Origin: Sphingorhabdus sp. 109 | GTDB lineage: Bacteria > Pseudomonadota > Alphaproteobacteria > Sphingomonadales > Sphingomonadaceae | Direction of reading: 5' to 3' | Length of the DNA stretch: 38,200 nt | Assembly: GCF_902506555.1 (NCBI RefSeq) | Contig: NZ_LR732709.1 | Location: forward strand, 1-38,200 | In this document: one piece after another, positions 1 through 38,200 of the stretch | How positions within the stretch are numbered: the stretch's first letter is position 1 | How the letters are laid out: each line of letters starts with the position of its first letter | Notes under the pieces: model-generated | The model's database searches: none | Seen by the model: the letters and a program-made list of their open reading frames with translations, nothing else | Told to the model about the DNA's origin: nothing | Position numbers and translations under genes: made by a program

Positions 1-1
1 G

Positions 2-33
2 TGTTAGGGGACTAGAGGTTCTGGAGTGCCGGG
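2..33 (+). repeat. Left terminal transposase site L1
   Basis: The left end begins TGTTAGGGGACTAGAGG and continues through TTCTGGAGTGCCGG. It matches the reverse complement of the right end, both the terminal unit (shared TGT-N3-GGGAC spacing) and even better the second unit R2, which reads TTAGGGACAAGAGGTTCTAG. MuA-like transposases bind such end repeats and cut next to the terminal CA/TG. The role is inferred from position and repeat similarity. Confidence 0.8.
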
Positions 34-60
34 ATAACGCGACATAAGATGGGATATCGT

Positions 61-90
61 GGGACGGATCGCAGTTTTCAGGGGCACTCG
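61..90 (+). repeat. Possible second left-end transposase site (weak)
   Basis: The stretch begins GGGACGGATCGCAG and continues TTTTCAGGGGCACTCG. It resembles the R2 unit (GGGAC followed by TTCTAGAGCACTGG) only if gaps of a few bases are allowed. It could be a degenerate L2 site, or chance. Confidence 0.35.
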
Positions 91-157
91 CGTTACCTCA
101 ATCCAAAATTGGCGTTCAACTCTGTTGTCTAAATTGAATGGTTAATTAGACAGCGCT

Positions 158-181
158 GGTCAAGACAAATTGGAGTGCCGG
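158..181 (+). repeat. Left-end transposase site (L2/L3 type)
   Basis: The 11-mer TGGAGTGCCGG occurs here (171-181) and in the terminal site (22-32). The preceding GGTCAAGACAAAT also aligns with the GGACAAGAGGTTC half of the right-end repeat. The distance of roughly 150 bases from the terminus fits an internal Mu-type left site. A GTCTAA/TTAGAC inverted repeat (127-132 and 146-151) lies just upstream. Confidence 0.6.
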
Positions 182-404
182 CGAAATGCGCAGAGCGGGC
201 GCATCGACGTCTTAGAAGGCTCTGAGCCGCTCTTACAGCGGGCTTCGCGGATCGCTTGAGCAAGTGGATTGGAAGGCTGCCTAAAAATCAGGCAAATAAA
301 GTGGGCCATTAATGTCCCCAGTTCGGAAAACTTCTATATTGGCAGAAATCCTAGGGGAGGAGGCTGATCGTAACGACCAGCCGGCCATTCTAAGTGGGAC
401 GTTT

Positions 405-812
405 TTATTGGAACTCAACGACAATGCAATCTTTGAGCATTGGTGTCCCAAGCACCTCCGAAATATCGGTGCAGCCGAGAGTAGCGGACTGCCCCTTTGC
501 CAGACGCGCGGTGTCGGTTGCTTGCCCTGGCATGACTGCCTGTATTGGCAGCAGCCCATCGCTCTCAAAATTCAGCATCGGATCGTTCTCGAAATTTAGC
601 AAAATATCGCTGATCTTGCCTCTCACATAGAGTGGCTGTCGACCATAATTTTGCTGCGCTGCGACCTCATTTTCTTCAAATGCGATTTCAAGCTCGTCCG
701 TCGTTACCAGGCGTGCGGTATCCCAGTCCATTTCGACCGGAGCTGGCTCTGAGCACGCGGAAACCGAAGCCAGAACCAGTATCGCTACAAAATCAATCTT
801 TATCCTGAGCAT
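405..812 (-). CDS. Small lipoprotein with tRNA_anti-like (OB-fold) domain
   Basis: A 135-residue protein with a short basic N-terminus, a hydrophobic stretch (about residues 8-19) and a lipobox VSAC with Cys20, so it is probably a lipid-anchored envelope protein. The mature part resembles the tRNA_anti-like (PF12869) OB-fold family: ENEVAAQQNYG near the start, YVRGKISDI, LAKGQSATLGC, and LKDCIVVEF at the C-terminus. I chose ATG 812 because AAAGGGA lies about 8 bases upstream; ATG 821 sits directly on that SD. It overlaps the end of the repressor gene by 20 bases on the same strand, so the two are probably co-transcribed in the lysogen. This suggests lysogenic conversion or superinfection exclusion, which is inference only. 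Confidence 0.75.
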   Translation of the reverse strand: MLRIKIDFVAILVLASVSACSEPAPVEMDWDTARLVTTDELEIAFEENEVAAQQNYGRQPLYVRGKISDILLNFENDPMLNFESDGLLPIQAVMPGQATDTARLAKGQSATLGCTDISEVLGTPMLKDCIVVEFQ

Positions 813-1197
813 TATATTCATCCCTTTCGCTATGGTCGACTTGGGATCGGCCAGAAGCAAGTTCGGTGAGTTCAATCCCGTTTCCGGTTAACTGGGTCAA
901 AAGAGCTATCACGGCACTCCGTTCCCGCGCAGACAGGCTTTCGAACATTCCGACCAAGTGCTGCTGTTCAACGGTCAGGCTGTCATCGCCACGATTCCCA
1001 GTCAGCACAAAGCCGACATCAACGCCGATATCCTCCAAAACCATCAAAAACACAACGTTTGCTGGCCGCTCTCCCTTTTCATAAGACGAGATGCTGTTTT
1101 TGCTCACACCGGCCCTTTCGCCGAATTCCTGTTGATTGAGACCGAGCCGGATTCGTTCCTGTCGCAGGCGCAATCCAAAGGGACCGAGCATCGTCAT
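793..1197 (-). CDS. XRE-family transcriptional repressor (phage repressor)
   Basis: A 134-residue DNA-binding protein. The N-terminal helix-turn-helix (about residues 8-65) has the XRE pattern: LRQERIRLGLNQQEFGERAGVS, then SISSYEKGERPAN. The C-terminal half (SLTVEQQHLVGMFESLS) is helical and may serve oligomerisation. It is the first leftward gene, divergent from the Ner-like gene across a region with three operator-like repeats, which is the usual place of the lysogeny repressor in Mu-like phages of this type. A second ATG at 1191 is an equally possible start, as neither has a clear SD. There is no peptidase domain for SOS-type self-cleavage, so induction must work another way. Confidence 0.85.
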   Translation of the reverse strand: MTMLGPFGLRLRQERIRLGLNQQEFGERAGVSKNSISSYEKGERPANVVFLMVLEDIGVDVGFVLTGNRGDDSLTVEQQHLVGMFESLSARERSAVIALLTQLTGNGIELTELASGRSQVDHSERDEYNAQDKD

Positions 1198-1207
1198 ACA
1201 AAAAGCG

Positions 1208-1281
1208 CCATATATTTGGAATTAGCTATTGCATTTTCCAAATATATGGACTTATAACGCACCCATATTCCAAATATATGG
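1208..1281. promoter_or_regulatory. Three operator-like repeats (CCAAATATATGG)
   Basis: Three near-identical 14-mers lie between the divergent regulators. TTCCAAATATATGG is at 1236-1249 and 1268-1281, and its exact reverse complement is at 1208-1221. The 12-base core CCAAATATATGG is itself a near-palindrome, as expected for a dimeric HTH protein. Centres are 30 and 32 bases apart, about three helical turns. Site 2 falls between the -35 and -10 of the rightward promoter, and site 3 just past its likely start. Binding by the repressor, Ner, or both is inferred. Confidence 0.8.
1229..1258 (+). promoter_or_regulatory. Rightward early promoter (Pe-like)
   Basis: TTGCAT (1229-1234) and TTATAA (1252-1257) are separated by 17 bases, a good sigma70-type arrangement. 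Transcription would start near 1264, about 26 bases before the Ner ATG. Operator site 2 occupies the spacer and site 3 lies in the initial transcribed region, so a bound repressor would block it. Confidence 0.6.
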
Positions 1282-1289
1282 TGACTGTG

Positions 1290-1556
1290 ATGCCGAGAGA
1301 GAAAATTTGTTACAAGACTGTCCATCCGGAGGACATTAAGGCCGCTATTAGGCGGAAATTTGGCACTATTCTTAAGTTTGAGAAGCATTACGCCCTCCCA
1401 TCAACTGGAGTCTCTGACTTATTGCGAGAAAAATCGCACAATCCGAAAACGATAAGCGCAGTTGAGGCCATACTCGCCGATCGCCACGCTTCCATTAATT
1501 TGGAAAATAGCACCAACCTGACGGAAAATCACGGTCTAAATGAGAAGGCCGCATAG
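1290..1556 (+). CDS. ner: Ner-like early transcription regulator
   Basis: An 88-residue protein with a central helix-turn-helix of the Ner/Nlp type: HPEDIKAAIRRKFGTILKFE, followed by LPSTGVSDLLREKSHNPKTI and AVEAILADR. Mu Ner represses the early and repressor promoters after induction, and this gene holds the same place, first in the rightward operon. ATG 1290 is preferred because GGTGA lies 5 bases upstream; the in-frame ATG 1278 sits inside operator site 3 only about 14 bases after the predicted transcript start. The C-terminal tail (after about residue 65) is polar and looks disordered. Confidence 0.78.
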   Translation: MPREKICYKTVHPEDIKAAIRRKFGTILKFEKHYALPSTGVSDLLREKSHNPKTISAVEAILADRHASINLENSTNLTENHGLNEKAA

Positions 1557-1558
1557 AC

Positions 1559-2572
1559 ATGGCTGAGCAGACACCTCCATCGTCAGTGACAAACTCTGCA
1601 ATTTTTACGCTCGATCCGAAGGATATCGAGGTCGGTAGCCGCATCGGTTTCGTTTGGCCAGAAAAAGCCCAAGCCCTGGGCGCCATAATGAAGAGCGATG
1701 GCCAGATCGAGCCGGTCCAAGTGCGCAGGAACGGTACAGAGGCAGAAAAGCCGTGGCGATTGGTCATCGGTGCCCATCGCACGTTTGGTGCGGGATATGC
1801 CGGTATCAGCCTGCTCGCCACGGAAATCACCGGTAGCGTCGACGAGCTGCGGATGAAGGAAGCTGCCGAGAATATCCAGCGGCGAGGTATAGGCCCGATC
1901 GAACGGGCAATGTTCATCCGCGCGATGGCTGATATTTATGAAACCCGTTTTTTTGAGAAAAACGAGGGCGATACAGCCCAATCGATCGGCCAGTCAAGGC
2001 GCTGGCAGGAAGCCAAAACTCAAGTCCAAATTGCTGCTGATAAAAAGGCCGATTTAGAAGCGGATCATAGTGCGGCAACAATTGCCGGACTATATGGGTG
2101 GCAACAGGAGACAGCTGAAGCGCTGGACATGTCCGCCCGCTCTTTGCGCGATTATCTATTCATTCACCGGACCGTCGTCACCATTGCCGGCACCGACGAA
2201 AGCCAAGGCGGACGCGCCCATGCGCTGGCGAGACACCCGTTGGGCGCGAAGCGCAAGTCGGTTATGGAAATTGGCGGGATCGGCGACGAAACCGCTCGCA
2301 AGGCGATTATTGATCTGATCGCGAGTGATCACGATCATGAGATCAAAAGCGTCGGCGAAGCCAAGATCAAATGGGGCCTTAAACCCAACAGATCACCTGC
2401 TCCCGAAGGCCAGTCAAAATATATGGCCAATGCCACGGCCAATCTGGACCGGTTGAGCGCAGCCAGCTGGAAAAGCATGGCGCCCGTTTTTGCCAATAAG
2501 ATCAAGCCCAGTGCCCTGCAGGAAGTGCGCGACGCCATTGATGCGCGGATCGCAGCGGGAGAGGCAGAATGA
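1559..2572 (+). CDS. ParB/Spo0J-like protein
   Basis: A 337-residue protein. The N-terminal part (about 15-115) has the ParB fold signatures: a box-II-like IGAHRTFGA (residues 70-78), where canonical ParB has GERR, and a box-III-like AENIQRRGIGPIER (103-116). A possible HTH follows (LDMSARSLRDYLFIH). ParB domains bind CTP and DNA. In Mu-like phages related proteins sit between ner and the transposase genes, but their job is not settled; a plasmid-type partition role is unlikely in an integrated element, and no parA gene is present. The Glu in GERR is replaced by Ala, so CTP handling may differ. It ends in an ATGA overlap with the next small gene. Confidence 0.75.
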   Translation: MAEQTPPSSVTNSAIFTLDPKDIEVGSRIGFVWPEKAQALGAIMKSDGQIEPVQVRRNGTEAEKPWRLVIGAHRTFGAGYAGISLLATEITGSVDELRMKEAAENIQRRGIGPIERAMFIRAMADIYETRFFEKNEGDTAQSIGQSRRWQEAKTQVQIAADKKADLEADHSAATIAGLYGWQQETAEALDMSARSLRDYLFIHRTVVTIAGTDESQGGRAHALARHPLGAKRKSVMEIGGIGDETARKAIIDLIASDHDHEIKSVGEAKIKWGLKPNRSPAPEGQSKYMANATANLDRLSAASWKSMAPVFANKIKPSALQEVRDAIDARIAAGEAE

Positions 2573-2679
2573 ACTGGCTCGAAAAGCATACGCGTAAGAT
2601 CCATGGCCTTCTGGCGCTCACCTTTGTGGCGATGAACGGGTCGATCTTTATCAATCTTGTGACCGGATCGTTAAAATGA
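2569..2679 (+). CDS. Tiny single-span membrane protein (36 aa)
   Basis: An ATG in an ATGA overlap with the ParB-like stop opens a 36-codon frame that itself ends in an ATGA overlap with the next gene. The product has a basic N-terminal part (KHTRKIH) and one hydrophobic stretch, GLLALTFVAMNGSIFINLV. Perfect stop/start coupling on both sides makes translation likely. Function unknown; easily missed because of its length. Confidence 0.6.
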   Translation: MNWLEKHTRKIHGLLALTFVAMNGSIFINLVTGSLK

Positions 2680-2999
2680 CCGTCTGCGCCGCCACCCATT
2701 GCCGCAAATCGGTGCCTTATGGCCATCTGATGTGCCGGGATCACTGGTTTGCGATTCCCGCGCCGCTGCGGCGCAAAATCCACTGGAACAACAAACCGGG
2801 CCGGAAGACGGCCTTTGCCAACAATATTCGCGAGGCGATCGATCATATCGACCAGGCCGAACAGAATTTCAAAGGCGTGTTTCCTTCGGGTCGCGATGCC
2901 CGATACCCCGCAGGGCATCCGAAGGGGCGGGAGGCTGGCGTAACCCCGAGCGAGCCTCCCGCATTTATCGTGCCGCCGTATCCGGGGCACGCGTCATGA
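2676..2999 (+). CDS. Small putative zinc-binding phage protein
   Basis: A 107-residue protein. Cys4, Cys9, Cys20 and His23 (with His8 and His17 nearby) form a compact possible zinc site, followed by HWFAIPAPLRRKIHW. Many phage early genes encode a similar small Cys/His protein with a CRxHW-type segment, whose function I do not know. The C-terminal tail is rich in Pro, Gly and Arg. The gene is coupled by 4-base overlaps to both neighbours. Confidence 0.65.
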   Translation: MTVCAATHCRKSVPYGHLMCRDHWFAIPAPLRRKIHWNNKPGRKTAFANNIREAIDHIDQAEQNFKGVFPSGRDARYPAGHPKGREAGVTPSEPPAFIVPPYPGHAS

Positions 3000-3697
3000 G
3001 CGCTGCGGAACTGACCAGCGGCGTCGATGCGCCCAAGGGCAAGAAAAAGCCGAAGGGCCACCCATGGGACTGGCATGTCGAGCCGCCATGGGTTGTTCAG
3101 GCGCTGATCGACGCGCTTCCCGTCAATTATTTTGATGGCCAGGTCGTTTATGATCCGTGCTGTGGTCTCGGCACCATTCCGACCGTTTTTGCCAATCCTA
3201 ATCGATACGAAGTTATCGGTTCCGATCGCTATCAGCGCGCCGATCACAGATTTCCTTTTTTCAAGAGCGATTTTAGAACGCTGAGCGCCGAGGACATAAT
3301 ATTTTCTGCCGGCTTCAACCGTGAGGCCGTCTCGATTGTTTCCAATTTTCCCTACTCGAAGCAGGCCGGAAAGCTGGAGAGAGGACTGGCAGCCGAGCTT
3401 TGCAGGAAGTCTCTGGAAGTCGCGACGCATAAGGTCTGCGCACTATTGCCGTTAAAATGGCTTGCCGGAGAAGGGAAGCATAGGTTTCTGACCGAGTTTC
3501 CAGCTCGTTTCTATATTGTCCTGAATGAGCGGCCATCGATGCCGCCTGGCAATAAGATTGAGCAGCTGGGCGCCAAGGCGTTCAAGCGCGGCAAGGTCGA
3601 TTATATGTGGGTCGTCTGGGACAAGCAGGTCACCACACTGCCCGGCGAAACCCGCGTCATCCACATTGCCCCGCGTCCGAAAGAGGAGCGCGGGTGA
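2996..3697 (+). CDS. Putative SAM-dependent DNA adenine methyltransferase
   Basis: A 233-residue protein with a class I methyltransferase layout. VYDPCCGLGTIP (about 51-62) is SAM motif I, GSD (75-77) fits the acidic residue at the end of strand 2, and SNFPYSK (116-122) stands where N6-adenine enzymes have (D/N)PPY. The family is therefore probably DNA N6-adenine methylase, although Phe replaces the first Pro of the motif. The open frame extends upstream to 2699, but ATG 2996 in an ATGA overlap is the natural start, and the upstream part merely shadows the zinc-protein gene. Possible roles are protection of phage DNA from restriction or regulation. It is separate from the D12-class methylase at the right end. 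Confidence 0.65.
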   Translation: MSAAELTSGVDAPKGKKKPKGHPWDWHVEPPWVVQALIDALPVNYFDGQVVYDPCCGLGTIPTVFANPNRYEVIGSDRYQRADHRFPFFKSDFRTLSAEDIIFSAGFNREAVSIVSNFPYSKQAGKLERGLAAELCRKSLEVATHKVCALLPLKWLAGEGKHRFLTEFPARFYIVLNERPSMPPGNKIEQLGAKAFKRGKVDYMWVVWDKQVTTLPGETRVIHIAPRPKEERG

Positions 3698-3876
3698 TGG
3701 TGTCGAAGCTTTCCAAATTCGCTCGCGCCCATCTGGATGCTGACACCACGGTGCCATTCCGCGATGCAGCGCAGGCGCGTGGGCAAACTGTGCATGAACT
3801 TGCGACAGAGATAATCAATACGATCGCGCGGGAAGACTTGTTTGACGCCGTTCTTGATGACGGAGGTGCTGCATGA
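3697..3876 (+). CDS. Small hypothetical early protein
   Basis: A 59-residue acidic-ended helical protein, start ATG 3697 in a TGATG overlap (GTG 3694 also possible). The middle part (VPFRDAAQARGQTVHELATE) looks like two short helices and could be a ribbon-helix-helix or other small DNA-binding fold, but no diagnostic motif is visible. It belongs to the chain of coupled small genes before the transposase. Confidence 0.55.
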   Translation: MVSKLSKFARAHLDADTTVPFRDAAQARGQTVHELATEIINTIAREDLFDAVLDDGGAA

Positions 3877-4103
3877 TGCCCGGTTTGACCGCAGAGGGCC
3901 GTCGTCACAGGCGCTGCCGTCTCGCCATGCAGATGGCGTTGCGGTTGAACATCACGCCCGCCGAAGCGCAGCGCCGGATGCGACAGGAACGGCGCGCCTC
4001 GCGCAAGGCGCGGCAGGAATCGCGGTTCAATGACGCGATCGGGAATTGCGGCACAGAAGTCGCCTTCGAACAGTTTGAAGCGCCATGGATGTTGAGAGAC
4101 TGA
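3873..4103 (+). CDS. Small basic hypothetical protein
   Basis: A 76-residue Arg-rich protein (RRHRRCR near residue 10; RRMRQERRASRKARQE in the middle), predicted mainly helical and probably nucleic-acid-binding by charge alone. ATG 3873 overlaps the previous stop (ATGATG offers a second start 3 bases on). It is coupled by TGATG to the following gene. Family not recognised. Confidence 0.5.
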   Translation: MMPGLTAEGRRHRRCRLAMQMALRLNITPAEAQRRMRQERRASRKARQESRFNDAIGNCGTEVAFEQFEAPWMLRD

Positions 4104-4615
4104 TGTCACAGCGAACGAAATACGGGTATGACCGGCGCCGGAATATTAAAAATGCACCAATCTACCTGACACCACAGGTTGTGCGCGGGGTTTTGGGTAT
4201 CGGCCATCCGCAGCGTGTTGTCACGCTGGAAGTGGTTGAAATTCCCCTCGCTGATGCGTGCCCCGCCAGCAAAATTTATCCGGCCGGAATAGAAACTTCC
4301 AGCAAGCTTCCATTGACCTCGCCGCCGAAGCCGGAACTATCCAAAAAGCAGGTTTCCAGCAAAGATCGATCGCCCGAACCTGTAAAAGTGACAGAGCAAA
4401 GCGGGTATTCTGGCTTTGCTCACAGCGACCGGCGCGACCACAATCCTATTCCGTCGATGAAGCGCGACGTCAATCCAACCATCACAGTCGCTGCAAAAAC
4501 GCAACGCGAACCAGAACGTCCGATCGATCCGTTCCGTAAGAAGAAATTCATCGCTCGCGCAAATGAAATTCCGCCAGCGATGGAGCTGCTCGCCGCGAAA
4601 TGGGTGCGTCGATAA
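4103..4615 (+). CDS. Hypothetical early protein with disordered middle
   Basis: A 170-residue protein if it starts at ATG 4103 (TGATG overlap); ATG 4085 would add 6 residues. The N-terminal part (TPQVVRGVLGIGHPQRVVT) may be a small folded unit. Residues from about 60 to 140 are rich in Ser, Pro and Lys and look unstructured, and the end is basic (FRKKKFIARANE). I do not recognise a family. It shares TAATG coupling with the next gene. Confidence 0.5.
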   Translation: MSQRTKYGYDRRRNIKNAPIYLTPQVVRGVLGIGHPQRVVTLEVVEIPLADACPASKIYPAGIETSSKLPLTSPPKPELSKKQVSSKDRSPEPVKVTEQSGYSGFAHSDRRDHNPIPSMKRDVNPTITVAAKTQREPERPIDPFRKKKFIARANEIPPAMELLAAKWVRR

Positions 4616-5076
4616 TGGGTAAACGTCGCCCCTCTCTCTCAGCCGATCAGCTCGGATTTTCGTTCGACGCGCCGAAGCCGGCGCGTGAAGCGGCTGCGCT
4701 ATCAGGGATGGACCGGATTGTTGCCTCTGGCATTTCGCAGGCGCTGACCGGTGACGGCCGCTCGCGCTGGGAAATATCCGGCAAGGTTTCCGAACTTCTG
4801 TCCGAAGACGTCTCGAAATTGATGCTGGATGCCTATGCGTCCGAAGCGCGTGGCGATCACAATGTTCCTATGCACCGGGCGCTGGCGATTATCGCGGTGA
4901 CCGAACGGGTCGACATATTGGATGCCTGGCTGCGTCGGATCGGAGTGTCCGCTCTCGACGGTGACGAAATAAAAACCGCCAAGCTCGGCCATCTGCAGCG
5001 CAGGTTGGCGGAAATCAAACTCGAGATAAAAGAAATCGAAAAGACGGCAATGCCGATCAAGCGGGAGCGGAAATGA
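4615..5076 (+). CDS. Hypothetical protein upstream of transposase A
   Basis: A 153-residue protein starting at ATG 4615 in a TAATG overlap. The N-terminal LSADQLGFSFDAPKP is followed by a helical domain and a C-terminal coiled-coil-like stretch (LQRRLAEIKLEIKEIEKTA). A similar protein with a helical middle and coiled end is often encoded just before the transposase in Mu-like phages of alphaproteobacteria; that statement is from memory. Its function is unknown; the ATGA overlap with gene A suggests a link to transposition. Confidence 0.55.
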   Translation: MGKRRPSLSADQLGFSFDAPKPAREAAALSGMDRIVASGISQALTGDGRSRWEISGKVSELLSEDVSKLMLDAYASEARGDHNVPMHRALAIIAVTERVDILDAWLRRIGVSALDGDEIKTAKLGHLQRRLAEIKLEIKEIEKTAMPIKRERK

Positions 5077-7010
5077 AGCATATCGGAACAAAAACCTGGT
5101 ATAGCGCCTCCGATCTGGCGGAACTGGAACTACCCGGCCTGCCCAGAGAAAAGCGAAAGATCAATGCCCGCGCCCGCGATGAACGGTGGGCAATCGCGGT
5201 CGATGACAAGGGGCAGCCACTGATGCGCCGCCGCAGCGGTCGCGGCGGCGGCTGCGAATATCATATAAAGCTGTTGCCGTCTGCAGCGCGAACTGAGCTG
5301 ATCAAGCGCGGTGTTGCCCTGGACGCGGATACTATTGCCGCAGAGAGCGGGAATAAGCAGATATGGAGCTGGTACGATGGCCAGAGCCAGAAGGTGAAGG
5401 ACGAGGCGCGGCGGCGGCTTATCGCTGTCAATCAGGTGGATGTTCTTGAACAGGCTGGTCTTAATCGCAGCGCGGCAGTTCCGGCAGCAGCATCGACCCA
5501 GAAAATTTCGCCCTCGACATTGTGGAACTGGCTGAAACTGATCGAAGGAATCGCCGTTTCCGATCGCCTGCCTGCGCTTGCGCCGCGCCGCACCGGTGGC
5601 GGCAAGGAAGCCGTGATCGATCCGGAAATATGGCAGATTTTCAAGTCCGATTATCTGCGACCCGAAAAACCAACGCTGACCAGTTGCTATTACCGCGCCA
5701 AGGATGTTGCCGATGCACGGGGAATCGCGCTGCCAATCCAGAAAACATTTGCCCGGAAATTAAAACGGGAAGTCGATCCGCGTGTGATCATGGTCCGCCG
5801 CGAAGGAGCAGAAGCACTGCGCCAATCCTTGCCAGCGCAAAAACGGTCTGTTGCCGGTCTCCACGCATTGGAAATGGTCAACATCGATGGCCATAAATTC
5901 GACGTCTTTGTGCGCAATGCAGAAGGCAAGGTCATCCGGCCATTGATGGTCGCTATTCAGGACATTTACAGCCGCAAGATACTGAGCTGGCGCATCGGTG
6001 AGAGCGAGAGCGCGGTACAAACCCGCCTCACATTCGCCGATTTGTTCCGTGATTATGGTATTCCCAGGGCCTGTGTTCTGGACAACGGCCGGGCTTTTGC
6101 CTCGAAATGGATTACTGGCGGTGCGAAATCGCGCTTCCGGTTCAAAATCCGTGAGGAAGAACCGACGGGCATATTGACGGCGCTGGGCATCGAAATTCAC
6201 TGGGCGCTGCCCTATCGCGGTCAATCTAAGCCGATTGAGAGGGCCTTCAGAGACCTGTGCGACACGGTTGCGAAGCACCCTGCGCTGGCCGGTTGCTATA
6301 CCGGCAACAGCGTTGACGCGAAGCCGGACAATTATGGCGATGCTGCTGTCGATATGGCGGTTTTCAAACAACTGGTTGAAAAAGGAATCGCAGTTCACAA
6401 CGCGCGCACCGGACGCCGCACCGAAACCGCCAAGGGCAGGTCATTCGACGATGCCTTCAATGAAAGCTATGCCCGCGCGCCGATCGGCAAGGCGACACCC
6501 GAGCAGTTGCGTCTGGCACTGCTCGCGGCTGACCAGAAGAGGGTCAACAGCCGGACCGGTCATATCGAAATGTTCGGGAATCGTTACTGGTCGCCGGAAA
6601 TGTCCGAGCTTCACGGCCGCAATGTGACGGTCCGTTTCGATCCCGACAATCTGCATCAGGCAATCCATCTTTATGACACGGCTGGAGCCTATTTGTGCAG
6701 CGCCGAATTGATTGAAGATACCGGCTTTGCCGATGCCGCGAGCGCTAAAAAGCGCGCGAAAATGGAGGCTGCGCACCGTAAGACCGTCCGCACGGCCGTG
6801 GAAATGGAAGATCTGCTGCGCGCCGACCAGATTGCGGCGATGCTGCCCGATTATATCGATGAAAACGACTTGCCAGAACCGCAGGTGGTTAGGCCTGTTC
6901 GCCATCGCGGACAGACCGCAGCAGCGCTCAAAAAAATCGAGCATGCAGATGAACAAACTCAGGAAATCTTTTCGGCGCTGGGGAGGGTGAACCTCCGCAT
7001 TGTCGACTGA
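5073..7010 (+). CDS. A: MuA-like DDE transposase
   Basis: A 645-residue protein, close to the 663 residues of MuA. The N-terminal Mu DNA-binding domain starts YSASDLAELELPGLP (10-24). The catalytic core has all three acidic residues in their expected contexts: Asp272 (VNIDGHKFD), Asp337 (VLDNGRAFASK) and Glu389 (QSKPIERAF). Spacing is similar to MuA (269/336/392). The Mu C-terminal beta-barrel follows (NRYWSPEMSELHG, about 503-515), then a basic helical tail that in MuA contacts MuB. It cuts and joins the phage ends during integration and replicative transposition. The start overlaps the previous gene by ATGA. Confidence 0.95.
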   Translation: MKHIGTKTWYSASDLAELELPGLPREKRKINARARDERWAIAVDDKGQPLMRRRSGRGGGCEYHIKLLPSAARTELIKRGVALDADTIAAESGNKQIWSWYDGQSQKVKDEARRRLIAVNQVDVLEQAGLNRSAAVPAAASTQKISPSTLWNWLKLIEGIAVSDRLPALAPRRTGGGKEAVIDPEIWQIFKSDYLRPEKPTLTSCYYRAKDVADARGIALPIQKTFARKLKREVDPRVIMVRREGAEALRQSLPAQKRSVAGLHALEMVNIDGHKFDVFVRNAEGKVIRPLMVAIQDIYSRKILSWRIGESESAVQTRLTFADLFRDYGIPRACVLDNGRAFASKWITGGAKSRFRFKIREEEPTGILTALGIEIHWALPYRGQSKPIERAFRDLCDTVAKHPALAGCYTGNSVDAKPDNYGDAAVDMAVFKQLVEKGIAVHNARTGRRTETAKGRSFDDAFNESYARAPIGKATPEQLRLALLAADQKRVNSRTGHIEMFGNRYWSPEMSELHGRNVTVRFDPDNLHQAIHLYDTAGAYLCSAELIEDTGFADAASAKKRAKMEAAHRKTVRTAVEMEDLLRADQIAAMLPDYIDENDLPEPQVVRPVRHRGQTAAALKKIEHADEQTQEIFSALGRVNLRIVD

Positions 7011-7033
7011 TTGCGCAAAGAAGGAACGACTAT

Positions 7034-7987
7034 ATGATTAACGCTACAAATGTTGAGATAGACATTGACGATCAGCGCCAATGGCTGATGGACCATAAGG
7101 TAACGAACGGGCTGAGCTGGTCGCAGCTGGAAAAGCCGATCGGGACCAATGGCAAAACGCTGGGCCTGTTCGGGAATGGGAATTATGCCGGGAACAACGG
7201 CGGGATTGCGGAAAAAGTCTTTCGTTACCGCCAAAGCCTTTCTGCTCAAGCTCAGTTGAAGGTGGAAGCGCCGGAAATTCCGCCCTATTTCGAGACCAAA
7301 ACATCAGCGCAGATACTGCACTTGCTGACCTGGGCGCATCGCGGCCGGATGACCTTGTTCGCCGGTGGCCCTGGAACCAGTAAAACGATGACCGCGCAAG
7401 AGTATCGCGCGCAAGCGTCGAATGTCTGGATACTGACAATGAACCCATTGATCCGGACGGTTCCTGGTCTAGCTATGGCCGCTCTTTACGCGATGGATGA
7501 TCGCAGCGCCAAATTGAACAACATGCTGTCGACTTATGTGCTCGGAAAGTTTGAAAATTCGCAAGGCTTGTTGATCATCGACGAGGCGCAGCATCTGAGT
7601 GTCGAACAGATCGAGCTGATCCGCAGCTGGCATGACAAAACCTCTGTCGGCATTGCACTGCTGGGTAACGAACAGGTGGTAGCACGCATGGAAGGCGGGT
7701 CGCGAAAAGCCGAATTTGCGCAGCTATACAGCCGAGTTAGTTTGCGTCTGATCCGGCCTGTTCCCTTAAAGGAAGATATCGAAGCGCTCGCCGACGCTTG
7801 GCAAATTCACGATCAGTCCGTTTTCGACTATTTGATGCGCATCGGCCGCAAACCCGGCGGGATGCGCAGTTGCACCTTCACTCTCGAGTTAGCAAAAATG
7901 CTGGCGGACTCGCAGAAGCAAGAGTTGTGCCTCGATCACATCACTGCTGCCAATACTCAGCTTACCACGCGCCCGATCGCCGGTTGA
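7034..7987 (+). CDS. B: MuB-like AAA+ ATPase, transposition target protein
   Basis: A 317-residue protein (MuB is 312). The N-terminal region (about 20-60) resembles the HTH part of MuB. Walker A is GGPGTSKT (111-118) and Walker B LLIIDEAQ (179-186), followed by a sensor-like GIALLGNEQV. MuB binds target DNA as an ATP-dependent filament, stimulates MuA and gives target immunity. A clear SD (AAGAAGGA, about 10 bases upstream) supports ATG 7034. It lies directly after A with a 23-base gap, as in Mu. Confidence 0.92.
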   Translation: MINATNVEIDIDDQRQWLMDHKVTNGLSWSQLEKPIGTNGKTLGLFGNGNYAGNNGGIAEKVFRYRQSLSAQAQLKVEAPEIPPYFETKTSAQILHLLTWAHRGRMTLFAGGPGTSKTMTAQEYRAQASNVWILTMNPLIRTVPGLAMAALYAMDDRSAKLNNMLSTYVLGKFENSQGLLIIDEAQHLSVEQIELIRSWHDKTSVGIALLGNEQVVARMEGGSRKAEFAQLYSRVSLRLIRPVPLKEDIEALADAWQIHDQSVFDYLMRIGRKPGGMRSCTFTLELAKMLADSQKQELCLDHITAANTQLTTRPIAG

Positions 7988-7998
7988 AGGAGGACGTC

Positions 7999-8382
7999 AT
8001 GTATTTGCAAAAAATAAGCCTGTCCTACACGCTCCGGCCTGTATTTCCGCCATTCATGGTGCCGCATAAGCGGTGGTGCCAACGACCGCACATCAAGTCG
8101 ATCATCAGCTATGCTGCCGATTTATGCGATTTGGCGATCAGCGATGTTGTCGGCCCCAGCCAGACGCAACAGCACGCCCGGTGCCGCTACGTGATCGTGC
8201 ATTGTGTCACCGCTTTGCGTCCGGATATGAGCACCACGCAGATCGGCCGCTATCTTGGCGATCGCGACCATTCAACAATCCTGAATGCGCGCAAGGTAGC
8301 CTTGGCATTGCGGTTGCACGTCCCCGAATTTGATGATCACTGCATCGAAATTCTGGCCTATTTCGAAGGGAAGCGGCCATGA
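7999..8382 (+). CDS. Stand-alone DnaA domain IV-like protein
   Basis: A 127-residue protein whose residues about 31-105 align by eye with the C-terminal DNA-binding domain IV of the replication initiator DnaA. ISDVVGPSQTQQHARCRYV (48-66) corresponds to the basic loop and following helix, and MSTTQIGRYLGDRDHSTILNA (77-97) to the HTH signature; the Asp-His pair of the DnaA GGRDHTT motif is kept. There is no AAA+ domain. AAGGAGGA 5 bases before ATG 7999 is the strongest SD in the early region, and the frame upstream of that ATG only shadows gene B. It may bind DnaA-box-like sites in host or phage DNA, recruiting or competing with host initiation during replicative transposition. The role is inferred. 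Confidence 0.8.
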   Translation: MYLQKISLSYTLRPVFPPFMVPHKRWCQRPHIKSIISYAADLCDLAISDVVGPSQTQQHARCRYVIVHCVTALRPDMSTTQIGRYLGDRDHSTILNARKVALALRLHVPEFDDHCIEILAYFEGKRP

Positions 8383-9050
8383 ACGCACCAGCCCGAAAAG
8401 CGACATTCAGCGGCGTGAAATCGCATCGCAACTCGATGATTGGCAAGATCCATGTTGCCAGAAAACAGCTGAACATGGTCGAGGATGACTATCGCCAGTT
8501 GCTGCTCGACACGACCGGCGAGATAAGCCTGACCAAATGCGGCGACGCCCAGCTGGTCAAAATGGTTGATGCGTTGAAGGCGAAAGGGTTTCAGGCGTTG
8601 CCGACGAAACGCAAAACCGCCGATCATCCGGTCGCGCGAAAGGCCCGCGCGCTGTGGATATCGCTTTATCATCTGAACGCCATCGAAAACCCTTCTGACC
8701 AGGCTCTGGAAGCCTTCGCAAGACGTCAGTTGCGCGCGGCACAATTGCAATGGGCCGACCAGACGCAAGGATATAAGCTGATTGAGGCGCTGAAGCAGAT
8801 GGCCGAGCGTCATGGATGGTCACAGGAAGGCGGCCGGGCAAAGGCGGGCAACCAGGTCCATGTCTTGCAGCGCTGCCTGTGTGAGGCCATCCGGGCGAAA
8901 CTGGAGGCCAAGGGGCTGTGCCCGCATGACTGGACGCTGGAGCAGGCCGCTTATCGCCTTTCCGGACAGAGGCTCTCGACCATTCCAACCATCGAAGAAT
9001 TATCGTTGCTGGCCAAGGCGCTGGGCAACAAATTGAGGGAGAACAAGTGA
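8379..9050 (+). CDS. gemA: GemA-like regulatory protein (DUF1018)
   Basis: A 223-residue protein matching the Mu GemA/gp16 family (PF06252): IGKIHVARKQLNMVEDDYRQ near residue 22, LVKMVDALKAKGFQ, ARALWISLYHLNAIENPSD and QGYKLIEALKQMAERHGW. GemA of Mu affects host gene expression and DNA topology early in the lytic cycle. The C-terminal third is longer than in Mu. ATGA overlap with the DnaA-like gene; it is followed by a coupled small membrane gene and mor. Confidence 0.85.
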   Translation: MNAPARKATFSGVKSHRNSMIGKIHVARKQLNMVEDDYRQLLLDTTGEISLTKCGDAQLVKMVDALKAKGFQALPTKRKTADHPVARKARALWISLYHLNAIENPSDQALEAFARRQLRAAQLQWADQTQGYKLIEALKQMAERHGWSQEGGRAKAGNQVHVLQRCLCEAIRAKLEAKGLCPHDWTLEQAAYRLSGQRLSTIPTIEELSLLAKALGNKLRENK

Positions 9051-9223
9051 TGTTGAAACGCACGCATAACGTATTTTTGCCGAAGCCGGAGTCGATCGAA
9101 TTTACCCGACTGACCAAAGTCACCGATAGTGCTTCGGAATTGCGGCGCCATCGCCGACAGATATTTGTGTTCGGCTGCGCCGCGATGTTCATTTTCGGGC
9201 TATTGATCGGACGTCTTGCCTGA
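9050..9223 (+). CDS. Small single-span membrane protein (57 aa)
   Basis: ATG 9050 overlaps the GemA stop (TGATG) and the frame ends in a TGATG overlap with the mor-like gene. The product has a cytosolic-looking N-terminal part, a basic patch (LRRHRRQ) and one hydrophobic span (IFVFGCAAMFIFGLLIG) close to the C-terminus. Coupling on both sides argues that it is translated. No family recognised. Confidence 0.65.
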   Translation: MLKRTHNVFLPKPESIEFTRLTKVTDSASELRRHRRQIFVFGCAAMFIFGLLIGRLA

Positions 9224-9582
9224 TGACCACCGGTTCTGCCCTTCTGGACGATATCGCAGTTGTGATCGGCGTCGACGCCGCATTGCAGCTGAGTTGGCGT
9301 TTTAGGGGGCAGGATCTCTACATTCCCAAGGATATCGAGCGTGCATGGGCCATCGTGGACTTGATCGGAGAAGCTCTGGCCCAGCAGCTTTCCGATAATT
9401 ATCACGGCACGACCATCCCGGTACCCAAGGGGCCCGGCGAGAAATTCATGGTTCTGGCGCTGGCCGAAGAAGGCCTGACCAGACAAAAAATTGCAGACAG
9501 GCTTGGCATCGGCGAGCGGCAAGTCTATCGGATATTGAGTCGACAAGAAGACCCGCGTCAGCACAAGCTCTCTTTCCTCTGA
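9223..9582 (+). CDS. mor: Mor/C-family transcriptional activator
   Basis: A 119-residue protein of the Mor/C family. The N-terminal dimerisation part has IAVVIGVDAALQLSWRFRGQ and DLYIPKD, and the C-terminal HTH is EEGLTRQKIADRLGIGERQV followed by YRILSR (about 82-107). In Mu, Mor activates the middle promoter and C the late promoters. Here only one such gene is visible, so it may do both jobs. It is the last gene of the early/middle block, and a candidate binding site begins within its final codons (9577). Confidence 0.85.
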   Translation: MTTGSALLDDIAVVIGVDAALQLSWRFRGQDLYIPKDIERAWAIVDLIGEALAQQLSDNYHGTTIPVPKGPGEKFMVLALAEEGLTRQKIADRLGIGERQVYRILSRQEDPRQHKLSFL

Positions 9583-9622
9583 CATCTGACAGGGAACGGA
9601 CAGCGTTCCTTTTCGACTATTG
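9577..9622 (+). promoter_or_regulatory. Late promoter candidate upstream of endolysin (Plys-like)
   Basis: The 17-mer CTCTGACATCTGACAGG (9577-9593) contains the near-palindrome TGACA-TC-TGACA. The same 17-mer with one base changed recurs before the protease gene at 20958. A -10-like CTATTG starts 40 bases after the 17-mer start, and the ATG of the endolysin 54 bases after it. There is no matching -35, as expected for a Mor/C-activated promoter. Confidence 0.6.
9593..9613 (+). terminator. Possible terminator hairpin after mor
   Basis: GGAACG (9593-9598) and CGTTCC (9604-9609) form a 6-bp stem with a 5-base loop, followed by TTTT. It lies directly after the activator-site 17-mer and inside the candidate late promoter. 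It may end the early/middle transcript; alternatively it is part of the promoter architecture. Confidence 0.45.
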
Positions 9623-9630
9623 CAGTCGGC

Positions 9631-10266
9631 ATGCAAACCACCCAGCAACTTGTTCAGGAAATCTTGGTCTCTGGCTATAGCCAGCGCTTCGTCGACGCGG
9701 TGCGCGACGTGCTTGGCATCGAAGGTGGGCATGTCAATGACCCGGTCGATCGCGGCGGAGAGACCAAATTTGGCATTTCCCTGCGCTATCTGGTTTCGGC
9801 CGGGAAGGACGATTTCGATCAGGACGGCTTGGCCGATTTTGATCTGGACATGGACGGCGATATCGATGGCGCCGATATCCGGCTGCTGACAGTCGGTGAC
9901 GCGGTCTTCCTCTATCATCGCGATTTTTGGCTTGCTTATGATTGCGATTGCCTGCGCAAGCCGCTGGGTGAGGCGCTGTTCGACCAGGCGATTAATGGCG
10001 GCGGCTATGCCGCAAAAACCATGCTGCAGTTGGCGTTAAATGAAATTAATCCGCCAAATGACGATATCGTTGTCGATGGTAAAATCGGACCGCTCACACG
10101 CGCCGTTCTGGAAGCTACGATCGCGCGCGCTGGCATCGAGGCCATGTTGGAAGCATACCGCGAGCAGGTCCGGGCGCGCTATCGTGCCATCGTCCGCAAC
10201 AATCCATCACAGCAACGGTTCCTTAAAGGTTGGCTGAACCGCGCCAATAGGCTGGGGAAATATTGA
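9631..10266 (+). CDS. GH108-type endolysin with Ca-loop-like insert
   Basis: A 211-residue glycoside hydrolase family 108 peptidoglycan hydrolase. IEGGHVNDPVDRGGETKFGIS (30-50) holds the catalytic Glu31 of the EGG motif, and the C-terminal domain (QAINGGGYAAKTMLQ, VDGKIGPLT) is the family's peptidoglycan-binding part. Residues about 58-85 form an Asp/Gly-rich insert (DFDQDGLADFD and DMDGDIDGADI) resembling EF-hand/dockerin calcium loops. No signal peptide or SAR anchor is visible, so release probably needs a holin. First gene after the late-promoter candidate. No SD precedes the ATG, consistent with a nearly leaderless transcript. Confidence 0.88.
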   Translation: MQTTQQLVQEILVSGYSQRFVDAVRDVLGIEGGHVNDPVDRGGETKFGISLRYLVSAGKDDFDQDGLADFDLDMDGDIDGADIRLLTVGDAVFLYHRDFWLAYDCDCLRKPLGEALFDQAINGGGYAAKTMLQLALNEINPPNDDIVVDGKIGPLTRAVLEATIARAGIEAMLEAYREQVRARYRAIVRNNPSQQRFLKGWLNRANRLGKY

Positions 10267-10787
10267 TGAACCCTCTATCCTATCTTAAAATCGGTGGCGG
10301 GATCCTTGGTATCGTCGCCCTGGCATCGATGGCATGGCTGGCCAAGGACCGCTTTGCGCAAAAGGAACGCGCGGATGCCGCCGATGATTGCGCCGCCGTT
10401 GCGTTCAAACTGACCGGCGATCTGGACGATTGTCTGCCGGCGGTAAAATCGGCGATCACCGAATATCGCCGCAGCGAAACGTGCGACGCCGGCCTTTCAT
10501 CCCAGCCAGCCGCCAGTGGCACCTTTGCGGTGCAGCAGGCCTGTTCGACCGAGGTCAAGGCCGTCGTCGCACAGCGCGACGCGGCCAAGCACAATCAGGA
10601 TGATGCAGAGCGGTTGCTGGCGGAGCTGAAGAAAAATTCCCTCGCCGCGATCGAGCGCGCTGAAACGCGAGCGGCCAACATCACCAAAAGGACCAATAAT
10701 GCAATACAGACGATCGAAGCCGCGCCTCGCGGTGATGATGGCCTCGTTGTTTGCGATGATGCCTGCCTGCGCAACATTGCCGGATGA
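10266..10787 (+). CDS. Rz-like inner-membrane spanin
   Basis: A 173-residue protein with one N-terminal membrane segment (ILGIVALASMAWLA, about 13-26) and a periplasmic, largely helical region (QRDAAKHNQDDAERLLAELK). The C-terminal end carries two cysteines (VVCDDACLRNIAG). Starting at ATG 10266 in a TGATG overlap with the endolysin. The type II-out topology and the embedded lipoprotein frame behind it are typical of an i-spanin, which with its partner fuses inner and outer membranes at lysis. Confidence 0.8.
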   Translation: MNPLSYLKIGGGILGIVALASMAWLAKDRFAQKERADAADDCAAVAFKLTGDLDDCLPAVKSAITEYRRSETCDAGLSSQPAASGTFAVQQACSTEVKAVVAQRDAAKHNQDDAERLLAELKKNSLAAIERAETRAANITKRTNNAIQTIEAAPRGDDGLVVCDDACLRNIAG

Positions 10788-11010
10788 AAGGCCTGCAGTA
10801 GAACACGACCCGGTCATCTTAACGAATTCGAAGGTCGAAAAAGTATGTCCGCACGAGTTGCTGCTTGAGGTTCCCGGTCGGCCAGCAACGCCTGCCGGCG
10901 CGATCGTAAAGGCCAATGAACTCGCGCTCGGTTGGCTGCGCGATCTTGGAAGCTATGTCACCCTGATTGAAACGCGGTTGATTGACGCCGCAGGAGAATG
11001 CCCGAAGTGA
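10699..11010 (+). CDS. Rz1-like outer-membrane spanin lipoprotein
   Basis: A 103-residue protein that begins inside the Rz-like gene in the +1 frame (89-base overlap) and continues beyond it. A basic N-terminus is followed by a hydrophobic stretch and a lipobox-like MPAC with Cys24, then Pro-containing sequence. This is the classic overlapping Rz/Rz1 arrangement; the lipoprotein would sit in the outer membrane and bind the i-spanin. It is longer than many Rz1 proteins. Confidence 0.8.
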   Translation: MQYRRSKPRLAVMMASLFAMMPACATLPDERPAVEHDPVILTNSKVEKVCPHELLLEVPGRPATPAGAIVKANELALGWLRDLGSYVTLIETRLIDAAGECPK

Positions 11011-13478
11011 GTGATTTTCAGACCACTGATATAATTAGTCTTCCTGCGGCGACGTCGATTTCTGCGGATGCAGTCGTTGCTGTCCAGGAGCCGAGCGGGC
11101 CGGTTCAGAAGCTAACAGTCGAGCGCCTGTTTTCTCATGTGATCGCCACCGATACTGCGCGCGATACCGAGGACAACTTGCAGCTGGTCGTTGCTGGCGA
11201 CGCGAATGAAATCGGGCTAGTTTTTGCCGATCCCGACCCGGCCTTGTCCGGCTGGTACCGAAGCACGGCAGCCGGGGCCGGCAATTGGGTTCAGTTCGAG
11301 AATTTGTCGTCGCAAGCAGCGGCATTAGTGGCATCGCTTGTATCGGATGCAGAGCTTGCCCGCGACAAATCCCAAGCCTGGGCGGAGGGCACCGAACCAG
11401 GGGGCGGCGGTACCAAGTCGGCCAAGGAACATGCGGAAGACCTCGCCGAGCAGGTGGATCTGGGGAACGCTATTTTCCCTCTTTTCAGTGAAGTTGAAAG
11501 CAACAATATCGTTGACCCGTCAACGGGCATTGATAACGCCTCCATCAATACCGGCGGATCAATGGGAACGAATACCCAATATGGCCGCATTTTTATACCA
11601 TGTAGCGCTGGCGTTCCAATCACTGTTTCGATCCGCGCGGCGGACTTGAACTGGAATTTGGATCAGGTGGGCGCGGTCTATTTCTATAATTCCACCACCA
11701 CATTCAGCGGCGCGACGCTTGTTGACCGCACAACCGTCGGCGAGAACGGCCTGGCATTTTCCGATGATGGGCGGACCCTGACCGTCACTCCGCCTTCTGG
11801 TGCCGTTCGTATGGGGATTACTCCTTACAATGAACAGGTTCCCGAGCCTGGTTCGGATGCGTTCGATGATCTTTGGCGGTTGATGATGGGCAATGAGGGA
11901 TCGACGGCGTTGCCTTATGAGCCTTGGGTTGACGCAGGCACGAAGAATTTTCCTGATACTGTCCTGAACGCCGAGAATAAGCCTATTTCGTTTGTGATCG
12001 ATGGCGAACTTCTTAGCGTTACAGCAAAAAGCTGGCGTGAAGGCGACTACAACACCTATCAATGGAACTATGACGAAACGGAATTGGAAGCCGACAGCGG
12101 AACCGTCAATCTTACTGGAGCCGGTATTTCGGACGGCCTTTCAGCATTTCTGACGGCGGCGGAAAACCACCGCGCTTCTGGCAGGCTTTTTACCGCTCAC
12201 CCAGACAATCAACCGCCTGGCCGCTACTGCGATACGTTTTTAGGCGGAACCCACCGCGACAACTATATGCATCCAATCACGGCAGAGGCTCACGGATTGA
12301 CCGAAGCAGATTTGGGTCGGAACGTAAAGATCAACGACGTTAATTATATGCTGGTGAGGATAAAGAGCGCAGACCTATTTGAAGTTCATATTCTGAACTC
12401 TGGTGCCGATAGTGATGGTTGGATTTTCAACACCACTCTCCCGCCAAACACCGGAACTGCAACGGTAACAGGTGTTGGAGACATTGCTTATACTGCCGCC
12501 ACGACTGGGCAATGGGCGCCGATGTTCCAGAAGAAGGAAAATCGGGTCATTGCAGATGGTGTTCGTGTAGAAACATCCGGCTTTTCTGATGAGATTGAAA
12601 TTAATGAGGTCTACGGCGTCCCGAACGTGGCGCGATATATGGCCTATCTGGCATCGACCATCGGTCAAACTGGTCGCCGCCTATTGAACGATCCTGCTAA
12701 TGACACCCAGGTATATTTCATCAATCGTTGGAGAATTGACCGCTTCGGCACACTGGCCGGGCTGGGTATCGTCCGACTTGAGCAGTCGGTCAGATTGACA
12801 GATATTGATTATTTCGGTTTCATGCAGCAGCAATCGATGTCGCTTGGAGCAGGTGAGACGCTTTACCAATATGTTGCGGGCCTCAACGGTGCGCTTGCGG
12901 GCGTCGACATGCATATTGGTGGATTGATATCCGGAATGTCATCATCGGAAGTGGCGGCGCGGGTAGAAAACGCGGCCAACGGTATCGAGAGGATCAACCT
13001 CTTTACGCAATACAAGGTAAAATCCAGCTTGCCAGTTCATGCGCTCGATATCGGTGTGCCTGGCATGTTCGGCGAATCGCGTGATCTGCTCGAGCGAAGC
13101 TGGCGCATTGTCAAGTCATCGCAGAAACAATACCCCATCGTTGCTGATCGAGGCACATTGGGTGCAACCACGGCTGCCGGGGTCAATATTCCGGGCTTCT
13201 TCTTTGAAGCGCCCCACAAAATGGCCGACCATCAAAACGAAGTTTCTTCCAGCGTGTTTCTCGGGCCTGATGGATACGCATATCGCGCGGTCGCTTTCCG
13301 ATCTGCGGTAGATAAGGTATTCATCGAAATGCCTAAAGAGACGTTCGGGCGCATCGCAGAGATCCAGACCGATTACAGTAACACGTCTTTTGTGGTTCAC
13401 CGTGGCGGGATGATCGACGCAGACGGTGTTTTGGTTTCCGCGCCGGCTGGCGGCCATGCTTATCTGAAGGTGGTGTAA
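10998..13478 (+). CDS. Large fibre-like / receptor-binding protein
   Basis: An 826-residue protein. The N-terminus (SLPAATSISADAVVAVQEPS) is of a kind found at the particle-attaching end of phage fibre proteins. A short helical linker follows (LARDKSQAWAEG ... SAKEHAEDLAEQ), then a carbohydrate-binding-like beta region (about 170-315, ending GNEGSTALPYEPW), and a long C-terminal part without recognised motifs. Tail receptor binding is the best guess. Placement between spanin and holin-like genes is unusual. ATG 10998 has AGGAG close upstream; in-frame GTG 11007, in a GTGA overlap with the Rz1 stop, is an alternative. Parts look less GC-rich than the neighbours, which might indicate acquisition. 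Confidence 0.6.
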   Translation: MPEVSDFQTTDIISLPAATSISADAVVAVQEPSGPVQKLTVERLFSHVIATDTARDTEDNLQLVVAGDANEIGLVFADPDPALSGWYRSTAAGAGNWVQFENLSSQAAALVASLVSDAELARDKSQAWAEGTEPGGGGTKSAKEHAEDLAEQVDLGNAIFPLFSEVESNNIVDPSTGIDNASINTGGSMGTNTQYGRIFIPCSAGVPITVSIRAADLNWNLDQVGAVYFYNSTTTFSGATLVDRTTVGENGLAFSDDGRTLTVTPPSGAVRMGITPYNEQVPEPGSDAFDDLWRLMMGNEGSTALPYEPWVDAGTKNFPDTVLNAENKPISFVIDGELLSVTAKSWREGDYNTYQWNYDETELEADSGTVNLTGAGISDGLSAFLTAAENHRASGRLFTAHPDNQPPGRYCDTFLGGTHRDNYMHPITAEAHGLTEADLGRNVKINDVNYMLVRIKSADLFEVHILNSGADSDGWIFNTTLPPNTGTATVTGVGDIAYTAATTGQWAPMFQKKENRVIADGVRVETSGFSDEIEINEVYGVPNVARYMAYLASTIGQTGRRLLNDPANDTQVYFINRWRIDRFGTLAGLGIVRLEQSVRLTDIDYFGFMQQQSMSLGAGETLYQYVAGLNGALAGVDMHIGGLISGMSSSEVAARVENAANGIERINLFTQYKVKSSLPVHALDIGVPGMFGESRDLLERSWRIVKSSQKQYPIVADRGTLGATTAAGVNIPGFFFEAPHKMADHQNEVSSSVFLGPDGYAYRAVAFRSAVDKVFIEMPKETFGRIAEIQTDYSNTSFVVHRGGMIDADGVLVSAPAGGHAYLKVV

Positions 13479-13705
13479 TGGATTATCGCACTTCCCAAAA
13501 AGACAGGCAATCATCGCAGAAATCATCTGCCGGGCAGCGCGGGCATTTCCTTTGGAGGAAGCCGCTTAGAAATTCGTTTATAGCTTTGAAAATCCGTTTC
13601 ATGGAGGCTCTCCTACCACGAATTGACGAGGCGCGCCAGAGGGCTGGCGGTCCAGCCTTTGGGCGGCCCGCGTCCGGCTTCATCTATGAGAATTGCAGGG
13701 CCTGA
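13478..13705 (+). CDS. Small basic hypothetical protein
   Basis: A 75-residue protein beginning in a TAATG overlap with the fibre gene. It has a polar N-terminus and a helical middle (LRNSFIALKIRFMEALLPRI). No family recognised. Overlapping start and tight gap to the next gene (1 base) are the main support. Confidence 0.45.
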   Translation: MDYRTSQKDRQSSQKSSAGQRGHFLWRKPLRNSFIALKIRFMEALLPRIDEARQRAGGPAFGRPASGFIYENCRA

Positions 13706-13706
13706 C

Positions 13707-14153
13707 ATGCCGGAGGGAGCGATCATAAAAATCGGTGCGTTTTATTCCGCCTGGCTGTTCTCGCTAATGACGGTTTCGTCAGGCGTTGAAGCACCCAAGC
13801 AACTGGAGGAAATCTTGCTGATCGAGTTTGAAGGGATGGTCATCCCGGCCGTTCCCGCGATCGCCGCGGTATTGGGTGTCCTGATGTCGCGCATGCTTTC
13901 GCCGAAAAAGGATCCGCCGCTTAGCCTGACGAACAATGTGATCGTGACGATGATCATGCTGGTCGCGTCACTGCTCTGGGTCATCGAGGCGCAGCCAGGG
14001 ACGTTGTTCGCCTTTCTGGTCGCGATCGGCATGGGCTTTTCCGGCTATTCCCTGATCGAATTGATGGGCGAGGAGATCAAGATATTCGTCAAAAAAGCCT
14101 TTTCCACTGCAACCGAATTTCTCGGCCGTCTCAGCAAAAAGAAAGAAGACTGA
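13707..14153 (+). CDS. Multi-span membrane protein, holin candidate
   Basis: A 148-residue protein with three or four hydrophobic segments (about 7-22, 43-62, 76-93, 97-117) and a Lys-rich C-terminus (RLSKKKED). Size, topology and position in the lysis region make it the best holin candidate for the signal-less endolysin. Sequence family not recognised. The open frame extends upstream to 13623, but ATG 13707 just after the previous stop is the natural start. Confidence 0.55.
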   Translation: MPEGAIIKIGAFYSAWLFSLMTVSSGVEAPKQLEEILLIEFEGMVIPAVPAIAAVLGVLMSRMLSPKKDPPLSLTNNVIVTMIMLVASLLWVIEAQPGTLFAFLVAIGMGFSGYSLIELMGEEIKIFVKKAFSTATEFLGRLSKKKED

Positions 14154-14154
14154 C

Positions 14155-14520
14155 ATGCCTCAATATAGCTGGATCGAACTGGCCATCATGCTTTTCATAA
14201 TCGCGGGATTTGCCGTTGTCATCTGGCGCGGCGGACAGGCCAATCCGGAAAGCACGGGGCGCCTGGGCAGCCGCCTGACCAAGGTAGAGACCAAGATGAC
14301 CGAGGTTGAAACCGAAATGGAGCATGTGCGCGACCGGCTGAACGACTTCGAAATTACCTTGGCCAGGGTCAGCGACAAAATGGTGACCAGGGTCGATCTC
14401 GACAATATCGAAAAGCTGATGGCGCGCGACGCAGAAACATCGCGCAAGACGTGGAAGGCGGTGGAGAGGCTGGAAGGGTTTTTCATCGAAAATGCGATCA
14501 AGCAAAGGAGCGGGTCATGA
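14155..14520 (+). CDS. DUF2730-like membrane/coiled-coil protein (Mu gp25 type)
   Basis: A 121-residue protein with one N-terminal membrane span (IELAIMLFIIAGFAVVIW) and a long coiled coil with repeated heptads (LTKVETKMTEVETEMEHVRD). This matches the DUF2730 family (PF10805) found just before the packaging genes in Mu-like phages. Function unknown; a role at the membrane during lysis or assembly is possible. Confidence 0.75.
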   Translation: MPQYSWIELAIMLFIIAGFAVVIWRGGQANPESTGRLGSRLTKVETKMTEVETEMEHVRDRLNDFEITLARVSDKMVTRVDLDNIEKLMARDAETSRKTWKAVERLEGFFIENAIKQRSGS

Positions 14521-15050
14521 TAGTGGCTTTTCACTTGCTGATCGGATGGCTGATCGCTGATCTGATTTCGGGAATCGTTCACTGGATTGAGGACCGGATA
14601 TTGTGGGTCGGTATGCCGTTGATCAGCAAGTCAGTGGTGGAACCGAACCGCCTGCATCACGAGGATCCGCGTTTCTTTCTGGACCAGACGATATGGCAGC
14701 GCGGCGGCACGACATGGTTTGCGACGGCGGCGCTGGCGGGCTTGTGGCTCTGGTTAATCGGCTTTTCCTTCATCTGGCTGAGCGCACTGGCCGGTGGACT
14801 GCTAACCGCCGAAATTCACGCAATGGCCCACCGGGGCAACGAAACCACCGGCTTCCCGCGCGTGCTGCAGCAGATCGGTATCATCCAGTCGCCATCCCAT
14901 CATGCGGGGCACCATAGCCGGGCAATGGACACGCGCTATTGCACCCTGACCGACTTTCTCAATCCGCTGCTCGACTGGATCGGTGTCTGGCCGGCGTTGG
15001 AAAAAATTCTAACCACAATCGGGCTTGAGCCCAATCGAGGCACGCAATGA
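14517..15050 (+). CDS. CarF/PEDS1 (TMEM189)-type lipid desaturase homologue
   Basis: A 177-residue membrane protein whose histidine clusters follow the TMEM189/CarF (PF10520) plan: IVHW (His22), RLHHEDP (47, 48), EIHAMAHR (101, 105) and SHHAGHHS (128, 129, 132, 133), then YCTLTDFLNPLLDWIGVW. Human PEDS1 and bacterial CarF have the same order, ending YFCIT-x-WLN. They introduce the vinyl-ether bond of plasmalogens with a di-iron centre. Hydrophobic segments surround about 2-20 and 66-98. ATG 14517 overlaps the previous stop (ATGA) and the next gene also starts in an ATGA overlap, so it is a fully integrated late gene. Substrate in this phage is unknown; all metal-ligand-like residues look intact. 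Confidence 0.85.
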   Translation: MIVAFHLLIGWLIADLISGIVHWIEDRILWVGMPLISKSVVEPNRLHHEDPRFFLDQTIWQRGGTTWFATAALAGLWLWLIGFSFIWLSALAGGLLTAEIHAMAHRGNETTGFPRVLQQIGIIQSPSHHAGHHSRAMDTRYCTLTDFLNPLLDWIGVWPALEKILTTIGLEPNRGTQ

Positions 15051-15358
15051 AAGATTATGCAGAAGTTCATGGCGAACATATCCGTCTCAGCATTTTGCGC
15101 ATATTGGCAAAACAGCCGAGCTATCAGATCAATGACAGCATTCTGACCCAGATGGTGTCGAATGGGCTTGGTCTAGCATGTACTCGCGACCAAATGCGCG
15201 GGCATATCGCCTGGCTGGACGAGCAAGGCCTTATCAAAGCGGTACCGGCAGAAGGTGCCAGCCGGTTGACATTGGCCAGGCTGACCGAAAGCGGCGGCGA
15301 AGTGGCCAGTGGCATGCGCACCGTGCCCGGTGTTCAACGCCCCTCACCGGGGGAATGA
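15047..15358 (+). CDS. VpaChn25_0724-type winged-helix protein (Mu gp26 position)
   Basis: A 103-residue protein: HGEHIRLSILRILAKQPSYQ, NDSILTQMVSNGLGL, MRGHIAWLDEQGLIKA, LTESGGEVASG and a conserved end TVPGVQRPSPG. This is the small winged-helix-like family routinely found before the small terminase in Mu-like phages. It may bind DNA in packaging or regulation; this is not established. ATGA-coupled to the desaturase gene. Confidence 0.8.
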   Translation: MKDYAEVHGEHIRLSILRILAKQPSYQINDSILTQMVSNGLGLACTRDQMRGHIAWLDEQGLIKAVPAEGASRLTLARLTESGGEVASGMRTVPGVQRPSPGE

Positions 15359-15359
15359 T

Positions 15360-15962
15360 ATGGTCACCCGTCCGGCAAAGAAAAAGAAGACCCCCTCCAG
15401 CATAACGCGGCTGCCAAAATCCATTCAGGATGAAATCAAGACGCTGCGGAATGACCAGGGTGCGACGATCGACGAGATACTGGACCATCTGCGCAAGCTG
15501 GATGTCGCAGTCTCGCGCTCGGCGCTTGGCCGGCACACGCAATCGCTGGACGAGCTGACCGCGCATCTGGAGTTTGCCCGCGTGTCGGCTGACGCGATCG
15601 CCAAGAATTTTGGCGAGGTGCAGGATGACAAGTTGGCCCGCGCCAATGTCGAGCTGCTGCAATCATCAATCCTGCGCCTGCAGATGGCCGCGCATGAAGC
15701 GATGTTGCGCAGTGAAGACGATGATGAACCAATGGCATTCCCGATCCCGCCGAAAGAAATACTGGCGCTATCGCGTTCGGTCCAAGCGCTGGCCGGTACC
15801 GAGAAATCCATTCAGGAGCGGATCCGCACGGCCGTTCGGGATGCGAAGGAAAAGGCGACAAAGGCGGCTGCAGAGAATGCCACCCGCGCCGCGCGATCCG
15901 AAGGCCTGTCACAAGATACGGTCGATGCGATCCGTTTTGCTGTTCTGGGCAGCGAAACATGA
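15360..15962 (+). CDS. Small terminase-type protein (DUF3486, Mu gp27)
   Basis: A 200-residue protein. The N-terminal KKTPSSITRLPKSIQDEIKT with an HTH-like GATIDEILDHLRKLDVAVSR and ALGRHTQSLDEL matches DUF3486 (Mu gp27), the presumed small terminase subunit that recognises the packaging site near the phage left end. The C-terminal half is helical with Ala/Lys-rich segments. ATG 15360 follows the previous stop by one base; the upstream extension to 15309 is a shadow. Confidence 0.85.
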   Translation: MVTRPAKKKKTPSSITRLPKSIQDEIKTLRNDQGATIDEILDHLRKLDVAVSRSALGRHTQSLDELTAHLEFARVSADAIAKNFGEVQDDKLARANVELLQSSILRLQMAAHEAMLRSEDDDEPMAFPIPPKEILALSRSVQALAGTEKSIQERIRTAVRDAKEKATKAAAENATRAARSEGLSQDTVDAIRFAVLGSET

Positions 15963-17497
15963 AGCTATCACCTGAAGATCAGAAAAAGCGAGATGATCGC
16001 ATTCGCCAGTCGGAGCTGATGGGTGACCGGCTGGCGGCGGAGGAATCGCTGGTCCGGTTGCCGCGCGGTGACCTTTTGCTCAAATATCAGCAGAAAGCGG
16101 TGGACCGCATGTTTGCCGGTGTTTCGCTGCTCGCAATCGAGAAGTCGCGGCGGGTTGGCCTGACCTGGGGCGTGGGCAGTTTCGCCACTCTGAAGGCCAG
16201 CTCTGCGGTAGAGGCGGGTGGGCAAAATGTCTGGTACATGGGTTATGACAAGGACATGACCCTGGAATTTATCGAAGTCTGCTCGATGTGGGCGCGGGCG
16301 TTCAATCTGATTGCCGGCGACGTCCAGGAAGAGGAAGTCCTCTACACCGACGAAAATGGCAGGGAGCAGGGGATAAAGGCATTCTCGATCCGCTTTGCCA
16401 GCGGTTTCCGGATCACCGCCCTGCCGAGCGTGCCCAGAGCGCTGCGCGGCAAACAGGGAATCGTCATCATCGATGAGGCGGCATTCCACAAGGACGTCGA
16501 GGAAGTGCTGAAGTCGGCGATGGCGCTGCTGATCTGGGGCGGGCAAGTGGTTGTCATTTCGACCCATGACGGGATTTCGAACCCGTTCAACAAATTGCTG
16601 GACGATATCTCCAGCGGGAATCGCCGTGGCGAGCGGATGAAAATCACGTTCAAGGACGCCATGGAAAACGGCCTTTACGAGCGGGTCGCGATGGTCGCTG
16701 AGACCAAGGGCGTTGATCTGGAGCCGAAAGAGGAATGGGAAGCCAATATCCGCGCCAGCTATGGCGATGACGCGGGCGAAGAGCTCGACTGCGTTCCCAA
16801 GGTCGGTTCCGGTTCGCTTTTGAAGATCGAGGATATCGCTGCCTGCGAACATGAAGAGGCTGGCCTGTCGGACTTTTACCAGGGCGGGCTTTGCTATGTC
16901 GGCCGGGACGTCGCGCGGCGCAATGATGGCCAAATCCAATATTGCATGGAGCTGCTCGGCGATGTTCTGTGGCAGCGCGACACTTATGAGGAGGTCGGGC
17001 AGACCTTTGCGCATCAGGACGCCTTTTTTGATGGCTTGTTCAAACGCCGCCGAATTGCCAGCGCATGGATCGATCAGACCGGAATGGGCGAACCGGTTGT
17101 TGAGGCGTTACAGGTGAAACATGGCAGTCTGCGAGTCGTTGGTGAGCTGCTCACCGGCCCGAACCGGCTTGACCTTGCAACATCGCTCAAGGATCATTTT
17201 GAAACGCACCGGATCCGCATCCGTAAGGATCTGATGACCCGATCCGATCTGCTGGCGATCAAAAAGGTCGGCAGCGAGCAATCCGGCGGCGTCCGGATCG
17301 TCAACGACAGTTCGGTCCACGCCGACCGGTTCTGGGCCTATGCTCTCGCCTGCCGCGCACATGATATGGGCGCGGAGCTTTACGAACATCATGGGCCGCG
17401 TGGCCAAAGCGGAAAACGAGGGGATGCCGGATGGCAGCACCCGGATGACAGAGGGCAGGAACGCGGGTCGCGCTTTCGCGGTCGCGGAGCCTGGTAA
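15959..17497 (+). CDS. Terminase large subunit (Mu gp28-like)
   Basis: A 512-residue packaging motor. A Walker A-like EKSRRVGLTW is at 61-70, Walker B IVIIDEA at 168-174 and a coupling motif VVISTHDG at 198-205. The C-terminal nuclease domain shows acidic residues in YVGRDVARRNDG and WIDQTGMGEPV. It pumps DNA into the prohead and, in Mu, cuts by headful in flanking host DNA. The extreme C-terminus (HHGPRGQSGKRG onward) is Gly/Arg-rich and probably flexible. ATGA overlap with the small subunit. Confidence 0.92.
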   Translation: MKLSPEDQKKRDDRIRQSELMGDRLAAEESLVRLPRGDLLLKYQQKAVDRMFAGVSLLAIEKSRRVGLTWGVGSFATLKASSAVEAGGQNVWYMGYDKDMTLEFIEVCSMWARAFNLIAGDVQEEEVLYTDENGREQGIKAFSIRFASGFRITALPSVPRALRGKQGIVIIDEAAFHKDVEEVLKSAMALLIWGGQVVVISTHDGISNPFNKLLDDISSGNRRGERMKITFKDAMENGLYERVAMVAETKGVDLEPKEEWEANIRASYGDDAGEELDCVPKVGSGSLLKIEDIAACEHEEAGLSDFYQGGLCYVGRDVARRNDGQIQYCMELLGDVLWQRDTYEEVGQTFAHQDAFFDGLFKRRRIASAWIDQTGMGEPVVEALQVKHGSLRVVGELLTGPNRLDLATSLKDHFETHRIRIRKDLMTRSDLLAIKKVGSEQSGGVRIVNDSSVHADRFWAYALACRAHDMGAELYEHHGPRGQSGKRGDAGWQHPDDRGQERGSRFRGRGAW

Positions 17498-17506
17498 GGG
17501 AAAAAC

Positions 17507-19195
17507 ATGCAGGAAAAATCACTGCCGCCGCTGATCTGGGCCAATGGTCAGCCCATGCGCACCGATATTTTGGGCCGCGAAATCAGCGCGCCGACCACCG
17601 GATCCGTGCGGACCATCATGTCCGGGCATCCGGCGCAAAATCTGGAACCCTACAGGCTGGGCCGGATATTGTTGTCGGCCGAACAGGGTGACGCGAAAGC
17701 CTATTTCGAACTGGCCGAGGAAATGGAGGAAAAGGATCTCCATTATCTTTCGGTACTCGGCACCCGCAAACGTGCCGTCTGTCAGCTGCCGATCGAGGTC
17801 GAGCCGGCCAGCGACAGCGCCGAGCACAAGGCCGATGCCGATCTGATCCAGAAGGTGCTGGACCGGGACATGCTCGAGGCGGAAATGTTCGACATCATGG
17901 ACGCAGTCGGCAAGGGCGTCAGCACTTGCGAGATTTTGTGGAACACGCAGCGCCAGCCCTGGTTGCCCCGCGATATCAAATGGCGCCGGCCCGAATGGTT
18001 TGAATTTGACCGCATCGATGGCGAAACGCTCGGCCGGATTGAAAATGGCGGCGCCGTACCGCTCGAGCCGGCCAAGTTCATCAGCCATGTGGTCAAGTCC
18101 AAGTCCGGCCTGCCGATCCGTGGCGGTCTCGCCCGCGCGGTGGCCTGGGGCTATATGTTCAAAAACTATGCGCTCAAGGACTGGGTGATATTTCTGGAAG
18201 GATATGGCCATCCGCTGCGGCTGGGCAAATATGGCCCGAATGCCAGTGAAAAGGACAAGGGCATTCTGGCCGATGCGCTGATGGACCTGGGCGCCGACGC
18301 ATGGGGCACTATTCCGGAAACCATGTCGGTGGAATTTGTCGATCGCAAGGCCGGGACCGCGCCGGCCGATCTGTGGCAGGCGAAAGCAAAATATTGGGAT
18401 GAGCAGATTTCAAAAGCGGTGCTGGGTCAGACCAATACCACCGATGCGCAGGCGGGTGGGCTCGGCTCCGGTCAGGCCAATGTTCACAACGAGGTCCGGC
18501 ACGATATCGAGCGCGCGGATGCGAAAATGCTGGCGGCCACGCTCAACCGTGACCTGGTGTGCCCGATCGTCATGCTCAACCATGGCGAGCGCGAAGAATA
18601 TCCACGACTGAAAATAGGGCGCCCGGACGAGGTCGATGCCAAGGTCACTGTCGAAACGGCGGCGATCCTTGCCGGCATGGGCGTTGAAATCGATGCGGAT
18701 GATCTGCGCGAGCAGGCCGGGATGCCAGCACCCAAGGAAGGGGCAAAGATCCTGCAGCGCGGAACGGTCAATTCCCCGGCCAATCCGGACCCGTCAAATT
18801 TGCCCTCTCAGGGCCGCAGGAGCGTGCCGGGCGGCACTGACCCTGCCAAATTGCCAAAGCCCCCCCTCTTAGACCCTCTTAAACGGCTAAAACGGCCTGT
18901 TCGATCAGGCCATGCCGCTGCCAGTCAGACCGGTCTGCCCGAAACCGGTGATGGCATCGATGACGGTGCCGACGAGGCGCTGTCCGATTGGGAGCCGATG
19001 ATGGAGCCTTTGCTGGGTTCGATCGAAGAGCTGTTTGACGGTGCCGGCACGCTGGAAGAATTTCGCGATGCGCTGGCCTCGTCTGCCCAGAACATGGACA
19101 GCTCGGCGTTTCAATCGATGCTCGCCAGGGCTGGCTTCGGTTCGCGGCTGCTCGGCGAGGTTGAAGCCACTGCTGCGGAAGACGAGGATGCCTGA
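17507..19195 (+). CDS. Portal protein (DUF935, Mu gp29-like)
   Basis: A 562-residue protein matching DUF935: NLEPYRLGRILLSAEQGDAK, HYLSVLGTRKRAVCQLPIEV, WGYMFKNYALKDWVIFLEGY and VLGQTNTTDAQAGGLGSGQA are typical. It forms the dodecameric ring at the capsid vertex through which DNA passes. The region about 425-490 is Pro-rich and less conserved, followed by an acidic helical C-terminus. A 9-base gap separates it from the terminase. Confidence 0.92.
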   Translation: MQEKSLPPLIWANGQPMRTDILGREISAPTTGSVRTIMSGHPAQNLEPYRLGRILLSAEQGDAKAYFELAEEMEEKDLHYLSVLGTRKRAVCQLPIEVEPASDSAEHKADADLIQKVLDRDMLEAEMFDIMDAVGKGVSTCEILWNTQRQPWLPRDIKWRRPEWFEFDRIDGETLGRIENGGAVPLEPAKFISHVVKSKSGLPIRGGLARAVAWGYMFKNYALKDWVIFLEGYGHPLRLGKYGPNASEKDKGILADALMDLGADAWGTIPETMSVEFVDRKAGTAPADLWQAKAKYWDEQISKAVLGQTNTTDAQAGGLGSGQANVHNEVRHDIERADAKMLAATLNRDLVCPIVMLNHGEREEYPRLKIGRPDEVDAKVTVETAAILAGMGVEIDADDLREQAGMPAPKEGAKILQRGTVNSPANPDPSNLPSQGRRSVPGGTDPAKLPKPPLLDPLKRLKRPVRSGHAAASQTGLPETGDGIDDGADEALSDWEPMMEPLLGSIEELFDGAGTLEEFRDALASSAQNMDSSAFQSMLARAGFGSRLLGEVEATAAEDEDA

Positions 19196-19719
19196 TGGCG
19201 GATGGGGATATCGACCAGTCTGATTTCGCTGTCGCGTTCACCTTTGCGCGGCCGCTGGCTGCTGCCTATCGGGACGCCAATGGCGACAGTCAGTCCGCCG
19301 CGATCGACACACCGCGTTTTGATCATGACAGCGACGGCAACCCGCTTGGCCTTCTGGTCGAGGGCGGACCCTATCTGGGTCAGGCGGACCGGACCTTGAT
19401 TGATCCGCTGATGCTGCCGGAAAATATTGTGGGAGAGGAAGTGACGATTTTACATTCCATGACCGACATCGATGGCACGATCATTCGCCGTGCCTGGTAT
19501 AGCCGCGACGCGATCGCGATGATCAACGGTTTGTTGGCGATCGCGGGTCGTCATGCTGAAATAGGCCTGATCGCAGGGTTCCGTGAAAACAAGGGCGAGC
19601 CAGACGAGACCGGCTATGTTCGCTATCGCGGACAAAGCTGGCATCTGGTTCCGTTGATTTCGGCGACGGGCGGCGTCTTTCTGGCCGATGCCGCTGGCCG
19701 CCCGCTGATCGGCGGATAG
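19195..19719 (+). CDS. Structural-gene-region hypothetical protein
   Basis: A 174-residue protein between portal and Mu F. TPRFDHDSDGNPLGLLVEGG (about 39-58) resembles a phrase common in phage virion proteins (PRFDxDxxxGxxxGLLVE). The rest (RRAWYSRDAIAMINGLLAIA, YVRYRGQSWHLVPL) is not recognised. Likely a minor head or decoration component by context. Overlaps the portal stop by one base. Confidence 0.6.
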   Translation: MADGDIDQSDFAVAFTFARPLAAAYRDANGDSQSAAIDTPRFDHDSDGNPLGLLVEGGPYLGQADRTLIDPLMLPENIVGEEVTILHSMTDIDGTIIRRAWYSRDAIAMINGLLAIAGRHAEIGLIAGFRENKGEPDETGYVRYRGQSWHLVPLISATGGVFLADAAGRPLIGG

Positions 19720-20883
19720 ATGGCGGACGAAAAGCCACCCGTCCTGCCGCCAAAAGAGGCGATAGCCTATTTCCGGCGCAAAGGGATCCTGTTCGGCTTC
19801 AGCTGGGAAGATGTCTGGCAGGAGGAACATGCCAAGGCCTTTACCGTGGCCAAGGCCATGACCCGCGACCTGATCGAGGATATCCGCGAAGCGGTTGACC
19901 AGGCGATTGCCCAGGGCGAAACACTGGCTATGTTCCGCAAGCAGCTGACACCGGTCCTGATCGCCAGAGGATGGTGGGGTCGCAAGACGGTCATCGATCC
20001 GGCCAACGGCGAAGAGGTGGTGGCGCAGCTGGGAAGCCCGCGACGATTGAAGACAATCTATCAGACCAATATGCGGACCAGTTACCAGGCCGGCCGCTAT
20101 GAGCGGATCCAGCGCCAAAAATCCAGTTTCCCTTTTATGCGCTATATGTCGGTCATGGACGGGCGCGAACGGCCGGAGCACGGCGCGTGGCACGGAACGA
20201 TCCTGCCGGTCGACGATCCGTGGTGGGACACGCATTATCCGCCATGCGGGTGGAATTGCAGATGTACGCCGCAGCCTTTGAGCCAGCGGATGATCGACCG
20301 GCGCGGCTGGAAAATAACCGACGAACCGCATCGATTTCCGATGAAAAGGCATATCAACCGGCGCACCGGTGAAATCACCGAGGTCGAGCGCGGCGTCGAT
20401 CCGGGCTGGTCCTATCATGTCGGCAAGGCCAATCTGGACGGACTGGTCCCGCCGCCGATCGACGCGGCCGGTGACGACGAGGGAGCAATTGCAGCTGTCT
20501 CAGCGGGGGATAAGACACGGCTTAGCGGGTTCTTTGACGCCTTTGGCCTGAAGGACAGCAGCGCGATCGAAAAGGGCATGGTGTTTCGCGATCAGGCGGG
20601 CTGGCCGATTGCGATTTCGGCCGGTTTGTTTCGCACCGGTCGCGGGCAAGTCAGCAATGCCGCCCGCCGCGATCCGGAATCGCTGCGCCATGTTGCGGCG
20701 GCTATCACCGACCCGGTCGAGATACGTTGGCGCTGGGTGCAGGATGTCGAAGGCCGGCCGATGCTGATGCGGCGCTATATCGGCGCGCGTGCAATTGCCG
20801 ATTTCGGACGGACCGGATGGCGCTGGCAGATTACGCGCTCACCTCGTTTTCGCAGAGGCCATCTGGTCTGGACGCGCAAATAA
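19720..20883 (+). CDS. F: Mu F-like minor head protein with C-terminal nuclease-like domain
   Basis: A 387-residue protein. Residues about 30-190 are the phage head morphogenesis (Mu F, PF04233) domain: YQTNMRTSYQAGRYE, RYMSVMDGRERPEHGAWHG and the Cys-rich THYPPCGWNCRC (171-182). After a linker (about 235-285), residues about 285-387 resemble the Barnase-EndoU-ColicinE5/D-RelE-like (PBECR) domains often fused to Mu F: ISAGLFRTGRG, HVAAAITDPVEIRWRWVQDV, RRYIGARAI. Such domains are proposed to be RNases injected with the phage DNA. Activity here is inference; assignment of the exact PBECR subfamily is uncertain. Confidence 0.82.
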   Translation: MADEKPPVLPPKEAIAYFRRKGILFGFSWEDVWQEEHAKAFTVAKAMTRDLIEDIREAVDQAIAQGETLAMFRKQLTPVLIARGWWGRKTVIDPANGEEVVAQLGSPRRLKTIYQTNMRTSYQAGRYERIQRQKSSFPFMRYMSVMDGRERPEHGAWHGTILPVDDPWWDTHYPPCGWNCRCTPQPLSQRMIDRRGWKITDEPHRFPMKRHINRRTGEITEVERGVDPGWSYHVGKANLDGLVPPPIDAAGDDEGAIAAVSAGDKTRLSGFFDAFGLKDSSAIEKGMVFRDQAGWPIAISAGLFRTGRGQVSNAARRDPESLRHVAAAITDPVEIRWRWVQDVEGRPMLMRRYIGARAIADFGRTGWRWQITRSPRFRRGHLVWTRK

Positions 20884-20957
20884 CCAGTAAAAATCGAAAG
20901 CCGATTGCCAGCCCGCATATTGGCGGTTAAGTCTTTGCAAAGGCCACCCAGATGTTT

Positions 20958-21003
20958 CTCTGACATCTGTCAGGTAAAGGATCGAGACTGATCCCTCCAT
21001 AAG
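20958..21003 (+). promoter_or_regulatory. Late promoter candidate upstream of protease (PI-like)
   Basis: CTCTGACATCTGTCAGG (20958-20974) repeats the 17-mer at 9577 with a single A-to-T change, here making TGACA-TC-TGTCA a better palindrome. A -10-like CATAAG starts 40 bases downstream of the 17-mer start, the same as at 9617, and the protease ATG 53 bases downstream. A small GGATC/GATCC hairpin (20979-20994) lies between. Mu has its PI promoter at this place. This is the longest gap in the head region (20884-21010). Confidence 0.62.
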
Positions 21004-21010
21004 CGCCTTC

Positions 21011-22105
21011 ATGACAGGCACGACATCTCTTCCCGCAATCGCGAATGCCACCGCTGTTCATGGTGGCAATGGCGCTCTGCAGCAAGATTTTCTCATCATG
21101 CCCTTTGGCACTCCGATTTTCACCCGCAATGCCGCAGAGCATAATTTGCGCGATCGCGCTCACGCCGACCGGGTGCTCGCCGCCACCAAAGCTGCCCTGG
21201 CAAGCGCGCAAATGTCGATCGATTATGATCACCAGACATTTACCGCCGCCAATACGCAGGTCGGTGGCACGGCCAAGGCCTCTGGCTGGGTAAAGGATCT
21301 GGAAATTCGTGACGACGGGATCTGGGCTCTGGGTGTCAAATGGACGTCACTGGCCGCGACAGCCCTGGCCAGTCAGGAATATCGCTACATTTCGCCTTAT
21401 TACAAATATGATCCGACCACGGGCGATGTCACCCGGATTGTCAACCTGGGCATCACCAATCTTCCCAATTTCGACATGGCTGCGATCGCGGCCGAACATT
21501 CTCATAATAACCAAGGAAGTTTTTGCATGAAGAAAATTGCTGTGGCGCTCGGCCTGGCCGAAGACGCAACCGAGGAGCAGATCCTCACCATGATTGCCGA
21601 CTGGAAATCCGCGCAGTCGGTTGCCAGTGAAATGCAAACCGCCCTGATCACTGTTTTCGGCCTGTCTGCAGATGCAGATGCCGGTGCAATCGCCAGCGCT
21701 GCCAAGACGGCAAAGGATAAGGCTGACCAGCCTGCCGTCGCCGCCGAAGGCGAGATTGATCTGTCAAAATATGTGCCGCGCGCAGAATTTGATGCGGTCG
21801 CGAGCCAGGTCAATAGCCGCGAAGAAGCCGATGCTGTTGCGATGGTTGAGAAGGGCATTGCCGACGGCAAGCTGTTGCCGGCGCAAAAAGCGTTCTGGAT
21901 GACCCAGGCGAAGGCCGACAAGGCTGCCGTGGCGTCCTATCTGGAAGGCGCGCCTGCGATCCTGAAAGATGTCGATTTCGACAACCTCGATAACAAAACC
22001 GCCACCGGCCTGGCCGCCGATGAAGCGGCTGTCGCATCTCAACTGGGGCTGACCGAGGACCAGTTTAGCGCAGCCCAAACCAACAACGAAGGAGCTGCGA
22101 AATGA
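21011..22105 (+). CDS. I: Prohead protease fused to scaffold (Mu I-like)
   Basis: A 364-residue Mu I-type protein (PF10123). The protease half (1-165) has a plausible catalytic His in SIDYDHQT (His74), then GTAKASGWVKDLEIRDDGIW and EYRYISPYYKY. The C-terminal part (from 173) is an acidic helical scaffold ending in LTEDQFSAAQTNN. The enzyme matures the prohead and removes scaffold. No SD precedes ATG 21011, matching the nearly leaderless layout of the PI-like promoter. Confidence 0.88.
   Translation: MTGTTSLPAIANATAVHGGNGALQQDFLIMPFGTPIFTRNAAEHNLRDRAHADRVLAATKAALASAQMSIDYDHQTFTAANTQVGGTAKASGWVKDLEIRDDGIWALGVKWTSLAATALASQEYRYISPYYKYDPTTGDVTRIVNLGITNLPNFDMAAIAAEHSHNNQGSFCMKKIAVALGLAEDATEEQILTMIADWKSAQSVASEMQTALITVFGLSADADAGAIASAAKTAKDKADQPAVAAEGEIDLSKYVPRAEFDAVASQVNSREEADAVAMVEKGIADGKLLPAQKAFWMTQAKADKAAVASYLEGAPAILKDVDFDNLDNKTATGLAADEAAVASQLGLTEDQFSAAQTNNEGAAK
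21527..22105 (+). CDS. Z: Internal in-frame start: scaffold protein (Mu Z-like)
   Basis: An ATG at codon 173 of the protease gene is preceded at about 7 bases by CCAAGGAAG, a much better ribosome site than that of the full-length gene. Translation from here gives a 192-residue protein beginning MKKIAVALGLAEDATEEQ, i.e. the scaffold part alone. Mu makes its scaffold Z in exactly this way from gene I, so separate synthesis is well supported. Confidence 0.75.
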   Translation: MKKIAVALGLAEDATEEQILTMIADWKSAQSVASEMQTALITVFGLSADADAGAIASAAKTAKDKADQPAVAAEGEIDLSKYVPRAEFDAVASQVNSREEADAVAMVEKGIADGKLLPAQKAFWMTQAKADKAAVASYLEGAPAILKDVDFDNLDNKTATGLAADEAAVASQLGLTEDQFSAAQTNNEGAAK

Positions 22106-22515
22106 CTGCACTCGCACAGAAGCGCGAAATCCCTACCCGTGACGGCAAACAGTTTTCCCGTCCGGTTGCCGCCGCTACCGTTATCTATGCCGGCGCATTG
22201 GTCTGCCTGAACGCCGCAGGTAACGCTGTGCCCGGCAGCACGTCGACCACATTGGTTGTCGACGGCATTGCCGAGGACACGATCGACAATAGCGGCGGAT
22301 CGGCTGGCGACGTAAATGTCCCGGTCTATCGTCCAGGGCTGGCGCGCTTTGCCAACAGCACCTCAACCGACGAAATCACGGCCGCTGAAATCGGCGACAA
22401 TTGCTACATCGTCGATGACCAGACGGTCGCCAAAACGAACGGCACCAGCACCCGCTCTGTCGCCGGCAAGGTCGAGGATGTGGACGCCCAGGGCGTCTGG
22501 GTCCGTCTCGACTAA
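22102..22515 (+). CDS. Capsid cement / decoration protein (DUF2190-like)
   Basis: A 137-residue protein: ATVIYAGALVCLNAAGNAVP, VDGIAEDTIDNSGGSAGDV, RFANSTSTDEITAAEIGD and CYIVDDQTVAKTNGTSTRS then VAGKVEDVDAQGVWVRL. These are features of small capsid-cement proteins (DUF2190-like, lambda D-type role) that stabilise the expanded head. ATGA-coupled to the protease/scaffold gene and followed by the major capsid gene, as expected. Confidence 0.82.
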   Translation: MTALAQKREIPTRDGKQFSRPVAAATVIYAGALVCLNAAGNAVPGSTSTTLVVDGIAEDTIDNSGGSAGDVNVPVYRPGLARFANSTSTDEITAAEIGDNCYIVDDQTVAKTNGTSTRSVAGKVEDVDAQGVWVRLD

Positions 22516-22545
22516 TTTGCGAACATTTAGAAGGAAAAGCATCCC

Positions 22546-23439
22546 ATGAAAATCAATCCCGGCAATCTTCAGACGCTTGGCACCGGCTTTAGCGCGCTCT
22601 TTGCAGGCGGGCAGGGTCAGGCTGTTTCGCAGCGTGCCCTGGTCTCCACGACCGTCCCTTCGTCCACCGCGCAGAATGAATATGGCTGGCTCGGCAAATT
22701 TCCAGGCATGCGTGAATGGATCGGCGACCGCGTCATCAACCAGCTCAAAGCCTATGACTATGCGATCAAGAACAAGGACTGGGAAGACACGATCGAGGTC
22801 GATCGCAACGATATCGAGGATGACAATATCGGTATCTATGGTCCGTTGTTCACCGAAATGGGCCGGGCAACCGAAGCGCATCCTGACGAGCTGGTCTTTG
22901 CATTGCTCAAGGCCGGGTTCACAACCAAATGCTATGACGGCCAGTTTTTCTTCGACACCGACCACCCGGTCCTGGACGAGGATGGCGTTGCGCAAAGCGT
23001 TTCCAATACCGGCGGCGGCAGCGGCGCGCCCTGGTTCCTGATCGACGACAGCCGGGCGCTGAAGCCGGTCATCTTCCAGGAGCGCAAGAAGGCGCAGTTT
23101 GTCGCAATGGACAACTTGACCGATGAAAATGTGTTCCGGCGCAAGAAATTCCAATATGGCGTCGACGCGCGCTACAATGTCGGCTTTGGTTTCTGGCAAT
23201 ATGCCTATGGATCCAAGCAGACTTTGGATGCCACCGCGTTCAAGGCTGCCTTTGCGGCACTTGAAGGGATGAAGGGTGACCATGGCCGTCCGCTGGGCGT
23301 CAAGCCGAGCCTTTTGGTTACCGGCCCGTCAAACCGCAGTGCTGCACAGAAGCTGCTCAACAGTGAACTGGCATCCGGCGGCGAAACCAATGAATGGAAG
23401 GGCACGGCGAAGCTTGAAGTCGTGCCATGGCTGGCCTGA
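22546..23439 (+). CDS. T: Major capsid protein (Mu T-like)
   Basis: A 297-residue protein of the Mu-like major head subunit family (PF10124): NEYGWLGKFPGMREWIGDR, INQLKAYDYAIKNKDWEDTI, VDRNDIEDDNIGIYGPLFTE, then YDGQFFFDTDHPV and KPSLLVTGPSNRSAAQKLL. A clear SD AGAAGGA precedes ATG 22546. It has its own translation signal, unlike most neighbours, consistent with high expression. Confidence 0.93.
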   Translation: MKINPGNLQTLGTGFSALFAGGQGQAVSQRALVSTTVPSSTAQNEYGWLGKFPGMREWIGDRVINQLKAYDYAIKNKDWEDTIEVDRNDIEDDNIGIYGPLFTEMGRATEAHPDELVFALLKAGFTTKCYDGQFFFDTDHPVLDEDGVAQSVSNTGGGSGAPWFLIDDSRALKPVIFQERKKAQFVAMDNLTDENVFRRKKFQYGVDARYNVGFGFWQYAYGSKQTLDATAFKAAFAALEGMKGDHGRPLGVKPSLLVTGPSNRSAAQKLLNSELASGGETNEWKGTAKLEVVPWLA

Positions 23440-24041
23440 TGGAGGGCGTTGATCTCTCGATTCGCGTGACGGCCGGATCCGGGACTTTTCGTCGCGGCGG
23501 CTTTGGCTTCTCCGTTGTCGCCACGGTTCTTGCCGCATCGGCTCTGACCGTCGGTGCCTGCTCGGCCATCCTGCAGGAAGAACAGCTGCAGGTCGAGCTG
23601 GGCGACGGCGAACAGTTCCTGATGCTGAACGCAGAGCAGCGGGCCGACATTGCAGAAGTGCTGTCCGACGTCGATGCCGATGCCCCGATGGATCAGGTCG
23701 ATCTGGCCAGTCTGCTGTCCGCGATTGGATTCGAGGCACCTCCTGAACAGGGTGGTGACGATGATGCGTCCGGCGGGGACAATTCTGAACCAGGACAAAC
23801 CAATCCGCCCCCTGCCGGAGCGCAATCCGGCAGCGCGGATACGGGGGGCGGCGATGTGACCACGACCGCATCGACGGGAGCTGATAGTGCCGGTGCAACC
23901 CCGACACCATCGGCTCCATCCCCTGCGCCATCAGCGAAGGTCGAAACAACCATCGCTCCACCTGCTAAATCGGCGTCCAAACCTGCCGCCAAGCGGGCAC
24001 CCAAGAAATCAGCCAAGCCGTCCGCCAAAGCGGCTGACTGA
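23439..24041 (+). CDS. FluMu N-terminal-domain-like protein with low-complexity tail
   Basis: A 200-residue protein from ATG 23439 (TGATG overlap). The start LSIRVTAGSGTFRRGGFGFS resembles the short N-terminal domain seen in Mu-like head-tail region proteins of the HI1506 type. Residues about 26-90 include a hydrophobic stretch and an acidic helical part. From about residue 105 the sequence is Gly/Asp/Thr-rich, then Ala/Pro/Lys-rich (KPAAKRAPKKSAKPSAKA), resembling a basic DNA-binding tail. Function unknown. Confidence 0.6.
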   Translation: MEGVDLSIRVTAGSGTFRRGGFGFSVVATVLAASALTVGACSAILQEEQLQVELGDGEQFLMLNAEQRADIAEVLSDVDADAPMDQVDLASLLSAIGFEAPPEQGGDDDASGGDNSEPGQTNPPPAGAQSGSADTGGGDVTTTASTGADSAGATPTPSAPSPAPSAKVETTIAPPAKSASKPAAKRAPKKSAKPSAKAAD

Positions 24042-24045
24042 AACC

Positions 24046-24116
24046 CTCCGCGTGATCCGCTCACGGGCCAAGTCCGACATCCGCGCTAATCCCGCGCATT
24101 ACCGGATCACGCGGAG
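24046..24116. repeat. Perfect 14-bp inverted repeat between head and tail genes
   Basis: CTCCGCGTGATCCG (24046-24059) and its exact reverse complement CGGATCACGCGGAG (24103-24116) flank a 43-base spacer. They fill nearly the whole gap between the capsid-region and tail-region genes. No T-run follows, so it is not a standard terminator. In RNA it would form a long stem closing a large loop just upstream of the GTG start of the next gene. Confidence 0.85.
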
Positions 24117-24142
24117 CTATTGAAACGAAAGGATGATGCTCT

Positions 24143-24577
24143 GTGCCCCTCGCGAAGCCTCAATATGCCACATTGGCCGATATGCAGGCACGCTATGAGG
24201 CCAGCGATCTTCTCCAGCTGACGGATCAGCTCGACACCGGTTCGATCAACGAAACGACGGTGAACAGCGCAATTGCGGACGCCTCTGCTATTATCACCGG
24301 CTATGTCGCGCGGCGCCATGACAATATCGATCTGCTGACCGATAATCCTATTTTGAACATGATCTGTTGCCAGATTGCCTATCGCAAGCTGTGGCGCGAT
24401 ACGCCGCCCGACAGCATCCAGAAAGCCCATGACGAGGCGCTGGCCGAACTGGGCAAAATCTCCAAAGGCATTGTCGTTCTGGACGAAGGCAGCGAAATCG
24501 CGCCGCCGCGTCCCGATGCGATCCACACCAACAGCGCACCAAAGAAAATGTCGCGCGATTCCCTGGGCGGTTACTGA
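24143..24577 (+). CDS. DUF1320 protein (Mu gp36-like, head-tail connection)
   Basis: A 144-residue protein: YATLADMQARYEASDLLQLT, INETTVNSAIADASAIITGY and a central ICCQIAYRKLWRDTPPDS. It belongs to DUF1320 (Mu gp36), thought to be a head-tail adaptor. GTG 24143 is the likely start, with AAAGGATG about 10 bases upstream; nearby ATGs are out of frame. Confidence 0.87.
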   Translation: MPLAKPQYATLADMQARYEASDLLQLTDQLDTGSINETTVNSAIADASAIITGYVARRHDNIDLLTDNPILNMICCQIAYRKLWRDTPPDSIQKAHDEALAELGKISKGIVVLDEGSEIAPPRPDAIHTNSAPKKMSRDSLGGY

Positions 24578-25086
24578 TGGCCGCGTCTCACCAAATCCGC
24601 GCCCAAGGTGCCAGCGCGATCGAGGCGCAACTGTTCGGACTTGTCCAGGCCTTTGGTGACATCTCTCCCTTGATGGGTGACATCGCGCTTTACGGGGAAA
24701 GCTCCACCATCGAGCGGTTCGAAACCGAAATCGCGCCCGATGGTTCGCGCTGGTCGCAATCGATCCGGGCGCGCACCGAGGGCGGCAAGACGTTGACGGA
24801 CAACGCCATATTGAAAAACTCCATCACTCCGGAAAGTGGCAGCGACTATGCCGCGTGGGGCAGCAACATCATCTATGCCGGCATCCATAATAATGGCGGC
24901 ACGATCCGCGCCAAAAACGCCAAGCATCTGTCTTTCGGCCTGCCTGGCGGCCTTGGTTTCCGCAAGGTTGAAGCGGTCGATATCCCGCAGCGGGAATTCC
25001 TTGGCCTGTCGAGCGAAGACAACGTCGAGATCATCGCGCTGGCAGAAGATTATGCCATTGCCGTAGCACCGGGGATTGAACGATGA
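24577..25086 (+). CDS. G: Virion morphogenesis / tail completion protein (Mu G-like)
   Basis: A 169-residue protein with features of the phage virion morphogenesis family (PF05069): ERFETEIAPDGSRWSQSIRA, LTDNAILKNSITPESGSDYA, WGSNIIYAGIHNNGGTI and VDIPQREFLGLSSEDN. In Mu this protein is involved in head-tail joining. One-base overlap with the previous gene. Confidence 0.88.
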   Translation: MAASHQIRAQGASAIEAQLFGLVQAFGDISPLMGDIALYGESSTIERFETEIAPDGSRWSQSIRARTEGGKTLTDNAILKNSITPESGSDYAAWGSNIIYAGIHNNGGTIRAKNAKHLSFGLPGGLGFRKVEAVDIPQREFLGLSSEDNVEIIALAEDYAIAVAPGIER

Positions 25087-25346
25087 ACTGGTCGACGATC
25101 GTCCTGACCATCGTGATCATCCTGATGCTCTGCACCAGTGCTTACAGCTATAGGGAGTTGCGCGCAGCCGAGCGTCAGAACTGGCGCGAGGAAATCTATT
25201 TCTGGGCGGTTATCCTGTTCCCCTGGGGTTTTTTTATCTGGGCGATCCTTGATCTTGCCTGGGACAGCGCGCGTCGCTGGTTTCGTCGCCGCATCCTGCC
25301 GATCCTTCGCCGGTGGTTTTACCGGATCCGGAGGGCGGGCAAATGA
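25083..25346 (+). CDS. Small two-span membrane protein
   Basis: An 87-residue protein with two hydrophobic stretches (STIVLTIVIILMLCTSAYSY and YFWAVILFPWGFFIWAILDL) and a strongly basic C-terminus (RRWFRRRILPILRRWFYRIR). ATGA overlaps on both sides. A membrane protein between head-tail joining genes is unexpected; no family recognised. Superinfection exclusion or a lysis accessory role is possible but unsupported. Confidence 0.6.
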   Translation: MNWSTIVLTIVIILMLCTSAYSYRELRAAERQNWREEIYFWAVILFPWGFFIWAILDLAWDSARRWFRRRILPILRRWFYRIRRAGK

Positions 25347-25981
25347 TCGCGCAATTCGAACTTGCTGTTCTGGCCAAGCTCGCATGGGCTGGCGCGCCGA
25401 TCGGCGGTGGTGAAAGTCTGCTGGGCTATAAATATCAGACACTGGAAAGCTATCCCGACGACTGGGGCGCCTATTTCGAGGACGAAAAGGTCGCTGCCCG
25501 GCCGCCCGCTGCCTGGGTGACGTTCGACGGCTTTACCGGCGGAGAGGAACAGGCGAGCGGCGCGATCCGCTATTCCGCGCGTTTCTGGCTGGTGGTCGCT
25601 GCGAAGAACCTGCGTAACGAAACCGCGACTCGTCACGGCGGCTCCGGAGAACCGGGCAGCTATCAGCTCGCCACCGATGCCGTCGCGCTTTTGGCCGGCC
25701 AAACGCTGGGGCTAGACATCGACCGCATTGCGATTCCACAGATCCGCGAGGTCAGCCGTACAGACGCCCTGCGCAAGCGCAAATTGTCGCTTTATGCGGT
25801 GCAGCTCGTCACCGCGATGACCGTGGATCCGCTGTCCGTTGATGACGGCGATCTGGCACCGTTTGAAACCTTCCACGCCAATTGGGACATTCCCGCCTTT
25901 GGCGGCGTCGGTCCGGATCTGCCCGATGATGCAGCGGCCGATGCAACGGACAATCTATCACTCGAAGGAGACCAGAGTTGA
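25343..25981 (+). CDS. DUF1834 protein (Mu gp37-like tail terminator region)
   Basis: A 212-residue protein starting at ATG 25343 (ATGA overlap). ESYPDDWGAYFEDEKVAARP, YSARFWLVVAAKNLRNETAT and LLAGQTLGLDIDRIAI match DUF1834 (PF08873, Mu gp37). It probably acts at the tail terminus or in tail completion. The C-terminal region after about residue 165 is acidic and less conserved. Confidence 0.85.
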   Translation: MIAQFELAVLAKLAWAGAPIGGGESLLGYKYQTLESYPDDWGAYFEDEKVAARPPAAWVTFDGFTGGEEQASGAIRYSARFWLVVAAKNLRNETATRHGGSGEPGSYQLATDAVALLAGQTLGLDIDRIAIPQIREVSRTDALRKRKLSLYAVQLVTAMTVDPLSVDDGDLAPFETFHANWDIPAFGGVGPDLPDDAAADATDNLSLEGDQS

Positions 25982-26169
25982 GCAAGCTGATCCATGTCGC
26001 GCCGGCCGAAGGCCGCACCCTGAAGGAAGTCAACGGAATGACTGTTCCCGCAGAAGGTCGGAACTTCCCAGACAGCAGCTGGTGGCGCCGCCGCGAGCGT
26101 GATGGCGACGCCATAATCTCCAAATTCAAGAGAACGACAAAGAAACCCAAAAAAGGATCTGAGGCATGA
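25978..26169 (+). CDS. DUF2635 protein (Mu gp38-like)
   Basis: A 63-residue protein: VAPAEGRTLKEVNGMTVPAE and SSWWRRRERDGDAIIS are the DUF2635 hallmarks. It begins with a TTG codon at 25978 overlapping the previous stop (TTGA). It is the small gene always found before the sheath gene in Mu-like phages. Basic C-terminal tail. Confidence 0.82.
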   Translation: MSKLIHVAPAEGRTLKEVNGMTVPAEGRNFPDSSWWRRRERDGDAIISKFKRTTKKPKKGSEA

Positions 26170-27629
26170 TCAGTTTTAACAATATTCAATTTGGCCTGCG
26201 CACGCCCGGCCAATATATCGAGTTTGACAATAGCCGTGCCGTTCGCGGGCTTCCGGCCATCGCCAACCGCATCTTGCTGATCGGACAAAAACTGGCCACT
26301 GGAACAGCGGCCGAACTGACCTTTCAGCCGATTGTCGAGGCGGATCAGGCCAGCACGTTATTCGGCCGCGCTTCGCAGCTGCACCGGATGGCAAAGTTCC
26401 TGAAGGCTGCGGACAATTATTCCGAATGCGTCGCGATCGCGATCGATGATCCCGCTGCCGGCACTGCCGCGACCGGTACGATTGCTGTCACCGGTCCGGC
26501 CACCGCGACCGGCACGATCGCGTTGATGATCGCCGGGCAAAGCGTCCCGGTGGTCGTGCCCAGCGGCACCTCTGCTGCGGCAACCGCGACCCTGATCGGG
26601 GCGGCGATTACAGCGGCGCTCGATCTGCCGGTTACGGCATCGGTCACCGATGACGACGTGACCATCACCGCCCGGCACAAGGGCCTGATCGGCAATGACA
26701 TCGACATTCGCCACAGCCACTATAGCGGAGAGGTGCTGCCCTCTGGCATCGGCCTGACCATTACCGATATGGCATCCGGTGCAGGCGAACCGGATTATGC
26801 AGAGGTTACGGCGCTTCTGGGCGACAACGAATATCGCACGATCATTGTCGGTTCGGCCTCGACGGCGGTGCTCGATGACATGGAAACTGAACTGAACGAT
26901 CGATGGGGCCCGCTGCGCATGCTGGAAAGTTTTTGCTATGCCGGGATGAAAGGCACACAGGCGGCGATGGCGACATTTGGCGATGGCCGCAATTCGGAAC
27001 TGGTGTCGATCATAGGATCTGGCAAATCGCCGACACCACCCTGGGAAGTCGCGGCCAGCTATGGCGGCACAATCGGCTATCATGCCCAGATCGATCCGGC
27101 GCGGCCGTTTCAGACGCTGGAATTGAAAGGCGTTCTTGCGCCGAAGGAAGCGGACCGGTTCACCAGGGCAGAACGCGAACTGCTCCTGCAGGACGGCATT
27201 TCTACCTTCACGGTCGATGGTGGCGGCGCGGTCTATATCGAGCGGGCAATAACCACCTATCAGGTAAATGCACTCGACATCGAGGACGTCAGCTATCTTG
27301 ATGTCAACACGCCGCTGACCCTGGCCTTTTTGCGCCAGGCAGTCCGGATACGCATCGCGGCCAAATATCCGCGGCACAAGCTTGCCAATGACGGCACCCG
27401 CTATGCTGCCGGTCAGGCGATTGTTACGCCATCGGTGATCCGTGCCGAATTGATCGCATTGTTCCGCGAACTGGAAGAGGCCGGCCTGGTCGAGCAGCTG
27501 GACCAGTTCAAGGACGATCTGATCGTCGAGCGGGATGAAAACGATGCCAACCGGCTCAACGCATTGATCCCGCCCGACATCGTCAATCAGTTCCGCAGCT
27601 TTGCCGCCGCGATCCAATTCCGGCTCTAA
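26166..27629 (+). CDS. L: Contractile tail sheath protein (Mu L-like)
   Basis: A 487-residue protein of the Mu sheath type: SFNNIQFGLRTPGQYIEFDN, GLPAIANRILLIGQKL, ASQLHRMAKFLKAADNYSEC, TVDGGGAVYIERAITTYQVN and LTLAFLRQAVRIRIAAKYPR. It polymerises around the tube and contracts at infection. The Ala/Thr-rich stretch near 97-150 is probably a surface domain. ATGA-coupled upstream. Confidence 0.93.
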   Translation: MISFNNIQFGLRTPGQYIEFDNSRAVRGLPAIANRILLIGQKLATGTAAELTFQPIVEADQASTLFGRASQLHRMAKFLKAADNYSECVAIAIDDPAAGTAATGTIAVTGPATATGTIALMIAGQSVPVVVPSGTSAAATATLIGAAITAALDLPVTASVTDDDVTITARHKGLIGNDIDIRHSHYSGEVLPSGIGLTITDMASGAGEPDYAEVTALLGDNEYRTIIVGSASTAVLDDMETELNDRWGPLRMLESFCYAGMKGTQAAMATFGDGRNSELVSIIGSGKSPTPPWEVAASYGGTIGYHAQIDPARPFQTLELKGVLAPKEADRFTRAERELLLQDGISTFTVDGGGAVYIERAITTYQVNALDIEDVSYLDVNTPLTLAFLRQAVRIRIAAKYPRHKLANDGTRYAAGQAIVTPSVIRAELIALFRELEEAGLVEQLDQFKDDLIVERDENDANRLNALIPPDIVNQFRSFAAAIQFRL

Positions 27630-27665
27630 GAGCCCTCTGAGACACCACTGAAAGGACGTTAAGAC

Positions 27666-28034
27666 ATGGCAAATAACAATCAGGTTTTCGGGCAAGCAAC
27701 GATCAAGGCCGATGGCATCCTGCTCGATACCGACAAGGGCGCGACGCTTGATGTCGGCGGGACGGGACGGGAGAGCGTCGAGGGCGACTATAATGCTGGC
27801 GGGTTTCAGGAGAGCACGAAGCCTTCCAAACTCGACTGCACGGTCTTTGTGAAGCCAGGCACCAGCGTCACCGCGTTGGCCAGCATCGACAATGCCACCA
27901 TCACCCTGACCGCCGACACCGGTCAGACATGGATGATCCGGGGCGCCTATTGTTCCGAACCGCCTGTGATCAACCAGAGTGATGGCAAGGCGACGCTGAG
28001 CTTCATGGGACCACCAGCCGAGGAATTGAGCTGA
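27666..28034 (+). CDS. M: Tail tube protein (Mu M-like)
   Basis: A 122-residue protein: GQATIKADGILLDTDKGATL, VGGTGRESVEGDYNAGGFQE, PSKLDCTVFVKPGTSV and RGAYCSEPPVINQSDGKATL match the Mu-type tube family (PF10618). It builds the inner tube. The 36-base gap before it holds an SD-like GAAAGGA and a weak resemblance to the late-promoter 17-mer. Confidence 0.9.
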   Translation: MANNNQVFGQATIKADGILLDTDKGATLDVGGTGRESVEGDYNAGGFQESTKPSKLDCTVFVKPGTSVTALASIDNATITLTADTGQTWMIRGAYCSEPPVINQSDGKATLSFMGPPAEELS

Positions 28035-28411
28035 TGTCTGACAATGGAATGCCAAAAGGTGCGCCGTTCGAAAAGCTGAGCTGGGAAGAATTTCAGCAGC
28101 TGAAGAAGGAACCCAATGGCGCAGTCGTTTATCCACTGGTGTTCCCGGTGGAAACGAAACTGCAGGCAGTGGGCGCCGAAGCGCGCGTCGAAACGACCAG
28201 TGAAATCACGATCCAGCGGGTCAAGGCAAAACACATGGATGCGCTGAAACTGGACGGCAGTCTGGCGACCGTTTCGATCGAGCTGCTTTGTGCGCTGACC
28301 GGCCTCGACAAGGTCACGGCCGGGGAAATCGACGATTTCGATGCCGAGCGGATCGACGAGATCATCCAGTCTTTCACGGTGCCTGGGTTGATAATTGGGA
28401 GGACTGTCTAG
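28034..28411 (+). CDS. Tail assembly chaperone (Mu gp41-like), short product
   Basis: A 125-residue protein with the gp41-like (PF10109) pattern: YPLVFPVETKLQAVGAEARV, TIQRVKAKHMDALKLDGSL and LLCALTGLDKVTAGEIDDFD. It binds the tape measure during tail assembly. It overlaps the tube stop by one base and its end overlaps a second frame used for the longer chaperone. Confidence 0.87.
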   Translation: MSDNGMPKGAPFEKLSWEEFQQLKKEPNGAVVYPLVFPVETKLQAVGAEARVETTSEITIQRVKAKHMDALKLDGSLATVSIELLCALTGLDKVTAGEIDDFDAERIDEIIQSFTVPGLIIGRTV

Positions 28412-28533
28412 GCGCGCTTGCCGACGTTTTCGGCTGGCCTCCCTCGGAACTGATGGAACTCGACTGGCCGGGCATTGATCGCTGGCTGATGCAGGCGGAA
28501 CGGATTTTGGAAGCAAGGAACAATGGCACTTAA
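28034..28533 (+). CDS. Tail chaperone frameshift product (gp41 plus GpE-like end)
   Basis: In the -1 frame an open reading extends past the gp41-like stop to 28533. Its part WVDNWEDCLGALADVFGWPP and SELMELDWPGIDRWLMQAER resembles the P2 GpE family, the usual second half of frameshifted tail chaperones. No start codon lies in a sensible place for separate translation, so a frameshift in about 28360-28408 is likely (product about 165 aa). No canonical X-XXY-YYZ heptamer is visible there; the exact shift point is unresolved. Confidence 0.65.
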
Positions 28534-30043
28534 ACTCTCCCTGATATTGCAAGCCATCGACAAAATGAGTGGCCCGACGCGCAAGGCGGCTGGCGGCTAC
28601 TCATTCATGGATAAGGCGATCGCCAAAGCATCGGGTACCAGTGCCAAACTCGCCCGGTCACAGGAACATCTAGAGCGCCGCCTGCGCCGGAACAAGCGGC
28701 TCGCGAAGGGACGTTTCTACCAGGCATTCACTCAGTCCACTGCCAGTGCTGCCCGCAGGGTTCGCAGTTTTACCCGCGATCTTAAATTGAACGAGCGCGC
28801 GATGAAGCTGGCCAAACGAGCAGCTGGCGGCTTTGCCAGCAAGTTGGGAAGCTCGCTCAAATATGGCGCTCTCGCGGCGGGAGCGGCGGGCGGATATGCG
28901 ATTTTTGATATGTTCCGTGTCGCCAGCGATTTCGAGCAATTCCAGATCATGCTGGAAGGCACCGAGGGATCCGCAAAAAAGGCCAAAAAAGCGATGGGAT
29001 GGGTGCAGGATTTCGCATCGTCCACGCCTTATGAACTCAACGACGTGATGGCTGCCTATGTCCAGCTGCGCGCCTATGGCATCGATCCGACGACCGGGGC
29101 CCTGCGATCGCTGGGCGATGCTGCCTCGGGCATGAACAAGGATCTGATGCAGGCCGTGGAGGCCATGGCAGATGCACAAACCGGCGAGTTCGAACGGCTC
29201 AAGGAATTTGCGATCAAATCGAAAAGCGAAGGCGATAAGGTCACCTTTAGCTATATCAAAAACGGCCGCACGCTGACCAAGACCGTGAAAAAGGATGCTG
29301 CAGAGATACAGGCGGCCCTGACAGGCATTTTTGACGAACGCTTCGGCGGTGGCATGGAGCGCCAGTCTAAAACCCTCAAAGGGCTGCTCAGCAATCTGAA
29401 AGACCAATGGGCCAAATTCCAGCTGCAGGTTGCCGACGCGGGGATTTTTGACAAGGTCAAAGACGGCGCGCAGCGGCTGCTCGACAAGGTCGGCGAAATG
29501 GCGTCTGACGGCCGTCTGGAGCGCTGGGCCGAGAAAATCTCCAAGGCGCTTGAAAAAGCCTGGGACATGGGCGTCAAATTTGTCGAACGTACCGACTGGG
29601 AAGCGGTGGCGCGCGGCCTTGGCACGACCGTCGATGTGCTGATGAAAATCATCGGCCTAATCGGCAAGGCGCAATCGGCCTATGAACGGTTCAGTAAATG
29701 GAAGGCCGGAAACCAGCTCGAGACTGTCGAGAACAGCCGCGCAGACTTTGCAACCAAGAACCGCGTTCGCAAGGTCTATAACCAGCAATTCGGAACTCGA
29801 CCGGTAAAACGCAGCAATCCCTTTGGCGGAACGCGGCCGGGTTCGGTCCGCTATGCGCCAAGTGGCAAGACCCGGCCGCTGTCCAGTAGTGCGCCAGGAA
29901 ACAACGTGCGGGTGAGCGGCAAGACCGAAGTTGAGATCAGCGTCAATGGCCCAGCAAAGGCGAGGGTCAAGAAGACATCGAGCCAGGGCAGCGACGTGGC
30001 GATGTCGGTCACGCTCGGCAAATCAAATGCGCTGGCGGCATGA
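28523..30043 (+). CDS. Tail tape measure protein (Mu gp42-like)
   Basis: A 506-residue protein. The basic helical N-terminus is followed by a hydrophobic segment (YGALAAGAAGGYAIFDMF), then the tape-measure core FEQFQIMLEGTEGSAKKAKK, FASSTPYELNDVMAAYVQL and a helical C-terminal part. Its length sets the tail length; at about 1.5 angstrom per residue it predicts a tail of about 75 nm. Starts 11 bases before the chaperone frameshift frame ends. Confidence 0.88.
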   Translation: MALKLSLILQAIDKMSGPTRKAAGGYSFMDKAIAKASGTSAKLARSQEHLERRLRRNKRLAKGRFYQAFTQSTASAARRVRSFTRDLKLNERAMKLAKRAAGGFASKLGSSLKYGALAAGAAGGYAIFDMFRVASDFEQFQIMLEGTEGSAKKAKKAMGWVQDFASSTPYELNDVMAAYVQLRAYGIDPTTGALRSLGDAASGMNKDLMQAVEAMADAQTGEFERLKEFAIKSKSEGDKVTFSYIKNGRTLTKTVKKDAAEIQAALTGIFDERFGGGMERQSKTLKGLLSNLKDQWAKFQLQVADAGIFDKVKDGAQRLLDKVGEMASDGRLERWAEKISKALEKAWDMGVKFVERTDWEAVARGLGTTVDVLMKIIGLIGKAQSAYERFSKWKAGNQLETVENSRADFATKNRVRKVYNQQFGTRPVKRSNPFGGTRPGSVRYAPSGKTRPLSSSAPGNNVRVSGKTEVEISVNGPAKARVKKTSSQGSDVAMSVTLGKSNALAA

Positions 30044-31269
30044 GCTGGCGTGACGAATATCAGCCTGGCAGCTTTCGGGGCGCCGGCTTTCGAACCCAGC
30101 GTCAGGAGACCTTTGGTGGTCGCCGGATTGTCACTCATGAATATCCCGGTCGCAACGATCCGACGACCGAGGATCTGGGCGCACGGGCAAAAACCTACAC
30201 GTTGGAATGTCATGTCCTGGGCAATGACTATTTCGCCGATCGGGACGCTCTGCAGGATGCGCTGGAAGGTGAAGGGCCGGGCCAGATGATCCATCCCTGG
30301 CTGGGCGCGATGATGCTGGTGGTGCTCGATTTCACATTCACCGAAAGCACGGCGGAAGGCGGCATTGCCTATTTCACTGTCACCTTCGGGGAAGCGGGGC
30401 TGGCCGTCGATACGCCGCAAGCCATTGACGGCCGTGCGCAAGCATTGAGCGTCGCGGATGCCATCGACGCAGAAGCACCCGGTGGCTTTGCCGGGGATTT
30501 CAGTATCGCCGGGCTTCCCGGTTTTGTTGAGACAGCCGCCGATGATATCGTAAATGGCGCGGTCGCGGTGACCCAGTTTGTTGCCGGCGTCGGCGGCGGT
30601 GTCGGTCCGGCCCTGCGCGCGTTTGATGCGACATTGCGATTCCTGCCGGACAGCCTGGCCAATCTGCTGCGGATGCCGATTTCGCTTGGGCAGGCGATCC
30701 ACAATATGGTTCTGGCTGTTTCCGCCCTGCAGCGCACGCCGCGCCGGAAGGCCGCAATATTTCTGGAAATGATCGACTATGGCGAGGATCTGAAGCCGGT
30801 TCTGCCGATCACGCCTGCGCGGATCCGCCAGCGCGACAATCAGGATGCCTTGATCCATCTGTTCCGGGTGCTCTGCGCATCGGCACTGGTCCGCGCCGTC
30901 GCCGACATATCCTTTACCAGCTATGACGAGGCCGTGGCGGTGCGCGACCGGATCAGCGACCGGTTCGACATATTGGCTCTTGCAGCGGCTGATGACGGTC
31001 AGGACGCCCGGGCGGATGCCTTTGACCGCCTGCGCCGGGCGATGGTCCGCGATGTCACACAGCGTGGCGGATCATTGGCGCGGATTTATGATTACCGGAT
31101 TTTATCGACCCAGCCCGCACTCGTCATCGCCAACCGCCTCTATGGTCACCAGAACAGCGATCAGCAGGCCGATGATATCGCCATGCGCAACAACATTCCG
31201 CATCCCGGCTTCATTCCCGGTGGCGCTAGCATCACCGTTTTGAGCGAGACAGGCGGTAGTGATGGTTGA
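30040..31269 (+). CDS. N: DNA circularisation N-like tail/baseplate protein
   Basis: A 409-residue protein beginning WRDEYQPGSFRGAGFRTQRQ, then RIVTHEYPGRNDPTTEDLG and LECHVLGNDYFADRDALQDA. It matches the Mu N (DNA_circ_N, PF07157) family. In the virion it is a tail-tip/baseplate component. The middle (about 150-260) is Ala/Val-rich. ATGA overlap with the tape measure gene. Confidence 0.9.
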   Translation: MSWRDEYQPGSFRGAGFRTQRQETFGGRRIVTHEYPGRNDPTTEDLGARAKTYTLECHVLGNDYFADRDALQDALEGEGPGQMIHPWLGAMMLVVLDFTFTESTAEGGIAYFTVTFGEAGLAVDTPQAIDGRAQALSVADAIDAEAPGGFAGDFSIAGLPGFVETAADDIVNGAVAVTQFVAGVGGGVGPALRAFDATLRFLPDSLANLLRMPISLGQAIHNMVLAVSALQRTPRRKAAIFLEMIDYGEDLKPVLPITPARIRQRDNQDALIHLFRVLCASALVRAVADISFTSYDEAVAVRDRISDRFDILALAAADDGQDARADAFDRLRRAMVRDVTQRGGSLARIYDYRILSTQPALVIANRLYGHQNSDQQADDIAMRNNIPHPGFIPGGASITVLSETGGSDG

Positions 31270-32311
31270 GCAGGTCACCCTTACACTCGACGGGCAGAAA
31301 TATGACGGCTGGACCGACGTCACCATTGTCCGCAGCCTCGACAGTCTGGTCGGCAGCTTTACCCTTGGCCTCTCCGATCGGGAGCGCACCGGGGACCAGC
31401 CCTGGCCGATGCGTGCAGGCGCGCTTTGCACGGTGTCGATCGACGGTGAGATATTGATCACTGGCTGGATCGATCGCCTGTCACCGCTTCTGGACAAAGA
31501 AAGCCACGACATCGTCATATCGGGCCGCGACAAGGCATCGGATATGGTCGATGCGTCGGCGGTCCATCCGTCGGGCAGCTGGAAGAATGCCACGCTGCAG
31601 CAGATTACCAGCGAGCTGGCGCAGCCATTTGGCGTCGCCATCGATTTCGCCGCGCCGGCCGATACAAAGATCAAACGCTTTGCCCTGCAACAGGGGGAGA
31701 GCGCCTGGTCCGCGATCGAGCGTCTGGCGCGGATGCGCGGGTTGATCATCTGGTCGCTCGCCGATGGCCGGATCCGCGTTGGCAATCCCGGCCAGGGCGC
31801 GGTCGTGGGCGTGCTGAAGCAGGGTCAGAATATCCTGTCGGCTTCGGCCGTGCATGATGTTTCCGATCGCTTCGGCGAATATATCGTCAAGGGGCAGGCG
31901 TCCGGAGACGATGAAGCCAATGGTGCCACCGTTTCGAAGATCACGGCGCGCGCCACCGATCCGGCGATCAATCGGCATCGGCCGCTGATCATTATCGCCG
32001 AAGATCAGGCGAGCAAGGCAAGTGCCCAGAAACGGGCAGAGTGGGAAGCCAATGTCCGCGCCGCCCGCAGTCAGCCTGCGCAGGTCACGGTCCAGGGATG
32101 GAAAAACGCCGGCGCATTATGGGCAATCGACAGCAAGATCAAACTGGAGGCACCGGCGCTTTATATCGACGCTGAAATGCTGATCGCCGGGGTGACCTTT
32201 ATCAAATCGAATGACGCCGGCACGGTGACCGAATTGCGGCTCGAACGGCCCGAAGCTTATGCCCAGGGACCGGCTGAAGGCGACGACGCTTCGGCGCTGG
32301 GAGGCGATTGA
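31262..32311 (+). CDS. P: Baseplate hub protein (Mu P-like, gpD type)
   Basis: A 349-residue protein: VTLTLDGQKYDGWTDVTIVR, DSLVGSFTLGLSDRER, LITGWIDRLSPLLDKESHDI and ALQQGESAWSAIERLARMRG. This is the Mu gp44/P2 gpD-type hub that surrounds the tube tip. GTG 31259 is one codon upstream and equally possible. It overlaps the previous gene by 8 bases. Confidence 0.9.
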   Translation: MVEQVTLTLDGQKYDGWTDVTIVRSLDSLVGSFTLGLSDRERTGDQPWPMRAGALCTVSIDGEILITGWIDRLSPLLDKESHDIVISGRDKASDMVDASAVHPSGSWKNATLQQITSELAQPFGVAIDFAAPADTKIKRFALQQGESAWSAIERLARMRGLIIWSLADGRIRVGNPGQGAVVGVLKQGQNILSASAVHDVSDRFGEYIVKGQASGDDEANGATVSKITARATDPAINRHRPLIIIAEDQASKASAQKRAEWEANVRAARSQPAQVTVQGWKNAGALWAIDSKIKLEAPALYIDAEMLIAGVTFIKSNDAGTVTELRLERPEAYAQGPAEGDDASALGGD

Positions 32312-32883
32312 TGGACGATATGGCCAATCTTAACCGCGCGACAAAACCGCTGTCCGACCGGATCCGGATGATGATCGGCCGTGTGCTGGTCCGTCTGGTC
32401 GACGACACCAAAAAGGCGCAGTCCCTGCAGATCGAACTGCTCGATCAGGAATCGCAGGAGGGCGTCGAGCGTTTCCAGAATTACGGCTTTACCAGCAACC
32501 CGCATCCCGGTGCGGAGGGATTGGGAATCGCTGTCGGCGGGCTGCGCAGCCACATGGTCGTGATCGCAGTGGAAGATCGCCGGTACCGCATGAAGGCGCT
32601 GGAAACCGGCGAGGTCGCACTTTACGATGATCTGGGCAATTTCATCAAGCTTGGCCGGAACAAGATCGAAATCACGGCTGTGACCGAGGCCCATGTTACC
32701 GCGCCGGATGTCACCATCGATGCCGAAGCGGATTGCACGATCACGGCCGGCAGCTGCACCATCAACAGCGACGATATCAATCTGGGCGCTTCGGGCGGCC
32801 CGGCCGTCGCGCGCATTGGCGATGATGTCGATCTGGTCAACGGCAAAATCTTGACCGGCAGCGACAAGGTGGCGGCGGCATGA
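32311..32883 (+). CDS. Baseplate spike protein (Mu gp45-like)
   Basis: A 190-residue protein of the Mu gp45 family (PF06890): TKKAQSLQIELLDQESQEGV, FQNYGFTSNPHPGAEGL and VIAVEDRRYRMKALETGEVA, followed by a repetitive beta-helix-like stretch (VTAPDVTIDAEADCTITAGS). It forms the trimeric membrane-piercing spike. The HxH iron-binding apex motif known in some spikes is not obvious here. One-base overlap at the start. Confidence 0.88.
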   Translation: MDDMANLNRATKPLSDRIRMMIGRVLVRLVDDTKKAQSLQIELLDQESQEGVERFQNYGFTSNPHPGAEGLGIAVGGLRSHMVVIAVEDRRYRMKALETGEVALYDDLGNFIKLGRNKIEITAVTEAHVTAPDVTIDAEADCTITAGSCTINSDDINLGASGGPAVARIGDDVDLVNGKILTGSDKVAAA

Positions 32884-33266
32884 CTATCCATATCGACATC
32901 GCATGCAACGATCCTGATAATGGATTATTTGCTGGACGAATTTCCGGTATTACCATTGGCAAAAGCGACATCGAGCTGGAACCGGTGCGATTTACGGGTC
33001 CGGCCATGAGGCACACCACAGCGGGGATAGTGGTCTCAGGAAAGAGCTTCGCCTGCACTTTCACCATCGAATGGATCGGCAATTGGTGCTGGAACCGATA
33101 TGACTTTACCGAGAGCGAGGCAGTTCGCTTCCTTCTTTGGATTAGGCACCGTCATTCTTTCAATCTCCAGTCCGCCGAGAGCCGGTTTTACAAGCTATGG
33201 AAGACAAGCGGGACAATCTCGAGCGATCTGTTGCTGAAAGTTCTTAAGGGGGCCATTCATGACTGA
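32880..33266 (+). CDS. Hypothetical protein between spike and gp46-like genes
   Basis: A 128-residue protein coupled by ATGA to the spike gene and overlapping the next gene by 8 bases. It has a beta-rich N-terminal half (GKSDIELEPVRFTG, IVVSGKSFACTFTIEWIGNW) and a helical, basic C-terminal half (VRFLLWIRHRHSFNLQSAES). Not recognised, and not part of the usual Mu order at this place. Its sequence looks less GC-rich than its neighbours, so it may be an acquired gene. Confidence 0.6.
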   Translation: MTIHIDIACNDPDNGLFAGRISGITIGKSDIELEPVRFTGPAMRHTTAGIVVSGKSFACTFTIEWIGNWCWNRYDFTESEAVRFLLWIRHRHSFNLQSAESRFYKLWKTSGTISSDLLLKVLKGAIHD

Positions 33267-33720
33267 CCTCGCTCTCCATTGGAACGCAAGCACCTTCACC
33301 GGCGATATCGTGCTGCAGGATGGCGCCCTGGCGATCGATGACGGGATGCGCACCGCAATCTTCCTGTCATTGTTCACCGATGCCCGCGCGCCCGATGATG
33401 CCGAACTGCCGGAACAGGGTGCCGATCGGCGGGGTTGGTGGGGCAATGGCTTTGCGGCTGATGGTCTGTCTTCCCGGCATGAAGAAGTGGGTTCGCTGCT
33501 ATGGCTGCTGCGCCGGTCGAAAGTCACCAATGCGACGCTGGCGCTCGCAAAAACCTATGCCACCGCCGCTCTGCAATGGCTGGTCACCGACCGGGTTGCG
33601 CGCAGCGTCCTGGTCGAGGTGGAGGCGCAGGGCAATGTGCTGGCGATCGGCGTCACCCTCGACCGGCCGACCGGTCCTGCCCGCCAGCGTTATGATTTCA
33701 CATGGGATGCCAGTTTATGA
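33259..33720 (+). CDS. Baseplate wedge protein (Mu gp46-like)
   Basis: A 153-residue protein: DGMRTAIFLSLFTDARAPDD, DRRGWWGNGFAADGLSSRHE and VGSLLWLLRRSKVTNATLAL. These are the hallmarks of the Mu gp46 family (PF07409), a gp25/lysozyme-like wedge component. Confidence 0.92.
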   Translation: MTDLALHWNASTFTGDIVLQDGALAIDDGMRTAIFLSLFTDARAPDDAELPEQGADRRGWWGNGFAADGLSSRHEEVGSLLWLLRRSKVTNATLALAKTYATAALQWLVTDRVARSVLVEVEAQGNVLAIGVTLDRPTGPARQRYDFTWDASL

Positions 33721-34769
33721 GCTTTAACCGACCAACCCTGTCCGAACTGATCGAGCGCGGTCGCGCTGATGTCGAGGCGCGTCTGCCCGGCGCAGACAGT
33801 CGTTTGCGGCATAGCCTTCTAGACATAGTAATGCGGGGCCATGGCGGCGTTGCTGCCGGTCTTTATGGCTATCTCGACTATATTTCCCGACAGGTTCTGC
33901 CCGACACGGCCGATGGCGAACATCTTGCCCGCTGGGCATCGATATGGGGCATCAACCGGAAAAGCGCGATTGGCGCATCCGGCTCTGTGACTTTTACCGG
34001 GACCAGCGGCGTTACGATTCCTGCCGGCACCGAACTGACCCGGATTGATGGCACGGAATATAAAACATCGGCAGCCGGCACACTCGCGTCCGGCACCGCC
34101 GATATCGCGGTCGAGGCAATCGACGGCGGCCCGTCCACCAATATGGCGGCGGCCGGGGAACTCACTCTGACGTCGCCGATTGCCGGCATCCAGTCTGTTG
34201 CCCTGGTTGATGACGATGGATTGACCAGTGGTGCCGAGGAAGAGGACGATGCAGCCTTGCTCGCACGTCTGTTGCAGCGGATCCAGCTGCCGCCCGATGG
34301 CGGTTCGGTGAGCGACTATGAACGGTGGGCACTGGCCTTTGATGAAGTGACGCGGGTGTGGGTCTATCCGGCGTGGATGGGTCTGGGTTCCGTGGGCATT
34401 GCGTTTGTTATGGACGGGCGGGACGACATTCTGCCGCTGGAGGATGATGTCGAGGCGCTGGGTGAACATCTGGAGCCGCTGCGCCCGGTCACCGCCAATG
34501 TCGTCGTTTTTGCGCCCACCGCCCAGCCGGTTGATATCATGATCCGCCTGGTCCCCGATACGTCCGAGGTGCGCCTGGCGGTGGAGGCCGAACTGGCCGA
34601 CATGTTCGCCCGCGATACAGCGCCAGGTGGCACCATTTATCTCAGCCGTATTGGCGAAGCCATCTCGCTCGCGGCCGGAGAGAATAATCACCAGCTGCTG
34701 CTACCCAGTCAGGACATTGAGGCACCACAAGGCTTCATGCCGTTTCTGGGAGAGGTCAGCTACGCCTGA
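33717..34769 (+). CDS. Baseplate J-like protein (Mu gp47)
   Basis: A 350-residue protein starting at ATG 33717 in an ATGA overlap. RPTLSELIERGRADVEARLP, YGYLDYISRQVLPDTADGEH, LARWASIWGINRKSAIGASG and VTIPAGTELTRIDGTEYKT are typical of baseplate J proteins. It forms the wedge ring connecting to the fibres. Confidence 0.93.
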   Translation: MSFNRPTLSELIERGRADVEARLPGADSRLRHSLLDIVMRGHGGVAAGLYGYLDYISRQVLPDTADGEHLARWASIWGINRKSAIGASGSVTFTGTSGVTIPAGTELTRIDGTEYKTSAAGTLASGTADIAVEAIDGGPSTNMAAAGELTLTSPIAGIQSVALVDDDGLTSGAEEEDDAALLARLLQRIQLPPDGGSVSDYERWALAFDEVTRVWVYPAWMGLGSVGIAFVMDGRDDILPLEDDVEALGEHLEPLRPVTANVVVFAPTAQPVDIMIRLVPDTSEVRLAVEAELADMFARDTAPGGTIYLSRIGEAISLAAGENNHQLLLPSQDIEAPQGFMPFLGEVSYA

Positions 34770-35419
34770 TGGATCAGCATATCGCCTTTGATTATGCCGT
34801 CCAGTTGCGCCAGTTGCTGCCGCAAGGCTTTGCCTGGGACTTTACCGCCGACAGCAACCTTGCGGCGCTGATCGGCGGTCTGGCTGAAGAATTTGCGCGC
34901 ATCGATGGCCGGTCAGCCGTGTTGATCGAAGAGGCTGATCCGCGCACGACATTGGAGCTGCTTTCCGATTGGGAACGGGTGGCCGGATTGCCGGATGCCT
35001 GTTTCGGCCAGCCGGATAATATCGCTGAACGTCAGGTGGCTCTGGCGCAGAAAGTCAGCGGAATTGGTGGGCAGGATATTGCTTTCTACACCGAACTGGC
35101 CGCGCGCCTGGGCTATGTGGTGCAAATTGCCGAACACCGCAGCGCGCGAATCGGCATGCGCTGCGACGAACCGCTTAATGGAGCGGACTGGGATTTTGCC
35201 TGGACGGTCATGGTGCAATCTTTCGAGGGTGATATTCCCTCCGAGCAATCGCTGGTGGCTGTTGCCAAGATCGGCGACCGGATCGGCGTGCGTCTGCGCG
35301 GCTTTGGTGCGATCGACCTGGAGTGCATCATCCGTCGGCATGCTCCTGCGCACACCCAGGTTATCTTTGCCTATGAGACAGAGCCGGACGCGCTCTTCTG
35401 GATGAATTTCAATGAATAA
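34769..35419 (+). CDS. DUF2313 tail protein (Mu gp48-like)
   Basis: A 216-residue protein: LRQLLPQGFAWDFTADSNL, FARIDGRSAVLIEEADPRTT, LLSDWERVAGLPDACFGQP and WMNFNE-type end. This is the Mu gp48/YmfQ family (PF10076), at the wedge-fibre junction. One-base overlap at the start; SD-bearing gap follows. Confidence 0.9.
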   Translation: MDQHIAFDYAVQLRQLLPQGFAWDFTADSNLAALIGGLAEEFARIDGRSAVLIEEADPRTTLELLSDWERVAGLPDACFGQPDNIAERQVALAQKVSGIGGQDIAFYTELAARLGYVVQIAEHRSARIGMRCDEPLNGADWDFAWTVMVQSFEGDIPSEQSLVAVAKIGDRIGVRLRGFGAIDLECIIRRHAPAHTQVIFAYETEPDALFWMNFNE

Positions 35420-35430
35420 GGAGAAAACAA

Positions 35431-36099
35431 ATGTTTCGAATTGACAGCCCAGGCAGCGTCGACGGGCGTTTTAACGCAGGTAATCCCGGCACAGGGCAGC
35501 AGGCAACACAGCTGTCGGCCGACTGGTTCAACGCTTTGCAGGATGAAATCGTCAACGTCCTTGAGCAAGCGGAAATAGACCCCGACAAAGCTGATAGTGA
35601 GCAGCTTTACGCGGCGATCCTTGCGATTGCCACGGGCGCTGCCGGTGACGGATCGGGGGCTGTGCCGACAAGCCGGACAATTTCTGCGGCCGGACTGGCA
35701 ACAGGCGGCGGTGACCTAGCCGTCAATCGCACAATCACTGTGCCCAAGGCCTCGGCTGGTGATGTCAGCACCGGAACCGATGACACAAAGGCGGTGACCG
35801 CTCTTGCTCTCCAGGGCGGGCTTGGCGGTCAACTGCTGGCTGGCACCGGTTTTAAGACGATTTTCGGGCTGGTGTTTCAATGGGGAACGGCGACCGTATC
35901 GGGTGACGGTTCAACCAATGTTACGTTGCCGACCACTTTCTCCAGCCAATGCGTTTTTGCCGGTTTCAACGGCGGAAGCGTTGACACCGGTGTATCGCAT
36001 AATGGGCCATATGTGAGCGGTAAATCAGTCAGTGCACTGACGGTATTCTCGGCGCTTAATACCAGCACGGTCGGCCAGTTTTTCGCCATCGGTTTCTAA
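35431..36099 (+). CDS. Short tail fibre protein
   Basis: A 222-residue protein with N-terminal WFNALQDEIVNVLEQAEIDP and SEQLYAAILAIA, typical of phage fibre attachment regions, a repetitive middle (ISAAGLATGGGDLAVNRTIT, GDVSTGTDDTKAVTALAL) and a beta-rich C-terminal knob (FGLVFQWGTATVSGDGSTNV ... STVGQFFAIGF) of the gp53-like fibre type. AAGGAG lies 7 bases upstream of the ATG. It sits in the normal Mu fibre position. Confidence 0.85.
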   Translation: MFRIDSPGSVDGRFNAGNPGTGQQATQLSADWFNALQDEIVNVLEQAEIDPDKADSEQLYAAILAIATGAAGDGSGAVPTSRTISAAGLATGGGDLAVNRTITVPKASAGDVSTGTDDTKAVTALALQGGLGGQLLAGTGFKTIFGLVFQWGTATVSGDGSTNVTLPTTFSSQCVFAGFNGGSVDTGVSHNGPYVSGKSVSALTVFSALNTSTVGQFFAIGF

Positions 36100-36112
36100 C
36101 GAGGATAGTATT

Positions 36113-36586
36113 ATGAATAAGAGCAATAAATATTATAGTCCGTCCACAACGAGCATGTTCGACGAAGCGGTTCACGGCGTTCGCCAGATAGCGGTTGAAC
36201 AGACGTCGGCGGAGATCAAGGCGCGGAAGCGTCCCAAGATGGTCCCCAATCCGGCGTGCACGATTCCCAGCGATGCCGTTTCGATCAGCCACAAGCAATG
36301 GGAAGATCTGCTTGAGCAACTCAATCATCACGGCAAGGTTCTGGAACCTGGCGCAAAAACGCCACGGGCAGTTGACCCGCCTAAATCAGCCGAGGAAGTG
36401 GTTGCTCGAAACCGCACCCAGCGCGATCGGCTATTGGCGGCGAGCGACTGGACGCAACTGGCCGACGTGCCAATCATAGACGCATCGCGCGGCCAATGGC
36501 AGGTCTATCGGCAGCAGCTGCGTGATCTTGATCTTTCGGATCCTGAATGGCCTGTCGCACCCGACGATGCGGATGCGACCGCATAA
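36113..36586 (+). CDS. Tail fibre assembly chaperone
   Basis: A 157-residue protein whose C-terminal part VVARNRTQRDRLLAASDWTQ, LADVPIIDASRGQWQVYRQQ and LRDLDLSDPEWP matches the phage tail assembly chaperone family (PF16778). It helps fold the preceding fibre. SD GAGGA precedes ATG 36113. One-base overlap with the Gam-like gene. Confidence 0.85.
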   Translation: MNKSNKYYSPSTTSMFDEAVHGVRQIAVEQTSAEIKARKRPKMVPNPACTIPSDAVSISHKQWEDLLEQLNHHGKVLEPGAKTPRAVDPPKSAEEVVARNRTQRDRLLAASDWTQLADVPIIDASRGQWQVYRQQLRDLDLSDPEWPVAPDDADATA

Positions 36587-37182
36587 TGGCGCGTCGCAAG
36601 AAAGACGCTGTCGAGGCACCACAGAACGAGTTGGAAGCAATAGTTGTTGCCGTAGACTATGCCCTGCTCGATCGTGCGGTGGGTCGCGCGGAAGCGATTT
36701 GTGATGAACAGATCGACCAGGCTAAAGCGCGGCGTGATGAGAATATTGCCACTCTGAAGCCGAAGCTGGATATCGCATTCGAGAAGCTGCAGGCCTATTA
36801 TTCTGCCAACGAGGATGTCTTGACAGGTGGGGTGAGGCGATCGGTGGAACTGGGGCCGGTCACCATCGGCGAGCGGCTGACAACACCGAAACTCAAATTG
36901 CCCAGCGGAATGAAGGAGGCGGGCGTCATCGCTTGGATGCGATCCGTTCGAGATGTCGGCGGTTTTGCCAAACGGTTCATGCGAGTGAGGGTTGAACTCA
37001 ACAAACAGGCGATTATCGAGGCGCTTAAGCCGACAGACGAGCCCCGTACCGGACAGGATATGAAGGACAGTAAAAAGCTGGCCGACAAGGGCCTGAGCAT
37101 CAGACAGAAAGACGAATTTTTTGTGAAGGTACCGGAAGAGGAACCGGCCGGGAATTCTTTTACGCCAGCCTCCAGCGAATAA
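36586..37182 (+). CDS. gam: Gam-like host nuclease inhibitor
   Basis: A 198-residue protein of the Mu Gam family (PF07352): the coiled N-terminal half (RAEAICDEQIDQAKARRDEN), LQAYYSANEDVLTGGVRRSV and a C-terminal RVRVELNKQAIIEALKP, then LSIRQKDEFFVKVPEEE. Gam is a Ku-like protein that binds DNA ends and protects them from exonucleases. Here it lies after the fibre genes, not in the early region as in Mu, so it may be a late product, perhaps present when linear DNA enters the next host. It starts at ATG 36586 in a TAATG overlap. Confidence 0.85.
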   Translation: MARRKKDAVEAPQNELEAIVVAVDYALLDRAVGRAEAICDEQIDQAKARRDENIATLKPKLDIAFEKLQAYYSANEDVLTGGVRRSVELGPVTIGERLTTPKLKLPSGMKEAGVIAWMRSVRDVGGFAKRFMRVRVELNKQAIIEALKPTDEPRTGQDMKDSKKLADKGLSIRQKDEFFVKVPEEEPAGNSFTPASSE

Positions 37183-37191
37183 GAGGGAGGC

Positions 37192-37211
37192 AGTGGCGCG
37201 CCAACGCCACT
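37192..37211. repeat. Hairpin in the gap between gam and methylase
   Basis: AGTGGCG (37192-37198) and CGCCACT (37205-37211) form a 7-bp stem with a 6-base loop. No T-run follows. The gap (37183-37303) also holds the palindromic GCAGCTGCAGCTGC. It could be a processing, attenuation or regulatory element for the methylase, comparable in place to the mom control region of Mu; no gene is seen in the gap. Confidence 0.4.
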
Positions 37212-37303
37212 AACCGCAGGATCAGACCCTGCATCTCGGGCAGCTGCAGCTGCCGTCAATTCCCTCACCGGATGGCCGGCGAGGACGTATATGGGATGCA
37301 AAG

Positions 37304-38104
37304 ATGAATGAAGAGTTTAAAGAGTTTGACCCGGTGCGCGTAGTCAAGCCTGTCGCGCCATATCTGGGAGGCAAGCGCGCCTTAGCCAACCGTCTGGTTG
37401 AGCGCTTTGACGCGGTTCCTCACAAGCGATATGTCGAGGTGTTCGTGGGTATGGGAGGTCCGTTTTTCCGCCGTCATCAACGGCCGAAGATGGAGGTGAT
37501 TAATGATATCTCGGTCGATGTGACCAACTTGTTTCGGATATTACAGCGTCATTATCCGCAGTTTCTCGATACGCTAAGATGGCAACTGGCGGGCCGTGCA
37601 GAGTTTGATCGGCTCAAGGCATCCAATCCAGATGTGCTCACTGATCTCGAGCGCGCTGCGCGGTTTCTATATCTGCAGCGGATGGGTTTTGGCGGTATGC
37701 CTCGGAGCATGGGTATAGACTTTAATGCCGGTGCCCGGTTCAATCTAACCAAGCTGGAACCGATGCTGCAGGATGTTCACGAGCGTTTGTCATCCGTGAT
37801 TATCGAGCGGATGCCCTTTGCTGATCTTATCCGGAAATATGATAGCAGGCCAGGCACGCTGTTCTACTGTGATCCGCCCTATTTCGGTTGCGAGGACGAC
37901 TACGGGAAGAACATCTTCTCAGAAGCGGATTTTACTGTTCTGAGAGACCTCTTAGCGAGCATCCAAGGCAGGTTCGTTCTCTCGATAAATGCAGTGCCTG
38001 AGATCCGCGAACTGTTCGCCGATTTTGATATTGAGGAGGTGTCGCTAAACTACCGTGTGAGCGGGAAGGTAACACCGGCGAAGGAGTTGATCATATCGAA
38101 CTAG
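37304..38104 (+). CDS. D12-class DNA N6-adenine methylase
   Basis: A 266-residue Dam-type enzyme (PF02086): motif X PYLGGKR (19-25), motif I EVFVGMGG (45-52), NDIS (67-70) and catalytic motif IV DPPYF (190-194). It transfers a methyl group to adenine N6 in DNA. It holds the place of the Mu mom gene at the right end, so protection of phage DNA from host restriction is the likely job. Ends 96 bases before the terminus and its 3' flank overlaps the candidate R3 site. Start ATG 37304 has only a weak SD. Confidence 0.9.
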   Translation: MNEEFKEFDPVRVVKPVAPYLGGKRALANRLVERFDAVPHKRYVEVFVGMGGPFFRRHQRPKMEVINDISVDVTNLFRILQRHYPQFLDTLRWQLAGRAEFDRLKASNPDVLTDLERAARFLYLQRMGFGGMPRSMGIDFNAGARFNLTKLEPMLQDVHERLSSVIIERMPFADLIRKYDSRPGTLFYCDPPYFGCEDDYGKNIFSEADFTVLRDLLASIQGRFVLSINAVPEIRELFADFDIEEVSLNYRVSGKVTPAKELIISN

Positions 38105-38106
38105 AA

Positions 38107-38126
38107 CCGCGCAACTTTTTGCGCTA
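38107..38126 (-). repeat. Possible right-end site R3, with hairpin
   Basis: On the minus strand TAGCGCAAAAAGTTGCGCGG resembles the terminal site (TAGCGGGACAAAAGC) and lies about 75 bases from the end, the place of R3 in Mu. It contains a 6-bp stem GCGCAA/TTGCGC (38109-38124), so it could alternatively be a hairpin ending the methylase transcript, although no T-run follows. Confidence 0.4.
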
Positions 38127-38153
38127 CGAGTATCAAAATGACGATTTCCAGTG

Positions 38154-38177
38154 CTCTAGAACCTCTTGTCCCTAACT
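38154..38177 (-). repeat. Right-end transposase site R2
   Basis: On the minus strand the site reads AGTTAGGGACAAGAGGTTCT then AGAG. It is a close relative of the terminal R1 site, with 22-base spacing between units, and the best match to the left terminal site. Adjacent R1 and R2 are typical of Mu. Confidence 0.75.
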
Positions 38178-38200
38178 CTAAAAGCTTTTGTCCCGCTACA
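38176..38200 (-). repeat. Right terminal transposase site R1
   Basis: On the minus strand it begins TGTAGCGGGACAAAAGCTTT then TAGAG. It shares TGT-N3-GGGAC and most following bases with the left end, defining the right terminus at the last base. Confidence 0.8.

Follow-up and report, generated by a model that had tools for sequence, protein, structure and literature searches.

What would an enzyme of a lipid desaturase family do among the late genes of a bacteriophage? The question is raised by a 177 amino acid (aa) protein encoded in the window, the whole 38,200-bp stretch of DNA analysed here. An earlier note, made from the letters alone, had described it as a CarF/PEDS1-type desaturase built into a phage late operon, which might make the vinyl-ether bond of plasmalogens or else be a structural membrane protein that had kept the fold. 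The PF10520 desaturase family is known from animals, plants and a few bacteria and, to our knowledge, most of the lipid desaturases described from phages are sporadic genes acquired from hosts. We place at roughly 0.6 the probability that this resident late gene of a recently active Mu-like phage encodes a PF10520 di-metal oxygenase that would edit the acyl lipids of the host.

The Mu-like Element and the Position of the Gene

The window is an entire contig, and the features that bear on the question are listed here.

2..38200, + strand, complete Mu-like element with the ends TGTTAGGGG...CCCGCTACA; a target duplication ends at base 1
5073..7010, + strand, Mu transposase A (PF02914, 1.8e-58; phrog_310, 5e-157)
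9223..9582, + strand, Mor-family late activator (PF08765, 3.7e-6; phrog_836, 3.2e-19)
9631..10266, + strand, endolysin (Glyco_hydro_108, PG_binding_3)
10266..11010, + strand, overlapping frames 10266-10787 and 10699-11010, an Rz/Rz1-like spanin pair by layout only
13707..14153, + strand, small membrane protein with several helices, read as holin-like (its one PHROG match is weak and of unknown function)
14155..14520, + strand, coupled gene 5' of the desaturase gene, at the gp25-like position, with a membrane helix and a coiled coil by reading
14517..15050, + strand, PF10520 lipid desaturase-type gene, 177 codons
15047..15358, + strand, coupled gene 3' of the desaturase gene, phrog_436 (unknown function), at the gp26-like position
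15360..15962, + strand, Mu Gp27-like small terminase (PF11985, 3e-28, scanned from 15309)
15959..17497, + strand, large terminase (Pfam, PHROGs)

Our analyses have identified Mu A, Mu B, Mor, Gp27, the Mu portal, gpF and gpT together with a 5-bp duplication, which mark the element as Mu-like, and further Pfam families in the window are GemA, tail sheath, baseplate J, terminase and the GH108 endolysin. These families, from the Mu transposase and MuB through to sheath and baseplate J, agree with the phage late operon of the earlier note, which the Mor-family protein (9223..9582) probably drives. No PHROGs family of known function was found for the two overlapping frames at 10266..11010. The left and right ends of the element are found at two places in contig C2, with a single N between them and in opposite orientations, and the 5-bp target duplications at the two chromosomal sites are TTGTG and CCCGC. 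Because there are two prophage copies, each with its own duplication, transposition appears to have been recent, and we infer that the window collapses into one sequence two copies of a single, complete Mu-like prophage that has transposed recently.

The coordinates, the length of 177 aa and the start/stop coupling to phage genes on both sides were correctly given in the earlier note, and the 4-nt overlap with a phage gene at each end upholds its description of a resident late phage gene. The ATGA at the start (14517) contains the stop of the 14155-14520 gene, whose top PHROG is phrog_736 (E 0.0018, unknown function), and the start of the next gene (15047) falls within the end of the desaturase gene. 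By reading, AAAGGAG lies immediately 5' of the start, and since the GC content of the gene (57.9%) is near that of the whole window (57.5%), the gene looks at home in the phage.

Elsewhere in the element, the right end encodes a D12-class adenine methyltransferase (PF02086, 37304-38104), and a gpF-like protein (19720-20883) carries a PBECR2 nuclease-like domain at its C terminus. An 826 aa protein (10998-13478) has no match in Pfam or PHROGs at E 0.001; its gene follows the endolysin region and precedes the holin-like gene, a position that suggests a fibre or host-interaction protein.

Family Assignment, Conserved Residues and Predicted Fold

The 177 aa protein matches PF10520 (Lipid_desat) with an E value of 1.2e-31, and because its score of 110.5 bits stands against a cut-off of 26.4 and the match covers profile positions 1-172 of 175, which is nearly the full length, it is not due to chance; the family recognised from the letters in the earlier note is thereby confirmed. 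The FA_hydroxylase family (PF04116) is matched below threshold, the classical FA_desaturase family is not matched in the Pfam scan, and PHROGs contains no family for the protein. Its long predicted helices span residues 2-27, 59-80 and 85-109.

Eight His residues (H22, H47, H48, H101, H105, H129, H132, and H133) are invariant in a 23-row alignment of relatives. Together with an Asp (D26) they are present in 73 of the 74 rows of a larger alignment, the remaining row (L039) being shortened by its chosen start, so that they occur in every row spanning them. The earlier note had listed these eight, and also His128, which is neither invariant nor close to it in the 23-row alignment. The C-terminal motif that it had pointed out, YCTLTDFLNPLLDWIG, is present, and Y141, C142, L144, N149, and P150 are invariant in the same alignment. 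By spacing, the eight His residues and D26 match the residues of mouse PEDS1 that PMC8960569 reports as essential, viz. His 96, 121, 122, 187, 191, 215, 218, and 219, and Asp100.

The AlphaFold2 model of the protein has a pLDDT of 91 and its best match among solved folds is Scs7p (4zr0, 4zr1), with about 15% identity. The nearest solved fold is thus that of a di-metal lipid enzyme, the match being weak. We take Scs7p to be a sphingolipid fatty-acid 2-hydroxylase. A PDB sequence search with the protein gave no match at E up to 10, and the one match of a PDB profile search with the alignment of relatives (Cas6-RT-Cas1, E 0.022) was taken as chance.

Recurrence of the Gene in Other Phages

Relatives of the gene are found in 29 IMG/VR loci by an alignment search, in two phage records and in 12 GTDB loci, some of the last being IMG/VR phages; a single-protein search of viral contigs gave 3 pattern matches, none of them a relative. 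On gene maps drawn with our own codon-model gene caller, the gene has phage genes on either side in several distinct phages, as expected of a phage auxiliary gene, and among Mu-like phages it occupies five slots.

gp25-like/gp26-like: the window and L004-L007
phrog_436 gene/gp27: L025, L028
gp27/terL: L012, L026 (where a 55-aa gene intervenes), L027
terL/portal: L155
tail completion region: L047, L058, L059

The survey of Mu-like phages for the same gene at this locus, which the earlier note had proposed, therefore has a positive outcome in L004-L007. Ten other loci are P2-like by gene reading (L009-L011, L013, L015, L016, L018, L029, L035, and L036) and share the order holin (C9), endolysin (C21 or C36) or an unclustered gene, small protein, and then the desaturase gene. 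PHROGs and Pfam identified representatives of C9, C21 and C36 as well as of the tail genes; the small protein, C10 (sometimes with C57), is read as a spanin, and neither C10 nor C57 has a match in PHROGs or Pfam. An M23 endopeptidase precedes the desaturase gene in L014, an Rz-like spanin follows it in L008, and in L017 and L020 (the latter scanned) it lies between baseplate genes. In Erythrobacter phage vB_EliS-L02, described as lytic, the gene sits in the interval from phoH to portal, with one other gene following phoH; the words "desaturase" and "lipid" are absent from the main text of the paper on this phage. The neighbourhood in some phages mildly favours a lysis role. A universal linkage to lysis was rejected, because the gene sits elsewhere in L017/L020, L022, L012/L026/L027, L047/L058 and the cbK-like L001/L019/L021.

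The desaturase gene shares its strand with the gene before it in 35/35 phage loci and with the gene after it in 31/32, and it overlaps a neighbour in 22/35. When the best 80 of 182 confirmed IMG/VR capsid relatives were surveyed, the gene was present in 4 of the 45 with enough flank (6/80 overall), namely L004, L005, L012, and L025, the proteins of L004 and L005 being identical. In L056, L065, and L069 the gp25-like and gp26-like genes are present without it, spaced by 45, 21, and 0 nt, and the gene is therefore an optional insert. Among the window genes tested, the terminase, at 29% identity, is the only one shared with the available stretch of L022; the desaturase copy of L022 is nevertheless 84% identical to that of the Mu-like L025, and this likeness is indicative of exchange.

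Copies were also observed on very large viral contigs. L030 (9971-10498, on a 415-kb contig) encodes a main-clade member 52% identical to the window protein. L032 (about 10000-10462, on a 500-kb contig) is a disrupted copy whose middle stretch matches the opposite strand, so that it is either broken by an inversion or misassembled; a recoded stop was rejected as the cause, the gene staying closed when read with table 15.

Phylogeny, Selection and Distribution

The tree comprises 74 rows, 71 of them different. Left out of it were L003, L005, L021, L024, L029, L033, L034, L045, L048-L052, L059, and L149 (duplicate, partial or weak), the broken L032, L143, L150 to L158, and 101 of the 128 homologues that the protein searches had given. 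One clade, with 42 rows (96/95), takes in 31 of the 34 phage rows, or 28 of the 31 distinct phage sequences, along with 11 rows without known context and none of the 18 bacterial-genome rows, a label that was assigned, chromosomal location not being proven row by row. Rows L035, L036, L046, and L047 come from genomes but lie amid phage genes and were counted as phage; the phage rows outside the clade are L002, L023, and L031. An alignment search for CarF, animal and plant proteins (best 7,998 candidates; 110 rows) returned no row so labelled, and the tree is thus one without a named CarF, PEDS1 or FAD4 sequence, in which P0120 shows the nine-His pattern. Values of dN/dS between 0.07 and 0.33 across seven pairs (dS over 1.3 in two) indicate purifying selection.

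Within the family, 3 of 298 genomes have a match of clade strength (over 190 bits); the order has 3 of 396, the window genome being in both sets, and the class 1 of 385 (the window genome), where the other four matches reach at most 163.3 bits. Because the class set is poor in members of the family and the within-family rate is about 1%, these counts make restriction to the family, and a strict host restriction of the phage clade, suggestive only. The clade-type loci of a pattern-limited GTDB contig scan (L033-L036) are all from Sphingomonadales, the proteins of L033 and L034 being the same as those of L006 and L007. For the clade-type copy in G1236, a genome of the same family as the window genome, several genes are 100% identical to those of Sphingomonas sp. 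PL-96 (L156 compared with L036), which makes Sphingomonadaceae the most probable family of the host.

Genomes of this family also encode proteins of about 233-257 aa with a weak profile match (L048-L052, L157, and L158), which are possibly a distant sister family. L048-L052 score 46-64 bits and have the motifs GW-AD and HHPRP in common, and L157 and L158 score 46 and 29 bits.

Sphingolipids are present in the bacterial group of the host, and the protein could be a sphingolipid or fatty-acid hydroxylase or desaturase tuned to the glycosphingolipid-containing envelope of sphingomonads, an explanation that we consider unlikely. The Scs7p fold, the FA_hydroxylase matches in several phage copies (mostly sub-threshold), the Sphingomonadales origin of all four clade-type GTDB contig loci, the clade-strength matches in the family of the window genome and the presence of the gene in an Erythrobacter phage are consistent with it. 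However, PF10520 far outscores PF04116 in each copy scanned, and the host restriction is drawn from few genomes.

The Ninth Histidine and the Function of the Protein

A ninth His (mouse H131, CarF H113) distinguishes PEDS1 and CarF, and in the window protein its place is taken by Q57; the place of mouse F118 is taken by N44. FAD4 presumably has a Phe at the place of N44. The His pattern of the window protein, eight without the ninth, is that of FAD4 as the literature defines it, and His at position 57 with Phe at position 44 is found in 2 of the 74 rows (P0120 and L002). In PMC8960569, His131 is conserved in PEDS1 and not in FAD4, and the mouse H131A and F118 mutants have 7.4% and 5.9% activity. 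PMC9131029 describes plant and alphaproteobacterial homologues without the ninth His, and a carF mutant that was not complemented by Arabidopsis homologues or by an alphaproteobacterial one. As judged from the aligned sequences, the His set of the phage clade resembles that of FAD4 and the alphaproteobacterial enzymes rather than that of PEDS1/CarF.

A PEDS1/CarF-type plasmalogen (vinyl-ether) desaturase, the activity raised in the earlier note, shares with the window protein the Pfam family, all eight common His residues and the Asp100 equivalent, and the activity left in H131A indicates that loss of the ninth His is not absolutely disabling. We nevertheless regard this explanation as quite improbable. 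The main evidence against it is the missing ninth His, which is absent from 33 of 34 phage rows (L002 excepted). The protein also scores 65.4 bits against the cut-off of 500 of the CarF equivalog (NF045946), a cut-off scarcely reachable for 177 aa and above the 185 bits of P0120, which has both that His and the Phe, and the failure of the alphaproteobacterial homologue to complement carF (PMC9131029) points the same way. In the host genome PF10520 is found in the phage gene only, and the two PF02913 proteins match D-2-hydroxyglutarate dehydrogenase and its relatives far better than AGPS; no AGPS-like PF02913 protein was found in a search that covered the AGPS route, and the precursor might be supplied by an ElbD-type route, the main one in M. 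xanthus. Vinyl-ether formation is thus unlikely, given the absence of the ninth His and of an AGPS-like protein, and the window protein is likelier to be an acyl-lipid desaturase or hydroxylase.

The PF10520 protein of a 595-kb uncultured phage (L002, 5001-5459), which lies outside the main phage clade, shows the nine-His and Phe pattern of PEDS1 and is, by its residues, a better candidate than the window protein for a viral plasmalogen synthase.

It is also decidedly improbable that the gene is lysogenic-conversion cargo that aids the host through membrane fluidity or oxidative stress, its place in the late block being accidental. The phage is temperate, the distribution of the gene is accessory, and for virus desaturases in Arctic brines a benefit to the host has been proposed (PMC7300359); against this, in every phage locus the gene runs in the direction of the one before it, overlap with a neighbour is frequent, and the gene also occurs in vB_EliS-L02, described as lytic. 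A catalytically dead membrane protein with a structural or holin-like role, akin to the second proposal of the earlier note, would fit a small helical membrane protein adjoining lysis genes in several phages but is very improbable in view of the eight His residues and catalytic Asp kept in all rows that span them and the dN/dS of 0.07-0.33.

Our analyses establish the family and residues of the protein, a confident predicted model, its operon position, recurrence and clade, and the purifying selection upon it. From the conserved chemistry, editing of host lipids is likely, and we infer as follows which metal and reaction it would involve, how the protein would lie in the membrane, which lipids and electrons it would use, and when and to what advantage for assembly or lysis it would act. 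The desaturase would be translated together with the late gene block and inserted in the inner membrane with its eight His residues on one, cytosolic, face, where it would bind two irons and consume O2 and host electrons. Acyl chains of abundant host lipids would be desaturated or, less probably, hydroxylated, and the properties of the bilayer would be altered shortly before virion release, in a possible role at lysis or assembly. More speculatively, and with the odds well against it, phages of sphingolipid-containing bacteria may possess a dedicated, mobile lipid-editing family as an added lysis component, in which the enzyme would join holin, endolysin and spanins, oxidise acyl chains of the inner membrane or of sphingolipids, and so determine when, or how completely, the envelope ruptures.

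Comparison with Known Systems

The window protein shares with PEDS1/CarF/TMEM189 (plasmanylethanolamine desaturase) the PF10520 domain and the eight His residues and catalytic Asp at matching spacing. It differs in lacking the ninth His (Q57) and the Phe of mouse F118 (N44), in its length of 177 aa, shorter than the 281 residues and four helices given for CarF in PMC8156234, and in a host in which no AGPS-like PF02913 protein was found. Plant FAD4 (the trans-delta-3 palmitate desaturase of PG) and the alphaproteobacterial homologues are likewise eight-His PF10520 proteins without the ninth, a likeness drawn from literature descriptions; the phage clade is set apart from the sampled bacterial-genome homologues in the tree, FAD4 being compared by description only. 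These phage proteins offer a new set of PF10520 enzymes for resolving the substrate choice between PEDS1 and FAD4. Scs7p provides the best solved fold, but at about 15% identity and with no PDB sequence match.

A literature text search for a phage PF10520/CarF gene found none described among the matches listed, subscription papers being largely outside its scope. Lipid desaturases of cyanophages were reportedly described by Roitman et al. in 2018, and we take these and the Arctic vFADs to belong to the classical FA_desaturase family. Like the window gene, both are carried by phages and would be expected to act as desaturases on the membrane lipids of the host (PMC7300359 for the Arctic vFADs). 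The window protein differs from them in belonging to PF10520 and in its place in the late gene blocks of sphingomonad phages, where it allows a direct test of whether a virus edits membrane lipids late in infection, and where the PF10520 family forms a phage lineage of its own, mobile among differently built tailed phages and situated in late or lysis blocks.
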